From Microbacterium halotolerans (GTDB taxonomy: Bacteria; Actinomycetota; Actinomycetes; Actinomycetales; Microbacteriaceae), in the NCBI RefSeq assembly GCF_003569805.1, contig NZ_KZ984052.1:133961-197960 (forward strand): 64,000 bases of DNA, given 5' to 3'. Each line of letters opens with the position of its first letter. Positions within the stretch are counted from its first letter, which is position 1. Below, piece after piece: positions 1-64,000 of this stretch. The notes beneath the pieces are model-generated. The model saw only the letters and a list, made by a program, of their open reading frames with translations. It searched no databases and was not told where the DNA came from. Position numbers and translations under genes: made by a program.

Positions 1-2
1 CC

Positions 3-671
3 GAACCCACCAGCCGAGAGGTGTTCGATATCTGGCTAAAGCATGCTGCTGGGCGAACGCCAACCGTTCATGCGCGCGAGAAACTTGTCGAAGCCCGACG
101 TCTTATTCACTATGAAGGCGAGTATGCGGCAGGAGTGACGATTGCAGCGACTGCTGTGGAAGTGCTGTGCGATGCGGTGCTGTCCGCGCTTCTCTGGGAG
201 TCCGCGTTCAGTGATCCTACTTGTGATCTAGAACAAGCGCTCAAAGAGGCCGCATCAGTATTCTCGAACGACGTCACACCCTTGAAGCGCGCGACCAGCG
301 AACTGGCACCCCGCCTGGGCGGTGACTGGACAAGCGAGAAGAGCCCCTGGAAAGAGCATCGCGGATGTGTCGCTGCGCTCAGGAATCGAATCGTTCACGC
401 AGGATATGAACCTGCGCGACAGGAAGCGCTCGAGGTTCTTCAGAAAGCGCATGACACGCAGCATTTCATCATCACGCGACTGGCGGCACGGGCGAAGGAT
501 CATCCGCGGGTGACATATCTGTTCGTAGGGAAAGAAGGCCTTGAGAAGCGTGGTCAGTACTCGCATCATATGAAGACCTTCTTTGAAGAAACTGTGTTTC
601 AGGAACCCTCGTGCGTCGAGTCGTTTACTGGATGGCACCAGGCGCTGATAGACATAGTGAACGAGCAATGA
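3..671 (+). CDS. HEPN-like protein, probably cut by the left window edge
   Basis: The frame is open from the first bases of the window and a GTG occurs at 21, so the true start may lie outside; from that GTG the product has 216 residues. It is mostly helical. The segment RNRIVHAG (about residues 121-128) matches the R-x4-H active-site pattern of HEPN ribonucleases, and upstream helices rich in A, V and E fit that four-helix fold. HEPN proteins in mobile elements are often toxins or abortive-infection nucleases, and other defence genes lie further along this element. No named family is recognised. The HEPN assignment rests on the motif and the helical look only. Confidence 0.6.
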   Translation, partial: EPTSREVFDIWLKHAAGRTPTVHAREKLVEARRLIHYEGEYAAGVTIAATAVEVLCDAVLSALLWESAFSDPTCDLEQALKEAASVFSNDVTPLKRATSELAPRLGGDWTSEKSPWKEHRGCVAALRNRIVHAGYEPARQEALEVLQKAHDTQHFIITRLAARAKDHPRVTYLFVGKEGLEKRGQYSHHMKTFFEETVFQEPSCVESFTGWHQALIDIVNEQ

Positions 672-1011
672 GGTGAGTCGGTGCTTCGGGGCGACCCGAG
701 CATCACGCCAGCGTAGCGGTGTCCTTGAGGTGGATGACATGGAGCTGATAGGTGGGACCAATGCGTTGCGTGGCGACGCGTTCAGGCCTTTTCCTACTTT
801 CTTGCAAACCGTACGCTCATAGCGGAGGAAGGGCGGGAAGGCTCGCAAAGTCGTTGTCGTGACATTCACGGACGGGCCGCCAGCGATTCCTCGCTGACAG
901 GCAATCGGCAGTGGGTGTGGGGCTGAGTTAGAGTGGAAGGCGCAGCAGCCGCGCAGTCACTACTTGGAGGTGGTCGACGACAGGTTCTTCAGCTCGCGCG
1001 AGCGGCAACTC
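672..1011. other. Gap without a convincing gene
   Basis: This stretch separates the HEPN-like gene from the convergent lipoprotein gene. Open frames exist on both strands, but none has a ribosome-binding site together with a protein-like composition. No strong hairpin was seen. Confidence 0.4.
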
Positions 1012-1500
1012 TCAATCCTCTACTTCCCAATGATGAGTGCAGAGATCGGATACGGCCTTCATGCTGGTGCGAAAAGCGAGCCATCTGCGAGTTGAAATCT
1101 CGCCGGTCTCAAGGTACTCGTCTGCGGTATCTGCCGTCTCGGTGGCGAGACTTGCTATCAACATCTCTATGTCGCTTCCGCCCGTGTCGCCGACGTCGAG
1201 TGCCTCGTCACCGAGCGTAAAGGCGAGCTTTTGCAGTGCCGCTCCGTACTCTTCTGGCGTTGGCGACTCGCGTGTTGCATCCCCGAATTCGCCGACGGCG
1301 ATATTGGATGCGACGCAAGCAGCAGCCTTGTTCATTGCTTGCGTCACAGCGGGATTCGGGGTGCTAGCAGGCTCAGCTGGCTGGGAGGTTGCCAGAGGTG
1401 TTCGCTCTTCTGAAGCCAGAGCTGAGCAACCAACGGACGCGACCAGCAGTCCGCAGGTGAGCGAGAGGCTCAGACCCACACGCAACGTCCGCGATATCAC
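1012..1500 (-). CDS. Small putative lipoprotein
   Basis: The 162-residue product starts with a typical export signal: positively charged MISRTLR, a hydrophobic stretch, then VASVGC as lipobox. After the cysteine comes a Ser/Thr/Pro-rich linker and a soluble, acidic helical domain that contains two cysteines (AAACVAS and DLCTHH) which could form a disulfide outside the cell. No family is recognised. Small lipoproteins on mobilizable elements may act in surface or entry exclusion, but nothing here shows that. Confidence 0.75.
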   Translation of the reverse strand: MISRTLRVGLSLSLTCGLLVASVGCSALASEERTPLATSQPAEPASTPNPAVTQAMNKAAACVASNIAVGEFGDATRESPTPEEYGAALQKLAFTLGDEALDVGDTGGSDIEMLIASLATETADTADEYLETGEISTRRWLAFRTSMKAVSDLCTHHWEVED

Positions 1501-1672
1501 GAGCTCAATATTATGGTCTTGCCTCGATCTTTCGCCCGTTCGAGAGGGCGTGTCTGCTTTCGTCTCCAGGCTTGAGGAGTGACTCTGTCGCCGAGGTGTG
1601 ACGAACGGCCGGGTACCCGTCGTGCGCGACAGTCCTCCAGCTCGGGGCCCTCTGGGTCGCGGTGGGTGGACG

Positions 1673-1855
1673 ATGCGAGGGCAACAGATTTCAGGAGTGG
1701 GCGCGCACCTGCTCGATCCCGGAGGGTCGAACGGCGTTTTCTATGACGGCGAGAGCCACTACTACATCGACGGCGCAGTCGAGATGACCGGGCAATTGAA
1801 TGTTCTGCGGTACGACGTGGCGACCAGGGTTCACGAGGGAGTCACAGTCGGCTAA
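1673..1855 (+). CDS. Possible small protein (60 aa)
   Basis: An ATG at 1673 opens a short frame whose second half (HYYIDGAVEM, then VLRYDVATRV) looks like an ordinary beta-rich protein. A purine-rich stretch lies upstream, but spacing is poor. It may be a surviving piece of a larger gene. Weak case. Confidence 0.35.
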   Translation: MRGQQISGVGAHLLDPGGSNGVFYDGESHYYIDGAVEMTGQLNVLRYDVATRVHEGVTVG

Positions 1856-1990
1856 TGCGGCCTTCTGCCGCGCGGCCATATTGCGCGCATCTCGGCGCGC
1901 TCGCATGCCTGGTGACGTCCACGGGTCAGCCTTCTTCGGTCAACGCGGCGTTGATGCAGTCCCAGACGCGGTGAGTGGCCTCCGAGTTGG

Positions 1991-2370
1991 TCATGCGACA
2001 AAGGTGGGGGAGAGCTCGGGAAACCTCGCCTCCCAGGCCTTGCGGATGTACTCGGGGAGACCGAGGGCGCTCCAGAGCCTGATCAGACTGCCACGATCCA
2101 CGTACTCGGCGAGTTTGGCAGTGAGTGGGCCGCGCGCAGCACGATGCGGAGCATTGCGCAGAGTTCTTTGTCATCATCCAGGTCGAACGGGTCCGGAGGG
2201 TTCCACAGCAGGTGGTTCGGCAGGGTGACCTCCCCGGTCGTCGGCCCATGCAGGTCGTCGAGGGAGTCAGCGACGACGAACGAGGGTGTATACGACACGT
2301 GGTCCATGATGATCGCTCCCTCCGGCATGTTGACCCGGTTGCCAACTTGCCCATGAGTACGAGCTCTCGC
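1991..2370 (-). pseudogene. Decayed gene with a frameshift near 2120
   Basis: Read on the minus strand, one frame gives MPEGAIIMDHVSYTPSFVV followed by an acidic, protein-like stretch ending in MLRIVLRAAHS. The reading then makes sense only after a frame change near 2120, giving AKLAEYVDRGSLIRLW, LGLPEYIRKAWEARFP and a stop at 1991-1993. The two halves join into one plausible acidic protein, so this looks like a gene broken by an indel. Family unknown. It lies downstream of the XRE gene and may once have shared its transcript. Confidence 0.5.
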
Positions 2371-2695
2371 GGAGCTGCTGCTGGTCCGAACTGACCTGGC
2401 GCATGGTTCTGGTCATTGCTGTTCGCATGTTGCTCCTCCGGTCTCCTGTGCGGGACCCCGCTGCGCACGGTTGATGCCGGCGGTCCAAGTGCGACCACAG
2501 CGCGGCTCGCGGCAGTCTGATCGCGTGGTCGACGCCATGTAGAGGAAGGCCGTGGGCGAGCACCAAGTCTCGGCTGGCTCCGGCTTCGTTCATCTCAATG
2601 TTGTCGTGAACGACGGTGTCGTGTGTCCAGTCGACGAGCATGAGGGTACTGATGGATGCCTCCACGAAGTGGTGCAGGTCCTCCGAATGCTGTTG

Positions 2696-2926
2696 CTAGT
2701 CCTCGTCGGCACTCGCGTCGAGAACGACCGAAGGTGACACCGCCAGCTGTTTCGCCAATGCGTCCACGGAATCGAGCGTGAGGTTCCTCTCACCGCGTTC
2801 GACGCCGGCGAGGTATCGCGGCGTCACCTGGAGCTGTTCCGCGAGCTGTTCTTGTGTGAGCCCGCGAGCACGGCGCAGTGCGCGCAGCTGCGCACCGAGC
2901 GACGATTTGAGAGCTTCAGAAGGCAC
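2696..2926 (-). CDS. Small XRE-family DNA-binding protein
   Basis: The 76-residue product is almost entirely an HTH_3/XRE domain: LGAQLRALRRARGLTQEQLA, then a recognition-helix region around TPRYLAGVERGER, then a third helix around DSVDALAKQLAVSP. Such proteins are repressors or antitoxins. After its TAG stop the same frame stays open for about 140 further codons, which suggests a C-terminal part may have been lost by a nonsense change. The DNA downstream is decayed, so a former toxin partner is possible. Confidence 0.8.
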   Translation of the reverse strand: MPSEALKSSLGAQLRALRRARGLTQEQLAEQLQVTPRYLAGVERGERNLTLDSVDALAKQLAVSPSVVLDASADED

Positions 2927-3136
2927 TACTCAACCGTCGAATGAGGAATCTATGACTACCAGGTACTCATCAGTTCCACTATGCTCGATATCGCGCTATT
3001 GCTGGGGGAGGAAGAGCAGTCGCATCATGACCGAGAAGAATGACGTCGCCGTGTGGCGGCCAGGACGAATCGCACGAGCCCTCATTGCTTCGGCCCGAAC
3101 CTCGGGCCGAATACAGGGATCCAGAGGCACATCAGG

Positions 3137-3952
3137 ATGCACGCGATGACCGCCGGCAACCGCGCGCAGTTGGAGGAACGTCTCGCGCTGCTGCACAACC
3201 TCTTGTCTCAAGCCCAGGAGATACCGGCGCGAGTGGATGCGATCTACGCTCACCACGCACGTCGGTATCTGCCGTTCCGTGACAAGTGGGGCGGTGGGGC
3301 TTACATCGGCCTCGTGCTCGCTGGCACGCTCGCGCTGTACGTGGTGCTGGCGATCTTCGTCTTCGGAGCGCTGATGATCCTTGCGCTCATCGACGCTGTG
3401 GACGGCCAGTCGCCCGGCCGGACGTGGCTCACGGACGTGCCGCTCATGCAGCTGGCGCTTCTGGTCGCGTTCGCACTATCGTTCTTCGTTGCAGCGTTCG
3501 CGGTGAAGCGCCACAACGCCCGACTCGTTCGCGCGAACGAGAAGATCGCGGCGCAGAACGAGCAGATCGCGCAGCAGATCCAGCGCGACATCACTCCTGA
3601 GATGCAGTCCCTGGACAACCAGCTCAAGACAGTGCAGAGGCAGTACCGGAGCGAGCGGTTCGCCGACTGGTTCCCCGAGACGTATCAGACGCTTGAGGAT
3701 GTCGCGGCGTGCTGGCAGCTCGTGCACGATCATCAGGCGTCGACCGTCCAAGAGGTGATCAACGTGTATCGGCAGGAGCTGCACAACCAGTATCTGCGCG
3801 ATGCCGCCGACGCGCAGCTCGCCGAGCAGCAGCGCACGGCGCGCGCGGTGATGCTCGGGAACGTCATCAACGCCGCGGGTCACGCCGCCACGATCGGCAC
3901 GATCCGTGACGAAGGGGCGGCCACGCGCGCAGCGATGCCGCGCGTCGAGTAG
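3137..3952 (+). CDS. Membrane protein with a cytoplasmic coiled coil
   Basis: I take the ATG at 3137 (MHAMTAGN). The 271-residue product has a short helical N-terminus, two strong membrane segments (about residues 55-80 and 100-120), then a long coiled-coil-like region (ANEKIAAQNEQIAQQIQ onward) with heptad-like spacing, and a charged, Gln-rich tail. The layout is an inner-membrane anchor with a helical cytoplasmic rod. No family is recognised. The gene stands alone between decayed DNA and the lsr2-like gene. Confidence 0.75.
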   Translation: MHAMTAGNRAQLEERLALLHNLLSQAQEIPARVDAIYAHHARRYLPFRDKWGGGAYIGLVLAGTLALYVVLAIFVFGALMILALIDAVDGQSPGRTWLTDVPLMQLALLVAFALSFFVAAFAVKRHNARLVRANEKIAAQNEQIAQQIQRDITPEMQSLDNQLKTVQRQYRSERFADWFPETYQTLEDVAACWQLVHDHQASTVQEVINVYRQELHNQYLRDAADAQLAEQQRTARAVMLGNVINAAGHAATIGTIRDEGAATRAAMPRVE

Positions 3953-4103
3953 GCCGCCGTGCATATGACAAAGCCCCCTGACGCGCGCTGCGCGACGGTG
4001 AACCGGCCCTGCAGATAACCGGCCTGAAAGACACACACCACAGACCCGAGCGACCGCTGCGTCGCTGTCCATTGAAGAGAGGTAAGAGCGAACAGGAGTA
4101 CAC

Positions 4104-4442
4104 ATGGCAACGCGCTATATCGTGGTGTCGGACCTGAGTGGAGAGTACGAGGCAGAGTCGGTACGAGTCGGATTCGACGGCACGTGGTACGAGCTGGACG
4201 CGACAGAGTCGGAGCGAGTCGAGCTCGAGAAGACGCTGCGGCCGTATCTCCAGGTGGGACGGAAGTCGACTTCCACCTCGTCTCGGACTCCGACGGCGCG
4301 CGTCGTGCCGCCGATGCGCCATCGCGAGCGTGCGGCGATCCGCGAGTGGGCACGGGGGCAGGGCTTCACCATCGCAGATCGCGGGCGGATCCCATACCGG
4401 ATCTGGCGCGCGTACCAGGAGGCTGCTGTCACGGTTCAGTAG
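4104..4442 (+). CDS. lsr2: Lsr2-family nucleoid-associated protein
   Basis: This 112-residue protein has the two-part Lsr2 layout: an N-terminal beta-rich dimerisation region (residues 1-50) with the VRVGFDGTWYELD strand pattern, a Ser/Thr/Arg linker, and a C-terminal DNA-binding domain with IREWARGQG and the RGR minor-groove motif at residues 93-95. Lsr2 is the actinobacterial H-NS analogue and silences AT-rich foreign DNA. A copy on a mobile element may quiet the element itself or act in trans on the host. A good AGGAG ribosome-binding site precedes the ATG. Confidence 0.93.
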   Translation: MATRYIVVSDLSGEYEAESVRVGFDGTWYELDATESERVELEKTLRPYLQVGRKSTSTSSRTPTARVVPPMRHRERAAIREWARGQGFTIADRGRIPYRIWRAYQEAAVTVQ

Positions 4443-4563
4443 ACGATCTGCGGAACGGCACGTGACGGTCTCGCGAGTTCGTCAGGCGTCCGACTTCTCC
4501 AGCCCGAGCGTCTGGTGGCGTGTTATCGGCTTTGAAGTCCTGTACGGAGGTCATAGCGGCACG

Positions 4564-4626
4564 CGACGCCGCGCCCTCCGGCGCAGTGACGGCACGGCTA
4601 TCACTGCGCCGGAGGGCGCGGCGTCG
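4564..4626. terminator. Long perfect hairpin (26-bp stem, 11-nt loop)
   Basis: The arms 4564-4589 and 4601-4626 are perfectly complementary over 26 bp and GC-rich, with an 11-nt loop. The hairpin lies between the convergent lsr2-like gene and the small gene ending at 4640, so it could end transcription from both sides. There is no T-run on either flank, and the stem is longer than most intrinsic terminators. Confidence 0.6.
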
Positions 4627-4639
4627 TGCGGTCGACGAT

Positions 4640-4930
4640 TCAGGAGTCGATGAGCATGTCTTGAGCCGCCATGCGGATCTTGGCCGCCAACTCAACCACG
4701 AGCCGATTCACGTCGATGTCGTGCCCATCGTGCCACGCGTGGATCGACGCTTCGTCGACGTCGACGTCACGGTCTCTTCCGGCAGTGCCGGCAATGCGCA
4801 CGACGAGTCGTTCCTTCTGCTCGACCGGTTCGAACTCGACCGGTTCGTCGAGTTCGAACGAGCGCTCCGTTTCGCGGATCGCAGCCCTCGTGACGTTGAT
4901 CGCGTTGATGGCGAAGAGCTCGCCGATCAT
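4640..4930 (-). CDS. Small acidic protein, unknown function
   Basis: The 96-residue frame starts at ATG 4930 (MIGELFAINAINVTRAAIRE). It is acidic, with a middle section rich in E, V and D, and ends in helices around VVELAAKIRMAAQDML. An upstream minus-strand frame ends in a TGA that overlaps this ATG as ATGA, which suggests translational coupling to a small upstream frame that lacks a clear start. No family recognised. Confidence 0.55.
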   Translation of the reverse strand: MIGELFAINAINVTRAAIRETERSFELDEPVEFEPVEQKERLVVRIAGTAGRDRDVDVDEASIHAWHDGHDIDVNRLVVELAAKIRMAAQDMLIDS

Positions 4931-5183
4931 TGCACGTTCCGGGACGGGTCGATGATGCTCTGGGCCTTGTGCGCGAAGCAAACGACCGCGATGTACTCCA
5001 GCGTGGTCAGCACTGACCGTCGGATCGGGTTCGCAGTCGCTACCGCATTCAGCGCACGTGCAAGAGCTGTTGTGCTCGAATCCGAAGGGGGCGATGCTCA
5101 TGGTTCGACCCGACGTCGACTCGGACTGTCTGATGAAGGCCGACCCTCGTCGTGCGACGGCGAAGTCGGAGCCTGCCAATAGC

Positions 5184-6047
5184 ATGGGCGCTATGGCAGC
5201 TAAGGATGAGGTCGAACGCAGCGGGTCCAAGTTCTCCCAGGCTTTGGAAGCCGCGGTCCGGTTGCCGGGCGTGCGGATCAACCGAGCAGCCTATCTTCGC
5301 AATGCGCTCAAGCGTCACTGCACCGACGAGCAGATCGAACAGGCCATTGTGGGAAGTCCTGCCGCTGCGGGCATCCCTTTCGAGATCATCACGGAAGCGG
5401 CGAACACCTCGATCAAGTACGAAACCGCGAAGGTCACCGGGATCTCGACGGTCGCCGGCATCCCCGGTGGCCTCGCGATGATCGGCACGGTGCCTGCCGA
5501 TCTCGCTCAGTACATGGGCCACATGGTTCGGATCGTCCAGAAGCTCGCGTACATCTACAGCTGGCCCGATCTGCTCGCTGACGAGGGCGAGGAGCTGGAC
5601 GAGGCGACCGAAGGCATGCTGGTTCTCTTCATCGGTGTCATGTTCGGCGCGCACCTCGCCCAGAGCGGAGTGACGAAGGCCGCGACCATGATCTCCGCGC
5701 AAGTCGCGAAGAAGCTCCCTCAACAAGCGTTGACTAAAGGGGCGATCTACCCCATCGTGAAGAAGGTCGCTACGTACCTCGGCGCGCGCATGACCACGCA
5801 GATATTTGCCAGCGGTGTCGCGAAGGTCGTCCCAGTCATCGGGGGACTTGTCTCCGGTGGTGTCACGCTTGGCACGTTCTTGCCGATGGCGAAGCGACTC
5901 CAGAAGCATCTCGCCAGCCTCGAGCTGACCAAGCCTGACCTCCGACCGCAGGATGACGACATCGTCACGCAGGAAGTAGTCGACGACGATCCGCAGGAGA
6001 GCGAGCACGCTTCGTCTGACCTGATCAGCGAGGACAAGACTCACTGA
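5184..6047 (+). CDS. EcsC-family-like protein
   Basis: I choose ATG 5184 (MGAMAAKDEV); ATG 5193 is equally possible. The 287-residue product has the pattern of the EcsC family: a helical N-terminus, a Gly-rich segment VAGIPGGLAMIGTVPADLA, the helix QYMGHMVRIVQKLAYIYSWP, and a second Gly-rich hydrophobic segment (VVPVIGGLVSGGVTLG). The C-terminus is an acidic tail. The biochemical role of EcsC proteins is unsettled; a membrane-associated role is likely. The next plus-strand gene is the Mrr-like nuclease. Confidence 0.65.
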   Translation: MGAMAAKDEVERSGSKFSQALEAAVRLPGVRINRAAYLRNALKRHCTDEQIEQAIVGSPAAAGIPFEIITEAANTSIKYETAKVTGISTVAGIPGGLAMIGTVPADLAQYMGHMVRIVQKLAYIYSWPDLLADEGEELDEATEGMLVLFIGVMFGAHLAQSGVTKAATMISAQVAKKLPQQALTKGAIYPIVKKVATYLGARMTTQIFASGVAKVVPVIGGLVSGGVTLGTFLPMAKRLQKHLASLELTKPDLRPQDDDIVTQEVVDDDPQESEHASSDLISEDKTH

Positions 6048-6162
6048 TCAGCTCCTTTTGATGTGTACTGCGTCGGCTGCTCACCCTGTCTGGGAATCTG
6101 CGCTCCGAGCATCTCGGCCATCGCGAAGCAGAAGATTGCAGTTTGACGCTACGGACGATCCG

Positions 6163-6255
6163 TCAGCTGGTCGCGGTCTTGCACGCCACGGCAAGCTCAT
6201 CTACCGCGCGCACCGCTCTCTCCTCGGGGTACACGATGCGGACCGGCTCCGACAC
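6163..6255 (-). CDS. Possible 30-residue ORF with a strong ribosome-binding site
   Basis: A GTG at 6255 follows an AAGGAGG motif closely and opens a 30-codon frame (SEPVRIVYPEERAVRAVD onward) ending in TGA at 6163. Composition looks protein-like. It occupies the otherwise empty 430-bp gap between the EcsC-like and Mrr-like genes. It could also be the remnant of a longer gene. Confidence 0.35.
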   Translation of the reverse strand: MSEPVRIVYPEERAVRAVDELAVACKTATS

Positions 6256-6477
6256 GACGCCTCCTTGGCAACGCTGGAAACGAAGTTGCGCGTTACTCCT
6301 GTTGCTCACGTTGTTCGCACGTCGTCGACAGCAGCCCAATACGAACCACCGACATTCCGTTCGTGCACGCTGACCCGTCGGGTGACGCAGACCCGTGACG
6401 CCGACGTCCGGCAGAGCCAGTTGTTGTCATTTTCCCGGAGAAGCTGTCGTGTCCGGACCCCTGCATACGATGGGCCC

Positions 6478-7341
6478 GTGGCAGAACAATGGAATGACGA
6501 GTTGAGGATCCCTGCGATCCGTTACGGGGAGCAGCTTGCCGCTCATCACCCCAACGTCTGGGATCCGGCGGACACGCTGAGCGCAGCCGCCAAGGCTCAG
6601 GCGGAGTCGTGGGCAGTTAAAGCGGTGCCTGTCAAAGCGCCGCACGGCAAGGTTCCGACGATTCTGCTTTTCTGCATCGGGTTTGTCGTATTCATCACAG
6701 GTTTCGTCGTCGGCGATGAAGCAATCACACCGATGCTCGTACTTTGGCTCGGCATCAGCTTCGTGTTCGCGCTCTCGGCGCTCGGCGTGGTGAAGAGCTT
6801 CGAGAGGAACACAGCAGAGGCGGAGAAGCGCCGTGTCGACGCCGTGCAGGTCGTCGTCCGAACCTTCTTCGCCACGATCGACGAACGACGCAACGCCGCC
6901 CGCAACTACACGCCGCCTGAGCCGGGCGACAGCACCGCCGCCCGGAGATCTCGCGCTCCTGCCCCGCAGCCGCAGCCCTACGGTGTCAGCCCGCAGGGCG
7001 CGGAAGAGATCGTCGCGGTGTGGATGCGGTATCTGGGCGAAGACGATGCGGCGACGACCCAGTACTCCGGCGACGGCGGCGTGGACGTGACGAGCCTGCA
7101 CTACATCGCGCAGGTGAAGCACTACACCGGCACGGTCGGTGTCGGAGAGGTGCGTGAGTTCGCCGGCGTCGCCGGTGTCGATGGCCGTCGTGCGCTGTTC
7201 TTCACCAGCGGCCAGTATGCGCGTGGCGCGATCGACTTCGCCGATAACGCCGGCATCGCCCTGTTCCGCTACGACGTGCACCACGGCGAGCTCGTGGGAG
7301 CGAATCTGCGCGGGACGCACGCGATGGAGAACGGGCTCTAG
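6478..7341 (+). CDS. Membrane-anchored Mrr-like restriction endonuclease
   Basis: Starting at GTG 6478, the 287-residue product has a soluble N-terminus, two membrane segments (about 60-79 and 84-105), a Pro/Ala/Arg linker, and a C-terminal Mrr_cat-type PD-(D/E)xK domain. The catalytic signature is visible: GVDV (D203) followed by AQVK (residues 211-214), then a Gly/Val segment and LFFTSGQYARGAIDFA, typical of Mrr-like enzymes that cleave modified or foreign DNA. The membrane anchor suggests action near the site of DNA entry. A decayed relative lies at about 16,973-17,270. Confidence 0.8.
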   Translation: MAEQWNDELRIPAIRYGEQLAAHHPNVWDPADTLSAAAKAQAESWAVKAVPVKAPHGKVPTILLFCIGFVVFITGFVVGDEAITPMLVLWLGISFVFALSALGVVKSFERNTAEAEKRRVDAVQVVVRTFFATIDERRNAARNYTPPEPGDSTAARRSRAPAPQPQPYGVSPQGAEEIVAVWMRYLGEDDAATTQYSGDGGVDVTSLHYIAQVKHYTGTVGVGEVREFAGVAGVDGRRALFFTSGQYARGAIDFADNAGIALFRYDVHHGELVGANLRGTHAMENGL

Positions 7342-7892
7342 AACAGTCCTTGTTCGGCGGCCCACTCGGTGAATCCGCCTCTGTGGAAGGGGAGGCGGTA
7401 TTCGCCGGTGATGAGATCGTCGGCGAGGTCGGAGACCATGGCCACCGTGAGTTTCTTCTCGTGGATGGCGTCGACGAGAAGCGCAAGCGTACGCCGGCTG
7501 TTCAGGCCTGCCTGTTTTGCGATGTTGTGAGCCACCCCGTCGTCGATGAGGAGCTCGTGGCCCCGGGTTCTGCCGAGAGCCAGGACCCCGCACTCACCTC
7601 GGTTCCGTTCTCCGACCGCGAGCTGCTGTTCGAACTCGGCGAACGCCTGCAGAAAGGCCTGATCGGTGCTGCGGTCGACCGTGATCCAGTCGGCATCGAG
7701 CACCAGCCCCAAGGCTGGATCGGTCCGGCTCTGGTCTTTGAGCTCGACCTCGACACTCTCCGGGATCCACACCTGATGGTCACGCGTCAGATGCTTCAGC
7801 ACGCCGAGCCATCCCTGTAGCGCGAAGTGACGCAGCGGACCGGTGTCGAATACGATTCCCGGCCGTGGCTCTGTCACGACGCGTACTGCCAC
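7338..7892 (-). CDS. PIN-like domain protein, candidate toxin
   Basis: The 184-residue product begins its fold with VFDTGPLRHFAL, which carries the first PIN-type aspartate, followed by acidic residues around VEVELKD, GECGVLALGR, and LLIDDGVAHNIAKQAGL. This layout matches the DUF3368-type PIN-like family of metal-dependent RNases. It overlaps the upstream XRE-ImmA gene by 19 bp in the same direction, so the two are coupled. The pair looks like a toxin with a regulator or antitoxin encoded first. Toxin activity is inferred, not shown. Confidence 0.75.
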   Translation of the reverse strand: MAVRVVTEPRPGIVFDTGPLRHFALQGWLGVLKHLTRDHQVWIPESVEVELKDQSRTDPALGLVLDADWITVDRSTDQAFLQAFAEFEQQLAVGERNRGECGVLALGRTRGHELLIDDGVAHNIAKQAGLNSRRTLALLVDAIHEKKLTVAMVSDLADDLITGEYRLPFHRGGFTEWAAEQGLF

Positions 7893-8995
7893 AGGTCGAC
7901 GTTCTCCGGGATGTGCGGCTCAGGCAGCTCGTCTTCGCCCACCGTCCCCCAGAGCAGGTCGAGCGCCCGAGCCTCAGAGATCAGCTCACGCCGCACCAGT
8001 TGCAGAACTGCTTTCTGGAAGACGGGGGGCTGGGTGGTCCCCGTCATGTCGTCGTGCGCGTGCAGATCGTGCTCGATGATGTCGGTGCGGGTTGTTCGGA
8101 CCCCACGGATCTGACCGGCCTGAGCGCCGGTCACCAGATCAAGTTCGGTGAGCCGGCGGGCGAGCGTGGCCATGTCGACACGGAACGTGCTGGCAGTGAC
8201 CACGGCGGCAGCACGTAGGTCGTCGGCGGACATGCGCGACTCCCACACGGCGCGCAGCCCCTTCTCGGGGAGCAGGAACGCCCGAGCGAATCGATCAAGG
8301 AGGGCTTCGGTCTGCTGCAGGTCGTTACCGGTGACTCTCCAGTCGATCGAGTACTCGTCCGCGACGAGGAAGTGTCCGAACTCGTGCGCAGCGGCGAGCC
8401 GGCGACGGCCCACCTTCTGCGTGCTGTTGACGATCGACACCCCCGTTCCGTCCCGCAGCAGGACGGTGCCGGCATCCGCGGTGTCGGTGCCGAGGTCGCG
8501 GGAGAACACCAACAGACCGGCGGCCTCGAAGAGTCGCTGCAGATCATTCGCATGGGTGTCGTTGTCGAGATCCACGATTTTCCGCGCACGCTGTGCCATC
8601 GACTCGGCTTCCGCGTAGGAAGTGGGCATCTCCATCAGCGCGTCCGGTGCGTCGCGACGGTCGAGCCCGCCGAGGTCCTGCACGAGTTCGACATCGACGA
8701 CGAGCTGATCCAGCAGTGCATCGATCTGGGAGTCGACCACGTCCGTCCCCTGCGACGAGCGATGCGAGACGATCGCGGGAACGGGATCGGTGAAGAACGA
8801 CGCCATCCGAACGCCGAGCGCTTCCGCGAACTGTGAGAGCTCGAGTGCCGACACCTTCCGGATACCGGCTTCGATCTTGTTCACCACCGTGCGATCCATC
8901 TGCACACGTGCGCCGAGCTCGGACTGGTTCAACCCGCGCCGGTCTCGGGCGTCACGGATGCGCGCACCGAGTTCGGCCGACGTCAATTCCTCCAT
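7874..8995 (-). CDS. XRE-ImmA/IrrE regulator-protease, candidate antitoxin
   Basis: The 373-residue protein has an N-terminal XRE helix-turn-helix (residues about 7-65, ARIRDARDRRGLNQSELGAR) and a zinc metallopeptidase domain with HEFGH at 204-208, the COG2856/ImmA signature. ImmA-type proteases cut repressors on mobile elements, and XRE-ImmA fusions also occur as antitoxin-like partners. Here the gene overlaps the downstream PIN-like gene, which supports a two-gene module. It may repress its own promoter. Confidence 0.85.
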   Translation of the reverse strand: MEELTSAELGARIRDARDRRGLNQSELGARVQMDRTVVNKIEAGIRKVSALELSQFAEALGVRMASFFTDPVPAIVSHRSSQGTDVVDSQIDALLDQLVVDVELVQDLGGLDRRDAPDALMEMPTSYAEAESMAQRARKIVDLDNDTHANDLQRLFEAAGLLVFSRDLGTDTADAGTVLLRDGTGVSIVNSTQKVGRRRLAAAHEFGHFLVADEYSIDWRVTGNDLQQTEALLDRFARAFLLPEKGLRAVWESRMSADDLRAAAVVTASTFRVDMATLARRLTELDLVTGAQAGQIRGVRTTRTDIIEHDLHAHDDMTGTTQPPVFQKAVLQLVRRELISEARALDLLWGTVGEDELPEPHIPENVDLWQYAS

Positions 8996-9079
8996 GTGTG
9001 CGATTCTCGCACACTGACCTCGGTGGGTAGGCCTCGAGGCGGTACGAGCGTGGAGTTGGCGTGCGCTGCTTCCCTTCTG

Positions 9080-9124
9080 ATCTCGTCACGCGACATCCAT
9101 CGTTCTCCATGCCCCGAGAAGAGG
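9080..9124 (+). repeat. 45-bp perfect direct repeat, copy 1
   Basis: This 45-bp sequence recurs without mismatch at 10605-10649. Copy 1 lies 24 bp beyond the stop codon of the 462-residue gene on its downstream side. Confidence 0.95.
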
Positions 9125-9148
9125 GATTCACTTGATCGCTACGGAGGT

Positions 9149-10537
9149 TTACGGATACACCGTGAGCGCAGTGTCGTCATCTGCCCCGATCAGGCGGAGC
9201 AGTTCCACGAGGTAGGCCACAGCGTCATCCTCACTCGCCCAGGAGACGGATCTCTCTGGGGCCTCGTAGAAGCCCCAGCCGTTCTGCTGGAAGCCTCTGC
9301 TCTCCAACTCGGCGATGGCTCCAGGAAGACCGGCGGGTTGCACCTCGAGGTCTTGCGCCAGGAGTAGCCCGCCACTGGGTGTGATGGTCCATTGGACGAA
9401 CGGTTCGATGCCATTCCTCGCAGGAAGCATGACGCCCATGCCGTAGGCGTCACCTTCGGCGATCTGCTCGGAGCGGGCGCGACGGACTGCGCTGACGATG
9501 TGAGGGTGATCATCGACCTTGAGCATCGTCGGGTGAGCGGCTTGCGGTTGCGGCGTCTCAGTCGCGGTACTGCGCTCGTACCATCTGCCATGGTCGACCC
9601 AGGTAGCCCACATCGCGAAGGTGTCGGTGACACGCTGTCTGAACTCGGCGATGATCTGCTCGCCGGCGCTGGACAACGCGTAGATGGGACTTACGTCATG
9701 CGCCGCGTCGAGTTGGGCTCCGCAGTGTTGGACTGCTAAGTCGACGAACTGCTGTTTTCGCCCGTGCGTCGGGGCGGACACACCAGAGTCGTGAAGCATC
9801 TCGCGCAACTGGGCGACCGTGAGATGCTCGGCTGCGTGCGGACGTGACTCGGCGGGGTCGTCCAGCACTCGGAGGACTCCGAGGTCGACCAAAGTGCGGA
9901 ATCCCTCTTCTCGGTCGTATCCGGTGAGCCTCGTGGGATTATGCTCGGCGAACACATGTGGCGGCCCTGGACGACCTGTCCGGTCACGGACTCCCAGGTC
10001 CACCAGATGCGATCTCACTCCGAGAGGAGCCGCCAAGACTGCTCGATCCTTGACGGGGCTCGTCGTGGGAACGACGTCGGCCGGGCTCGGTCGGAAATCC
10101 GGATCCGTAGACGGATCGGTGTTGAAGGTATTGAGATAGGGATTCATAATCTTCAGCTCGAAACGAGCAGATGTTGCTTCCGGGTCGACCAGCGTCACAT
10201 CGAACGGAGCCATTGCGGCAGCGATGTACGTGTAGTCATCGCTCAGCAGAAGTGCGGTGCGGAGGGTGCGCTCTGCTTCGTCGGTGAGACCGATGAGCCC
10301 TCGCAACGGCGCGTCAATAGGGCGAAGTTGCTCCTTTTCGACCATGCCGTAGCGCTGTCGGATGAACTCGCGGATCGCCGGCTTGTCGTTTTCAGTGAGA
10401 CGCGAAGAGATCCACGGGCTGAAATCGGCGCACGGCATGTGCCTATACGGAGGGAAATCTCTCCGCAGTACCGGGCGTTCCGGCAGTCCTCGTCCAGCAG
10501 CGTACTCCACGGCATCTCGTGGTGTGGTCCGATCCAT
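9149..10537 (-). CDS. SAP-like domain protein in a repeat-flanked cassette
   Basis: The 462-residue product is preceded by a GAGGAG ribosome-binding site. Its middle holds a SAP-like helix-extended-helix segment (LTVAQLREMLHDSG, then GRKQQFVDLAVQH), usually a DNA-binding module or a tag for helical repeats. The C-terminal third, with short beta strands and DDAVAYLVELLRLIG, resembles small chaperone-like domains, but I cannot name it. The N-terminus contains PPYRHMPCADFSPW. Function unknown. The whole gene with its upstream region sits between two perfect 45-bp repeats, which suggests that it moved as a unit. Confidence 0.7.
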   Translation of the reverse strand: MDRTTPRDAVEYAAGRGLPERPVLRRDFPPYRHMPCADFSPWISSRLTENDKPAIREFIRQRYGMVEKEQLRPIDAPLRGLIGLTDEAERTLRTALLLSDDYTYIAAAMAPFDVTLVDPEATSARFELKIMNPYLNTFNTDPSTDPDFRPSPADVVPTTSPVKDRAVLAAPLGVRSHLVDLGVRDRTGRPGPPHVFAEHNPTRLTGYDREEGFRTLVDLGVLRVLDDPAESRPHAAEHLTVAQLREMLHDSGVSAPTHGRKQQFVDLAVQHCGAQLDAAHDVSPIYALSSAGEQIIAEFRQRVTDTFAMWATWVDHGRWYERSTATETPQPQAAHPTMLKVDDHPHIVSAVRRARSEQIAEGDAYGMGVMLPARNGIEPFVQWTITPSGGLLLAQDLEVQPAGLPGAIAELESRGFQQNGWGFYEAPERSVSWASEDDAVAYLVELLRLIGADDDTALTVYP

Positions 10538-10954
10538 GTCTACTCCTCGTCACCCGCGTAAAGATCCTCTGGCACAGCCTAGATAATCGCGACGGTCCCG
10601 TCCCGATCTCGTCACGCGACATCCATCGTTCTCCATGCCCCGAGAAGAGCCATTACCAGGGACCCGGACGAACAGGGCGCGCCGCGACGCGCTGATGTGG
10701 GAGTGGATTGTGTCCTGTCTCATCGAGGTTGTCAGGATCTTGCCTACTTGGGGAGATAGGTGACGAGAACTGTCACCTATCCGTGCAGAGGTCCCAAGCG
10801 CTGCCGAGAATCTCATTCTCATGCTGACCGCTGTCTTCTTCTCCTTCGCTCCCGATGCGCATGACCGTGCAGCAACCGGCGAAGTGGGTGGATCTTCTCT
10901 CAGCGCAACCAGCCGAGGCGATGAGCGAGTTGCCTGCGACGTCGCTCTCGAAAG
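10538..10954. other. Gap holding the second 45-bp repeat, no gene seen
   Basis: Minus-strand frames cross this stretch but look like shadows. Apart from the direct repeat at 10605-10649 nothing clear is present. The promoter of the SAP-like gene must lie here or inside the repeat. Confidence 0.4.
10605..10649 (+). repeat. 45-bp perfect direct repeat, copy 2
   Basis: Identical to 9080-9124 and in the same orientation. Copy 2 lies about 68 bp upstream of the SAP-like gene start, so the pair brackets that gene; the unit from repeat to repeat is 1,525 bp. Confidence 0.95.
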
Positions 10955-11338
10955 CTAACTTGTCATGCAGGTGGTGGGCCTGTCTGTATAGAAGGCGAAG
11001 ACTTCGCCGTGGAACAGCAACTGCGCCATTCCGAGAGCGATCAGGCTCGCGACGAAGAGTACAACGAGAGTGACCCACGTCGCTGTTGACTTTCTTCTAA
11101 ACGCGACCAATGCGACGACCCACATGGCAAGCAACATCGCAGCGTGGAAGATAAGGAGTGGCATGACGCTGAACCAGATCCCGCTGTCTACGCGATCGTC
11201 TCGGATGTTGATGCAGTAGTCATCGAGCATCCCGCTTTGCCATACAGTGAAGAACACCCAGGCCACCGCGATCACGAAGGGGGCCAGCGCGCCCAGGAGC
11301 CAGAACCCCCACTGTCCCGCGACTTTGCGCTTGTCCAT
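10955..11338 (-). CDS. Small membrane protein
   Basis: The 127-residue product has three clear membrane segments (about residues 10-30, 58-82 and 88-108) and a short extracellular or cytoplasmic loop with a cysteine between the first and second. No family is recognised. The reading frame is open further upstream of ATG 11338 without an alternative start, running into coding-like DNA, so the protein may derive from a longer ancestral gene. Confidence 0.65.
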   Translation of the reverse strand: MDKRKVAGQWGFWLLGALAPFVIAVAWVFFTVWQSGMLDDYCINIRDDRVDSGIWFSVMPLLIFHAAMLLAMWVVALVAFRRKSTATWVTLVVLFVASLIALGMAQLLFHGEVFAFYTDRPTTCMTS

Positions 11339-11344
11339 GACCAG

Positions 11345-11652
11345 ACACTTTACTATGCAAGCCCCTGCTGTCCAGCAACCGTCCGTGACGACATCGAATG
11401 TGCTTGCGGAGAAGTCGCTGTCACGGACAATGTCGACAACACCCTCCCGCCAATCGTCCTTGACGTTGATGGTCTCCTGGTGGTCGCCATCGGTACTCTG
11501 ATTCCACGAACGTGGAAATTCCCCACATGTGCGGCCATTTTCCCCGCTTCGTCAAGATACGCTTCTGCATCACTGGCGCGATACACTTCCAACTGCGCCC
11601 GCTCCACTGCGCATAGCCACCAGTGGTGGGCCGAAGCTCGGTGCTCGCGCAC
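11345..11652 (-). pseudogene. Frameshifted gene remnant
   Basis: The minus strand reads protein-like in one frame from about 11652 (HHWWLCAVERAQLEVY, then AEAYLDEAGKMAAHVGNFH). Near 11510 the sense moves to another frame (TDGDHQETINVKDDWREG, then DFSASTFDVVTDGCW), which runs straight into the start of the small membrane protein. A single indel joins the two halves into a soluble domain of about 100 residues. Family unknown. Confidence 0.4.
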
Positions 11653-11815
11653 GCAAAGACAGAACTTCAGTAGAGCCCGGGTAGCTCACCGCACCAATCG
11701 CGCCCGAGTGTCGTCAGGTCAGCGCGTGACACCGCGCGCTGTTTGATTGCGAGGCGGGAGCGTGGAATGCCTGCTCAAAGATTCATTACATCTCGATCCT
11801 CAACGTGACGCTGCG

Positions 11816-12223
11816 ATGACTCGCACGGGAAGGTGGTCGATCGTCATTGCGACGGTCGCAGCGGCGACGGTGGGAGTGCTCGCGTCATGTGCGGAGCCTG
11901 ATACGGAACCGCCAGGCGAGTTCGCGGTCTATGAGAGCGCCGGAGCCGAGAACGGCGGCTTCGCGGCCGGACTCATGGGGACCATGACCGAGCAAGATGG
12001 CTGTATCTACGTCACCTCTCAGGACGGTGAACGCTGGCTCCCCGTCTTCGACGAAGCGACGACGTCGTGGTCCGATGAGACGATCAGGCACGGTTCTGAG
12101 ACGTTCGCGCTGGGGGCGGAAGTGAAGCTCGGCGGCGCGGAGGCTTCTCCCTCATTCGGAAGTGCCGTCCTTCCGGATGCGTGCGACCTGGATGCGCCGC
12201 AATGGGCGCTGACCCCACGCTGA
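11816..12223 (+). CDS. Small putative lipoprotein
   Basis: Choosing ATG 11816 (MTRTGRWS) gives a 135-residue product with a clear lipoprotein signal: basic start, hydrophobic core and a VLASC lipobox. The mature part is acidic and Gly-rich, with two cysteines near each end of a beta-rich domain (DGCIYV and PDACDL) that probably pair. It resembles many uncharacterised actinobacterial lipoproteins. It is isolated from other plus-strand genes. Confidence 0.7.
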   Translation: MTRTGRWSIVIATVAAATVGVLASCAEPDTEPPGEFAVYESAGAENGGFAAGLMGTMTEQDGCIYVTSQDGERWLPVFDEATTSWSDETIRHGSETFALGAEVKLGGAEASPSFGSAVLPDACDLDAPQWALTPR

Positions 12224-12370
12224 GTCCCGAGCTCTTCCGCGCGTGCGCCCCGCGGAGGCACACTGCCTGACGGCATCGATGATCGACGCCACGTTGGCCA
12301 TCAGCAGGTCGGCCGGGATGGCGTTGTGTTCGTCGATACCGGTTGCGAACTCGCCACACCGGGCGGGAAC
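12152..12370 (-). pseudogene. Possible gene remnant
   Basis: A minus-strand frame reads EFATGIDEHNAIPADLLMAN then VASIIDAVRQC and ends at 12152, overlapping the lipoprotein gene end. It looks coding, but upstream the frame is interrupted by a stop near 12370. Probably the tail of a decayed gene; identity unknown. The rest of 12,370-12,710 shows nothing I can support. Confidence 0.3.
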
Positions 12371-12712
12371 CTACCTGTTGCTGGCGGAGCGTTTCCGTCC
12401 GCGGCGTCGGTCGGCGACGAATGCCGCCAGCGGGCTCACCGCGTGGACGATTCCACACGAGCGTCCGCGTGGTCTGCTCAAGATCTCGACGGGCCCATGA
12501 AGCGACCCGAAACGCTTTGCGGTCCGCAGAGTCTCTTAGCGTCATCGGGCCATACAGAATGACTGGCGAAGTACCGCTGCGCGCCTCGTCTGGTGCCGCA
12601 GCGGCGCTTTATCGTGGGGGCTTACGAGTCGACGGTGCTGACCCGAAGCTCGGCTTCGTCGCACCGATACGTTGCCCTTGGGGGCTGTCAACTCTCGCTG
12701 AAAGCCCGCAGG

Positions 12713-13387
12713 TCACCGGCAGTCGAAGGATACGGCGCGATTGTCCTCAGAGGTTGTCGCGGGCTCGTCAGACCCGAAAACACCTTCAGGGGCGTGGAGG
12801 GTGGCTGATTCGTCGGTCCACGAGACTGCCCAGTCAGGGTCGATGAGTTGTCCGTCATCGTAGGACCACGTGATACCGGTTTCGATGAGGCTGTTCGCGG
12901 ACGGTGGCTGCAGAAGTACACGTCCGTTCTGACTCGCCGCTGCGGTGCGCGTCTCGAGGACGACCTGACAGCCGCCCTCGCTCGACGGTGCGAGCCGCTG
13001 GAACCCCGTGGGGAAGACGATGCTGAGTGCGACATGGAACAGCGCGACAATCATGACGCCGCACGTGATGATCGACAACAGCACCCGCCCCGCCCAGGTG
13101 GCTGCCCCGGTTCGATGCTGGTCACGTCGAGATCGCGTCACATCGAAGTTCTTCAGTGCAATTGAGGCGACGAAGCAGAGACACGCGAGGACGAACCCGA
13201 TCGTCAGCCAGTTGCTCGGCAAGAGGAAGAAAGGCCCCAGCAGCATCGGCAACCCGTATAACCTCTCCTCGGTCGCGTGAACGAGGTAAAAAACCAGGGC
13301 CGGCCAGACGAGAGCGTGACCAGAGAGGAACATGATCAGCGCGGCGGTCTTGAACCGGCGTTTCACTCGTGGCACACGTTCACTCAC
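12713..13387 (-). CDS. Membrane protein with an extracytoplasmic domain
   Basis: The 224-residue protein has a basic N-terminus, three to four hydrophobic segments (about 15-35, 43-75 and 95-125) and a soluble C-terminal half with one pair of cysteines (GGCQVV and SFDCR at the end). The layout suggests a membrane base with a small external domain. No family is recognised. It is one of several membrane or lipid-anchored genes of unknown role in the left half of the element. Confidence 0.65.
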   Translation of the reverse strand: MSERVPRVKRRFKTAALIMFLSGHALVWPALVFYLVHATEERLYGLPMLLGPFFLLPSNWLTIGFVLACLCFVASIALKNFDVTRSRRDQHRTGAATWAGRVLLSIITCGVMIVALFHVALSIVFPTGFQRLAPSSEGGCQVVLETRTAAASQNGRVLLQPPSANSLIETGITWSYDDGQLIDPDWAVSWTDESATLHAPEGVFGSDEPATTSEDNRAVSFDCR

Positions 13388-13524
13388 AGGCGCTCACTAC
13401 TCTTCGAGGCGATCCGACGTATGAACAGCGTACATACCTCCGTTGATTGACAGCTGGCGGTACGGATCTTGTTATAGACGTCCTTCATCCGGCCGAGGAT
13501 ATCCGAGTAGGTTTCAACGTCCGC

Positions 13525-13564
13525 GTCGAACTGACGGACGTCGCGAACGATCCGTCAGTTCGAC
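13525..13564. terminator. Hairpin pair downstream of the DUF1643 gene
   Basis: Arms 13525-13538 and 13551-13564 pair perfectly over 14 bp around a 12-nt loop. A second, shorter hairpin (7-bp GC arms) follows at about 13582-13607. They lie in the gap of nearly 400 bp between the DUF1643 gene stop (13780) and the start of the next minus-strand gene (13387), so they may terminate transcription. No other gene is seen in this gap. Confidence 0.5.
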
Positions 13565-13779
13565 TTTGACCTAGGAAGGTCGTCTCCCGCCCGACCACAG
13601 TCAGGCGGGAAGGGCATGTCGCGACGAGCACGAGTGGCTGTGTTCGGGCGATCATTTTAGCGGGCTGCTGTGAGCCCAGAGCGAGACCATGCGGGGACCG
13701 TTGTTCGCGCGCCAGTGTCGGTGTGGTCTTCCCAGCGCCTCGACGAGACCATGAAAGACCAGTGAATGACCGTCGCGCG

Positions 13780-14322
13780 CTATGCGGTTCGCAGGGTCTC
13801 TCGGCGGTAGCGGTCGATGTCGAATGGCAGGAGCGGGGTGTTCGCTGCGCGCCTCGACGGATGCCGCGGGTGGTTCATCTTCGTCGGCTCCCCGAGCGTC
13901 ACCCACGAGCAGCCCGCCGCGGCAGTGACCTGCTGGATCTCATCCAGTGTGTCTCGGAGGTAGGTACGTGACGTGATCAGGTTCCCCCACGCTGCGAGGA
14001 GTGTCAGAGGACGATCATCGATCAGCGCCCGGATGCGATCGACGTTGGCGGCCATCAGCTGCTTGTCGGCTACGCGTGGAAGGTCGTCAGGATTCGTCGC
14101 GCGGAGCGGGTAGACGTTGAGCATGATCCAACTGTCGTAGCCGTTGGTCGCGGCGAAGTTTGCCACGCGTGTCACGGTCCGGTCCGGCTCGCCGGGCTTG
14201 GCGGTGCTGGGGTTGACTCCGACGCAGATCAGCGGGTTCTCGCCGACGGTGCCGAGCACGAAACGGGCTGTGTCATCGCTGCTGGGCTCATAGATCCACT
14301 TGTGATCAGCGGTCGCGCTCAT
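13780..14322 (-). CDS. DUF1643 family protein
   Basis: From ATG 14322 the 180-residue product shows the DUF1643 pattern: an N-terminal strand LICVGVNPSTA, then PDRTVTRVANFAATNGYDSW, MLNVYPLRATNPDDLP, and a later TLLAAWGNL. Family function is unknown; the fold is thought to be small alpha/beta and the genes are common on mobile elements. It stands alone on the minus strand, with hairpins downstream. Confidence 0.85.
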   Translation of the reverse strand: MSATADHKWIYEPSSDDTARFVLGTVGENPLICVGVNPSTAKPGEPDRTVTRVANFAATNGYDSWIMLNVYPLRATNPDDLPRVADKQLMAANVDRIRALIDDRPLTLLAAWGNLITSRTYLRDTLDEIQQVTAAAGCSWVTLGEPTKMNHPRHPSRRAANTPLLPFDIDRYRRETLRTA

Positions 14323-14453
14323 GACGGCCACTCTATGCGTCTGGTGTTGTTCGGCGAGCCGGCCCGATCGGTGTTGGTGCCATTTCGATGAGGAGCACCC
14401 CGGGCGACAGTGCGCTTCGGCGATGGAACACCGTCCCTCCATCGGGGACGCCC

Positions 14454-14804
14454 CTACTTCGTCTCGTGGGGATGGTGCGTGTGCACCTGTTCGATGTAAA
14501 CGCTGCGCTCGTTGACGTAGAACCAGATCCGTGCCGTGCCTCCAGCGGTCGGCTTGTGCTGCCAACGCTGATGGGTAGATCCGTTGCGTGATAACGTCGC
14601 GAGCTCACCTTTGAGGGGGCAGTTCGTCGGCGTCACATCGAGCGGTGTCCTGGTGAGGAAATCCCAGGTCTCCGCCATGGGGTTGCGCCTCGTCGCAATC
14701 AGGTCGTTCCAGCCCTTGCGCGCCTGCGTGGTTGCGAATCGGATCGTGTACTCCGTCTTCTTCGCTGGACGCGGGACGAGGTTGTCTCCCTTGGCGGATG
14801 CCAC
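14454..14804 (-). CDS. RelE-like toxin
   Basis: The likely start is GTG 14804, two bases after the stop of the upstream gene. The 116-residue product has the RelE/YoeB-like order: an N-terminal basic strand and helix (YTIRFATTQARKGWNDLIAT), a middle linker, then beta strands RWQHKPTAGGTARIWFYVNE and a C-terminal YIEQVHTHHPHET. RelE toxins are ribosome-dependent or free mRNA interferases. The basic residues and C-terminal histidines fit an active toxin. Direct coupling to the upstream antitoxin-like gene supports a toxin-antitoxin module. Confidence 0.75.
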   Translation of the reverse strand: MASAKGDNLVPRPAKKTEYTIRFATTQARKGWNDLIATRRNPMAETWDFLTRTPLDVTPTNCPLKGELATLSRNGSTHQRWQHKPTAGGTARIWFYVNERSVYIEQVHTHHPHETK

Positions 14805-14806
14805 GA

Positions 14807-15265
14807 CTACGGGCGCTCTACCGGATCGGCGTCCTCGATCCATTCGAGGTCAGTGTCGCCGAGGCCGGCAGCGACAGCGGTGGCCGTCTCCTGCCACGAC
14901 ACGAGCTCCGCGAGAGCCCGGTGCGGCTGGTCCGTGGAGAACGACGCGCGTGCGGCATCGACGAGGTCCTGGGCGCAGGCCTTGCGGTCCTCGTTCGAGA
15001 GGGCGAGCATCCACGGGAAGACGCGGGACATGCGCTCGGCGAGGGTGCCGTTGTCGTCGAGTGTGACGGTGATCAGCTGTGCGGCCAGCCCCAGCAGCCG
15101 GGAGCGTCCGTCTGCATCGCGCTGGGACATGAGCACCAGGTTTTCGCCGTCACGTCGGGTGATGGTGACCGGGTGGTCTTCCGCTTCGGCGAACACGTCG
15201 GCCGAGTGCTTGCTCAAATCCGAGGAACGCCGGGTAGCCCGGGGCAGGGATGCGGTTGCTGTCAT
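14807..15265 (-). CDS. Phd/YefM-like antitoxin
   Basis: From ATG 15265 the product has 152 residues. Its first part, SSDLSKHSADVFAEAEDHPV followed by TITRRDGENLVLMS, is the hallmark of Phd/YefM DNA-binding antitoxins. A helical C-terminal extension of about 100 residues follows, longer than usual, ending in an acidic stretch. The RelE-like gene follows after two bases, so the operon is antitoxin first, toxin second, with likely autoregulation at the divergent promoter shared with the XRE gene at 15356. Confidence 0.8.
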   Translation of the reverse strand: MTATASLPRATRRSSDLSKHSADVFAEAEDHPVTITRRDGENLVLMSQRDADGRSRLLGLAAQLITVTLDDNGTLAERMSRVFPWMLALSNEDRKACAQDLVDAARASFSTDQPHRALAELVSWQETATAVAAGLGDTDLEWIEDADPVERP

Positions 15266-15355
15266 AGGAGTGATTCTATTCGGAATGTGTTCGGAATTCA
15301 GATGCCATCGGTGAAGCCGGGCACTTAGACCCGTGTCCTGTGACATGATTCCTGC

Positions 15356-15628
15356 ATGGCCCGCATCACGTCCCCCGCCGCCGTGCGCATCGGCGAGAAC
15401 ATCCGTGCCGCGCGCATCCGACGCGGTCTCAGCCAGGATCAGTTGGCCGTGGCCACGAGCATCAACTCGTCGAACATTCGCTCCTACGAAACCGGGCGAT
15501 CGCTTCTGGCGGTGCCGTCTCTGGTGCGCATCGCCGATGCGCTCGAGGTCGATCCTGGCGAATTGCTGGCCGAGGTGACCTCCGAGATGCTGGCACCGCG
15601 GGCGAGGAAGGCTCCCGACGCGAGGTGA
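15356..15628 (+). CDS. XRE-family regulator
   Basis: The 90-residue protein is one helix-turn-helix domain (IGENIRAARIRRGLSQDQLA, recognition region SINSSNIRSYETGR, then LVRIADALEVDPGELL) with a short basic tail. It is divergent from the Phd/RelE-like operon across about 90 bp, so it may control that operon or be an independent repressor. Confidence 0.85.
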   Translation: MARITSPAAVRIGENIRAARIRRGLSQDQLAVATSINSSNIRSYETGRSLLAVPSLVRIADALEVDPGELLAEVTSEMLAPRARKAPDAR

Positions 15629-15743
15629 CATGGTCGGCGTCGGGTCTTCGTCGCACGCGACTCAGCCGATGCGTTGCTGCTCAGCGCCGACGTCGGTGGT
15701 GAACCGCGTCGCGGCCAACGTGTGTGCCTTGGCGTCAGCCGGT

Positions 15744-16973
15744 TCACACATCCTCGCGCCGTCGATGACGGCGGTGAGTCCGTAGCGTGCGCGTCATGAG
15801 CGGTGCGTTGTGGTCGACAACGTCGCGTGGCAATGCGAAGAGTTCAGGCACCAAGAACATGATCATCAGTATCGAAAGGACAATCGTTACTCCGGTAGTC
15901 GCGGACGTCAACATGGGGACGCCGTCGCCAGAAACATCGTTCAGGCCTTCAGCGACTGCGGCTATCCCGAATGCACATGTAGCGAGTCCTGTGAGCAAGA
16001 TGCCCACGCCGTGTCCGATGTTCCCCATGTAGAAACGGTGAGCGCCGAACCAGCCGAGTGAGAAGAACAGCAGGTATGCCACCGCGAGGCTCTTCGACTC
16101 AGGATGAGGGACCGTATACACGGTCTGCACTCTCGGAGGCGGAGGGTAGGGCCCCCACTGACTACCGTCCCACCATTGCTCATCTCCGTCGTGGTTCTGA
16201 TACCATCCCGGGCCTGGCTCGGGCGGGGCGTTTGCCCGGGTCGCGCCGGTCTTCCCGGTGCGTCCGGCACCGCCGGGCGGTGTCGGCTGAGGTGACTTCG
16301 TGCCTGCAGGGGCGAGCGACTCCTGCAAGATCGGCCCCTTTGTCGGGGAGGACTTCGTGACCTGGACGTCGAGTGCGCTGAGCTCTGTTCGGGACTGCTC
16401 CCGGAGCCATTCCCGACAGGCAAGGACGACGCCGCGCACGAAAACGGCCATTCGATGAGCGCCAGACTGGGTCAGGGTGTGGCCGTCCGCCTCCAAGAAA
16501 TCGCTCGGCTGTGCGGAAAGCTGCTTCAGATAGACGTTCCACTTCCGGTCATCCGGGCCTTCGATCCTCAGACTGTGGAGATTGTTCTCATCGGCGACGC
16601 GCCGCTCAGCGGCCGCGGCCGCATTGCGTAGGTTGTCGTCTGCGCCCACGAACTGCACACCGTGAACGTTCTCCCCGGCCGCATTCTGCTCGAGAGTGGG
16701 GACCGGGACTCCGTTGCCGATCGTGTCCCCGAAGAAGCCAGGGAACGCGGCCAGAACAACGCGTTCCCGCGGGACGTCGATGAGGACCATCACCGGCTCC
16801 AGGACGACTCCGCGCTGCGTGTGCAGGGCATTGAACACACGCATGAGGTTTCTTCCGGTGAATGCGGATGAGTCGAATTTTCTCGCTTCGTCGACGATCG
16901 CTGATCGCCAGTATTCGCTGTGTGCCGTCCAGCTCGAAACGCCCGGCAGACGGACGGAGAACCATTTCGGCAT
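15744..16973 (-). CDS. DUF2510 and TM2 domain membrane protein
   Basis: I choose ATG 16973 (MPKWFSVRLPG), giving 409 residues. The N-terminal 210 residues form a soluble, unrecognised domain. A Pro/Gly/Thr linker leads to a DUF2510-like WxxW motif (GWYQNHDGDEQWWDGSQWG), then a TM2 domain (AYLLFFSLGWFGAHRFYMGN) with two or three membrane spans at the C-terminus. DUF2510 and TM2 together are common in actinobacterial envelope proteins of unknown function. The start lies next to the Mrr-like remnant, so the two may once have formed an operon. Confidence 0.75.
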   Translation of the reverse strand: MPKWFSVRLPGVSSWTAHSEYWRSAIVDEARKFDSSAFTGRNLMRVFNALHTQRGVVLEPVMVLIDVPRERVVLAAFPGFFGDTIGNGVPVPTLEQNAAGENVHGVQFVGADDNLRNAAAAAERRVADENNLHSLRIEGPDDRKWNVYLKQLSAQPSDFLEADGHTLTQSGAHRMAVFVRGVVLACREWLREQSRTELSALDVQVTKSSPTKGPILQESLAPAGTKSPQPTPPGGAGRTGKTGATRANAPPEPGPGWYQNHDGDEQWWDGSQWGPYPPPPRVQTVYTVPHPESKSLAVAYLLFFSLGWFGAHRFYMGNIGHGVGILLTGLATCAFGIAAVAEGLNDVSGDGVPMLTSATTGVTIVLSILMIMFLVPELFALPRDVVDHNAPLMTRTLRTHRRHRRREDV

Positions 16974-17270
16974 CAGCTTCCTCCAGAGACCTGCGCGACT
17001 CGCCCTGTCAGCGGGTGCGACCAGCATTCTGCGCTACACCCTACAGCGGTGCCCACGGTCCGGACCAAGCTGACGTGATGCGGAGCGACGCCGGCGAGCT
17101 CACGGACCTGCGCGACGGGAACCGAGGGGCCGGGAGCGAGATTCTTCACCTGGGTGATGATACGTGCGCTGGACACGTCGCCCCCGCCGTCACACGAGTA
17201 CTGCGTTACTCGCGCGTCGTGGACTCCGAGGTGCCGCATCCAGTCGGCGGCGAGCTACGCGGCTCCCTGG
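16973..17270 (-). pseudogene. Decayed Mrr-like nuclease fragment
   Basis: On the minus strand, LAADWMRHLGVHDARVTQYS, CDGGGDVSSARIITQVK and VAQVRELAGVA line up directly with the catalytic part of the Mrr-like nuclease at 6478-7341 (WMRYLGEDDAATTQYS, VDVTSLHYIAQVK, VGEVREFAGVA). The QVK triad piece survives. A TAG at about 17,260 and loss of sense after the VRELAGVA segment show it is broken, and the N-terminal membrane part is missing. It is a dead paralogue or a relic of an exchanged cargo gene. Confidence 0.8.
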
Positions 17271-17313
17271 TGTGGGACCCGTAGGGAAGCGCGTGCCTAG
17301 AAGACTGCGGTGG

Positions 17314-18216
17314 TCACGGGCCCCACAGTCGACTATCACGGTCCCACATGGGCGGCGCACCAAGATTCGCCATCGTCACAAACTGAACCTCGGGGAATCT
17401 CCGGAGGACAGCGGGAAGCATGGTTCGCCGCCCCAGGCCGAACCGATCGAGCAGAAACTGCACCAGGGTGAGTTGAGCGAACGTGCGCTGCCATTGCGAC
17501 GTCGCCGCATCCAGATCAGGATGCACGCCCAGACCGGGGAGCTTGGGGCGTCCATGGACACGATTGAAGAGTCGACCCTGGTGCGCACAGGTGTTGCGCA
17601 CCAGATTCAGTTTTCGAAGCCAGTCGCCCAGCTGTGGGGCTCGGAGCCCACAGTCACCGGCGACCGAGTCCTGTACCGTGCGCGGAGAAATGCTGAACAG
17701 CCACGCAAGACTTCCCCAGTCCAATAGCTCCACAGCCACCCACACGGGAAGCCGTCCGTCGTAGTTCTCCTTGTGATGAACGACGAAGTCTGCGCGAGAC
17801 TTGTCCAACTCCTTCTCGTACCCCCGCAGCCACTTCGCATAATGTTTGCTTGCTTCCGTACCGAGCTTGTCCGGCATAAGATGCACGCAGGGATCGATTC
17901 GACCGAGCTCATGGCCGAGCCGAGATCTGACGAAGGTCTCGATGCGGGAGAGCTCGGCGAACGTCGCAGCGCGAAGCTGAACATCGAAGTCATACAGTGC
18001 CTTGACATCGCTCAAACGTGTGCCCGGCCTGAACGTACTGCTGCGACCGTCATCGCTGAATTGGCGAAACGGGTACCAGTACCCGCTGAGACGGTAGTAG
18101 CTGACCCGTTGCAGCAATGCCACTGCATCGTCTTCGTCTCCGACGTCCATGCCTCGATCGACAAGGCGTTGGACCTGCTCCGCATACGAGGTGTGCCGCT
18201 TGACAGCTTCGCCCAC
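17314..18216 (-). CDS. Abi_2 (AbiD/AbiF-type) abortive-infection protein
   Basis: From GTG 18216 the 300-residue protein carries the Abi_2 signatures: RVSYYRLSGYWYPFR, a strand FRPGTRLSDVKALYDFDVQL, then RIETFVRSRLGHELG. Near the C-terminus RNTCAHQGRLFN gives the R-x4-H motif of HEPN ribonucleases. Abi_2 proteins stop phage growth by killing or arresting the infected cell, probably through RNA cleavage. The gene lies in line with an HTH gene and an unknown gene upstream. Confidence 0.85.
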   Translation of the reverse strand: MGEAVKRHTSYAEQVQRLVDRGMDVGDEDDAVALLQRVSYYRLSGYWYPFRQFSDDGRSSTFRPGTRLSDVKALYDFDVQLRAATFAELSRIETFVRSRLGHELGRIDPCVHLMPDKLGTEASKHYAKWLRGYEKELDKSRADFVVHHKENYDGRLPVWVAVELLDWGSLAWLFSISPRTVQDSVAGDCGLRAPQLGDWLRKLNLVRNTCAHQGRLFNRVHGRPKLPGLGVHPDLDAATSQWQRTFAQLTLVQFLLDRFGLGRRTMLPAVLRRFPEVQFVTMANLGAPPMWDRDSRLWGP

Positions 18217-18347
18217 GTGGACCACCCAGAAAGAATGAGAACCGGCCCTGGACCTCCCGAAGGAGGCGGAACCGGTTGTTGTGTATGACACTATACGCTC
18301 TAGCGCACATCTCAGCAAGGCGGCGAGACCCTGTCTGCCGGATGATC

Positions 18348-18524
18348 TCAGCGTCCAGCCGGCAGCGCCGCACCAAGTCGGACCCGGTAGGCCCGCATCA
18401 CCTTCGCCAGCGTACGCAGATTCTCAGGATGCGCCGTTCCCTCTTCGAGCTCTTTGAGGCGGATCGGGCGCACGCCGGCGATCGCCGCGACCTGTGTGCG
18501 CGTGGCCTTGCCGCGCAGCTTCAC
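18348..18524 (-). CDS. Short helix-turn-helix protein or fragment
   Basis: A GTG at 18524 gives 58 residues with an XRE-like core: GKATRTQVAAIAGVRPIRLK, ELEEGTAHP, LRTLAKVMRAY. The frame is open back to about 18641 with coding-like sequence (RFRRFEDLEEDLPDLLVK) but no standard start, so either the start is unusual or the front was lost by a frameshift. Placed just before the Abi_2 gene, it could be its regulator or antitoxin. Confidence 0.55.
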   Translation of the reverse strand: MKLRGKATRTQVAAIAGVRPIRLKELEEGTAHPENLRTLAKVMRAYRVRLGAALPAGR

Positions 18525-18689
18525 CAGCAGGTCGGGAAGATCCTCTTCGAGGTCCTCGAACCTGCGGAAACGCTTGTCGTTGCGGGTCTGGTCCGACTCA
18601 TGTGACTTCCTCTCGTGCCTGGATAGGAGACCTTCGCGGGCTCACGATCAGGATCCTCCCGCTTCGCGAATAGGGAGGGCGTCAATCAA

Positions 18690-19613
18690 TCAAACAGCCC
18701 CGGCAGGGACGTCAGCCGATGAAGGCGTCAATTTCCGTTGTCTGAACAGCTCGAGAGCCTGGCGGAAGTGCATCGCGAACGTCTCGATCGCGGTTCGCGA
18801 CATGTCCGACTTGTTCGTCACAACGGCGGTTACGGTAGGGCTATCGGGTACGTCCCGGGTGATGGTGACGTTATGGGCCGACATGCCCCGCGACAGGGAG
18901 GGGTGTGACAGTCCGCTGATCGCGCGCCAGCAGAATTCTGCGGTCGCACCCGGCATTCGGGTGTGCTCTCCAGCTTCTCGAACGATTGTTGCGAAGCCCA
19001 CGTTCGAGTCGAAGTTCAGCTTGATCCCGAGTTCTTCGCTCACCTGTGTCAGTAGCTTGCGGCGCGCGGCTCGCCACTTCTTCTGTGACTTGCGAACTTT
19101 GTCGGTCTTGGACCCGGTGAACGTTTCGGGGTAGAGTTCCCTGCCCATTGAAGTCGCGTGCTTGAAGTAGCTGTCCTCTTCATTCACCTCTCGGATGATG
19201 TTCCTCATATGCCGCTCGAGTCGGTGCCTCGGATCGTCGGGTCCGAGTATCCAAAGGGCGAGGGAGGCCGATTCGAGTCCGCTCCGCGCTACCGCGTAGT
19301 GCGCAGAGAAAGGCTCGGGCCGAGAGCGATCTTCGGGGTACAGCGCGCGGAGTGCGGTGAGGGCATCGGCGGCCTGAGTGAATGCGTAGTTCACGCCCTG
19401 GCTCACGTTAAGCCACCGCATCGTCTGGTCATCAGTCCCGAGCTGGCTCGTGGGTTTGACGGGCGGTTTCGAGAGGCGATTCCACAAGAGGATGGGGTCG
19501 GGATCCAAGTGAAGCCGACGTTGGATGGCGGTAGCATCGTCGATGGACGACTCGTCGTTCACGCTCCACTCCGAATAGCCATGGAAAACGTGTGTATCGG
19601 CGTACTGCGTCAT
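18690..19613 (-). CDS. Unknown helical protein
   Basis: The 307-residue product is largely helical, with HYAVARSGLESASLALWIL and RHRLERHMRNIIREVNEED in the middle, a basic segment around KKWRAARRKLLTQVSEEL, and SGLSHPSLSRGM near the C-terminal third. The pattern recalls DUF5677-type or HEPN-related proteins seen in genomic islands, but no R-x4-6-H motif is obvious. It is upstream of the short HTH and Abi_2 genes on the same strand. No function is assigned. Confidence 0.6.
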   Translation of the reverse strand: MTQYADTHVFHGYSEWSVNDESSIDDATAIQRRLHLDPDPILLWNRLSKPPVKPTSQLGTDDQTMRWLNVSQGVNYAFTQAADALTALRALYPEDRSRPEPFSAHYAVARSGLESASLALWILGPDDPRHRLERHMRNIIREVNEEDSYFKHATSMGRELYPETFTGSKTDKVRKSQKKWRAARRKLLTQVSEELGIKLNFDSNVGFATIVREAGEHTRMPGATAEFCWRAISGLSHPSLSRGMSAHNVTITRDVPDSPTVTAVVTNKSDMSRTAIETFAMHFRQALELFRQRKLTPSSADVPAGAV

Positions 19614-19740
19614 GGTTCTCTCTACCTCCCGAGTGTCTTCCGCTGGCCTGTGGGCAGGCTAGTCCGGACTCCCGACATCCGCTGATCTCAAGACCTGGTT
19701 CAGGTCATCGAATCGGAGTTCGTCGGCCGAAGCCTGCGAC

Positions 19741-19956
19741 TCACGAAAGCGCCAGGGGAGAGTTCAGTCCTCTTCCCAGGTCGCCGCCATGTCCTCGAGC
19801 CAGACCTCTGTCGCGCGCCACAGCCCGCTGCCCCGATCGCAGCGCGTCTTCGCCGAAGCGATGCACGACAGCCCGCTCGTTCTCCTTGGCAAGGAGCCGC
19901 CGCATCCGGTCGACCTTCTGGCGGTCGACCTTCTGGCGGTCGACCTTCCGTTTCAT
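19741..19956 (-). CDS. Small basic protein with KVDRQ repeats
   Basis: ATG 19956 follows a GAGAGGAG ribosome-binding site and gives 71 residues. The N-terminus repeats KVDRQ three times (a 15-bp in-frame tandem repeat), followed by a charged helix MRRLLAKENERAVVHRFG. The last third is low-complexity; another frame there reads more naturally (SGLWRATEVWLEDMAATWEE), so a frameshift may have changed the C-terminus. Role unknown, downstream in the relaxase operon. Confidence 0.5.
   Translation of the reverse strand: MKRKVDRQKVDRQKVDRMRRLLAKENERAVVHRFGEDALRSGQRAVARDRGLARGHGGDLGRGLNSPLALS
19909..19949 (-). repeat. 15-bp tandem repeat inside a small gene
   Basis: The unit of 15 bp occurs twice in full (19909-19923, 19924-19938) and once in part (19939-19949). 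It encodes the repeated KVDRQ and is a likely site of length variation between strains. Confidence 0.85.
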
Positions 19957-19987
19957 CCCCGTTCTCCTCTCGTTGTGCCTGTCCGGG

Positions 19988-20173
19988 CTACGTGCAGGGC
20001 CGGCACTGCTCACGTGCGGTGGGACGTTTCACCTCCGCACGGTCGGGCGCGGTCCAGTGGTGGTGGCTCGCCTCGCGCCCGACCATCAACCGTGCGTTGA
20101 CGAGCGTGTCGTCGCGCTCGGCCTCGGCGGTACGTCGTTCCAGCCAAACCGGGTAGGCACTCGGTGTTGTCAT
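19988..20173 (-). CDS. Small protein in the mobilization operon
   Basis: ATG 20173 opens a 61-residue frame (MTTPSAYPVWLERRTAEAER onward) that starts 13 bp after the relaxase stop. It is charged and includes HHHW and a single cysteine near the end. Position suggests a role in mobilization or simply co-transcription. No family recognised. Confidence 0.55.
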   Translation of the reverse strand: MTTPSAYPVWLERRTAEAERDDTLVNARLMVGREASHHHWTAPDRAEVKRPTAREQCRPCT

Positions 20174-20186
20174 CGTCGTCACCCCC

Positions 20187-22340
20187 TCACAACTCCATTC
20201 CGGCGCTTCGGTCGGGGACGTGAGCGGCCTTGCCGACGTCCGCGTCGAACTCCTTTGCGGCCGCCCGTTTCGACGCCGCCTGCTGGCGATCCGTCTCGCG
20301 GTAGGCGTGGGCCGCGCCGACGGCGTCGCCGTAGCGCGCCTCGTCGACCAGGTCTCGCAGCTCCTTGTGCCGTTCGTGGCGCTTGCCGAACTTGCGGTCG
20401 GCGCTCTTGAGCCTTTCCCGCACGTCCCTGGCGCGCGCGTTGTCACGCCATCCGATCGGGTCGTGCCTCTCCCCGCTCGTGCGTATCCTGTCGTACTCCT
20501 CCCGCATCGCTAGGCGGCCTTTGAACGACGCTTTCGCCCGTGTGAAGGCGTCGTCGCGGACCATCAGAGCCTCCACTCTCAACGTCAGCGTCTCGTAGAG
20601 CTCCGGCGAGAGGTGCTCGCCGTACTGCTGCAGGAACTGAGTGTTGACGCCACCGATGTCGTCGTTGTCGAGGATGCGGCGCTCGAACGCGGCGTCGGGC
20701 GTCCGATTCTGATAGTCCTCCTCGAGTTGGGCGACACCGTCGATGCGCTGTTGCACCCGCGGAGTCGTCGCCTTCACGCCGCGCAGCCGCGAGCGGAACG
20801 CGGGTGCGTCGGGCTCGTCATCGTCAATGGGGGTGGGATCGTCGCGCTCGGCGGCCGCGTTCTGGTTGTGTCTCGCGGTGTCGCTCAGCACAGGGGCGGG
20901 CTGGTCGGGAGCGAGGCGCTGCCGCAGATGCTCGATGTGATCGTCGGCAGCGCGGATCTGCTCGTCGAAGTTCCGGCGCGGCGCGTCCGCGGCGGCGGGG
21001 ATCGATTTGTCCGCAGCAGGCTTGCGAGCGGGTGCGCCACGTGCATCAGCGGGCGACTGTCGCTTGGCGAGCATGCGCTCGATCGTGTCGTCGTATTCGG
21101 TGGGGCGTGTGGCGATGTCCTTGAGTTCGCGGTCGATTGCGACGAGCTTCGGTTCGCGCGGCTGCGACTGGTACTCGTCGATCCAGTTCAGGTCCATCGC
21201 GAATGGGTCAGCGTGCTTGTCGAGACTGTGACGGTGCGCGGCCATCACGTCTTCGACGTCGCTCCGCCGGAATCCGGCACCGAGACCCTTGCCCGAGCCT
21301 TCGACGCCGCCGCGGCGGATGTGCGCGCGGGCGGGAGCGGCGATCGTGCCGTCGGGCCGGGCGAGCATCATGCCGTAGCTGACGTCGCGGCCGCGCGGGG
21401 TGATCGTCGCGCCGTGCTCGGGAGCGATCTCTGCGAGTGCCTCCCATGACGTCGCGCGCGGATCCTCGAGCGCTTCCCTGATGCGCGATTCGAGCACGAC
21501 CTCGCTGAAGCGCTCTGGTTCCGGTTCGATGCCTATGGCCACGGCCGCGTCCCGCTGCTGCTCGTTCAGCACGTAGCGCTCGTACTCGCGCTGCCGCCTG
21601 TCCTCGCGCTGCTGGGAGACGTGCTGGCCGGTGCCGCCCTGCAGCTTCACCGTGTTCTCGGCTGCCGTGAGCCTGCGCCGGCACTGGTTCTCGCTCAGAC
21701 CCGTCGGCATGTTCGCCACGGTGTGAGCGCGCGCGTCGTCGATGCGCTGCCGTGCGTCTGCAGCGATGTCGCGCATATCGTCGCGCTGGTGGAAGCCGTG
21801 CTCGGCGAGGATGCGGTCGTGCGCGAGCGCGAGGCGGGAGTGCGTGACGAGGTTGGAGTCGATACTCTTCCCGGTCTCCGCATGGATCGCGCCGACGATG
21901 AGGTGGTTGTGCACGCATCCGCTGCGTCCGCTGACCTCCGTGGCGATCAGCACCGGATGGCCGGGGAAGTGCTCCTCGGCGACGGCACGGCCCAACTCCT
22001 GTGCGCGTGTCCACGAGTCCGGATCGTCGGGGTCGAGCGCGTCGGGGCCGAAGCTCTGCACGAGCGAATAGGCCTGCACGTAGCGTGACTCGTACACGGT
22101 GCGCCCCTGGGCGTCCTTCTTCGCGACCGGTTGGCCGTGCTGGTCTCGAACGATCCGTCCGTCGTCGTGGACCGGCACCGGGCGCATACCGTCCTTGCCG
22201 TGCACGATGCGGATCTCGCGGAGACGCTGCTCGAACAGCGGCACCGGTGCGCCGACGGCCGAGATCATCACGGGCCCCTTCTTGCCGTAGCTCTGTGCCC
22301 GGCCCGAGGACCGCGTCGACTGCGCCGAGATGGTCGCCAT
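20187..22340 (-). CDS. Relaxase, MobP/MobQ-like
   Basis: The 717-residue protein has an N-terminal relaxase domain. It contains the histidine motif GCVHNHLIVG (H144, H146) with the usual following stretch ETGKSIDSN, and a preceding helix in HFPGHPVLIATEVSG. Such enzymes nick at oriT, stay covalently bound to the DNA and pilot the strand into a recipient through a conjugation channel. The C-terminal half is a long, charged, helical region with coiled-coil character. The gene follows mobC by six bases. Family subtype is uncertain. Confidence 0.9.
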   Translation of the reverse strand: MATISAQSTRSSGRAQSYGKKGPVMISAVGAPVPLFEQRLREIRIVHGKDGMRPVPVHDDGRIVRDQHGQPVAKKDAQGRTVYESRYVQAYSLVQSFGPDALDPDDPDSWTRAQELGRAVAEEHFPGHPVLIATEVSGRSGCVHNHLIVGAIHAETGKSIDSNLVTHSRLALAHDRILAEHGFHQRDDMRDIAADARQRIDDARAHTVANMPTGLSENQCRRRLTAAENTVKLQGGTGQHVSQQREDRRQREYERYVLNEQQRDAAVAIGIEPEPERFSEVVLESRIREALEDPRATSWEALAEIAPEHGATITPRGRDVSYGMMLARPDGTIAAPARAHIRRGGVEGSGKGLGAGFRRSDVEDVMAAHRHSLDKHADPFAMDLNWIDEYQSQPREPKLVAIDRELKDIATRPTEYDDTIERMLAKRQSPADARGAPARKPAADKSIPAAADAPRRNFDEQIRAADDHIEHLRQRLAPDQPAPVLSDTARHNQNAAAERDDPTPIDDDEPDAPAFRSRLRGVKATTPRVQQRIDGVAQLEEDYQNRTPDAAFERRILDNDDIGGVNTQFLQQYGEHLSPELYETLTLRVEALMVRDDAFTRAKASFKGRLAMREEYDRIRTSGERHDPIGWRDNARARDVRERLKSADRKFGKRHERHKELRDLVDEARYGDAVGAAHAYRETDRQQAASKRAAAKEFDADVGKAAHVPDRSAGMEL

Positions 22341-22346
22341 GGCGGA

Positions 22347-22850
22347 TCAGTCCGACTCCGCGGCGGACTGCGCTACCGCTTCGTCCGCCGCCCCCGTCAC
22401 CAGATCGACGAGCCGATCTTCGATCCGAGTGAGCGCGAGCTTGGACTCCTGCACCGCGGCGAACGCCTCGCGCACTTCGTCCTGGCCCACGACTTCGTCG
22501 AAGTTGAGTTTGCGCATGATCGTGTAGATCGAGCCCTGCGAGTGCGACACACGATTCCGGCAGTCGGAGAGGATCGCCCACGCTTCGTCGGGCACGCGCA
22601 GCGTGCGCGACGAGGTCCACGCTTCGGGCCGGCCGGCGAGTACGCGGGCTGCCTTCTCGTTCTCGGTGAGCAGGAGGCGCAACGCATCTGAGAACGGCAC
22701 CTCGTCGACTCCGACGCCGCGGCTCTTGGCGAGTGCCGTGCGCATGCGAGCGACGGCGGCTTCTTCGGCGTCGCCGAGGCGGAGTGCGCGGCGCTGACCG
22801 TAGTTGCGCGGCTTCGGCCGGCGGTGTTTCGGCTGCGACGGTGCGGACAT
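22347..22850 (-). CDS. mobC: MobC-like relaxosome accessory protein
   Basis: The 167-residue protein has a basic N-terminus (KHRRPKPRNYGQRRALRLGD), a ribbon-helix-helix-like stretch EEAAVARMRTALAKSR, and a helical C-terminal half ending in a motif like that of MobC proteins (NRVSHSQGSIYTIMRKLNFD). MobC binds next to oriT and assists strand opening for the relaxase. It is the first gene of the mobilization operon and directly abuts the non-coding region that should hold oriT. Confidence 0.75.
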   Translation of the reverse strand: MSAPSQPKHRRPKPRNYGQRRALRLGDAEEAAVARMRTALAKSRGVGVDEVPFSDALRLLLTENEKAARVLAGRPEAWTSSRTLRVPDEAWAILSDCRNRVSHSQGSIYTIMRKLNFDEVVGQDEVREAFAAVQESKLALTRIEDRLVDLVTGAADEAVAQSAAESD

Positions 22851-22929
22851 CAGGACCTCCCAAAAGCAAGAGTTCCCATGTGTCCGGCGTTCCGGGATTC
22901 GGAGGTCGCCGCCACCCAGGTGAGCGTAG

Positions 22930-22995
22930 TGTGTGGACGGTGACGAAACGCGACCTATCGCGTTTCTATTTTAGAGGGTGTACGGGTCTGCGACA
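22930..22995. other. Candidate oriT
   Basis: An 8-bp perfect inverted repeat (22945-22952 and 22959-22966, 6-nt spacer) is followed by an AT-rich stretch in otherwise GC-rich DNA, about 100 bp upstream of mobC. This is the usual layout of mobilization origins: inverted repeat, then a nick region. The exact nick site cannot be read. Confidence 0.55.
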
Positions 22996-23379
22996 ATAAG
23001 CGAGGACCAGTTTGATCCGTCATACATATCCCTCGCATTCGCTCGGGCCCGGCCTTCGGCCGATTCCGGATCCTGGTCCATCGCCCTCCGGGCTGAGTGG
23101 CTTCCTTCGGCTTCGCCGGGCCTCCCCACCTCGCGAGCTCGGAGGGGCCCCATGGCCCGGCTTCGCCAGGTGAGTGAGAGCGTGCAGGCGCAGCGCGACG
23201 TTGAGGTGGAGACGATGGCGAGGCGTCGCCGGCGCGGTGCGGACAGTGTGGGGCCTTGCCGTCACGGTGCGTCGGTCGCATGCGAATCCGCGGCGATCCT
23301 GGCATGACCACCGGGAGCGCAGCACTCTCGTGTCGCGTGGCGGACGGTGGGCACATCGAGAGTCACGATGTGGCCTCAG

Positions 23380-23580
23380 AGGGACCTATCGGTGTCCTTT
23401 CCGGGTCACTCGAGTGACTCGGACGCCCGCGAGGTCATTCTCATGCCCTGAAAGTGCTCCGGTGAGAGCACATCGATGTCTCTTCCGTGTCCTCCGAGGG
23501 ACACAGGCATGCCGAGGGCATCAATGTGCTCTCAGGATGCCCTATTGATGCCCTCCGAAGGACACTCGAGTGTCCCGCCG
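23380..23580. repeat. Cluster of palindromes in non-coding DNA
   Basis: At least five palindromes sit within 200 bp. Two are perfect: 23405-23418 (14 bp) and 23560-23575 (16 bp), sharing the core CACTCGAGTG. Others are 23454-23471 and 23487-23504 (6-bp arms) and a larger one with 12-bp arms at 23514-23525 and 23544-23555. No gene is present from 22,851 to 24,099. The cluster may be a replication origin, transfer region or regulator-binding array. Confidence 0.8.
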
Positions 23581-23780
23581 AAGTGGCAAGCTCCGCGCCG
23601 TCGGGATTCGGGGCAGTGTCTCTCCGCTGAGCCTCTACACTGCGCGCTGCTCGATGGGATGCCGCGGTCCGGCTTCCTCATTCCAGCGTCAGTTTGGAGC
23701 AACGGCAGGGGAGTCAGGGCCGAGGTCGCTGTCGGCGCGATCGGTGTGCTCGGAGCCGTGACAATGCAACGAAGGACGGC

Positions 23781-23990
23781 GGTCTCGTTGTGGGCTTCGG
23801 GGGACCACAGGGAGACCGCGCAAAGCCCGCCTGGACGCGGTGGTCTTCGGATGGGCTCGGGCTGGTCTCGTTGTGGGCTTCGGGGGACCACGGAGAGACC
23901 GCGCAAAGCCCGCCTGGACGCGGTGGTCTTCGGATGGGCTCGGGCTGGTCTCGTTGTGGGCTTCGGGGGACCACAAGGAGACCACGTCCA
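23781..23990. repeat. 83-bp tandem repeat, about 2.5 copies
   Basis: Copies start at 23781, 23864 and 23947, with only a few differences; the third breaks off after roughly 40 bp. Each unit contains GGTCTC and GAGACC in inverted orientation, and a further hairpin with the same arms follows near 24,030. The array lies between the oriT-like region and the primase operon. Confidence 0.85.
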
Positions 23991-24099
23991 GCGTCTGTCT
24001 CCGTGAAATCTGGTCGGCGGCCCCTCTGCGGTCTCCAAGAGACCACGAAAGGGCCACCGACGGCAGTACTCGTTCAGCACTCAAGCCGCTCGGAGGCGG

Positions 24100-24423
24100 T
24101 CACGTGATCGAGTGCAGTTCGCGCAGTGCAGCTTCCACGCACCTGTACTGCCTCTGCACCTCGCTGTGCGCGAGCTTCTGATCTAAAGTCCGCGAGTTCA
24201 GCCTCCTCAACGGCGGCATTCCCGCTTCGCGAATTGCGACATCCCCGAGATCTGAGAGCTCTTCGACTGCTCCCTCGTGCTGATCGAGCTCGTGCATCAG
24301 CCGGATCTGCAGACGGGCGAGTGCCTGCGTGCACCAAGCCTTGCAACGCTCGGGGTTGGCCTCACGCTTCGTCCGGATGCGTGCCGGAAGCCACCAGCTG
24401 TGCGGAATCGACGAGCGACTCAT
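24100..24423 (-). CDS. Small helical protein, last gene of the primase operon
   Basis: Starting at ATG 24423, which overlaps the upstream stop as ATGA, the product has 107 residues. It is basic and helical, with CKAWCTQALARLQIRLMHEL in the middle and a Leu/Arg-rich C-terminus ending in VEAALRELHSIT. Tight coupling to the preceding gene suggests a shared task. No family is recognised. Confidence 0.6.
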   Translation of the reverse strand: MSRSSIPHSWWLPARIRTKREANPERCKAWCTQALARLQIRLMHELDQHEGAVEELSDLGDVAIREAGMPPLRRLNSRTLDQKLAHSEVQRQYRCVEAALRELHSIT

Positions 24424-24689
24424 CGACGGCCTCCGTCCGGTCTCAGCGGGGGTTCCTCCTCGCCGCGTCGAACAGCTTCGAGGCGCGCCTCGATCCACTC
24501 GTCCCGTGACAGGCGCGGAACGTCGTCGACGCCGGGCCACGGCGTCACGTTCTCCGCAGCGACGCCCGCGCGAATGAGCCCCGGCTGCCCCGGGCGCGGA
24601 CGGCCATCGAACTCGGGGTGGCGCTTGAGATGGTCGTACGCCGCGGCGTAGACGAGGCGCAGCATCGGATCAGTGGTGGGGTCAGGCAT
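24420..24689 (-). CDS. Small protein of the primase operon
   Basis: ATG 24689 (MPDPTTDPMLRLVYAAAYDH) opens an 89-residue frame, 26 bp after the primase stop. It has an N-terminal helix, a Pro/Gly-rich middle and a charged C-terminal helix (SRDEWIEARLEAVRRGEEE). Its stop overlaps the start of the next gene. Function unknown; likely accessory to element replication by position only. Confidence 0.6.
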   Translation of the reverse strand: MPDPTTDPMLRLVYAAAYDHLKRHPEFDGRPRPGQPGLIRAGVAAENVTPWPGVDDVPRLSRDEWIEARLEAVRRGEEEPPLRPDGGRR

Positions 24690-24715
24690 AATCAGGTCCT
24701 TTCGTTGCGTCTGTG

Positions 24716-26650
24716 TCAGTGCGTTGGATCGAAGAAGCCGGTCTTGCGCAGGTGCCTCTCGAACTCTCGGGCGATGGTCTTGGCCGGGTGGGTATCCCCG
24801 GCCAAGCAGGGCGGCAATGGGCCTCTTTCTTTGATCCATGCCTCAGCCGCCTCAAGACATCGGTCGCACTTGTGAAAGTGAGGCATGCCGTTCGTCATAG
24901 CTGCGACGTGATCCGCATCCAGGAGGCCGTAGTCATGCTCCGCGGCTGCGGCCCATGCCTCGATCACGTCGGCTTTGCGATTGTCACCTTCAGGCGGCTG
25001 CTGGTCATGCTCCGCTGTTGCCATCCGGCCCCGCTGAAGTTCGGCATCGTTGTTGTGATCGGAGGGCTCCTGCTGAGCTTGTTCTGTGCCTGCCCGTTCG
25101 ATGACGCACGGAGCGCCGTCCTGGTAGGTGTGAGCGACGTTCGACGCCGTCTCCATCGCACGTTCCGTTGCGCGGGCTTCGTCATCATCGGGAAGCAGCC
25201 TCAGCCCTTGACGGAATCGACGTGAGCCTGTTCGCTTCGTCGGGTAACCGAGCTCGGTCAGACGGGTGCCGAAATCGCGCTGGCCGAGCGTGTGCTCTCG
25301 CATTACGCCGTTGGCCCGACAGTAGCGCAGATAGTCGGCGTGGAGGGTCTTCACTGCATCGCTATGGTGGTCACTGCAACCGTCCTCGCAGCGCTCGCGG
25401 ATAAACGTTGAGACGGTGTCCTGGTCGGATTTGTAGGCCTCAGTGGCCTCGGCAACGCGATCGGGGGCAGTGAGACCTTCGCGTACGTACCGTTGCAGCC
25501 CGGCCAGCGCCCATGCAAGTACGGCGTCGACCTCTTTCGTGAGTTTGCCTTCGAGTCGAGGGTCCCGCTCGTGGGGAGGTACCACGATATCCCACGGCAC
25601 TAGCCGCACGCGCTCCCAGACGGCTGGGTCGTCTGCGGGGAGCTGTGGAGCATGGTTGGTAATTAGGAGGAGCTGATGCGAGGGGGTGAACTCGACAAGT
25701 GTCTTGCTGTGGACACCGCGCGCTTTGATCGGATCGCCGCCGGTGAGAGCCTTGATCTTCGCCGCGTCCATCTCGGCCGACTTAGCCGTCTCGGACATGA
25801 AGACAATGCGCCGCCCCTTGAGAGCGAGTAGGGCGGGATTCGGCTTGTCCGCAGTTGCATGGCGATCGACATTGAACAGGTTCGGGCTCGCGACTGCGGC
25901 GTAGCTGCCGAGAGCATGCCGAATCGTGCCGTAGAACACGCCTTTGCCATTCCGCCCTGCCCCAGTGAGGATAGGCAAGAAGTGTTCGGGCTGTTCGCCG
26001 ATGAGGCAGACACCCGCTGCGGTCTGGAGGAAGGCGCGCACATCCTCATCCGGGAGGCTCCTGCTCACGAAGCGGTCCCAGAGCGAGGAATGTGCGGCAG
26101 GATCGTACTCGGCATTGGTGATCTGCGTCATCCGAAAAGATGGATCGTGCAGGTGCACTGTGAGCGAGGGCCAGTCCACGCCGTCCTCGAGCTCCCGGAG
26201 ATCAAGGACACCCGTGGGAGTGTTCAGGAGCCACGGGTCCGCGTCGAGCTCCTGAGGCTCGGCGGTGAGGTGCTTGATCGTGGACATGAGCCGCACGACA
26301 CCTGCGACCCCTGTCGACGTCTGGGACTTGGTGAGATCCGCCAGCAGCTCCTTGTCGGTGAGAGCATCCGGCGCGAGCTTTCTGACGACACTTGTAACTG
26401 CGCGGGTGACCGCTTTGTCCTCGAGATCCGGGACAAAACAGCGCCCGTTCCACTGGTACCAGCCGAGGCCAGCGACGTGGAGGAATCTCCCAACGCAGTC
26501 GGCAGCAGCCAGGTAAGCGATCCGAGCGTGAGACCGGAGCAGACCAGCGAACGCGCGCAGATCTTCAGGCGGGGCGGAATCGGTGAGCTCGTCGAGATCG
26601 GACAAGCTCTGGTCCCAAGTCTCAAGATCTGAGAACATGGCATCGGACAT
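24716..26650 (-). CDS. P4-type phage/plasmid primase-helicase
   Basis: From ATG 26650 the product has 644 residues. It shows the D5_N segment (WYQWNGRCFVPD, then DPWLLNTPTGVLDLR) and a superfamily 3 helicase domain with the Walker A GAGRNGKG at 230-237, Walker B-like RRIVFMSE, and HQLLLITNHAPQLP as a later motif. These proteins unwind and prime the replication of satellites, plasmids and integrative elements. The C-terminal 130 residues form an unusual acidic, Gln-rich tail with HFHKCDRCLEAAEAW, which could bind a metal. No separate primase catalytic domain is evident at the N-terminus. Confidence 0.88.
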   Translation of the reverse strand: MSDAMFSDLETWDQSLSDLDELTDSAPPEDLRAFAGLLRSHARIAYLAAADCVGRFLHVAGLGWYQWNGRCFVPDLEDKAVTRAVTSVVRKLAPDALTDKELLADLTKSQTSTGVAGVVRLMSTIKHLTAEPQELDADPWLLNTPTGVLDLRELEDGVDWPSLTVHLHDPSFRMTQITNAEYDPAAHSSLWDRFVSRSLPDEDVRAFLQTAAGVCLIGEQPEHFLPILTGAGRNGKGVFYGTIRHALGSYAAVASPNLFNVDRHATADKPNPALLALKGRRIVFMSETAKSAEMDAAKIKALTGGDPIKARGVHSKTLVEFTPSHQLLLITNHAPQLPADDPAVWERVRLVPWDIVVPPHERDPRLEGKLTKEVDAVLAWALAGLQRYVREGLTAPDRVAEATEAYKSDQDTVSTFIRERCEDGCSDHHSDAVKTLHADYLRYCRANGVMREHTLGQRDFGTRLTELGYPTKRTGSRRFRQGLRLLPDDDEARATERAMETASNVAHTYQDGAPCVIERAGTEQAQQEPSDHNNDAELQRGRMATAEHDQQPPEGDNRKADVIEAWAAAAEHDYGLLDADHVAAMTNGMPHFHKCDRCLEAAEAWIKERGPLPPCLAGDTHPAKTIAREFERHLRKTGFFDPTH

Positions 26651-26736
26651 TAGAGTGACCTCCCTGCAAGGTCCTCGTGTCGGGGTCGCCGAGTTACCGC
26701 TCGGTGACCCCAACTGCGTGAAGAGGCGGGAGCAGC

Positions 26737-27111
26737 TCAGACGAGGAGGAGATGCCCGAGCTCGCGCTTGCGTTCGTCGTCAAGGCGGGGCCACGTCGTG
26801 ACCAGGCGTGCGGCCATCGTCGCCAGTTCGTCGTCGGGGTGCTCAGAAGCGTGCCCCGGAGGGGACGCGTGGCTCGGCTCGGCGTCCGCGGTGCGGATGC
26901 CATCATTGCGGGGTACCGCAAGCAGAGGCAGATCCGAGTGACGGATCTTGTACGCGTTGCCCACCTGCACAGCGGGGATCTCGTCTGCGGAAATGCGGGC
27001 GAGCAGCGACTTGCGGCTACCGTATCCGGCTGCTGCAAGCTCGCGAAGCGAGTGGAGAGATTCGGGTCGTTCGAAGACGACAACGGGTGAGTATTTGCTG
27101 CGATCAGACAT
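26737..27111 (-). CDS. Excisionase-type helix-turn-helix protein
   Basis: ATG 27111 gives 124 residues. The core SLRELAAAGYGSRKSLLARI followed by EIPAVQVGNAYKIRHSDLPL is the winged HTH of excisionase or MerR-like DNA-binding proteins. The remainder is a charged tail with a C-terminal helix. It heads the primase operon and is divergent from the XRE gene at 27380, so it may control replication and excision genes. Confidence 0.75.
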   Translation of the reverse strand: MSDRSKYSPVVVFERPESLHSLRELAAAGYGSRKSLLARISADEIPAVQVGNAYKIRHSDLPLLAVPRNDGIRTADAEPSHASPPGHASEHPDDELATMAARLVTTWPRLDDERKRELGHLLLV

Positions 27112-27379
27112 GCTCGGACCTCGCGGTAGAGCGGATAGCCTGGAGTGGCGGCTGGGCTTGCTCCCAGCGTGATTCGAGTCCGTCCCTCGATCCTGCAGCC
27201 CCGGCACTCCGTGTGCCTGGCGTTAACAGTCTGACCATCATGGTCTGGATTGCCGGGGTGTATCTCCGTACGCTCGCCCCGACTTGCCTCAAGCGTACCA
27301 ACTTTACTTCGATATGGGAAGCTCTGCCGTGAACGGTTTCTAATATCGCATTTTTGGCTCGTTTATGAGGAGATTCGCC

Positions 27380-27766
27380 ATGGATACACCAGCAGACGTC
27401 TTCGCGCGCAGGCTCCGACATGAGCGCGAAGTGAAGCGGATTAGCCAGTCGGAGTTGGCCCGTCGGCTCAGTGACCGAACCGGCACAGGCGTGTCCGCTA
27501 CAGCAATCACGAAGATCGAATCAGGCGATCGCTCCGTGCGCATTGACGAGGCGGTTTACCTGGCGGAGATCCTCGACGTGCCGCTTTCAGCGCTGCTCAG
27601 TGATCGCGGCCCGGACGAGATTCGCATGAGCGAGCTTCGTCGTCAGATCGAGCAGCAGCGATCTCTCGCCAACACGGCTGAGCACGAATGGAGCCAAGCT
27701 AACGCAGCTTGGGCTCGTCTCCATATGGAGCTCGAAGAGCTCGAAGCCAGCTTCGATGACGACTGA
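27380..27766 (+). CDS. XRE-family regulator with coiled-coil tail
   Basis: ATG 27380 is chosen because GAGGAG lies just upstream. The 128-residue protein has an XRE domain (FARRLRHEREVKRISQSELA, then ATAITKIESGDRSVR) and a C-terminal helix with heptad-like pattern (MSELRRQIEQQRSLANTAEH). It faces the primase operon across about 270 bp with an AT-rich centre. This arrangement suggests the master repressor of the element's replication and excision functions. Confidence 0.85.
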   Translation: MDTPADVFARRLRHEREVKRISQSELARRLSDRTGTGVSATAITKIESGDRSVRIDEAVYLAEILDVPLSALLSDRGPDEIRMSELRRQIEQQRSLANTAEHEWSQANAAWARLHMELEELEASFDDD

Positions 27767-28381
27767 ACTCTTGCCGTGCCCGTTGCGTCCCTCCTGGCGT
27801 GAATCGTGGGTGGAAGGGAGCTCGCTCGGGTGCACGCGCAGACGTGTTGCCCGCAGAGCTCTGCCAGGGCGCGCAGGCACCGTCTCCGACTGGCGTTCGG
27901 CGCACAGCTGAGCCGCTCGCTCTCGCTTCGCTCGGAGCTCGCGCTCGAGCTAGACCCCTGGGCCCGGCCGGACTGTCCCGAGCGGGGTGGGCGGTGCAAA
28001 TCGGGGCCGGGGTGACGCAAGTGACATGTCAGCCAGGTTCTTCCTTAAACGCCTGCGTGTGGGAACTTGTGGCTCTCAACGTCACTAGCGTCACTTTGTC
28101 AGAGCAGAGGCACATTCTGTGACACATCGCCATGACCCGGCACATCCGTTGAAGGGCTCACGACTTGCATCCACGTCCAGCCTGGCGCGGAGCGCCGCCC
28201 GTGGAGGGCAAGACTGGGCGCGAGCAGAGGCGAGCAGCCCCGCGTGACCGGTGCACGGGTCGTCGGCCCTTCCTCGACGAGTCTGACGGGGCTTGAACCA
28301 CCCTCGGTCGGGAGGGCTCCATCAAAGGAGCCTGCAAAGTGCGCTTGAGTACTCCATGACTACTCAGTAGGCTTCTGTTCT
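27767..28381. other. 615-bp gap with a long-range inverted repeat
   Basis: No convincing gene was seen. A 14-bp sequence at 28012-28025 recurs inverted at 28081-28094 with one mismatch. Each arm contains GTGAC twice with a 4-bp spacer, and further GTGAC or GTCA boxes lie nearby (about 28,119). This looks like a binding region for a dimeric regulator upstream of the gene at 28382. Confidence 0.5.
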
Positions 28382-29149
28382 ATGAATGAACGCAGTGCGC
28401 GCCGTACCGAGCTGGGGTTCACCCAGAGCTCCGCTGCTCAACGCAGCGGAGTCAGCCTCGCGACCTGGCGGCGCTGGGAGGAGAATCCGGATTCCGTGAG
28501 CGTCAAGACGCGTGCCGTGTGCGAGCGAGCTCTCGCCGCCGTTCCGTATGCCTCGTCTGCCGAGGTTTTCGAAGCTGTCTGGGGAAGCAGCTCGAGCCGC
28601 TTGACTCCACGACAGGCCCACGCGATGGCTGGGGAACTCGCTTTCTGGGCTGATGGCGAGATCGCCGATTGGATTCTGGACGCGAATGGTCCCCTTCATG
28701 ACGTGCGACCCTTCAATCTCTTCGATCTCCGAGTGATGATGTTCGTGGGGGAGAGTCGCTCCTGGGCGGAGGCTGTGAGGCAGCGCTGCTACAAGCTCTC
28801 GGAGGAGATCGAGGCGGGCGTGCTGCCGTTCGACCGTCCCGGCCCGTTCATTGACGAAGTACTGATTGGCATGGCACTCCGCGCCGTTCAGATACTGCGC
28901 GAAGAGGATCCCAGTCGTCCCGATGACGTCATGCCTCGTGAGGGCCTCTCCGACGCGGAGAACGACGTATACGTGATCGGTGACGATGACTGGGGCATGG
29001 TTTTTGACGAGTTCGATGAGCAGTGTCGTTGGGGGGACTGGGACATGCCGATCGCGATCGGACACTCGCTACTACCCGCGTTCCTCGCGGCCAATCATCC
29101 ATTCAGGTGGTTCGACGCAATCGAACCGTTCGGCCTCAGCGAAGCGTGA
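28382..29149 (+). CDS. HTH-containing protein of unknown function
   Basis: The 255-residue product opens with a helix-turn-helix-like segment (RRTELGFTQSSAAQRSGVSL, ATWRRWEENPDSVSVKTRAV) that resembles XRE-type domains. The rest is acidic and helical with several tryptophans (WADGEIADWILDANG, DDDWGMVFDEFDEQCRWGDW). It may be a regulator with a ligand- or protein-binding domain. The next intact gene on this strand is the HEPN protein at 29742. Confidence 0.65.
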   Translation: MNERSARRTELGFTQSSAAQRSGVSLATWRRWEENPDSVSVKTRAVCERALAAVPYASSAEVFEAVWGSSSSRLTPRQAHAMAGELAFWADGEIADWILDANGPLHDVRPFNLFDLRVMMFVGESRSWAEAVRQRCYKLSEEIEAGVLPFDRPGPFIDEVLIGMALRAVQILREEDPSRPDDVMPREGLSDAENDVYVIGDDDWGMVFDEFDEQCRWGDWDMPIAIGHSLLPAFLAANHPFRWFDAIEPFGLSEA

Positions 29150-29385
29150 TAGTTCGTGGTGAACTGACCGGCCTGCGCGGGCATGCTCTCTCGTTTGAGG
29201 CTTCACTCGTGTCGTTTCGGGTGTTCTGCGATAGGAGTCGCGGCATCTTCGCCTGAGGCTTCCTCAATAGCGGCCGCAACACCTTCGAACGGGACATCCG
29301 CGTACATGCTGTGCTGCTCGGTGGCGGTGTGATCGGACGAAAGCGCCTCGAGTCATCTCCTGCGTGCCCGTGTAGCGTGGAATCG

Positions 29386-29535
29386 ATGAGCGGCGATGTT
29401 CAACTTCGCCCGACGACAGGGCCGGGGGAGTACCCGTGGCTCTTTGGGGTGTGGCGCACGGCGGTCGACGCCACGCACGACTTCCTCGCTGATGAGCATC
29501 GAGCCGCGATCGAGGATCGACTCGCGACGGAGTAG
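29386..29535 (+). pseudogene. Truncated GNAT acetyltransferase fragment
   Basis: ATG 29386 opens 49 residues. The segment YPWLFGVWRTAVDATHDFLA, then EHRAAIEDRLATE, closely follows the N-terminal helix pattern of small GNAT acetyltransferases, where it is normally followed by the acetyl-CoA-binding core. The frame stops right there, so only the head remains. Confidence 0.6.
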
Positions 29536-29741
29536 TTCCCGCAGGCTCGATCATGCCAGCTGTACGCTGCTGGAGCCTCCAGTCAATCCGCTTGCGGACA
29601 CGTGGCGCTGGTGCGGTCATCGGTGAGACCAGCTCGAGTCGATCGTGCCCTCTGCGTCAGCACCGGGGGAGGGTCTGCCCTTGTTTCCAAGTCCCACACG
29701 AGCTTGGTCGTTGCGTTGCATCACCGGGCTACGATCGAGCC

Positions 29742-31328
29742 GTGACTGGTGAACAGCAGAGACTTGAAGCTTGGGATCTCGCCTGCGCGAACTACGGTGA
29801 CGCCACCCTTGCGTACATTCTCGACCTACCGAGGGGCGATCTGCCGGAGGCGATGGACTCGCAGCGGTGGGAGGCCGTTGGTGAGCTGGGATCTTTGGTG
29901 GTCACCGACGGCCATCTGGCTCCGGGACAGAAGCTCTCCCTACGAACAGGTCGGCTGCTCCGCGTTTCACCAGGCCTTGGGATGACCTATGTCGAGCAGG
30001 TCAGGCAGCAGGTAGGAGGGCGGCTGCCAACCATGACCGGTGAGCCGCTCGTGGACACACTGGTGAGGCTCGTCTTCAACGGCTTGGCGATCGAGCTTGT
30101 GCCCGGTGCGGAGACCGATCGCATCCTCGTTTCGGCATCTTTTCAGAATCCGCAGCTACTGCTGCCGGCCGCGACCGCTTTCCTGTCCGATCCGGATCTC
30201 AGCTTGCTCTTTCCTGATACAGATCGCCAGGTTGACGACCTGCGGAGAATCAAAGCGACATCCATACTTACGTGGCTCCCGGCAGGCGGAGGGTCAATGT
30301 ATCTCGGCATCGTTCTGGGCAGCCTGGTGGAGCAGACTCTTGCCCGCATGAGATTGCTGGATTCTCTCTCCGAGGACGCCATCGACGAGTTCGTCCGGGA
30401 AACGATCGATCTCCTCCGCAAGTTTGCGCGTGGTGAGAAAGTCGAGATGTACGTTGCAACCGGGTTGCTTGGGATCGACGTTGTCGAACCCATCGACAGA
30501 GGCACGTGGGGTATCCGCACGGCGTCTGGCCTGGCCATAGAAGAGGCGCCCAGCAGTAAGGAATCACGCCCGAGAAGCGTTCTGTGGATGAAAACCCCGC
30601 ATCGACTCCTCAGCATTGATCGGGCTGATCTAGACGAAGCAGAGATTCTTCGCGCCTTCGATGAGGTGAGCGAACTCAAGCGGAGTTTCCATGCCGAACT
30701 AACGCGGAAAATCTCCGCGTTGCGCTTCGCGATTCTCGCCTGGGCAGTTGAGTCCGAGCGCAGCGCAGCTGTCAGCGTCCAGGCGACCTCATCGTGGAGC
30801 TTTCTGCCAATGTCGCATACTCAGCCGCCCTGGGTGCATGCTGATTCCAGGCCAGTCAGTGCAGTTTCCCTGAGCGCCTCCGAATTGGAACGGGTCGCTG
30901 AGATCGTGGAGGAACTGGGCGAAGTTACTCCACGGCTCGACATCGCCCTGAACCGCATGATCCGGGTGGCCTCAGAGCGCCGTGACCCCGCTGACGCCCT
31001 CATTGATGCAGTCATCGCTTGGGAGAACATGCTCGGGTCGAAGACCGAGACGACCTTCAAGGTCTGTGCCTCGATGGCCTGGCTTCTCGAGCCTCATGAT
31101 GAAGAGCGTCGTCGTCAAGTATTCTCGAGGGTGAAGAAGATCTACGAGTTGCGCAGTGGACTCGTTCACGGTGCCGAGGATCCAGACTTCCAGAACTCCT
31201 CTGAGAAGGCTCAGGACGCTCTGACCCTTGCAATCCAGGCCTTCTGTGCCATCCATTTGAACCCGGAGCTTGTCGACATGAAGAGCAATTCGCGGTGCGA
31301 GGCGATCCTGATGCGCGCGAGAGAGTGA
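29742..31328 (+). CDS. Apea-like HEPN protein, candidate defence effector
   Basis: I choose GTG 29742, giving 528 residues. The N-terminal 350 residues are an unrecognised mixed domain. The C-terminal part (DALIDAVIAWENMLGSKTET, KVCASMAWLLEP, then KKIYELRSGLVHGAEDPDF) has the layout of Apea-like HEPN domains, with RSGLVH matching the R-x4-H nuclease motif. Apea-like HEPN proteins include experimentally studied anti-phage effectors. The gene is between a dead acetyltransferase piece and the recombination genes. Confidence 0.7.
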   Translation: MTGEQQRLEAWDLACANYGDATLAYILDLPRGDLPEAMDSQRWEAVGELGSLVVTDGHLAPGQKLSLRTGRLLRVSPGLGMTYVEQVRQQVGGRLPTMTGEPLVDTLVRLVFNGLAIELVPGAETDRILVSASFQNPQLLLPAATAFLSDPDLSLLFPDTDRQVDDLRRIKATSILTWLPAGGGSMYLGIVLGSLVEQTLARMRLLDSLSEDAIDEFVRETIDLLRKFARGEKVEMYVATGLLGIDVVEPIDRGTWGIRTASGLAIEEAPSSKESRPRSVLWMKTPHRLLSIDRADLDEAEILRAFDEVSELKRSFHAELTRKISALRFAILAWAVESERSAAVSVQATSSWSFLPMSHTQPPWVHADSRPVSAVSLSASELERVAEIVEELGEVTPRLDIALNRMIRVASERRDPADALIDAVIAWENMLGSKTETTFKVCASMAWLLEPHDEERRRQVFSRVKKIYELRSGLVHGAEDPDFQNSSEKAQDALTLAIQAFCAIHLNPELVDMKSNSRCEAILMRARE

Positions 31329-31500
31329 GCGGGGCTCAAAGGACGATTTCATCGCAAGCGGGTTCTCCCGTTCCGTGGTCGTGCGGGCAGCGCGTCGCGG
31401 TCGAGAGTGCCTCGTAGATAAACTCCCGACTTTAGCAACACGGCCTAGTCAGGGTGGATGGGACGCGCACGTTGCTCGTGGGTAGGCGCGAAGGTGTCCA

Positions 31501-31812
31501 TCACGCGCTTCGCAGGATCGAGGCGATCAGCTCGCGACGCTCGGCGCTGATCGGTGGAGCCTGCTTCGCGGCCCTCTTGGCCGCCGCTACGAGGCCGGCG
31601 TACGCCCGCTCGGAGGTCTTCTTCTCGACCATGGCATCGAGGTCGTCGCGGGAGACGTAGTACTTGCCGTCTCGCATCTCGGACGGCAGGGCACCGCTCT
31701 TCACCTTGCGGCGGAGCGTGTCGATTGAGCCGTAGCGACGGTGCCCGATCGGATTGCGGATCTCGGACGCCTCGGCGAGGGTGAGGTGGTCGGTAGTCAG
31801 GATGATGGTCAT
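31501..31812 (-). CDS. Excisionase-like DNA-binding protein
   Basis: ATG 31812 gives 103 residues. The stretch LTLAEASEIRNPIGHRRYGS, then TLRRKVKSGALPSEMRDGKY and YVSRDDLDAMVEKK, is a winged HTH of the excisionase family, with a charged C-terminal tail. It is upstream of nothing else on its strand but sits next to the serine integrase, whose direction it shares. Recombination directionality factors often lie here, so it is the best candidate for controlling excision. Confidence 0.75.
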   Translation of the reverse strand: MTIILTTDHLTLAEASEIRNPIGHRRYGSIDTLRRKVKSGALPSEMRDGKYYVSRDDLDAMVEKKTSERAYAGLVAAAKRAAKQAPPISAERRELIASILRSA

Positions 31813-32158
31813 GAGACCTCCAGGGAGCCAGAGCACGAAGATGTGCTGATTTCCCTGGCTGACGCACTCACAGGTGGCGATCTACTTCACGCCTGCGCTA
31901 CCAGTTGGAGTTCCACCCGTCGGTCACCTCTGGCCGACTGGCTCCCTCCGCCCGTTCTAGTTGCTCCTGCGTCGGTGTCGGAGGGACTAGGTCGCGGTCC
32001 TTCGCGATGAGGTGGGCATTCCTCGGATGTTCTCTTAAGGGGCGTGCGAGACCCCACACGTTCCAATCGTCATTCGCCTAGTCGAATGACCACTCACAAG
32101 CCTACGCAGTATTGACTCGATTGCCTATAACCAGCGAGAGTCGAAATTCCTATCCGTC
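31813..32158. other. Gap between integrase and excisionase-like gene
   Basis: No gene is seen. A perfect palindrome with 8-bp arms and a 6-nt centre lies at 32069-32090. It could terminate the integrase transcript or serve as an operator for the excisionase-like gene. The segment around 32,090-32,150 is AT-richer and may carry the promoter of the minus-strand excisionase-like gene. Confidence 0.5.
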
Positions 32159-33691
32159 TCACCTCCACCCCGGGACCACTCGTTCGACGTCCACACCCTT
32201 CGCACCGTGACGCTCCGAGCGCTTGATGCGCGGCTGCATCACGGCACGGATGACCCTGCGCTTGTCCGCGAACTCGAGGAGCGCCCAGGCAGCCCGCACG
32301 TCGCCGGACTGCGCGAGGTCGAGCACGAGTGGGTCCGCCGCTGACAACTGCTCCAGCTTCGTCTGAGCGACTGCGATCTTCGGCCTGATGAGGTCTTCCT
32401 GCGTGAAGAGGATGTTCAGGTCATGCCGAGCCGCGGCCTGCTCACGCACATCTTCGAGGTACTGCTGATGGGCGTCGATCTCGTCGATGAGCGCCTGTCG
32501 CTCATCATCGGCCCGTCCGTCATTCTGGCCGAGAGTCGCGAGGAAGTCTGGGCGCTCCAGACGTGCCAGCAGCAGCTCCGTCACAACGAGGTCGAGGTAC
32601 TCCTCCTTCATCGTCACGTGGAAGCCGGTCTTGCCCGGCACGCCGACGCAGACATACGTGTTGTAGTGCTCCCGCGGCAGTTTCACGCCGTTCTCGTCGT
32701 ACTGTGGAGAACCCTTGTTCTGCTTGCCGACCCGCGTCCTCGCGCCGCACTCGTCGCATACGGCGATGCCCGCCAGCAGGTGACGCGCGGGCCAGTCGTT
32801 CGTGCGCTTCCTCGTTGGGTCGTTCAATAGGGGGAGCAGCGTGTGGGACCATACGTCCGGGTCGATCAGCGGAGGCCACTGCGCGTCTGCGACGACCTCG
32901 CCGTTGTGCTGACGCTTCCCAGCGTACGAGGGCGTCGTGAGCATCTGTTTGACCGCCGGAGGCGTCCATCCGAGGTGACGGCGATGGGCTTTGAACGTGG
33001 GGCGACGCGGTGGGATGCCGCGGGTGTTGAAGTCCCGCGCGATCGCGTAGAACGTCTCGCCGGCGAGCACGCGACGCGCAGCCTCCTTCACGATCGGAGC
33101 CTGATCCGGGTGTTCTTCGATCCGCAGCAGCTCGCGGGTGCGCTCGTCGTAGACCCGGCGGTACCCGTAGAGGTGCTTCCCGTGGGCGCGACCTTCTTCG
33201 GCCGCCGCGCGCACGTCGCGCTGAATGCGTTCTGAGGTCTTCGCGGACTCATACTCGCTGTCGACCGCGTCTTCGAGCATCGAGCGTCGGTCGCGGGCGT
33301 TCGCGGGGTCGTAGTCTCGTCCGTGCGTCGTCACAAAGATGCGCACACCGCGTTCTTCGCACAGCTCGATGAGCGTCACCCACTCGCCCGTCCGCCGCGA
33401 TCCTCGCGACGACTCCCAGATGACGAGAATGTCCGCGTCGAAGCGATCGTCCTCGAGGTCGTCCGTCAGCTTCCGGAAGTCCTCGCGGTCACGACGCGCG
33501 TACCGCGATGCCGAGCGATCGTCGTCGCGGTACGCGTCCGGATGCAGCGTCCATCCGCGATTCGCGACAGCAGCTGCATTCTCTGCGTGCTGCTGGTCTG
33601 GGCTCTTGCCTCTTCCGTGCCGATCGCGAGACACTCGTAGGTACTGTCGCGCGACGACCTGTTTGCCTGTGCGACCCGGGTTTTTCTGCAT
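32159..33691 (-). CDS. int: Large serine recombinase (integrase)
   Basis: ATG 33691 is chosen because AGGTGAG lies at good spacing; GTG 33700 is possible. The 510-residue protein has the resolvase catalytic domain with the nucleophile in YLRVSRD (S21), then the conserved region RFDADILVIWESSRGSR and GVRIFVTTHGRDYD, a recombinase domain (ILVIW onward to GETFYAIARDFNTRGIPP), a zinc ribbon (AVCDECGARTRV with a later YVCVGV) and a C-terminal coiled-coil region. It integrates the element at a short attachment site. It lies at the right end, reading inward. Confidence 0.95.
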   Translation of the reverse strand: MQKNPGRTGKQVVARQYLRVSRDRHGRGKSPDQQHAENAAAVANRGWTLHPDAYRDDDRSASRYARRDREDFRKLTDDLEDDRFDADILVIWESSRGSRRTGEWVTLIELCEERGVRIFVTTHGRDYDPANARDRRSMLEDAVDSEYESAKTSERIQRDVRAAAEEGRAHGKHLYGYRRVYDERTRELLRIEEHPDQAPIVKEAARRVLAGETFYAIARDFNTRGIPPRRPTFKAHRRHLGWTPPAVKQMLTTPSYAGKRQHNGEVVADAQWPPLIDPDVWSHTLLPLLNDPTRKRTNDWPARHLLAGIAVCDECGARTRVGKQNKGSPQYDENGVKLPREHYNTYVCVGVPGKTGFHVTMKEEYLDLVVTELLLARLERPDFLATLGQNDGRADDERQALIDEIDAHQQYLEDVREQAAARHDLNILFTQEDLIRPKIAVAQTKLEQLSAADPLVLDLAQSGDVRAAWALLEFADKRRVIRAVMQPRIKRSERHGAKGVDVERVVPGWR

Positions 33692-33700
33692 AAGATCCAC

Positions 33701-33745
33701 TCACCTCTAAAGAAAACTATCACTGGGGCGAACTGCGCACTTGTC
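33701..33745. other. Right attachment junction (attR) in comEC
   Basis: Between the integrase start and 33,719 the sequence changes from element to comEC coding DNA: from here the frame reads ITGANCALVVALAFGACAAL, a conserved central ComEC stretch. The crossover should lie in or next to the codons for ITGAN. The matching left junction is outside the window, so the core cannot be fixed exactly. Confidence 0.75.
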
Positions 33746-35320
33746 GTCGCGCTCGCATTCGGGGCGTGCGCCGCGCTGGGAGCGGCTCGGAGCATCCGGA
33801 TCGTGAGCTCGCTCGTCGCGCTGGCGGGCTTCGTCGCGCTCGTCACTCCGGAGGCGAGCGTGATCCGTGCCGCGACGATGGCGGCCATCGCCATGCTCGC
33901 GCTGCTGTTGGGCCGGGCAGGTGCTGGAGTCGCCGTGCTGTCGCTGGCGGTGACGGGCATCCTGCTCGCCGATCCGTGGCTCGCGCTGAACTTCGGGTTC
34001 CTGCTGTCGGTGGCGGCCACGGGGGCGCTGCTGCTGCTCGCCGGCCCGCTCGCGCGGGGGCTGGAGCGGTTCATGCCGGGGCCGCTCGCCCTTGCTCTTG
34101 CCGTGCCGTTGGCAGCGCAGCTCGCGTGCGGGCCGATCATCGTGCTGTTCGCGCCGCAGGTGCCGCTGTACGGCGTGCCGGCGAACCTCATCGCGGCTCC
34201 CGCCGCGCCGATCGCGACGGTGGCGGGGCTCGGGGCGTGCCTGTTCGCGTCGGTTCCCGGGGTCGGCGCCGCCGCGGCGTGGATCGCCTGGCTGCCGTCG
34301 GCGTGGGTGGCGCACACCGCCGAGGCATTCGCGGGGCTGCCGCGCGCACGACTCGACTGGTGGGAGGGCGCCGCGGGGTTCACGGCGCTCGCGGTCGTCG
34401 GCGCATGCGTCGCGGTGCTGATCGCCGTGCCGCCGCTGCGGTCGGGCCGCGCTTCGGGCGTGCGCGTCGTGCGGGTGTCGCTTCGTCGGGTCGCCGCTGG
34501 TCTGCTGGCGATCACACTGGGCGGTGCCGCCGGGACGGCAGCGGTGTCGGGCGCGGTCGTCGGGCCGCTGACCGTGCCGCGGGATTGGGCGATCGCGGCG
34601 TGCGACGTGGGGCAGGGCGATGCGGTGCTGGTGCGCTCGGAGGGGGAGACGATGCTGATCGACACCGGACCGGAACCGGATGTGCTGGCGGACTGTCTGA
34701 GCAGGTTGGGCATCCGGAGCATTGATCTGCTCGTGCTCACGCATTTCGACGCCGACCACACCGGCGGCGCCGAGGCCGTCGAGGGCCGAGTCGGGCACGT
34801 CCTGCACGGGCCGGAGGATGATCGAGCCGGTGCGGTGTGGCGCGCGCTCGGCGACCCGCCGCATACCGAGGTGGTCGCGGGAGACGAGGGAGCGCTGGGC
34901 GCCGCGCGCTGGCTTGTGCGGTGGCCCGCTGCCGTCGCCGCCTTCGAAGCGGGCAACGACGCCAGCGTCGTGATCGACATCTCCGGCGGCGGCGTGCCTC
35001 AGGCACTGATGCTCGGCGACACGTCGGAGGGTTCTCAGGCGGCGATGCTGCGAGGCGCATCGCTGGCTGCGTCGTACGAGGTGGTGAAGGTCGCCCACCA
35101 CGGCAGCGGCGACCAGCTCGCCCGGCTGTACAGCGAGGTCGGTGCAGCCGTGGCGATCATCCCCGTCGGAGAGAACGACTACGGGCACCCGCGTGAACGG
35201 ACGCTCGGCGTGCTCCGAACATCCGGTGCGTCGGTCGCCCGCACCGACGTGTCGGGGCTGGTGCTGATCGCCGCGGGAGACGACGGCGGGCTGCGCGTCT
35301 GGCGGGAGCGGGGCGGGTGA
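33719..35320 (+). pseudogene. comEC: 3' part of comEC, separated from its 5' half
   Basis: The 505-residue frame from GTG 33803, and the open frame before it, match the second half of the DNA-uptake channel ComEC: the hydrophobic competence domain with many membrane segments, then a metallo-beta-lactamase domain with CDVGQGDAVLV, THFDADHTGG and VAHHGSGDQ. Roughly the first third of the protein, including the N-terminal membrane part, is missing because the element is inserted in the gene. Natural uptake through ComEC should be lost while the element stays. Precise excision would rejoin the gene. Translation of the remnant from GTG 33803 is possible. Confidence 0.9.
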
Positions 35321-35374
35321 GTGTGGGCGCTGTCCCGGCAGCTTTCCGTCCGTGGCCACCGGTAGGCTGGAGGC

Positions 35375-36439
35375 ATGGCAGCCGCGTCCGCTCGTTCCGG
35401 AGGAAGAACCGCTCGTGCGGGCGGAAAACAGGCGGCGAAGACGAAGATTCCGCAGCAGTCGTGGCGCAACCCGCAGCCGGCGCCGATCGTTCTGGTAAGC
35501 GGGCCGGAGGAGGTCTGCGCCGAGCGCGGCATCGGGGCGATCCGCGACTATCTGAAGGCGGAGGATCCGTCCGTCGAGGTCACCGACATCCGGGCTGATG
35601 ACTACACGGCGGGCACTCTGCTTGCGGTGACGTCGCCTTCGCTGTTCGGCGAGCCGAGGTTGGTGCGCGTCGCCGGGGTCGAGAAGTGCTCAGACGCATT
35701 CCTCGATGAGGCGCTGAAGTACATCGAGGCGCCGCAGGAGGGTGCGACCCTCGTGCTCCGCCACACGGGCGCGACCGTGCGCGGTAAGAAGCTGCTCGAC
35801 GCGATCCGCTCCGGCATCGGCGGCGGAGCGGAGGTGCCCTGCCCAGCGATCAAGCGCGATGCCGAGCGGCACGACTTCGCGGCAGGCGAGTTCAGGGCGG
35901 CGGGGCGCGCGATCGCACCGAAGGCGCTGCAGGCGCTGACCTCGGCGTTCGCCGACGACCTCACGGAGCTCGCCGGCGCCTGTCAGCAGCTGCTCGCCGA
36001 CGTCGACGGCGACATCACGGCGGAAGTCGTGGCGAGGTACTACGGCGGTCGGGTCGAGACGAACGCGTTCGCCGTCGCCGACACGGCGATCGCAGGCCAG
36101 TACGGTGAAGCGCTCGTCGCGCTGCGGCACGCGCTGGCATCAGGCGCCGACCCCGTGCCGATGGTGGCGGCCTTCGCGATGAAGATGCGCACGATGGCAC
36201 GAGTCGCGGGGCAGCGCGGATCCTCCCGCGACATCGCGATGCGCGTCGGCATGAAGGACTGGCAGGTCGATCGCGCGCGCCGCGACCTCCAGGCCGGGTG
36301 GAGCCCGCGCAGCCTCGGCGCCGCGATCCAGGCGATCGCCCGTGCCGATGCCGAGGTGAAGGGCGCCTCCCGCGACCCGATCTTCGCGCTCGAGCGCATG
36401 GTGACGGTCGTCGCCACCCGCCGCCCCTTCGCCGCCTGA
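35375..36439 (+). CDS. holA: DNA polymerase III subunit delta
   Basis: The 354-residue protein has the HolA clamp-loader fold: IVLVSGPEEVCAERGIGAIR near the N-terminus (the degenerate nucleotide-binding region), SLFGEPRLVRVAGVEK, then a lid and C-terminal collar helices with GMKDWQVDRARRDLQAGWSP. It opens the sliding clamp at the replication fork. A 35-residue basic extension precedes the fold. It directly follows comEC, the standard gene order in many Gram-positives, which confirms the chromosomal side of the junction. Confidence 0.93.
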   Translation: MAAASARSGGRTARAGGKQAAKTKIPQQSWRNPQPAPIVLVSGPEEVCAERGIGAIRDYLKAEDPSVEVTDIRADDYTAGTLLAVTSPSLFGEPRLVRVAGVEKCSDAFLDEALKYIEAPQEGATLVLRHTGATVRGKKLLDAIRSGIGGGAEVPCPAIKRDAERHDFAAGEFRAAGRAIAPKALQALTSAFADDLTELAGACQQLLADVDGDITAEVVARYYGGRVETNAFAVADTAIAGQYGEALVALRHALASGADPVPMVAAFAMKMRTMARVAGQRGSSRDIAMRVGMKDWQVDRARRDLQAGWSPRSLGAAIQAIARADAEVKGASRDPIFALERMVTVVATRRPFAA

Positions 36440-36461
36440 GCGCTTGCCCCACCTCGTGAAC

Positions 36462-36530
36462 TGCCTGGGCTTCGTCGAGATGCCACGGAATGGCGGGGAA
36501 AGTGATCCACTCCATGGCATCTCGTGAATG
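36462..36530. repeat. Hairpin element, left flank of the AbiEi-like gene
   Basis: Arms at 36476-36485 and 36515-36524 pair over 10 bp. The same sequence in inverted orientation, with some changes, lies at 37589-37658 on the other side of the gene. Both begin or end with the block TGCCTGGGCTT. Confidence 0.75.
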
Positions 36531-36633
36531 CTAGAGATCAGAGTTTCCCTCACAGGCATCGGAATCGACGGATTGCTGTCCACAGGCGCCGCCAGCGTTG
36601 GTCGCAGCGAGGCCATCGCGTCAGGGTGACAGT

Positions 36634-37581
36634 ATGTCTGAACTTCTCACCCATTCGCGTTCTGATCTCACTCGGTCGGGGGTGAGCGATCGAGCGCTGC
36701 GCGAGGCGCTGCGGTCAGGACAGCTCCTCCGGATTCGCAATGGTCACTTCGTCGATGCAGGAAAGTGGGAGTCTGCGCATCCGGAGCAAAAAGAAGTCGC
36801 GGCGGCGCGCGCAGCGCAGCGGGATGCGCACGGCCGCCACGTGTTCTCACATGCGACTGCCGCGGCACTGCACGGCCTGCCACTGTTCCGCCACCGCCCT
36901 GGGCGACCGCACGTGATGATCGGCAACGACACGCTCTCCGGCACCAGCCCCGCAGTCGCGCGCCACCATGACCTGTGGGACGGCGAAACGACCGAACGCG
37001 ACGGATTGCTGGCGACGACGCTTGTCCGTACGACGTTCGACGTGCTGCGTACCTGTCGTGCCGAGACTGCCGTCGCCTGCATCGACGCTGCGATGCGACG
37101 GGTCGCATTGCAGGAGGACCGGCGCATCGACCATCACCGAGCCGAGGAGTTTCGCGACGAGGTGATTCGTCTGATCCGGACTGCAACCGGGAAACGGGGC
37201 GTGAAGCAGGCCCGCGAGTTGACTGCGTTCGCCGATCCGCGGGCGGAGTCACCCGGAGAGAGCGTGAGTCGGATGTACTTGGCCCGCCTGGGCTTCGATG
37301 GGATCGAGCAGCAGGTGCCGATCACCGCTCCTAACGGTCGCACGTACACCGTGGATTTCAGAGTGTCAGGCGTGCTCGGCGAATTCGACGGCGCGCGTAA
37401 ATACATCGATCGCGGCATGCGCGGAGGACGATCCGTGGAGCAGGTGGTGCTCGACGAGAAGCGACGCGAAGACTGGATCCGTGCCCGGTCCGGCGAGAGG
37501 CTCATCCGGTGGACGAATCAGGAGATCACCACGCCCGATCACTTCCTCCGATTCCTGCGGTCGATCAACGTGTGGCCGTGA
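36634..37581 (+). CDS. AbiEi-type antitoxin-domain protein with DUF559-like C-terminus
   Basis: ATG 36634 (MSELLTHSRSDLTRSGVSDR) gives 315 residues. The N-terminus has the winged-helix pattern of AbiEi-family antitoxin domains (ALREALRSGQLLRIRNGHFV), followed by a helical domain around VFSHATAAALHGLPLF. The C-terminus (VDFRVSGVLGEFDGARKYID, EKRREDWIRARSGERLIRWT) resembles DUF559/VSR-like PD-(D/E)xK folds. Such genes are abundant singletons in actinobacteria and usually lack a clear toxin partner. Hairpin repeats in inverted orientation flank it, suggesting it was acquired or duplicated. Confidence 0.7.
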   Translation: MSELLTHSRSDLTRSGVSDRALREALRSGQLLRIRNGHFVDAGKWESAHPEQKEVAAARAAQRDAHGRHVFSHATAAALHGLPLFRHRPGRPHVMIGNDTLSGTSPAVARHHDLWDGETTERDGLLATTLVRTTFDVLRTCRAETAVACIDAAMRRVALQEDRRIDHHRAEEFRDEVIRLIRTATGKRGVKQARELTAFADPRAESPGESVSRMYLARLGFDGIEQQVPITAPNGRTYTVDFRVSGVLGEFDGARKYIDRGMRGGRSVEQVVLDEKRREDWIRARSGERLIRWTNQEITTPDHFLRFLRSINVWP

Positions 37582-37588
37582 GCGGTGC

Positions 37589-37658
37589 GTGAGATGCCCT
37601 GGGATGGTTCAGAATGCCGTTCATTCTCCGGCATCTCGGTAAAGCCCAGGCATCTCGC
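37589..37658. repeat. Hairpin element, right flank, inverted copy
   Basis: Arms GAGATGCC (37591-37598) and GGCATCTC (37630-37637) pair. The element matches the left one at 36462-36530 in reverse orientation across about 65 bp with interruptions. Confidence 0.75.
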
Positions 37659-37671
37659 GAGGGAGAGGGAA

Positions 37672-37715
37672 CGAAACGAAGGGCCCGCCTCCAAGGAGAC
37701 GGACCCTTCGTTTCG
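37672..37715 (-). terminator. rpsT terminator
   Basis: Perfect 12-bp arms (37672-37683 and 37704-37715) enclose an inner GC-rich pairing. It lies nine bases after the rpsT stop. A T-containing stretch follows on the minus strand only weakly. Confidence 0.85.
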
Positions 37716-37724
37716 CGGATCAGC

Positions 37725-37985
37725 TCAGAGAGCGGCGATCTGCTTGGCGACCTTCGACTTGCGGTTCGCCGCCTGGTTCTTGTGGATGACGCCCTTGCTG
37801 ACAGCCTTGTCCAGCTTCTTGGAGGCCTTGGCGTAGGCCGCCTCGGCTGCGGACTTGTCGCCGGAGGCGATCGCCTTGCGCGTGTTGCGCACGAGCGACT
37901 TCAGTTCGGAGCGCACGATGCGATTGCGGTCGCGAGCCTTCTCGTTGGTCTTGATGCGCTTGAGCTGCGACTTGATGTTTGCCAC
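37725..37985 (-). CDS. rpsT: 30S ribosomal protein S20
   Basis: The start is GTG 37985, giving 86 residues with the S20 pattern: [20 protein letters not shown], then [16 protein letters not shown], and [21 protein letters not shown]20 binds 16S rRNA early in 30S assembly and is all helical and basic. It is divergent from lepA, a common arrangement in bacteria. The larger upstream frame is not used. Confidence 0.95.
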
Positions 37986-38186
37986 GTGTCGGATGACCTT
38001 CGTTCGTAAGTGGATCGGATGTCGCCGCACAGCGAGAGAGGGGCGCCGGGCGGCAGGTGTGGGAGGCCCCACACGCAAGCCAAAGGCCAATACTACCAGC
38101 AACCGCCCGTGCGTACGTGCAGGCTTCGGAGCATCCCGACCGGCCGCGCGGGAAGATCGCCCGTCCGCCGGTAGACTGACCGGAAC

Positions 38187-40034
<1,848 letters not shown>

Positions 40035-40043
40035 GCTGACGGG

Positions 40044-40688
40044 ATGCGCCGGGGGAACTTCCGAGACGAAACCGTGGACTACGCCGCCGTCGGGGCGACG
40101 CAGGCGACCGATCTGATGCAGTTCCCACCGGAGCAGAGCCTGCCGGCGTCGGAGTCTCGCCGCATCGGCAGCGGGGAGGATCGTTTCCGCGCCGCGAGCG
40201 AGCTTCTGCTGGGCTGGGCGGCCCAGCGCGCGGCAGGTCAGGTCGTCGAGGTCAAGCCCGCGGCCGGGCCCGCCTACACGGGTGTGAGCTTCGACGCGGA
40301 GGGCAACGCCGTCGCTCCCGCTGACCTGGCGGGCGAGCAGCGCTTCGACGCCGAGGGGCTGCCGCTGGTGTCAGGCGGCGCGACCATCACTCTGCGCGGT
40401 CGTGTGAAGGGCAAGCGCGTGACGGGGGAGTACCGGGTGATCTTCCTGTCGGAGAGCGGGCGCCGCGTCGCGTTCGCCCTCGGAACCGTGGGCGGTGCCG
40501 TCGTCAGCGGCGAGGAGCTGTTCGCGCTGGAATGGCGCGATGACGATGAGGTGTGGCTCGAGCTGCGCGCCTTCGACCGGCCGACCAAGCTCTTCGGACG
40601 CATGTTCAAGGGGCTCGTCCGCTCGCGTCGGCGCGCCCTGTTCGACCGCTACCTGCGTGCGATCTCGCCGCTTTACAAGACGCCGTAA
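40044..40688 (+). CDS. DUF1990 family protein
   Basis: The 214-residue protein begins with a motif typical of DUF1990 (VDYAAVGATQATDLMQFPPE), then IGSGEDRFRAASELLLGWAA, and later EYRVIFLSESGRRVAFALGT and a basic C-terminal end. Its biochemical role is unknown. The stop overlaps the hemW start (TAATG), so it is probably cotranscribed and coupled with lepA and hemW. Confidence 0.8.
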   Translation: MRRGNFRDETVDYAAVGATQATDLMQFPPEQSLPASESRRIGSGEDRFRAASELLLGWAAQRAAGQVVEVKPAAGPAYTGVSFDAEGNAVAPADLAGEQRFDAEGLPLVSGGATITLRGRVKGKRVTGEYRVIFLSESGRRVAFALGTVGGAVVSGEELFALEWRDDDEVWLELRAFDRPTKLFGRMFKGLVRSRRRALFDRYLRAISPLYKTP

Positions 40689-41905
40689 TGGGAGCAGCGC
40701 TCCCTCTCGGAGACCCTGCGCCGGCAGACGGCGCGCTTCCGGAGGACATCCGGATCGATGGCGAGGCCGACTTCGGCGCGTACCTGCACGTTCCGTTCTG
40801 CCGCGTGCGCTGCGGGTACTGCGACTTCAATACGTACACGGCGACCGAGCTGCGCGGCGCACGCCAGGATCAGTACGCAGACGAAGTGCTGCGCGAGATC
40901 GACCTCGCCGTGAACGTGCTCGGCGCGCGCGGCGCTCTGCGCCCCGCCAGCACGGTGTTCTTCGGCGGAGGCACGCCGACGCTGCTTCCCGCGGGCGATC
41001 TTGCGCGGATGCTGAACGGGGTGCGCGACGCCTTCGGACTCGCCGACGATGCGGAGGTCACGGTCGAGGCGAACCCGGACACGGTGACGGACGCCGTCGT
41101 GAGCCGGCTCGCCGACGCCGGTGTGAACCGGATGTCGATCGGCATGCAGTCATCGGTGCCGCACGTGCTGCGCTCGCTGGACCGCACCCACACACCCGAG
41201 AACGTGGTCCGCGCCGTCGAAGCCGGACGTGCGCACGGCCTCGACGTCAGCGTCGACCTGATCTACGGTGCGCCCGGCGAGAGCCTGGCCGATTGGCGGG
41301 CGTCGCTGGAGGAGGCGATCTCCCTCGAGCCCGATCACATCTCGGCGTACGCGCTGATCATCGAGGAGGGCACGAAGCTGCACCGGCAGATCAGCCGCGG
41401 CGAGGTGCCCGCTCCGGATGACGACCTGCAGGCCGACATGTACGAGCTCGCCGATGCGGCGCTCGCGGGTGCGGGATACGACTGGTACGAGGTGTCGAAC
41501 TGGTCGAAGGGCACGGCGCACCGTTCGCGCCACAACCTGGCCTACTGGCGGAATCAGGACTGGTGGGGGTTCGGCCCCGGTGCGCACAGCCACGTCGCCG
41601 GACTGCGCTGGTGGAACGCCAAGCATCCGGCCGCGTATGCGCAGCGGCTCGCGGCGGGGGAGTCTCCCGCCGTCGGCACCGAGCGCCCCGATGCGGATGC
41701 GCGGCTGCTCGAGGCGGTGCTGCTCGAGAGCCGCATCCGCGACGGTCTCGACCTGGCACGGCTCCCTGCCGATGCCCGCCGGGCCGTGGCCGGCCTCATC
41801 GCGGACGCCCTCGTCGAGCCTGCCGACGCCATCCGCGGTCGCCTCGTCCTCACCCTGCGCGGCCGCCTCCTCGCCGACGCCGTCGTGCGCGCACTCACGG
41901 CCTGA
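40688..41905 (+). CDS. hemW: Radical SAM heme chaperone HemW
   Basis: From ATG 40688 the 405-residue protein has the radical SAM motif CRVRCGYC within YLHVPFC, followed by FNTYTATE, GGGTPTLLP, and VEANPDTVT. The HemW-specific segment NWSKGTAHRSRHNLAYW lies later, with the C-terminal domain after it. HemW binds heme and an iron-sulfur cluster and is thought to deliver heme to respiratory proteins; older annotations call it an oxygen-independent coproporphyrinogen oxidase. It lies just upstream of the heat-shock pair hrcA-dnaJ, a conserved order. Confidence 0.95.
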   Translation: MGAALPLGDPAPADGALPEDIRIDGEADFGAYLHVPFCRVRCGYCDFNTYTATELRGARQDQYADEVLREIDLAVNVLGARGALRPASTVFFGGGTPTLLPAGDLARMLNGVRDAFGLADDAEVTVEANPDTVTDAVVSRLADAGVNRMSIGMQSSVPHVLRSLDRTHTPENVVRAVEAGRAHGLDVSVDLIYGAPGESLADWRASLEEAISLEPDHISAYALIIEEGTKLHRQISRGEVPAPDDDLQADMYELADAALAGAGYDWYEVSNWSKGTAHRSRHNLAYWRNQDWWGFGPGAHSHVAGLRWWNAKHPAAYAQRLAAGESPAVGTERPDADARLLEAVLLESRIRDGLDLARLPADARRAVAGLIADALVEPADAIRGRLVLTLRGRLLADAVVRALTA

Positions 41906-41906
41906 T

Positions 41907-41966
41907 TCTTCATTTCTGGCACATCTCCGGGCGGGCGCCCACCCGGAGATGTGCCAGAAATGAAGA
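41907..41966. terminator. Perfect 25-bp stem hairpin after hemW
   Basis: Arms 41907-41931 and 41942-41966 pair perfectly over 25 bp, with a 10-nt loop, starting two bases after the hemW stop. It separates the lepA-hemW run from hrcA. There is no T-run. It could terminate transcription or be a mobile hairpin element. Confidence 0.75.
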
Positions 41967-41989
41967 GTTGAGCGGGGGAGCCGGTAGGA

Positions 41990-42016
41990 TTGGCAGTCAG
42001 ACGGGGCGAGTGCAAA
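41990..42016 (+). promoter_or_regulatory. CIRCE-like operator upstream of hrcA
   Basis: TTGGCAGTC, nine bases, then GAGTGCAAA fits the CIRCE operator (TTAGCACTC-N9-GAGTGCTAA) with changes in both arms and exact spacing. It lies 14 bp before hrcA, where HrcA binds to repress its own operon in other bacteria. Confidence 0.7.
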
Positions 42017-42029
42017 CGCGGGAGGTGTC

Positions 42030-43067
42030 ATGGTCTCTGAGCGGGGACTGCGGGTGCTCCGGGCGATCGTGCAGGACTACGTCGACACGCACGAGCCGGT
42101 CGGGAGCAGGTCGATCGTCGACCGGCACGCGTTCGACGTCTCGGCGGCGACGATCCGCAACGATATGGCGCTGCTCGAGGAGGAGGACCTCATCGCCGCG
42201 CCGCACACGTCGTCGGGGCGCGTTCCGACCGACAAGGGCTACCGGCTGTTCGTCGATCACCTCGCGGAGATCCGTCCGCTGACGCCGGCGCAGCGCGCGG
42301 CGATCACCGCATTCCTCGCCGACCCGCATGACCTCGACGACCTGCTGGCGCGCACGGTGCGCCTGCTCACACAGCTGACCGGTCAGGTCGCCCTCGTGCA
42401 GTACCCCTCGTTCTCGCGCGCACACGTGACGCACGTCGAGCTCGTCTCGCTCGATGAGCGCCGTCTGCTGGTGATTCTGGTCACCGACACCGGCAGGGTC
42501 TCCCAGCGCATCGCCACGGTGCCAGCCGATCTCGCCGAGGAGGACGTAGCGCTGCTGCGCGCCCAGCTGGGCACCCTGGTGAGCGGTCGGGCCGTCGGCG
42601 ACGGCGCGGAGCGCATCCGGGCGCTGCAGGAGACCGCGATCGAGCCCCGCGATCTGATCGCGGCGAGCCTCGTGGCGCTGGCGAGCGTCATCGGTGAGGA
42701 GCTCGAGGAATTTCGTCAGAACCGCCTGGTGATGGCGGGGGCGGCGACGCTCGCCAAGCGCGAACAGGACTTCCGTGGCAGCATCCATCCGCTCCTCGAG
42801 GCGATCGAGGAGCAGGTGACGCTGCTGCGGCTGATGTCGGAGATGCAGACCGGCGAGGACGGACTCTCCGCATCGATCGGGCGCGAGAACGATGCGTTCG
42901 GGCTCGGTGAGGCCTCGATCATCACCAGTCGTTATGACGCGCAGGTCGGCTCGGCGCGCGTCGGCGTGATGGGGCCGACCCGGATGGACTATCCCAGCAA
43001 TCTTTCGGCGGCGCGTGCCGTCGCGCGGTACTTGACCCGCGTGCTGGAAGAAGACGGCAAGCGCTGA
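42030..43067 (+). CDS. hrcA: Heat-inducible transcription repressor HrcA
   Basis: The 345-residue protein has the N-terminal winged helix (ERGLRVLRAIVQDYVDTHEP, VGSRSIVDRHAFDVSAATIRN) and the later GAF-like and dimerisation domains (ILVTDTGRVSQRIA, then SIGRENDAFGLGEASIITSR). It represses heat-shock genes until GroE-assisted refolding is overwhelmed. GGGAGGTG provides the ribosome-binding site. A CIRCE-like site upstream suggests autoregulation. dnaJ follows after 55 bp, the usual pair in actinobacteria. Confidence 0.96.
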   Translation: MVSERGLRVLRAIVQDYVDTHEPVGSRSIVDRHAFDVSAATIRNDMALLEEEDLIAAPHTSSGRVPTDKGYRLFVDHLAEIRPLTPAQRAAITAFLADPHDLDDLLARTVRLLTQLTGQVALVQYPSFSRAHVTHVELVSLDERRLLVILVTDTGRVSQRIATVPADLAEEDVALLRAQLGTLVSGRAVGDGAERIRALQETAIEPRDLIAASLVALASVIGEELEEFRQNRLVMAGAATLAKREQDFRGSIHPLLEAIEEQVTLLRLMSEMQTGEDGLSASIGRENDAFGLGEASIITSRYDAQVGSARVGVMGPTRMDYPSNLSAARAVARYLTRVLEEDGKR

Positions 43068-43122
43068 CACGGCGCGCCGAAGGCAACGACTGAGCCCGGA
43101 TCGGGCTGAGGAAGGGTGACGA

Positions 43123-44238
43123 GTGGCTGACCACTACGACGTTCTGGGCGTCTCGCGCGAGGCGAGCGACGAGGAGATCAAGAAGGCGTATCGAAAGCTG
43201 GCGCGCAGGCTGCATCCGGATGTGAATCCCAGCCCGGAGGCGGCTGAGGAGTTCAAGAGCGTCACCCACGCGTATGACGTGCTGAGCGACGCCGAGCAGC
43301 GGCGCCGCTACGACATGGGCGGCGACGAGAACCCGTTCGGGGGCGCAGGCGGCTTCGGCGGCTTCGGTGACATCTTCGAGACCTTCTTCGGTGGCGGTGG
43401 TGCCGGCGGCCGAGGCGGCGGCCGCCCCCGCGAGCGCAGGGAGCGGGGCGAGGATGCGCTCGTGCACGTCAGGCTCGATCTCGGCGAGGTCGTCTTCGGT
43501 GTGCACCGCGACATCGAGATCGACACGGCCGTGCTGTGCGAGACCTGCAGCGGCAGCTGCTGCCAACCGGGCACCCAGCCTGAGCGCTGCGACGTATGCG
43601 GCGGCTCGGGTCACGTGCGCACGCAGGTGCGCAGTCTGCTCGGCAACATGGTGACGACGCAGCCGTGCGGCTCCTGCCAGGGCTACGGCACGACGATCCC
43701 GTCCCCGTGCGTCAGCTGCGGCGGTCATGGCCGCGTGCGCGCGCGGCGCACCGTTTCGGTCGACGTTCCGGCCGGTGTCGAGACGGGACTGCGTCTGCAG
43801 ATGCCGGGCTCAGGAGAAGTCGGCGAGGGCGGCGGCCCCAACGGCGACCTCTACCTGCAGGTCGAGGTGGCGCCCCACCCGTCGTTCAGCAGGGAGGGTG
43901 ACGACCTGCTGGCGACCCTCGACGTGGCGATGACCGACGCGATCCTCGGCACGACGACATCCATCGACGGACTCGACGGATCCGTCGACCTCGAGGTGCG
44001 CCCCGGCGTGCAGTCGGGCGACGAACTGAAGATCGCGGGCCGGGGCATCACCGGCCTGCGCTCGAAGAGCCGCGGCGACCTGCGGGTCGCGGTGCGGGTG
44101 GTCACTCCGACCAAGCTCGACGCGAAGCAGCGGGCCCTCATCGAGGAGTTCGCCACCAGGGGCAAGGCGGACGGTCCCAAGCTGGCGGAGCACAGCCCCG
44201 GCCTGTTCTCCAAGCTGCGCGACAGGTTCCGCCACTAG
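43123..44238 (+). CDS. dnaJ: Chaperone DnaJ
   Basis: From GTG 43123 the 371-residue protein has the J domain with HPD ([11 protein letters not shown]), a Gly/Phe-rich linker ([20 protein letters not shown]), four zinc-binding motifs ([32 protein letters not shown]), and the C-terminal client-binding domains. The first zinc motif is CxxCxGxC instead of CxxCxGxG. DnaJ delivers unfolded proteins to DnaK and stimulates its ATPase. With hrcA it forms the second DnaJ locus seen in actinobacteria. Confidence 0.95.
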
Positions 44239-44247
44239 ACAGACACC

Positions 44248-44979
44248 ATGGCACTTCATTTCGTCGCGGATGCCGCGGGCACCGCGCGCGCGGGCGGGGT
44301 CGTCGAGCTGACCGGCGCGGAGGCGCACCACGCCGCCGCGGTTCGACGCGTGCGCACCGGCGAGCAGATCACGATCACCGACGGGCGAGGCGCTTGGATC
44401 GATGGCACGATCGAGAGCGCGGAACCTTCGTCGGTGTCGGTGCGGGTGATCTCCCGCACCGACACCGACGAACCGACCCCCCGGCTCGTGCTGGTCCAGG
44501 CGCTTGCCAAGGGCGACCGTGACGAGATGGCGGTGCAGGCGGCCACAGAGCTCGGTGTCGATGAGGTCGTGCCGTGGCAGGCCGCGCGCAGCGTCTCGCG
44601 CTGGGAGGGCAAGAAGATCGCCAGAGGCAGGGAGCGCTGGGCGTCGATCGTGCGGGAGGCGGCCAAACAGGCGCATCGCGCATGGCTGCCAGAGGTGTCG
44701 GAGCCGGTGTCGACGAAGCAGCTGGTTTCGCGCGCGGGAACGGCGACGATGCTGCTGCTCGACCCGCGGTCCGACAGCGCGCTCACCGCGACGGAGCTTC
44801 CGGATGACGGCGAGGTGATCCTCGTCGTGGGTCCGGAAGGCGGCATCTCCGCGGACGAGATCGACGAACTCACGGACGCGGGCGCACGCGGCGTCAGACT
44901 GGGCGAGACCGTGCTGCGCACGTCGACGGCGGGTCCCGCCGCCCTCGCCGTGCTCAACGCCAGGTGGGGCCGCTGGTGA
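44248..44979 (+). CDS. rsmE: 16S rRNA m3U1498 methyltransferase RsmE
   Basis: The 243-residue protein has an N-terminal PUA-like domain (LTGAEAHHAAAVRRVRTGEQ) and a C-terminal SPOUT methyltransferase fold with the knot region VILVVGPEGGISADEIDELT and LGETVLRTSTAGPAALAVLN. It methylates N3 of U1498 in the 30S subunit using S-adenosylmethionine. Its place after dnaJ is conserved in actinobacteria. Its end overlaps the next gene start. Confidence 0.95.
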   Translation: MALHFVADAAGTARAGGVVELTGAEAHHAAAVRRVRTGEQITITDGRGAWIDGTIESAEPSSVSVRVISRTDTDEPTPRLVLVQALAKGDRDEMAVQAATELGVDEVVPWQAARSVSRWEGKKIARGRERWASIVREAAKQAHRAWLPEVSEPVSTKQLVSRAGTATMLLLDPRSDSALTATELPDDGEVILVVGPEGGISADEIDELTDAGARGVRLGETVLRTSTAGPAALAVLNARWGRW

Positions 44980-46568
44980 CGTCCGGCGCCGCCCGCCGAG
45001 ATGCGGCACTCCGCGCCCCGCTGCCGCTGTGGGCGGCCGTGCTCGTCGCGGCTGCTGGCGGCTTCGCCCTCGATCTGGCCTTCCCCAGCGTCGGCGTCTG
45101 GCCTCTCGCCTTCGTCGCGATCGCGCTCCAGCTCGTCGCGCTCATCGGCCGTCGCGCCTGGTCGGCGTTCCTCGTCGGCCTCGCGTTCGGGGCGGCGTTC
45201 TTCTATCCGCACATCGACTGGATCACCCAGTTCCTCGGCGACAACCCGCTGCGCTGGGTTCCCTGGGTCGCTCTCGCCGGCCTGCAGAGCGTCTTCACCG
45301 GCGCTGGCGCCGTCCTCGTCGCGCTGGCCTACCGATGGACGGCTCGTTGGGCCGGCTGGGTGCGGCTCATCGGCGTGCCAGCGCTCGTCGCCGGCGTATG
45401 GACTCTGCGCGAGAATGTGATGGGGTCGTGGCCGTATGGCGGTTTCGCCTGGGGCCGGATCGGAATGAGCCAGTCGGAATCGCCGCTCGCACCGGTCGCT
45501 TCGTGGGTGGGGATCGCCGGGCTGACGTTTCTCATCGTCTGGCTGTGCGCGATGCTCGTCGAACTCGTGCGCGCATGGTCGCGGCATCGCGCCGCCGACA
45601 CGGGGTCGCCGCGCGGGTGGCTCGCGCCCCTGCCTGCAGCTGCGCTCGCGCTGCTCGTCGTGCTCCTGCCGCAGTTTCCCACGACGCCGGCGGGAACGCT
45701 CGCGGTCGGTGCCGTGCAGGGCAACGGTCCGACGGCGTATCTCGACGAGCGCGGCTACCTCGACGCGGGGCGCGCACAGCTCGACGCCTCCGGCGACGTG
45801 TTCGACCAGGACGTCGACGTCGTGCTCTGGCCGGAGGGCGGGCTCGGCGGCGATCCCCGCTCCGACGGCCAGGCGGCCGCACTGCTCGACGGCGCGACCG
45901 CACTGTACGGTGCTCCGCTCATCATGAACGCCGCCAGCTCATCCGGAGACGACGTCTACAACATGTCGATGCTGTGGGAGCAGGGCGGCGCGACGCAGAC
46001 GCACTCAAAGCGGAACCCGGTTCCGTTCGGCGAGTACGTACCGGATCGGGAGATCTTCGAGAGCATCGCACCCTCCCTGATCGGCCTGCTGCAGCGCGAG
46101 TACACGCCGGGAACCGACGCTCCTGTGTTCGACGTCGCGGGCACGAAGATCGGCCTGGCGATCTGCTTCGACGTGATCAGCGACGCGCTGATGCGAGAGG
46201 CGGTCGTCGGCGGTGCACAGGTCTACATGCTGCAGACCAACAACGCCGACTTCCGGGGCACGGACGAGAATCTGCAGCAGCTTGCGTTCGCGAGGATGCG
46301 GGCGATAGAAACGGGCAGAACCGTCGTGAATCTCTCCACGGTCGGCACGAGCCAGATGATCGCGCCGGATGGCACGACGACCGACGCGATCGGCATCGAC
46401 GAGGCCGGCGCGATGGTCGACGACGTCGAGCTCCGCACCGGGCTCACCCCCGCCGTGACGCTCGGCGCCTGGTTGTCAGGGCTGATCGCGTGGGGCGCCC
46501 TTGCGATGCTCGTCCTCGCCGGGCTTCACGTGCGGCTCAGAAGGCCCGCATCGCGGGCGACGGTGTGA
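44976..46568 (+). CDS. lnt: Apolipoprotein N-acyltransferase
   Basis: GTG 44976 overlaps the rsmE stop as GTGA, giving about 530 residues; GTG 44964 is possible. Six to seven hydrophobic segments fill the first 210 residues. A nitrilase-like domain follows with the expected triad: glutamate in VVLWPEGGLGG, lysine in THSKRNPVPFGEY, and cysteine in LAICFDVISD. A final membrane segment precedes the basic end. Lnt adds the third acyl chain to lipoproteins in the membrane. The several lipoproteins in this window would be possible substrates. Confidence 0.92.
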   Translation: MTSGAARRDAALRAPLPLWAAVLVAAAGGFALDLAFPSVGVWPLAFVAIALQLVALIGRRAWSAFLVGLAFGAAFFYPHIDWITQFLGDNPLRWVPWVALAGLQSVFTGAGAVLVALAYRWTARWAGWVRLIGVPALVAGVWTLRENVMGSWPYGGFAWGRIGMSQSESPLAPVASWVGIAGLTFLIVWLCAMLVELVRAWSRHRAADTGSPRGWLAPLPAAALALLVVLLPQFPTTPAGTLAVGAVQGNGPTAYLDERGYLDAGRAQLDASGDVFDQDVDVVLWPEGGLGGDPRSDGQAAALLDGATALYGAPLIMNAASSSGDDVYNMSMLWEQGGATQTHSKRNPVPFGEYVPDREIFESIAPSLIGLLQREYTPGTDAPVFDVAGTKIGLAICFDVISDALMREAVVGGAQVYMLQTNNADFRGTDENLQQLAFARMRAIETGRTVVNLSTVGTSQMIAPDGTTTDAIGIDEAGAMVDDVELRTGLTPAVTLGAWLSGLIAWGALAMLVLAGLHVRLRRPASRATV

Positions 46569-46582
46569 CGTACGCTGAGGCC

Positions 46583-46792
46583 ATGAGCGATGACATCCGG
46601 TCGGAGTTGTCCGACGAGAAGTACTGGTTCAACACCAAGACGAACTCCGTCGAGTTCGGCAAGCTCTCCGCCGCGGTGTACCGGATCGGTCCGTTCGACA
46701 CCGAGGACGAGGCGTCGAACGCGCGCGAGAAGGTCGCCGAGCGCAGCAGGGCGTGGGCGGAGGACGAGGCGCGCGACGACAGCTGGGAGTGA
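46583..46792 (+). CDS. Small SPOR-like protein next to glnA
   Basis: ATG 46583 opens 69 residues: KYWFNTKTNSVEFGKLSAAV, then YRIGPFDTEDEASNARE. It is a short acidic protein that looks like a compact SPOR-type fold (N-terminal aromatic strand, then an acidic helix). Small genes of this kind are common next to lnt or glnA in actinobacteria. Function unknown. A 119-bp gap before glnA probably contains the glnA promoter. Confidence 0.7.
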   Translation: MSDDIRSELSDEKYWFNTKTNSVEFGKLSAAVYRIGPFDTEDEASNAREKVAERSRAWAEDEARDDSWE

Positions 46793-46911
46793 AGCGCGCT
46801 GTTCGCTTCCGTGTGAGCTGCGCGCCCGTGTGAACCGTGCGCGTAACCGGCGCGCAATGTGCATGTCATAGGCTGAGTGCGACGTAGACGCTTCGGCCCG
46901 AGAGGACCCAG

Positions 46912-48249
46912 ATGGACAAACAGATGGACTTCGTTTTGCGCACCATCGAGGAGCGCGGCGTCAAGTTCGTGCGCCTGTGGTTCACTGATGTGATCGGCAC
47001 GCTGAAATCGGTCTCGATCGCGCCTGCCGAGGTCGAGGGCGCGTTCAGCGAGGGGATCGGCTTCGACGGCTCGGCGATCGAGGGACTGACCCGTTCGCAC
47101 GAGTCCGACCTGCTCGCCCATCCGGAGCCGTCGACGTTCCAGGTGCTGCCGTGGCGCGGCACCGTCGACCCGGCCGCCGGCATGTTCTGCGAACTGCGCA
47201 CACCGGACGGGCAGCCGGCTGTCTCGGACCCGCGCAACGTGCTGAAGCGCTCGCTCGAGAACGCGGCGGATGCGGGCTTCAGCTTCTACACGCATCCGGA
47301 GATCGAGTTCTATCTGCTGAAGTCGCGCTCGTTCGGCGACGACGGCCCCATCCCCGTCGATTCGGCAGGCTACTTCGACAACGTGCCGGGCGGCACGGCC
47401 CACGACTTCCGTCGCAGCTCGGTCCGGATGCTCGAGGACCTGGGCATCTCCGTCGAGTACTCGCACCACGAGGGCGGGCCAGGCCAGAACGAGATCGACC
47501 TGCGCTACGCCGACGCGCTGACGATGGCGGACAACATCATGACGTTCCGCACGGTCGTCAAGGAGGTCGCGATCGAGCAGGGCGTCCACGCGACATTCAT
47601 GCCGAAGCCGTTCGCCGAGCACCCGGGTTCCGGTATGCACACGCACATGTCGCTGTTCGAGGGCGACGTGAATGCGTTCTACGAGGAGGGCGGCGAGTAC
47701 CAGCTCTCCAACGTGGGGCGGCAGTTCATCGCGGGGCTGATGATGCACGCGCGGGAGATCGCAGGCGTGACCAACCAGTTCACGAACTCCTACAAGCGGC
47801 TGTGGGGCGGCGACGAGGCGCCCAGCTACGTGACCTGGGGCCATCTGAACCGCTCCGCGCTGGTGCGCGTGCCGCGCTACAAGCCGGGCAAGGGCAGCTC
47901 GGCGCGCATAGAGCACCGCGGCATCGACGCCGCGGCGAACCCGTATCTGGCATACGCGCTGATGCTCGCTGCAGGCCTGAAGGGCATCCAGGAGGAGTAC
48001 GAGCTCCCGGCGGAGGCCGCTGACAACGTGTGGGCTCTCAACGAGCGCGAGCGCCGCGCCCTCGGGTACAAGGCGCTGCCGCAGTCGCTCGATGAGGCGG
48101 TCGCCGCGATGGAGGACAGCGAGCTCGTCGCAGAGACTCTGGGAGAGACCGTCTTCAGCTATGTGCTGGCGAACAAGCGCGAGGAGTTCCAGCGCTACCG
48201 GCAGCAGATCACGCCGTTCGAGCTGAAGACCCAGATGAACATCGTCTGA
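46912..48249 (+). CDS. glnA: Type I glutamine synthetase, GlnA2-like
   Basis: The 445-residue enzyme shows GSI motifs: WFTDVIGTLKSVSIAP, FDGSAIEG, the metal and ATP segment HPEIEFYLLK, HTHMSLFEG, and KPFAEHPGSGMH, and NRSALVRVPRYKPGKG near the end. It makes glutamine from glutamate, ammonia and ATP. Length and N-terminus (MDKQMDFVLRTIEERG) fit the GlnA2 branch. At the place where adenylylated enzymes have NLYDL, this protein has NVWAL, so the regulatory tyrosine is missing. glnE follows after 10 bp. Confidence 0.93.
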   Translation: MDKQMDFVLRTIEERGVKFVRLWFTDVIGTLKSVSIAPAEVEGAFSEGIGFDGSAIEGLTRSHESDLLAHPEPSTFQVLPWRGTVDPAAGMFCELRTPDGQPAVSDPRNVLKRSLENAADAGFSFYTHPEIEFYLLKSRSFGDDGPIPVDSAGYFDNVPGGTAHDFRRSSVRMLEDLGISVEYSHHEGGPGQNEIDLRYADALTMADNIMTFRTVVKEVAIEQGVHATFMPKPFAEHPGSGMHTHMSLFEGDVNAFYEEGGEYQLSNVGRQFIAGLMMHAREIAGVTNQFTNSYKRLWGGDEAPSYVTWGHLNRSALVRVPRYKPGKGSSARIEHRGIDAAANPYLAYALMLAAGLKGIQEEYELPAEAADNVWALNERERRALGYKALPQSLDEAVAAMEDSELVAETLGETVFSYVLANKREEFQRYRQQITPFELKTQMNIV

Positions 48250-48259
48250 GGTCAGCGCG

Positions 48260-51256
48260 ATGGTCGGCAGGGATCGGGTCAATCAGCACACGCGGCTCAT
48301 CCGGCTCGGTTTCACACGCATCGATGAGGTGCTCGCGATGCTCGACGAGCTCATCGAGCGGACCGGGGCGTCTCGGGAGGAGCTGGTCGACGCCAGCGTC
48401 GAGGCAGCCGACCCCAACGAGGCGCTGCGGTCGCTGACGTGGGCGGCGCGCAACGACGGCGACGCCGTCGCACGAGTGCTCGCCGATGCGCACGGCAGCC
48501 GCGTCGCGTGGCGGCTGCTCGGCGCGTCGCGCGGCTTCGGAGAGTTCTACCTGCGCAGGCCGGACAGCCTCTCCGGTCTGCTGACCGCAGGGGAGTCGCT
48601 GCCGACGCCGCAGGAGATGCGCGAGGCGCTGTTCGCGGCCGTCGGCAGCTCATCGGACGGCTTCGCCGCCGAGTGCGACGAGGGCGCGTGGGTGTCGATG
48701 CGCGTGGCGTATCGCGAGCAGCTCGCCCGCATCGCCGCGTACGACCTGCTCGTCGACGACCCGATCGAGGCGCTGAACGCTGTGGCCGCCGCGTTGGCGG
48801 ACCTCGCATCCGCCGCGCTGGACGCCTCGCTCGCGATCGCACGGGCACAGCTCGTCGAGGGTGCCGCTGGCGTCGGGCGATTCACACGCGAGGAGGTAGA
48901 TGCGACGCGCTTCGCCGTCATCGGCATGGGAAAGGCCGGGGCGCGCGAGCTGAACTACGTCAGCGACGTCGACGTGATCTTCGTCGCCGATCGGGCAGAC
49001 GGCGCCGAGATCGCCGAACCGCGCATGCTCGATGTCGCCACCAGGCTCGCCAGGCAGACGATGCGCGGCATCTCGGGCTTCGAGATCGAGCCGCCGCTGT
49101 GGGAGGTCGACGCGAATCTGCGCCCCGAGGGAAAGAAGGGCGCGCTGGTGCGCACTCTCGCCTCGCACATCGCCTACTACGACCGCTGGGCCGAGAACTG
49201 GGAGTTCCAGGCACTGCTGAAGGCGCGCCCGCTCGCCGGCGACGCGGCGCTCGGAGACGCGTACATCGAGGCGATCTGGCCGCACGTGTGGGAGAGCGCG
49301 GGGCGCGACGGCTTCGTCGGCGGCGTGCAGCGGATGAGGCAGCGCGTCGAGGAGCACATCCCCGATGAGGAGATGGAGCGCCAGCTCAAGCTCGGCGCGG
49401 GAGGCTTGCGCGACATCGAGTTCGCGGTGCAGCTGCTGCAGCTGGTGCACGGCCGTACCGACGACGCGATCCGGCTTCGCGGCACGCTGGAGGCACTCGA
49501 TGCGCTGGCGCGCGAGGCGTACATCAGCCGTCAGGATGCGGCGCAGTTCGACGCCGACTACCGCAGGCTGCGCCTCTGGGAGCACCGTCTGCAGCTGCAG
49601 GGGCTCAACCGCACGCACCTGATGCCGGCCGATGAGGAGGGCATGCGCGTCCTTGCCCGTGCCTCGGGTCTGGGATCGGCCGGCGAGCTGACCAGCGAGT
49701 GGAGCCGTGTGCGCCGCGAGGTGCGCGACATCCACGTGCGCATCTTCTACCGGCCGCTGCTCGGTGCGGTCGCCGCGCTCGGCGACGAAGAGGTGCGGCT
49801 GTCGACGACATCGGCGCGGGCGCGATTGGCGGCGATCGGGTTCCGCGATCCGGATGGTTCGCTGCGGCATCTGCACGCGCTCACCCGCGGCATGAGCCGT
49901 AAGGCGCAGATCCTGCGTCATCTCGCCCCCGTGATGCTGCGCTGGTTCGCCGACGGTGTCGATCCGGACTACGGCCTGCTCACCTTCCGCAAGATCAGCG
50001 AAGCGATCGGCACGACGAGCTGGTTCCTCCGGATGCTCCGCGACTCCGCCGGTGCCGCCGAGGGGCTGACGAAGCTGCTGTCCGGGTCGAAGTTCGTCGG
50101 CGACCTGATGGAGATGATCCCCGAATCGGTGGGATGGCTCGAAAGCGAGCAGAAGCTGCGGCCGCGCTCGACGGAGCAGATCGACGGCGAGGCCCGGGCC
50201 ATTCAGGCGCGCCACGCCACGATCGAGTCGGCGATGAAGGCCGTGCGGGCGATGCGGCGCCGCGAGCTGCTGCGCGCGGCGATGGCATCGATGCTCGGGG
50301 TCATCTCGATGCCGGAGCTGTCGGCGGCGCTGACCCGGATCACCGAAGCGACCATCCAGGCGACTCTGCGGGCTGTGTTCCGCGCGGTCGTTCCGGACGA
50401 CGCGCAGGATCTCGATTTCGCGATCGTCGGCATGGGCAGGCTCGGCGGCGCCGAGATCGGCTTCGGCAGCGACGCTGACATCCTGTACGTGTACCGCCCG
50501 GAGTCCGTCGCCCCCGAGGTCGCGCAGAAACTCGCCGAGCGGATCGTCGCGGAGTTCCGGCGGGTCGTCGAGGACGCGCGGGTGCCGCTGGAACTCGACG
50601 CCGATCTGCGCCCCGAGGGCAAGAAGGGTCCGCTCGTGCGCAGCCTCGAGGCCTACCGCGCGTACTACGCGCGCTGGTCGCTGTCGTGGGAGGCGCAGGC
50701 GCTGCTGCGGGCACGGGGCATCGCTGGGTCGACGAAGCTGATCGACGCGTTCATGGCGATGGCCGATGAAGTGCGCTACCCGGAGCATCCGTCGGAGCAG
50801 GGCCTGCGCGAGATCCGGGTGATCAAGGCGCGCGTCGAGGGGGAGAGGCTGCCGCGGGGCGTGGACCCGAAGCGTCATCTCAAGCTCGGGCCGGGCGGCC
50901 TCAGCGACGTCGAGTGGCTGGTGCAGCTGATGCAGCTTCAGCACGCCCACCGGGTGCCCAGCCTGCGTACGACGTCGACTCTCGATGCTCTGGCGGCGGC
51001 AGAGGACGTCGAGTTGGTCGACGCCGACGCGGCGGAGCGGTTCCGTGAGGCGTGGCAGCTGGCGACCCGGCTGCGCTCGGCGAACACTCTGCTGACGGGC
51101 AGGACGAGCGATGTGCTCCCGACCGATACCCGCGACCTCGACGGCATCGCCCGCATCCTCGAGTACCCGCCGGGCTCGGCGGTCGAACTCGACGAGGACT
51201 GGGCCAGAACGTCTCGCCGCGCTCGCTATTCCTTCGAGCGCCTCTTCTACGGCTGA
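48260..51256 (+). CDS. glnE: Glutamine synthetase adenylyltransferase
   Basis: The 998-residue bifunctional enzyme has two nucleotidyltransferase domains, each with the G-x10-S-D-x-D pattern: GKAGARELNYVSDVDVIFV in the N-terminal half and GRLGGAEIGFGSDADILYV in the C-terminal half. Each is followed by a helical domain. The N-terminal half removes and the C-terminal half adds AMP to glutamine synthetase. The gene follows glnA closely, as in mycobacteria, but that glnA copy lacks the target tyrosine, so its true target is probably another GS. Confidence 0.95.
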   Translation: MVGRDRVNQHTRLIRLGFTRIDEVLAMLDELIERTGASREELVDASVEAADPNEALRSLTWAARNDGDAVARVLADAHGSRVAWRLLGASRGFGEFYLRRPDSLSGLLTAGESLPTPQEMREALFAAVGSSSDGFAAECDEGAWVSMRVAYREQLARIAAYDLLVDDPIEALNAVAAALADLASAALDASLAIARAQLVEGAAGVGRFTREEVDATRFAVIGMGKAGARELNYVSDVDVIFVADRADGAEIAEPRMLDVATRLARQTMRGISGFEIEPPLWEVDANLRPEGKKGALVRTLASHIAYYDRWAENWEFQALLKARPLAGDAALGDAYIEAIWPHVWESAGRDGFVGGVQRMRQRVEEHIPDEEMERQLKLGAGGLRDIEFAVQLLQLVHGRTDDAIRLRGTLEALDALAREAYISRQDAAQFDADYRRLRLWEHRLQLQGLNRTHLMPADEEGMRVLARASGLGSAGELTSEWSRVRREVRDIHVRIFYRPLLGAVAALGDEEVRLSTTSARARLAAIGFRDPDGSLRHLHALTRGMSRKAQILRHLAPVMLRWFADGVDPDYGLLTFRKISEAIGTTSWFLRMLRDSAGAAEGLTKLLSGSKFVGDLMEMIPESVGWLESEQKLRPRSTEQIDGEARAIQARHATIESAMKAVRAMRRRELLRAAMASMLGVISMPELSAALTRITEATIQATLRAVFRAVVPDDAQDLDFAIVGMGRLGGAEIGFGSDADILYVYRPESVAPEVAQKLAERIVAEFRRVVEDARVPLELDADLRPEGKKGPLVRSLEAYRAYYARWSLSWEAQALLRARGIAGSTKLIDAFMAMADEVRYPEHPSEQGLREIRVIKARVEGERLPRGVDPKRHLKLGPGGLSDVEWLVQLMQLQHAHRVPSLRTTSTLDALAAAEDVELVDADAAERFREAWQLATRLRSANTLLTGRTSDVLPTDTRDLDGIARILEYPPGSAVELDEDWARTSRRARYSFERLFYG

Positions 51257-51372
51257 GCAGGCTGCCGAGACGCGTGGCGGCGGCCCAGCGACGAGTCAGC
51301 GCGCATGGGCTCCGGATGACGCCCGGCTGTGGTCGACGCGGCACTGATCGTTCCGCGGCTTCGGAGGCCGCA

Positions 51373-53196
51373 TCACAGTCGGCGCCATGCACGCGGTCCG
51401 AGTGCGACCGCACGGCCGTCGATGACGACTGTGCGCGGGACCTCCGACAGGCTCGCCGCCAGTGTCGTGCTGCCGGCGCGGAGGGCCCAGACTCGGTCGT
51501 CGGAGGAGCGAGCCGTCTGCAGCGGGGCTCCCGCACAGACAGCGAGCGCCCGGATGGCCTCGGCCACAGGCAGGTCGTCACCTGACGCCGTGCGGATGCC
51601 GCGCGGGCCCCACTCCTCGAAGAAGCTGAGCGTCGTCACTCCGGGGACGGAGAGTGCGGAGGCTGACGCGATCACCCACGCGGCGAGTTCCGGGGCGCTC
51701 TGGCGCGGGTCGTCGGCGTCGAGCAGCTCTGGACCATAGCCGTTCGACAGATCGGCGACCGAAGGCCGTGGGAGCGTCCTCGTGGCGACATTGTTCACGT
51801 GCGCGCGCAGCGTGATCGGCCCGACGTGCACGGGCGCGTCGCCGGCGATGCGCACGGCCTGCTCGGCGACGAGTCGCTGCATGGCGATCGACTGCTCGAC
51901 CTGCAGCGTCTCGAACGCATGGAATGTCGGTGTGAGGCTGAACACTACGCCGTCGAGCCCGGCAGGAAGCCGGTGGTGCTCACGGTTCAGCTCCGTGAAG
52001 TGGCTGCGCGTGCCGCCGATGACCGGCACAGTCATCCCGGCCTCGGTCAGCGCGGCGCGGAGCAGCGCGATCGCGCCGGTGTCCGAGACATGCTGCGCAT
52101 CGTGCCCCGAGGGCCGGAACGCTGTCGCGCGGGCGATGTCGAGGTCGGCCAGCGCGCGAGCGGCGTCACGCAGCGCGGTCGCGTCTTCGGTCTCGGGCAG
52201 AACGAGCCGCACGTCGAGCGGCAGGCCGCTGCGAGCCGCGCGCTTGAGGACAGCGGGCCACCCGTCCCAGCCGAGGTCGACCTCGACCAGCAGATCCGCG
52301 CCGACCGGGGCGGGAGCGGGCCCGACACCCGGAGCCGTCGACGCTCCGACGGAGACGGCAGGCATCGCGCCGGCGTCGGAGAACGCGAGGGCTTCGGCTC
52401 CTGCTGAACCGCCTGCGTCACCGGGAGCGGTCCGTGAGCCGTCGGATGCCGCCGACCCGGTGAGCTGGGCCGCGGGGCCGTTCGCACCGGACGAGGTCGA
52501 GCGTTCCGATGCGGTGCCCGACTTCGCATCCGGCACGGCAGCATCCGGATCAGCCTCGGCGGTCAGCCTGACCGACTGACGCACGGTCTCGCCCGCCGCG
52601 ATGGGATAGGGGAACGGCAGTGCGAGCGGCCGGCTGTACGTCTTGTAGGAAGCATCGGTCCAGTTGCGCTGATCCTCCATCTCGAACACATCGCCGTCGA
52701 AGGCGCAGCTGATGCGCACGCGGTTGTGCGACCAGGCCAGACTTCGGATGTCGAGGGCAGGCTGGTGCGGCGAGATGTCGACAGGGAAGGCGGTGCTCTC
52801 CGCCGAGCCGTCTGAGTGCTCGATGTGCAGCGCGGCACCGGAGAGCTGCGGCGGATGCAGCACGATGAGCCCGGTGCGGTTGGTGAGGTAGTCGTGCCTG
52901 CTCGTGGCCTCCAGGTCGACGGCGAGTGCGCCGCCGTCGACCGAGACGGAAACGGATGCGTCGAATCCGGCGCCGAGTCGGTCGGTGACCAGTTCGATCC
53001 GGATGCCGTCAGCCCCTGCCTCGACGCCGGCGACGGTCCACACCGGTGTCGCCCAGTCGCTGTCGCGCGTCACCGCGCGCACGCCGCGCAGCACGTCGAC
53101 GCCGCGATACCGGATGCGTGAGATCTCATCGTCGCGCAGTTCGAAGCGCCAGTCGCCGACGGCGAACTCCCGCACGCTCTCTGTGACCCAGGTCAT
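51373..53196 (-). CDS. apnL: D-apionate lactonase (ApnL)-like protein
   Basis: The 607-residue protein starts with a beta-rich domain (FAVGDWRFELRDDEISRIRY) and a middle linker of about 100 residues rich in Ala, Ser and Asp, then a TIM-barrel-like domain. Key segments include GGTRSHFTELNREHHRLPAG, DGVVFSLTPTFHAFE, VHVGPITLRAHVNNVATR, and LSFFEEWGPRGIRT, which match my recollection of ApnL, the lactonase opening D-apionolactone. The long low-complexity linker is unusual. It is the last gene of a four-gene operon with ApnO- and OiaC-like genes. The name rests on family resemblance. Confidence 0.65.
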   Translation of the reverse strand: MTWVTESVREFAVGDWRFELRDDEISRIRYRGVDVLRGVRAVTRDSDWATPVWTVAGVEAGADGIRIELVTDRLGAGFDASVSVSVDGGALAVDLEATSRHDYLTNRTGLIVLHPPQLSGAALHIEHSDGSAESTAFPVDISPHQPALDIRSLAWSHNRVRISCAFDGDVFEMEDQRNWTDASYKTYSRPLALPFPYPIAAGETVRQSVRLTAEADPDAAVPDAKSGTASERSTSSGANGPAAQLTGSAASDGSRTAPGDAGGSAGAEALAFSDAGAMPAVSVGASTAPGVGPAPAPVGADLLVEVDLGWDGWPAVLKRAARSGLPLDVRLVLPETEDATALRDAARALADLDIARATAFRPSGHDAQHVSDTGAIALLRAALTEAGMTVPVIGGTRSHFTELNREHHRLPAGLDGVVFSLTPTFHAFETLQVEQSIAMQRLVAEQAVRIAGDAPVHVGPITLRAHVNNVATRTLPRPSVADLSNGYGPELLDADDPRQSAPELAAWVIASASALSVPGVTTLSFFEEWGPRGIRTASGDDLPVAEAIRALAVCAGAPLQTARSSDDRVWALRAGSTTLAASLSEVPRTVVIDGRAVALGPRAWRRL

Positions 53197-53206
53197 CTCG
53201 GCTCCG

Positions 53207-53965
53207 CTACAGCGTGGTCATACCGCCGTCGACGGTGAACATCGCACCCGTGGCGAATGCGCTGTCGTCGCTGGCGAGGAAGGTCATCACACCGGTGATG
53301 TCGTCGGGGGTGGCCGGCCTGCCCAGTGGGATGCGGCTCGTGATCGCGGCACGCGCATCCGGATCCTCACGGATCGCGGAGACGAGCGACGTCTCGGTGT
53401 ACGGCGGCACGACGGTGTTGACTCGTATTCCGTCGGTTGCATATGCCGCGGCGACGGTGCGGGCGAGGCCGTGGATACCTGCCTTGGTCGCACTGTAAGC
53501 GGTGAAGTCGCTGCCCTCGCCGTTGACGCCCGTCGGGCTGCCGGTGAGGATCACGGAGCCGCCGCCTGCGGCGAGCATCGAGCGGACCGCGTGCTTCACG
53601 GTGAGGAACGTGCCGGTCAGATTGATGTCGACCGTACGGCGCCACACGTCGAGGTCGAGGTCCGCAGCCTTCGCATCCTGCCCGAACAGCTGCACACCGG
53701 CGTTGGCGACGACGACGTTCGGTGCCCATCCCGCATGGTCGAGCTCACGGAACATCGTCGCGACCTGATCCTCCTGCGAGATATCGACGAGCGCGGCACG
53801 AGCACGCTCGCCGATGTCCGCCGCTGCGCGCTCCGCCGCGGACGCGTCGCGATCGGCGAGCACGACGCGCGCGCCCTCAGCGGCGAACCGCGCCGCCACG
53901 GCCAGACCGATGCCGCTGCCGGCTCCGGTGACGAGCGCGGTCTTTCCGTCGAGACGGGTGGTCAT
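53207..53965 (-). CDS. Short-chain dehydrogenase/reductase
   Basis: The 252-residue classical SDR has the cofactor motif TGAGSGIG near the N-terminus, an aspartate after the second strand (VVLADRD) favouring NAD(H), NAGVQ, the catalytic serine in LTGSPTG, and YSATK as catalytic Tyr/Lys. It likely oxidises or reduces a hydroxyl in the sugar pathway. Substrate is unknown. It lies 10 bp before the lactonase-like gene and could supply the lactone by oxidising apiose, or act later. Confidence 0.9.
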   Translation of the reverse strand: MTTRLDGKTALVTGAGSGIGLAVAARFAAEGARVVLADRDASAAERAAADIGERARAALVDISQEDQVATMFRELDHAGWAPNVVVANAGVQLFGQDAKAADLDLDVWRRTVDINLTGTFLTVKHAVRSMLAAGGGSVILTGSPTGVNGEGSDFTAYSATKAGIHGLARTVAAAYATDGIRVNTVVPPYTETSLVSAIREDPDARAAITSRIPLGRPATPDDITGVMTFLASDDSAFATGAMFTVDGGMTTL

Positions 53966-53974
53966 ACAGGCTCC

Positions 53975-54829
53975 TCAGCGCGTGATCTTGTCGAGGTGGA
54001 GCATCCTGGCGAGGTTCTCGTCGAGCTCGTCGTCCTGGAAGATCTTCTTCCAGTCGTCCTTGATGATCATCTCGCGACCGTACTTCATCGCGATCAGACA
54101 CGCATCGCTGAACGGGTTGTCGCCACGCAGCCCGTTGGCGAGCGCCACCTGGGTGTGACCGTACAGGATGCTCCGCGCGGCCGCCTCGGGAACGCCCATG
54201 GTGTGCACGGTCTCGTGCAGGGCCTCGTCGAGCAGCTCGCCGATCATGCAGGCGACGGTCTCGACCAGCGTGGGCTCGAGCTGGGCGAGCTGCTTGATCG
54301 TGACGAAGTGCACGTCGATGACCGGCGCGTAGATCGCGCGCACGGTCTCTTCGACGAGTGTCTTCGCGGCAGGATCGTCGCTCTCGACCGCGGCGATCGC
54401 ATCCTGCGGAGCCGCGATACCGCCGAAGGTGTCCGCCCACTGCTCCGGAGTCTCCCGCTGCAGGAAGATCGAAGGGTGGCAGGGGTGTGCGACGGCCTGG
54501 ATGACATCGTCGCGCTCGGTGAGCAGGCCAGCGTATGCGGCTGCCGGGTCGAGAGTCAGACAGACGGCGCCGGGCTTCATCTGCGGCACGAGCTCCGCGG
54601 TGACCGCGCTGAGCGCGAGGTCGGGAACGGCGAGCACGACGATGTCGGCATCGGCGACGGCGGTTGCGGCATCGGTGAGCTCGCGCCCCGCCTCATGGGT
54701 GCGCTCCTGTCCGGCCGGGGAGGTCTCGACGTAGCGGACGTCGTGATCGCTCCTGACGAGGTTGTTCGACACGCGCATGCCCATCTTGCCGCCGGCGCCG
54801 ATGACGGCGATCGTGTACTTCTCGCTCAC
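53975..54829 (-). CDS. apnO: D-apionate oxidoisomerase (ApnO)-like dehydrogenase
   Basis: The start is GTG 54829, overlapping the upstream stop, giving 284 residues. An N-terminal Rossmann fold (IAVIGAGGKMGMRVSNNLVR) is followed by VVLAVPDLALSAV, HPCHPSIF, FGGIAAPQDAIAAVE and a helical C-terminal domain, the pattern of ApnO, which oxidises and isomerises D-apionate to 3-oxo-isoapionate with NAD. Older annotations call the family semialdehyde or phosphogluconate dehydrogenase-like. The flanking OiaC-like and ApnL-like genes support the assignment. Confidence 0.7.
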   Translation of the reverse strand: MSEKYTIAVIGAGGKMGMRVSNNLVRSDHDVRYVETSPAGQERTHEAGRELTDAATAVADADIVVLAVPDLALSAVTAELVPQMKPGAVCLTLDPAAAYAGLLTERDDVIQAVAHPCHPSIFLQRETPEQWADTFGGIAAPQDAIAAVESDDPAAKTLVEETVRAIYAPVIDVHFVTIKQLAQLEPTLVETVACMIGELLDEALHETVHTMGVPEAAARSILYGHTQVALANGLRGDNPFSDACLIAMKYGREMIIKDDWKKIFQDDELDENLARMLHLDKITR

Positions 54830-55620
54830 TGTGTTCTCCTCAGATAATCCAGGGCCGTGCGGGTCCATTCCCGCTCAGCCGCGATGGTGGTGGGTGCGTC
54901 CGACTGCCACGGCAGCCAATGCTCGACGATCTCGTTGATGCCTCGCTCGCGCGGCCGCACGGTCTGCAGCAGGTGCTCGTAGTCGTGCAGTCCCTGGCCC
55001 ATGGGCGCACCGCTGTAGGTGAAGCCGACCCAGCCGTCCTGCCGTGCGAAGGCGAAGTCCTTCACATGCACGTTCTTCACATGCGGCGACGAGGCGGCGA
55101 CGCACTCGGCGGGTCGCTCGAGGCGCGCTACGACGTTCGCCGGGTCGAGGCAGATGCCGAGCTCGTCGCTCCCGATCGCCTCGACGAGCCGGACGAGGTC
55201 AGCCGTGGCGATCTGCTCGTACGTCTCGAGCGCGAGCGTGACGCCGGCCGATTCGAAGCTCCGGATGGCGTCGTGCAGCCACGAGGACGCCTCGCCGAGT
55301 GTCGGATCCGAGCCGGGAGAGGAGACCATGCTGCGCACCAGTGAGGCGTCGAAGATCTCGGCGAGACGCAGGTACCGCTCCAGATGCTCCGGCGCGATCC
55401 CCTTCGTCCCCAGCTCGATCGTGAGGCCGTTGTCGCGTGCGGCGGATGCCGCCTCGCGCAGCTCGGCTCGGTTCATCCGCTCGAGCGGTGCGTAGTCGCA
55501 GATCTGGAAGAGCCCGACGTCGTGGGCACTGGCGTCCTCGAACTCGTCGATGAGCGTCAGCGGCCTCTCGACGCGATCGGAGCGCCGCCAGAAGTAGGCA
55601 TAGGAGCCGAGGCCGATCAT
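54826..55620 (-). CDS. oiaC: TIM-barrel protein, 3-oxo-isoapionate decarboxylase (OiaC)-like
   Basis: The 264-residue protein is a xylose-isomerase-like TIM barrel. Metal-site residues are visible: glutamate in TLALETYEQI, aspartate in GICLDPANV, histidine in KNVHVKDFAF and glutamate in INEIVEHWLPW. OiaC enzymes, as I recall them, decarboxylate 3-oxo-isoapionate to L-erythrulose, the next step after ApnO. It is the first gene of the operon and coupled to the ApnO-like gene by a 4-bp overlap. Another sugar isomerase or epimerase role cannot be excluded. Confidence 0.65.
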   Translation of the reverse strand: MIGLGSYAYFWRRSDRVERPLTLIDEFEDASAHDVGLFQICDYAPLERMNRAELREAASAARDNGLTIELGTKGIAPEHLERYLRLAEIFDASLVRSMVSSPGSDPTLGEASSWLHDAIRSFESAGVTLALETYEQIATADLVRLVEAIGSDELGICLDPANVVARLERPAECVAASSPHVKNVHVKDFAFARQDGWVGFTYSGAPMGQGLHDYEHLLQTVRPRERGINEIVEHWLPWQSDAPTTIAAEREWTRTALDYLRRTQ

Positions 55621-55734
55621 CGTGCCGTCCCGCTTCTGGCGATGATCGAGCGCGGTGGTGGGGGATCCGTGGAGCAGATGATGTCAGTTTCGCTGGTCGA
55701 TGGAATTGGGTCTGAGCCCATTCTGGCGAATCCG

Positions 55735-55763
55735 TTGCAATTGGTCAACCGGTTTGCCATACT
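55735..55763 (+). promoter_or_regulatory. Candidate promoter and operator of the ABC importer
   Basis: TTGCAA, 17 bp and CATACT form a plausible -35/-10 pair about 85 bp before the binding-protein gene. The spacer contains GGTCAACC within GCAA and TTGC outer arms, the kind of site that GntR/FadR regulators bind. A FadR-type gene lies at 63690. Confidence 0.5.
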
Positions 55764-55848
55764 TGATCGCGGAAGTGCCCCGACACTTCCTGAGCCCGCC
55801 GCACCAAGACGCACATCTGTGTTCGGCATCGCTACAACGACGTAAGGG

Positions 55849-57402
55849 ATGAAGATGAAACCACAGCACACACGAGGCGGAGTATGCCTCGTCATCGGCC
55901 TGGCCGGGGCGCTCGCCCTGGCGGGTTGTTCCGCCGACGCGGGATCCGAGACCGGGGGAGGCACCAGCACGTTGAGCATCGGCTCGACGGTCGTGCCGCA
56001 GTCCTGGGATCCTGCTGACATCGGAGACGCGAACTACAAGCCGTACGCGCAAGCCGCCTACGACACGCTGGTTCTGAGGGAACCTGACGGGGAGTACGTG
56101 CCGATGCTTGCTGAAGCCTGGTCGTTCAGTGACGACAACCGCACGCTCACGCTCGAGCTGAGGGACGACGTCACGTTCTCAGACGGCGAGGAGTTCGACG
56201 CGGATGCCGTTGTGGCCAACTTCGAGCACTTCGCGGAGGGGACGGGACCCCTCTCTACCCAGCTGGCGGGTCTTGAGAGTGCGGAGGCGGTGAGCGAGTT
56301 CACGGTCGAAGCCGAGTTCGCTCAGCCGATCCCCGATCTCGTGTACAACCTGTCGGACGCGGCCGGGCGCATGGCCAGCCCGGCAAGCCTCGGTGAGGAC
56401 GGGCTCGAGACCGTCCCTGTCGGGACGGGGCCGTATGTGATGGACGAATCGAACACAGTGCAGGGGTCGACGTATGCGCTGACCGCGCGGGAAGACTATT
56501 GGAATTCTGACCTGCAGGAGTTCGAAACGATCGAGTTCCAGATCTTCGAGGACGAGTCCGCGCTCATCAATGCCCTTCGCAGCGGTCAGGTCGACGCAGG
56601 CAACCTGACGAATCCTGACAACGTAGAAAGTGCGAAAGCGGCAGGGATCAGCGTCCTGAAACCTGACGTGCACATCTCGTGGTTCGGGCTGATCGTGTTC
56701 GATCGGGAAGGAACGATGGTCCCCGAGCTCGCGGACCCCCGAGTACGCGAAGCGCTCGCGTGGGCGATCGATCGAGAGACTCTCGCAAAGGTGACGCTCG
56801 GGATCGACGATGGAACGATCGACGATCAGATGTTCAACGAAGGTTCGCCTGCGTGGGGCTCCGAGCTTGCCGAGCACTACTCCTATGACCCTGATCGGGC
56901 CCGCGAGCTCCTGGATGAAGCAGGCGTAGACGGTTTCACAATTCACATGCCGGTGAGCTCGCTGTTCCAGCAGGGCCTCCTGACCGGAGTCGAGGAGCAA
57001 CTCGGAGCGGTCGGCATCGAGGTCGTATGGGATGACGTCCCTGGGCAGTCCTTCATCGACGAGATGCTCGGCGGCAACTATCCGGTCAGCCTCATGGTGC
57101 TCGGGTCGGTCCCGACGGACTGGTCGGTCGTGACCAACTATCTCGCTCCGGATTCAGCGTGGAATCCGCTCGGAACGAGTGATCCAGAGCTGCAGGCACT
57201 CATCGATGCGATCCCGGCCCAGAGCGATGACGAGCGAGGCGCCTCCTATCAGGCGATCAACGAGTTCGTGATCGAGAACAACTGGTTCCAGCCGTGGTTC
57301 TGGGCGGAGGAGAACTTCGCCGTGAACGAGGACGCCGTGCACGTCGAGCTGCAGCTGCAGCAGAACGTGCCGTCGATCTACAACTATTCGCCCGCATCCT
57401 GA
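55849..57402 (+). CDS. ABC importer substrate-binding lipoprotein, family 5
   Basis: The 517-residue protein has a lipoprotein signal (basic start, hydrophobic core, LAGC lipobox) and the SBP_bac_5 fold: STVVPQSWDPADIGDANYKP, then LRDDVTFSDGEEFDADAV, a central NALRSGQVDAG and later helices. The family binds peptides, nickel, opines and also oligosaccharides. ATG 55849 or 55855 may start translation. Its place opposite a sugar-lactone operon suggests a sugar-containing ligand, perhaps a glycoside; this is inference. Confidence 0.9.
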   Translation: MKMKPQHTRGGVCLVIGLAGALALAGCSADAGSETGGGTSTLSIGSTVVPQSWDPADIGDANYKPYAQAAYDTLVLREPDGEYVPMLAEAWSFSDDNRTLTLELRDDVTFSDGEEFDADAVVANFEHFAEGTGPLSTQLAGLESAEAVSEFTVEAEFAQPIPDLVYNLSDAAGRMASPASLGEDGLETVPVGTGPYVMDESNTVQGSTYALTAREDYWNSDLQEFETIEFQIFEDESALINALRSGQVDAGNLTNPDNVESAKAAGISVLKPDVHISWFGLIVFDREGTMVPELADPRVREALAWAIDRETLAKVTLGIDDGTIDDQMFNEGSPAWGSELAEHYSYDPDRARELLDEAGVDGFTIHMPVSSLFQQGLLTGVEEQLGAVGIEVVWDDVPGQSFIDEMLGGNYPVSLMVLGSVPTDWSVVTNYLAPDSAWNPLGTSDPELQALIDAIPAQSDDERGASYQAINEFVIENNWFQPWFWAEENFAVNEDAVHVELQLQQNVPSIYNYSPAS

Positions 57403-57407
57403 CACAC

Positions 57408-57437
57408 GTCGCCGGGCGGTGAGAGCCGCCCGGCGAC
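57408..57437 (+). terminator. Hairpin between binding protein and permease
   Basis: Perfect 12-bp GC-rich arms (57408-57419, 57426-57437) with a 6-nt loop lie right after the binding-protein stop. Such hairpins often protect or attenuate the transcript so that the binding protein is made in excess over the membrane parts. Confidence 0.8.
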
Positions 57438-57458
57438 AGGAGGACATCGGATGAACAC

Positions 57459-58400
57459 ATGCTGATCTTTCTCGCAAAGCGCCTCGTCTCCGGTCTGGTG
57501 CTGGTTGCGCTCATCCCTTCGCTGGCGTTCCTGCTGATGCGCGCGGGTTCCGCCAACGTCGCTCGGCAGATCCTCGGCCAGACTGCGTCGGAAGAGCAGG
57601 TCGCCGAGAAGGCTGCCGAACTCGGTCTCGACCGTCCCCTCGTCGAGCAGTATCTCTCGTGGGCAAACGGCGCGCTCAAGGGGGACCTGGGCACGTCCTG
57701 GTTCACGAATGAGCCCGTGCTGCAGGCGATGCTCACCAGAGTCCCGGCGACGCTCAGCCTGGTCATCGTGACGACGGTCATCGCGGCTGTTCTCGCGGTT
57801 GCCCTCGGACTGGCGGCTGCCTATTACAAAGGTTGGCTCGACAGAGTGCTGCAAGTGCTGTCGATCGTCGGCTTCGCCCTGCCTGGGTTCTGGCTCGCGC
57901 TCATGCTGGTGGTGTGGTTCGCCATCGACGTGCCGCTGTTTCCCGCCACCGGGTACGTTCCGGCTGCCGAAAGCCTCGGAGGGTGGGCACGGTCCATCAC
58001 GCTGCCCGTCACTTCGCTCGCAGTCGGGGCCGTGACGGCCACGGCACAGCAGGTGCGCGGTGCCGTGCGGGACATTCTTCAGCAGGACTGGGTGCGAACG
58101 CTGCGCGCTCGAGGCATCTCGCGCGGGTCTCTGATCTTCAGACATGTGCTGCGCAGCGCGGGCGTGGCCGGGCTCACGGTGCTCGGGCTCCAGTTCATCG
58201 GCCTGCTGGGCGGGGCAGTCCTCGTCGAACGCATCTTCGCGATTCCTGGGATCGGACAGGTGCTCGTGACGTCAACGGCCCAGGGAGACCTGCCGCTGGT
58301 GCTCGGCGTCGTGTTGGTGACGACCGTCGTCGTCGTCATCGTCAATCTCCTCATCGACCTCGGAGTCGGATTCTTCAACCCGAAGGCACGCTTGTCATGA
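57459..58400 (+). CDS. ABC importer permease, DppB type
   Basis: The 313-residue protein has six membrane segments, a short N-terminal segment LIFLAKRLVSGLVLVALIPS, and the EAA-like loop with LRARGISRGSLIFRHVLRSA near the end, typical of DppB/OppB permeases. It forms the channel with the second permease. The AGGAGG site upstream fits ATG 57451 better; that ATG opens a four-codon frame whose stop overlaps the permease start, so translation may be coupled through it. Confidence 0.92.
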   Translation: MLIFLAKRLVSGLVLVALIPSLAFLLMRAGSANVARQILGQTASEEQVAEKAAELGLDRPLVEQYLSWANGALKGDLGTSWFTNEPVLQAMLTRVPATLSLVIVTTVIAAVLAVALGLAAAYYKGWLDRVLQVLSIVGFALPGFWLALMLVVWFAIDVPLFPATGYVPAAESLGGWARSITLPVTSLAVGAVTATAQQVRGAVRDILQQDWVRTLRARGISRGSLIFRHVLRSAGVAGLTVLGLQFIGLLGGAVLVERIFAIPGIGQVLVTSTAQGDLPLVLGVVLVTTVVVVIVNLLIDLGVGFFNPKARLS

Positions 58401-60145
58401 CGAACACCTACACTGCTGCACTCCCCTCGGGGGAGCCGGAGGTCAAGCGCAGTTCCGTCCTGCGTCGCGCGATGCGGAACCCGTTCGGCATGATTGCCGG
58501 CGTCATCATCGCTGTTGTGATGCTGGTCGGTCTTCTGGCCGATCTCATCGCTCCATACGGACCGAATGAGAGCGACCTCACTCGTCTGTTCGAACATGGG
58601 GGCGGCGGTCACCTGCTGGGAACGGACGGCGCCGGTCGCGATGTCGTCTCGCTGCTGATCTACGGCGCACGTTCCTCGCTCATCGGGGCTGCTATCGCGG
58701 TCTGTGTGTCTGCGGCGATCGGCGTGCCGACGGGACTCATCGCCGGCTACTTCGGTCGCTGGTTCGACACCGTGGGGATGTGGGTCTCGAGTGCCGTGCT
58801 CGCGCTGCCGGGGATCGTGATCCTGCTCGCTTTCCGCGCTTCGGTGAGCTCGTCGATGTGGGCTGCGATGCTCGTCTTCGGAGTGCTGCTCTCGCCGTCC
58901 TTCTTCGTGCTCGTTCGCGCTGCCGTCAGGTCCGTCAGGAACGAGCTCTACGTCGATGCGGCACGTGTATCCGGCGTTTCGGATGCGCGGATCATCGCGC
59001 GGCATGTCTTCACGGTTGTGCGTGCGCCGATCGTGATCCAGGCGGCCATGGTCGCGGCGTTGGGGCTCGTGATCCAAGCGGGACTCGAGTTCCTCGGTCT
59101 GGGTGATAGGAACACGCCCAGCTGGGGCCAGTCGCTCAATGAGGGCTTTCAGAACATCTTCCGAGCGGACCATCTGATCCTGTGGCCGGGACTCGCACTG
59201 GGAATCACCATCGCCGCGTTCGCGCTGTTCGCAAACGCTGTCCGAGATGTGCTGGACGCCGCTGAGGCGTCTCGTCCCTCAACAGGGCCGTCGCAGTCCG
59301 CACCGGCACACGAGTCGGCCGTGCCTGCGAAAGCAGGAGACCTGCTCAGCATCCGCGATCTGCGCGTCGCATTCGGAAAGGGAGACAGCTCGCCCGAAGT
59401 CGTGCGCGGTGTCGACGTCGACGTCGACTCAGGACGTGTCATCGGCCTCGTCGGTGAATCAGGATCAGGCAAGACACAGACGGCTCTGGCGGTGCTCGGT
59501 CTGCTGCCGGACGGCGGGAGGGTCAGCGCAGGGCATATATCCATCGACACTCAACGGATGACGATCGACGAACGGATTCGCTTGCTCGGCGGCAGCATCG
59601 GCTATATCCCGCAGGAGCCGATGAGCAACCTCGACCCGGCGTTCACAATCGGAAGCCAGCTGACAGAACCACTGCGCAGGCATCTTCGGCTGAGCCGCAG
59701 AGAGGCGCGTGAACGCGCGCTCGCTCTGCTGGAGCGCGTGGGCCTTCCTGACCCAGTGCGCGTGATGGGCGCGTATCCCCATCAGATCTCTGGTGGGATG
59801 GCTCAGCGCGTGCTGATCGCCGGCGCGGTGTCATGCGAGCCGCGTCTTCTCATCGCCGATGAGCCGACCACAGCACTCGACGTGACGATACAGGCGGAGA
59901 TACTCGACCTTCTGCGCGATCTCCAGCAGGAGAAGGGGATGGGGCTGCTTATCGTGACGCACGACTTCGGCGTCGTGGCGGATATCTGCGATGAGGTCTA
60001 CGTGATGCAAGCCGGGCGCATCGTGGAGCACCGCCCGTGCGATGTTCTGTTCTCGGATCCCCAGCACAACTACACGAAGGCACTGTTGGGCGCCTCGTTG
60101 GAAGGCGGCCCTTCCCGCCGGGAACGCCAGAAGGAAGGCAACTGA
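58397..60145 (+). CDS. Fused ABC permease (DppC type) and ATPase (DppD type)
   Basis: ATG 58397 overlaps the preceding stop. The 582-residue product begins with a DppC-like permease (first membrane segment IAGVIIAVVMLVGLLADLIA, GTDGAGRDVVSLLIYGARSS, EAA loop DAARVSGVSDARIIARHV), then after a linker at about 285-310 an ABC ATPase with Walker A GESGSGKT, Q-loop GYIPQEPMSNLDP, signature SGGMAQR, Walker B LLIADEP and H-loop VTHDFG. It couples ATP use to import. The fusion is uncommon but known; the reading frame is continuous. Confidence 0.92.
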   Translation: MTNTYTAALPSGEPEVKRSSVLRRAMRNPFGMIAGVIIAVVMLVGLLADLIAPYGPNESDLTRLFEHGGGGHLLGTDGAGRDVVSLLIYGARSSLIGAAIAVCVSAAIGVPTGLIAGYFGRWFDTVGMWVSSAVLALPGIVILLAFRASVSSSMWAAMLVFGVLLSPSFFVLVRAAVRSVRNELYVDAARVSGVSDARIIARHVFTVVRAPIVIQAAMVAALGLVIQAGLEFLGLGDRNTPSWGQSLNEGFQNIFRADHLILWPGLALGITIAAFALFANAVRDVLDAAEASRPSTGPSQSAPAHESAVPAKAGDLLSIRDLRVAFGKGDSSPEVVRGVDVDVDSGRVIGLVGESGSGKTQTALAVLGLLPDGGRVSAGHISIDTQRMTIDERIRLLGGSIGYIPQEPMSNLDPAFTIGSQLTEPLRRHLRLSRREARERALALLERVGLPDPVRVMGAYPHQISGGMAQRVLIAGAVSCEPRLLIADEPTTALDVTIQAEILDLLRDLQQEKGMGLLIVTHDFGVVADICDEVYVMQAGRIVEHRPCDVLFSDPQHNYTKALLGASLEGGPSRRERQKEGN

Positions 60146-60972
60146 TGGCCGAAGACCTGCTCACGGTCGAGGATCTCGTCGTGGAGTTTCCGCAGAGCGG
60201 GTGGCGCAAGCCCCCGTTTCGCGCCCTCAAAGGCGTGTCCCTATCCGTCGAACCCGGCGAGACGCTGGGCATCGTCGGCGAATCCGGCTCGGGGAAGTCG
60301 ACGCTCGGCCGAGCGATACTCGGCCTTGCCCCGGTTGCCGGCGGATCGATCACATTCGACGGTCGCGATATCTCGCGATTGAGCCGTCGAGCGCGACGTG
60401 GCATGAGCCGTGACATCCAAGTGGTGTTCCAAGATCCATACACTTCGCTGAACCCGTCCCTGACCATCGGGGACACGCTGAGCGAACCGCTCAGGCAGGC
60501 GGGCATCGAGGGAAACGAAGCCGCCTCGCGGGTGAAGGATCTGTTGGACCGGGTCATGATGCCGTCTGACGCCGTACGGAGGCTGCCCAGGGAGTTCTCT
60601 GGCGGGCAGCGCCAGAGAATCGCCATTGCGCGAGCGCTGGCGCTCGAACCTCGGCTCATCGTGTGCGACGAACCCGTCTCAGCGCTCGACCTGACGACTC
60701 AGCAGCGCGTTCTCGATCTCTTCATCGAGATCCAGGAGCGAACCGGAGTCGCGTACCTCTTCGTGTCGCATGACCTCAGCGTGATCCGGCACATCAGCCA
60801 CAGAGTCGCTGTGGTGCACGGAGGAGAGATCGTCGAACAGGGCGATGCCGATCGCGTCACCACGCGCCCTGAGAAGCAGTACACGCGGCGACTCCTGCTC
60901 GCATCTCCCATACCCGACCCAGCGGCGCAGGCTCGGCGCCGTGAGGAACGGCACGCGCTCGCGCGTGCCTGA
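60145..60972 (+). CDS. ABC importer ATPase, DppF type
   Basis: ATG 60145 overlaps the preceding TGA, giving 275 residues. It has Walker A GESGSGKS, Q-loop VVFQDPYTSLNP, signature SGGQRQR, Walker B LIVCDEP and H-loop VSHDLS. It pairs with the ATPase half of the fused protein in the importer. No C-terminal oligopeptide-transporter extension beyond the usual is seen. Confidence 0.93.
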   Translation: MAEDLLTVEDLVVEFPQSGWRKPPFRALKGVSLSVEPGETLGIVGESGSGKSTLGRAILGLAPVAGGSITFDGRDISRLSRRARRGMSRDIQVVFQDPYTSLNPSLTIGDTLSEPLRQAGIEGNEAASRVKDLLDRVMMPSDAVRRLPREFSGGQRQRIAIARALALEPRLIVCDEPVSALDLTTQQRVLDLFIEIQERTGVAYLFVSHDLSVIRHISHRVAVVHGGEIVEQGDADRVTTRPEKQYTRRLLLASPIPDPAAQARRREERHALARA

Positions 60973-60984
60973 GAAAGGAGCAAC

Positions 60985-62118
60985 ATGCTGAAGACATGCG
61001 GCGGAACGGTGCGAGGCGAGGCGGACGATCGACTGGGCTCCGTGATCGATCGGCTTGAGGGTCACCTCGCGGCGGACCCCGACTATTCGTTCCAGATGAC
61101 GGCCTACGTCGGAGGGCAGCTCGTCCTGGACGTGCACGGCGGGCGGCACCTGGAGGCGGACTCGCTCATGGTGCCCGCCTCCGTATCGAAGAACGCGCTG
61201 GCGCTGTCCGTCGGGCTGCTCGTGCAACGAGGGCTTCTGGACCTCGATGCGCCGGTGCGCGAATGGTGGCCGGAGTTCGCAACGGCAGGCAAAGAACGCG
61301 TCACGACGCGGCAGCTTCTCTCACACCAGGCGGGCCTGCCGGAAGCGGATCCGATTCTCAGCTGGGACGAGATCCTCGATCATCATGCGGGCTCGGAGCG
61401 CTTGGCGCGCTCGCGCCCCTTCTGGCATCCGGGCTCAGCATTCGGCTATCACGCGCTGACGATCGGGAACCTGGTCGACACCCTCGTCCAGCGCATCGAC
61501 GGACGCACCGTGCAGGGATTCTACGAGGATGAGTTGAGGAGCCGCGTCGGCGCCGACTTCTTCCTCGGCCTGCCTCCTGAACACGACAGTCGCTTGGTGA
61601 CGCCGCTGGAACTGGTGCCTCCGTTGGGCGAACCACCTGCGCCTACCCGGCACAACCCGATGCTCGCCACCGCATTCGGCCCGCGTCCGGGCGAGCAGAT
61701 CGACATGGTGCGCGATGAGCGTTCCTGGCGCTTCGGGCACCCGGCGGTATCGGCGGCGACGTCCGCGAGAGGCATCGCCACGCTGCTCGCGGCCGCGACA
61801 ACCGGCATCGACGGCACCCCAGCGCTGCTCGACGCTGACACGGTCTCCATCATCGGCGAACAGCAGGTCCGCGGCTACGATGAGGTGCTCGGCCAGGATG
61901 ACCGAGCACATGCGATCGTCTTCCAGAAGCCAAGCCAACAGCTGGCGTTCGGCGGCCCCCGGAGCTTCGGTCACGACGGCGCCATGGGGGCACTGGGATG
62001 TGCTGACCCCTCCTCCGGCGTCGCTTTCGGATACACCGTCGCTCGCGGCCCATGGCCGGGCGGCGGGGATCCGCGCGCGGTGCGAGCGGCGCGGGAGATC
62101 GGCGAGATGGCATGGTGA
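60985..62118 (+). CDS. Serine hydrolase, class C beta-lactamase family
   Basis: The 377-residue protein has the catalytic SVSK (S-x-x-K) in the first 80 residues, HQAGLP after TTRQLLS, a GYHALTIG as the Y-x-N-equivalent motif, and later a Gly-rich FGHDGAMGALG in place of K-T-G. These enzymes include esterases and peptidases. No signal peptide is visible, so it is probably cytosolic and could de-esterify imported substrate. AAAGGAG precedes the start. Confidence 0.85.
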   Translation: MLKTCGGTVRGEADDRLGSVIDRLEGHLAADPDYSFQMTAYVGGQLVLDVHGGRHLEADSLMVPASVSKNALALSVGLLVQRGLLDLDAPVREWWPEFATAGKERVTTRQLLSHQAGLPEADPILSWDEILDHHAGSERLARSRPFWHPGSAFGYHALTIGNLVDTLVQRIDGRTVQGFYEDELRSRVGADFFLGLPPEHDSRLVTPLELVPPLGEPPAPTRHNPMLATAFGPRPGEQIDMVRDERSWRFGHPAVSAATSARGIATLLAAATTGIDGTPALLDADTVSIIGEQQVRGYDEVLGQDDRAHAIVFQKPSQQLAFGGPRSFGHDGAMGALGCADPSSGVAFGYTVARGPWPGGGDPRAVRAAREIGEMAW

Positions 62119-63542
62119 GCGAGTTCGACGCCCAGGCTCCGCCGCGCGTCATCGTCACAACGGACCCCGAGCTCGATGATCTCAACTCGATGCTGCGACT
62201 TCTTCTGTACAGCAACGAGATCGATATCGCGGCGCTCGTGTACTCGTCGAGCAGATTCCACTTCGCAGGTGATGAGGCACGAGGCATCGCTCCTCATAGG
62301 TGGCCTGCTCCTGGGCAGAAGCTGCACATCGACATCGCGATCGACGCCTATGAGAAGTCCCATGCGAACCTTGTCAGGCACGACCCTCGTTATCCGGATC
62401 CGGACGCACTGCGCGGGCTGGTTCGCGTAGGCAACATCAGAACCGAGGGCGACGTGCAGGAGCCCACAGACGGATCCGAACTCGTGCGCGAGGCGCTGCT
62501 GGGGAAAGCGCCCGGGAGAGTGTTCGCCCAAGCATGGGGCGGAACGAACACCATCGCCCGCGCGCTGATGTCGATCGAAGAGGCGTACCGCGACACCGCT
62601 GAATGGCGAGACGTCCACGAGCTCATCACGAGACGCACCGTGATCACGTCTTTCGCCGAGCAGGACAGCACTTTTCGTGAGTACATCCGACCGCACTGGC
62701 CCGAACTGGAGTTCCGCGACGTCGCAACTACCGCGTGGGGCTACTTCGCGTGGGACGTCGTGCCGGACGAAGCGAGCGCATACCTCTCTGCGGAATGGAT
62801 GCGCGAGAACGTCACGCGGGTCGGTCCGATGGGTGCCGAATACCGTGTATGGGGTGACGGCAAGCAGCTGGCAGCGGGATTCGACGACGAGGACTACTTC
62901 GGCCTTGCGGATGCTTCCGATGACCAGCTTTCGGCACGCGGCTATCGCGTGTGGGCACCTGTGCGCCCCGCGGGGTCATGGATATCCGAAGGGGACAGCT
63001 CGAACTTCGCCCTCCATATCGACAACGGACTCCGGAACGCGGAGCACCCGACCTTCGGAGGATGGGGAGGACGCCAGGAGCCGGACCCCGACGATCCGCA
63101 TCGCTGGCGCAGCGTGGGGTGGTCGAAGATGTTCGACGCGCCGATCACGGATGCCGGTGAAGTCGGACAATGGTACGGGGCCATTCAGCGCGACTTCGCT
63201 GCGCGCCTGAGATGGACGGTGACGTCTGACTTCGAGGACGCGAACCACGCGCCGCGCGTGAGCTCTCTCGGGCCGACCGATCGATCCGTCCGCCCCGGCG
63301 ACAGCGTCGAGTTCGCATTCACAGCAGCGGACCCCGACGATGACTCCGTGCGGGTCATCGTGCGCTTGGATGCCCAGGCGAGCACGTGCCGGGCCGATGT
63401 CGCCGCGACGGACGCCGGGTGCCGTGTGGATGTTTCTTCCGACGCTCGACGCGGGGATACAGTGAGTGTGATCGTCGAGGCGATCGACGACGGTGATCCG
63501 CCTCTGACCGGATACGCGCGTTTCGCGCTGACGGTGACGTGA
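62112..63542 (+). CDS. DUF1593, nucleoside-hydrolase-like protein with Ig-like tail
   Basis: ATG 62112 (or GTG 62115) overlaps the previous gene end and gives about 476 residues. The N-terminal domain has VIVTTDPELDDLNSMLRLLL, which keeps the acidic metal-site pattern of nucleoside hydrolases, then WGGTNTIARALMS and SFAEQDSTFREYIR. The last 100 residues form an Ig-like or cadherin-like domain (NHAPRVSSLGPTDRSVRPGD, DPDDDSVRVIVRLD). DUF1593 proteins are linked to carbohydrate use and are often exported, but no signal peptide is seen here. It may cleave a glycosidic bond of the imported compound. Confidence 0.8.
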   Translation: MVSEFDAQAPPRVIVTTDPELDDLNSMLRLLLYSNEIDIAALVYSSSRFHFAGDEARGIAPHRWPAPGQKLHIDIAIDAYEKSHANLVRHDPRYPDPDALRGLVRVGNIRTEGDVQEPTDGSELVREALLGKAPGRVFAQAWGGTNTIARALMSIEEAYRDTAEWRDVHELITRRTVITSFAEQDSTFREYIRPHWPELEFRDVATTAWGYFAWDVVPDEASAYLSAEWMRENVTRVGPMGAEYRVWGDGKQLAAGFDDEDYFGLADASDDQLSARGYRVWAPVRPAGSWISEGDSSNFALHIDNGLRNAEHPTFGGWGGRQEPDPDDPHRWRSVGWSKMFDAPITDAGEVGQWYGAIQRDFAARLRWTVTSDFEDANHAPRVSSLGPTDRSVRPGDSVEFAFTAADPDDDSVRVIVRLDAQASTCRADVAATDAGCRVDVSSDARRGDTVSVIVEAIDDGDPPLTGYARFALTVT

Positions 63543-63689
63543 ACGGCTCATACTGTGATGGAAACGTGTGGAGTGCGGGCGTCGGAAGGCGCAGCCCCTG
63601 ACGGGACACCCGGATTGCGGGACACGCCGTCGCGCTGATGCCGTCCGTCGGTCGGGGTCGTGAGACTGAGGCAGAGAGACAGGTGATTG

Positions 63690-64000
63690 ATGCCCAGTGA
63701 AAGCGATTCGTCTTCGGAGAAGATCGTCGGGGCCCTCGGCACGCTGTCCACCGGGACTCCGGTGAGCGAAGTCGCGCGACGTCTGCTGGATCTGTTCACA
63801 ACCGGATCGATCGAGCCGGGCACGAGGCTTCCCTCTGAACGGCAGCTCGCCGCGTCACTTGCCGTCGGTCGTTCTGCGGTCCGTGAGGCGCTGGCAGCGC
63901 TGGAGGTGCTCGGCATCGTGGACGTGCGGCCGGGCTCTGGGACCTACTTGCGCGGCGAGGCCAGCGAACTGCTGCCGCAGACGCTTCGTTGGGGGCTGCT
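63690..64000 (+). CDS. FadR/GntR-family regulator, cut by the window end
   Basis: ATG 63690 follows AGGTGA. The visible 103 residues contain a winged helix-turn-helix (VARRLLDLFTTGSIEPGTRL, PSERQLAASLAVGRSAVREA, LEVLGIVDVRPGSGTYL) of the GntR type. FadR-subfamily members bind small acids or sugar acids with the C-terminal domain, which is outside the window. It most likely controls the catabolic locus to its left. Confidence 0.9.
   Translation, partial: MPSESDSSSEKIVGALGTLSTGTPVSEVARRLLDLFTTGSIEPGTRLPSERQLAASLAVGRSAVREALAALEVLGIVDVRPGSGTYLRGEASELLPQTLRWGL

Follow-up and report, generated by a model that had tools for sequence, protein, structure and literature searches.

What happens to a gene for DNA uptake when a mobile element settles inside it, and why does the element settle there? 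A stretch of 64,000 nucleotides from Microbacterium halotolerans (contig NZ_KZ984052.1, positions 133,961 to 197,960), here called the window, raises this question, in that comEC is interrupted beside a serine integrase gene. The assembly is a draft of 9 contigs.

The two halves of comEC and the element between them

The 3' part of comEC, encoding the channel domain (Competence) and a metallo-beta-lactamase domain (33725..35320, + strand; PF03772 from profile position 28, PF00753, ComEC families), is open from 33725 to 35320 and, as the original prediction had it, runs intact into the host gene holA (35375..36439, + strand; TIGR01128 over its cut-off). The 5' half, expected to the left of the window, was found there at a distance of 13.5 kb (G000:C2:119593-120422; L014 5593-6422). 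It follows comEA, whose end it overlaps, and ends in ...SHLTAVS, the next codon (Gly, at window position 33725) being the one that opens the 3' half. In the genome the two pieces are separated by 47,264 bp, and both junctions, together with the 5' half at the left end, bear out the proposal that a serine-integrase element splits comEC at the conserved motif HLTAVSGAN. A search with the PF03772 profile yielded a single match in the genome and no second comEC, intact or otherwise, which rules out an old duplicate. Neither of the two outcomes that the original prediction named as refuting it was therefore obtained. No promoter was evident in a sigma-70 consensus scan of 33550-35450.

An intact comEC in a relative, against which the insertion was expected to align, is provided by G336, which is collinear across the junction at 92% DNA identity (92.1% to the left flank at 1212-6424, 91.9% to window positions 33725-40518) and in which the alignment breakpoints, 5217 and 5214, adjoin. 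Joining the flanks of the M. halotolerans element in silico gives an open ComEC frame of 807 aa. In comparison with G336, dN/dS is 0.33 and 0.18 for the comEC halves, 0.09 for comEA and 0.05 for holA, and the halves may thus be under somewhat relaxed selection.

The attL and attR cores and the empty site in G336 delimit the element, of which the right 33.7 kb lies in the window (1..33726) and the left 13,540 bp outside it (G000:C2:120421-133960). Its integrase of 513 aa (32159..33700, - strand; PF00239 at 20-171, PF07508 at 198-285) is built like a large serine recombinase, with a resolvase N-terminal domain ahead of a Recombinase domain in about 500 aa, and 24 bases lie between its ORF and the start of the comEC frame, in line with the tens of bases noted originally. 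A small HTH_17 protein (31501..31836, - strand; PF12728 just below its cut-off) is a candidate recombination directionality factor; in both L029 and L030 a protein with 59-60% identity is encoded immediately after the integrase. The element also encodes a MobA/VirD2-like relaxase (20187..22340, - strand; PF03432, E 6e-10), the N-terminal part of which is 61% identical to the relaxase of the G142 element, and next to it, by position alone and with no Pfam match, a probable relaxase accessory protein (22347..22850, - strand) with 63% identity to the protein beside the G142 relaxase. Further genes specify a plasmid/phage-type primase-helicase (D5_N; 24716..26713, - strand; PF08706, PF19263), a Cro/C1-type regulator (27365..27766, + strand; PF13560, PF01381), an Abi_2/AbiD-like protein (17314..18318, - strand; PF07751, E 1.5e-44; PADLOC AbiD, E 1.6e-52), a regulator with HTH and IrrE-like peptidase domains (7874..8995, - strand; PF01381, PF06114), an Mrr-type nuclease (6421..7341, + strand; PF04471) and type I restriction functions. 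A Pfam scan of 29 element proteins revealed neither phage structural or lysis functions, so that identity as a prophage is unsupported, nor conjugation machinery. An integrase and a relaxase on the same element are the hallmarks of an integrative mobilizable element, which, judged by its gene content, this one probably is.

The crossover core and its recurrence in actinobacteria

The left end of the element reads GCCGTGAGC-GG-AGACATC (attL, core at L014 6421-6422) and the right end ACTATCACT-GG-GGCGAACTG (attR, core at window 33725-33726). The only bases that the two have in common are GG (33725..33726, + strand), with which the Gly codon of the comEC motif AVS-G-AN begins. The left 26-nt attP arm, kept in attR (ACTCACC...ATCACT; 33699..33724, + strand), pairs as an inverted repeat with its counterpart in attL. 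Reconstructed attP sites of 26+2+26 nt, with two inverted arms around GG, were obtained for ten main-clade elements, in which the arms pair at a mean of 16.7 of 26 positions (14 of 26 in the M. halotolerans element), as against a mean of 7.3 and a highest value of 9.9 in 2000 shuffles; pairing in this register is weaker in the G318 (7/26) and G976 (12/26) elements. Inverted arms, a length of about 50 bp and a 2-bp core common to attB make the M. halotolerans attP typical of large serine recombinases.

Both ends were recovered for 15 elements, of which 13 share the same GG, the fit having been computed on these 13 after the elements of G749 (Nocardioides) and G853 had been set aside. In G749 the crossover base is ambiguous at GG, while in G853 comEC is split about nine codons upstream by a distantly related recombinase (26% identical over 328 aa). 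The 13 comprise eight from Microbacterium, one each from Granulicoccus, Arthrobacter (where the integrase is not adjacent) and Pseudarthrobacter, and those of G832 and G976. Thus, this exact comEC codon is also the target of elements in at least 12 other actinobacterial genomes. The shared site is not a matter of chance, because 13 of 15 elements fit GG while 141 of the 144 comEC matches in a sample of the family start at profile position 1-3.

Within the genus, a relative of the integrase (E <= 1e-60) occurs in 10 of 366 genomes, and in eight of these ten carriers comEC is split at the Gly codon, with both halves found in all eight. In the named set (15 loci, 13 genomes), the flanking DNA includes comEC at four loci; of the best six of the 13 genomes, which were searched genome-wide, all have a channel domain that begins at profile position 26-28, and a 5' piece was found in four. 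Two Leucobacter genomes yielded the 3' half only. Surveys blind to the integrase gave three truncated genes among the 144 comEC matches of the family sample and two splits at the Gly-codon site among the 135 of a class sample, both counts including M. halotolerans; a serine recombinase lies beside one comEC half in each of the three new cases. Short or broken comEC genes elsewhere were rejected as insertions: that of G164 has a frameshift, that of G348 meets a contig edge, and in G900 and G977 adjacent fragments resemble frameshifts.

The carriers are not uniform. The G318 element has two tandem recombinases, and that of G976 carries minor tail proteins and an endolysin, which supports a prophage. 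About 2-5 kb separates the comEC half from the integrase in G236, G052, G108 and Leucobacter L032; in A. terricola (L029) the integrase adjoins neither half in the assembly, and the genome has two comEC 5' pieces, one with a stop. Nor is the integrase clade bound to comEC, since comEC is intact both in G089, which carries two of its members, and in G181, which has a broken one. Further afield, in a sample of 396 genomes of the order, the M. halotolerans integrase was the only one at E <= 1e-60. Relatives numbered nine among the pattern matches in IMG/VR (at most 41% identity), 220 in phage records (all below 60%, the best 30 of the 220 at most 36%) and nine in plasmids (at most 30%).

Integration, excision and the choice of site

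The locus is very probably the product of integration by a large serine recombinase at the Gly codon of comEC, with uptake presumably blocked while the element is resident and exact excision possible. The recombinase, presumably that of the element itself, would recombine attP (two 26-nt arms flanking GG) with an attB site in the chromosomal comEC, crossing over at the GG with which the Gly codon of HLTAVSGAN begins. With the element in place, full-length ComEC would not be made and DNA uptake would probably be shut off, because deletion of comEC in Micrococcus luteus abolishes transformation (PMC4322843). Excision by the recombinase and a directionality factor, for which the HTH_17 protein is the candidate, would restore comEC exactly, and uptake could be regained.

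Two probable reasons may be given for the choice of site. One is that the coding sequence is highly conserved; the other, the least certain step, is that loss of transformation would keep homologous recombination from removing the element. Selection may act for the loss of uptake or for excision. In its widest form the argument would make these integrases a dedicated anti-competence group of actinobacteria, with mobilizable and conjugative islands and prophages converging on one comEC codon for protection from removal by transformation, and host and mobile DNA contending for comEC throughout the phylum; so broad a reading is rather doubtful and is offered tentatively.

Alternatively, competence might be a bystander, the integrase being drawn to a conserved and reliable motif and the loss of uptake being a side effect without benefit. 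This has a substantial chance of being right, if somewhat short of an even one. In keeping with it, SHLTAVSGANCA is identical in all 11 intact relatives printed, it is described as a general pattern that diverse serine recombinases share a single conserved target in coding sequence, with a prolyl isomerase as example (PMC10083194), and comEC splits are rare (2 of 143 and 1 of 134 in the family and class samples when M. halotolerans is left out). However, the distant recombinase of G853 has also come to split comEC, Durrant et al. (PMC10083194), who surveyed large serine recombinases, report that competence genes are strongly enriched among the targets, and elements are known in comK, comYC, comFA and comM (PMC4774983).

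A regulated switch like that of the Listeria comK prophage, to which the original prediction likened this locus, is compatible with the sequence but unlikely; the element would depart from comEC under defined conditions, let uptake work for a while and return. The joined flanks do form an open frame, both comEC halves lack stops and an HTH protein adjoins the integrase, but an open joined frame is expected in any case, as excision is a general ability of such elements. It is quite improbable that the insertion is old, fixed and decayed, comEC having fallen out of use in the species: dN/dS is higher in the comEC halves than in the two neighbours, yet the halves and the integrase are free of stops and frameshifts, the att arms still pair, and comEC is matched in 360 of 366 genomes of the genus. 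An artefact of assembly or annotation, suggested by the draft state of the genome and by halves on different contigs in G318, G150 and G236, can be dismissed almost entirely, given that the halves share one contig in G000 (M. halotolerans), G142, G076, G108, G052, G832, G976 and G749, the first seven of which all fit the same GG.

Few actinobacterial species are known to undergo natural transformation. With insertions that recur, exact to the base, in the gene for the uptake channel, strains that carry an element and strains that lack one amount to a natural experiment on uptake and recombination, and integrases with a defined, conserved attB are possible genetic tools for actinobacteria. Natural DNA uptake is described in two freshwater species that their paper places in the Microbacteriaceae (PMC11577799).

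Relation to known mobile elements in competence genes

The original prediction took no element to have been described at this part of comEC. In the wider sense this does not hold, for comEC of streptococci is a described target of serine-recombinase elements, with a GA core for Phi1207.3 (PMC4260502); the difference of that core from the GG found here stands. The streptococcal examples are Phi1207.3 (formerly Tn1207.3) and Phi10394.4 in Streptococcus pyogenes and Tn1207.1 in the pneumococcal comEC (PMC4260502, PMC8321556, PMC4288039). Phi1207.3 resembles the M. halotolerans element in its serine recombinase, its insertion inside comEC and its size (52.5 kb), and the G318 element in its tandem recombinases. 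The comparison covers core dinucleotide, host and gene content: Phi1207.3 is a Firmicutes prophage with macrolide efflux genes, whereas the present element is actinobacterial and bears a relaxase. It has neither the GA core in comEC nor, among 29 of its proteins scanned with Pfam, the mef(A)/msr(D) cargo by which the Tn1207.3/Phi1207.3 family is recognized.

Disruption of comYC, comFA, comK and comM by mobile elements was described by Croucher et al. (2016), who mention comEC both as the pore for uptake and as a gene targeted by a pneumococcal mefA cassette (PMC4774983). As in those cases, homologous integrases occupy the corresponding position of one competence gene in several genera (13 of 15 elements here), and one gene can be reached by unrelated recombinases there (comFA) and by distantly related ones here (comEC). 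The genes and phyla are otherwise different, and the word actinobacteria is absent from the text of that paper, as comEC is from the main text of Durrant et al. (PMC10083194). In Piscirickettsia salmonis comEC has likewise been lost through mobile DNA, but by various transposons at non-identical positions and with erosion, unlike the recurrent site and open halves seen here (PMC12955456). The Listeria comK prophage also splits a competence gene and has its own integrase; there, however, a phage in a regulator gene serves as an excision switch, whereas in the present case such a switch is unlikely (PMC4774983, PMC12955456). Actinobacteria thereby join the published examples considered here of mobile DNA in competence genes, and the novelty lies in these bacteria having a group of integrases that target comEC.

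Disruption of comEC and the crossover site

In Microbacterium halotolerans (genome of 3.55 Mb in nine contigs, the window being bases 133961-197960 of contig 2, C2), comEC is cut by an element whose large serine recombinase lies at 32159-33700 on the minus strand. The original prediction of such a cut, with the upstream part of ComEC absent from the window, agrees with both the open reading frames and the sequence. The 5' half expected to the left of the window is present there: intact ComEC proteins of relatives located it at 5593-6422 of the DNA fetched from that side (L014), where the tail of comEA overlaps it and leuS lies upstream. A profile search of the whole genome with PF03772, the Competence (channel) domain of ComEC, yielded a single match, starting from profile position 28. 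The proposed comparison with a relative's intact comEC was also borne out, in that both flanks align at 92% identity, with no gap between the pieces, to the DNA of G336, whose intact comEC is the most similar among the matches listed; joined in silico, the flanks give an open ComEC frame of 807 aa.

The element spans 47,264 bp (C2:120421-167684), 13,540 bp of which fall left of the window. Its left junction, attL, reads GCCGTGAGC-GG-AGACATC... and its right junction, attR, ...ACTATCACT-GG-GGCGAACTG, the bases common to both being exactly GG. This crossover GG opens the Gly codon of the comEC motif HLTAVS-G-AN, and SHLTAVSGANCA is identical in all 11 intact relatives printed. Crossover at the same GG fits 13 of the 15 elements with both ends recovered; the other two, a Nocardioides element with an ambiguous crossover base and an element of G853 at another site, were left out of the 13-element comparison. 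Some other elements share a few extra neighbouring bases, GG being the part common to all. In ten main-clade elements the reconstructed element site, attP, consists of two 26-nt arms flanking GG, and its outer ends resemble ACCCACC...GGTGGGT. In this register, which was picked by eye, the arms pair at a mean of 16.7 of 26 positions (13 to 19), against 7.3 for shuffled arms (top mean in 2000 shuffles, 9.9). Pairing in the same register is 19 for G076, 12 for G976 and 7 for G318, whose arms look paired once shifted by one base.

Recurrence of the site within and beyond the genus

Relatives of the integrase at E <= 1e-60 occur in 10 of 366 genus genomes, eight of which (the present genome, G150, G142, G076, G318, G236, G052 and G108) have their comEC interrupted at this Gly codon. 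Both halves were recovered in all eight, on a single contig in five, with element sizes of ~47 kb here, ~58 kb in G142, ~148 kb in G076, ~42 kb in G108 and ~95 kb in G052. The gene is intact in G181, which has a broken integrase copy, and in G089, which has two copies (L023, L027). A tree built from 23 recombinases, those of G832, G853 and G976 not included, scatters the comEC users over several branches and nests the G089 pair within them, support being modest at some nodes; the specificity of this pair may have changed. Two tandem serine recombinases stand at the comEC junction of G318 (L064 2102-5000), resembling the arrangement reported for Phi1207.3. In G164 comEC is broken by a frameshift, with no insertion (L080, about 11900).

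The best six loci of the integrase-relative listing belong to Arthrobacter terricola, Granulicoccus phenolivorans, Pseudarthrobacter sp., Leucobacter chromiireducens, L. salsicius and an uncultured Nocardioides. The channel domain is truncated in all six, at profile position 26-28, and a 5' comEC piece is present in four, none being found in the two Leucobacter genomes. The A. terricola assembly has two 5' pieces and places the integrase beside neither comEC half. An attP-like arm, not comEC, precedes that integrase (L029 upstream of 5001); similar arms border the split in comEC, which lies elsewhere, and the genome may carry two related elements.

Two further surveys were blind to the integrase. 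At the family level the channel domain was found in 144 of 145 genomes, beginning at profile position 1-3 in 141 and truncated in three: the present genome, G832 and G853. G832 has the same crossover, an adjoining integrase 56% identical to ours and an element of about 39 kb. In G853 the split falls some nine codons before the Gly codon (L113 about 14910-14940), the serine recombinase beside it (L112 9443-10900) shows 26% identity to ours over 328 aa, and the element ends appear palindromic by eye (GTAACAC...GTGTTAC). At the class level, where the domain was found in 135 of 138 genomes, the only other split at our site is in G976, a member of another family, in which a ~40-kb prophage with minor tail proteins, an endolysin and an antirepressor occupies comEC; its crossover is at the same GG, and its recombinase, 34% identical to ours, lies on the 5'-half rather than the 3'-half side (L116-L117). 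Adjacent comEC fragments in G900 and G977 look like frameshifts and were left out of the count. The distant recombinase of G853 and the prophage of G976 point to repeated choice of the gene, but motif conservation by itself could account for the convergence as well.

Cargo and kinds of element

A Pfam scan covered 29 proteins of our element (small ORFs and, for instance, L014 6877-7488 and 9971-10519 fell outside it). It identified the large serine recombinase, a MobA/VirD2-like relaxase, a D5-type primase, type I restriction-modification HsdM, HsdS and HsdR, an Mrr nuclease, an HTH/IrrE regulator and an Abi_2 protein (AbiD by PADLOC), and among these 29 neither phage structural genes nor conjugation machinery; an integrative mobilizable element fits best. 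An HTH_17 protein adjoining the integrase is a candidate recombination directionality factor, because counterparts 59-60% identical directly follow the integrase in L029 and L030. The element also encodes a 462-aa protein with a HeH/LEM-like motif (window 9149-10537).

Pfam content differs widely among comEC elements. Scans of chosen larger ORFs (25 most frequent families) revealed a type IV coupling protein and a relaxase related to ours in G142, Mob_Pre-type relaxases in G108 and G052, and, in the ~148-kb island of G076, glycoside hydrolases, sugar transport, several restriction systems and a DNA polymerase III alpha-like protein. In light of this varied cargo and the several tree branches, the Gly codon of comEC is used by several kinds of mobile element.

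DNA uptake and relation to known elements

ComEC is the DNA-uptake channel. The insertion parts its N-terminal portion from the channel and metallo-beta-lactamase domain, a separation that would very likely abolish uptake, if the species transforms at all. The gene that follows comEC, holA, has an essential role in other bacteria, and a sigma-70 consensus scan of 33550-35450 gave no promoter match. Deletion of comEC is reported to abolish transformation in Micrococcus luteus (PMC4322843), and natural DNA uptake is reported for two freshwater members of the Microbacteriaceae (PMC11577799).

There are precedents for such insertions. Phi1207.3 and relatives are described as entering streptococcal comEC at a GA dinucleotide and carrying serine recombinases (PMC4260502), and Tn1207.1 in comEC as abolishing transformation in a pneumococcal clade (PMC8321556). 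Accounts of elements in comYC, comFA, comK and comM, and of why disabled transformation benefits them, are given in PMC4774983 and later in PMC12637031 and PMC11472951. According to one report, mobile elements seldom disrupt comEC, streptococci being named besides Piscirickettsia (PMC12955456); another finds competence genes enriched as serine recombinase targets, comEC being unnamed in its main text (PMC10083194). Searches of openly licensed papers brought up nothing recognisable as an element targeting actinobacterial comEC. Our element belongs to a known kind, the mobile elements in competence genes, and the finding reaches wider than the original prediction suggested.
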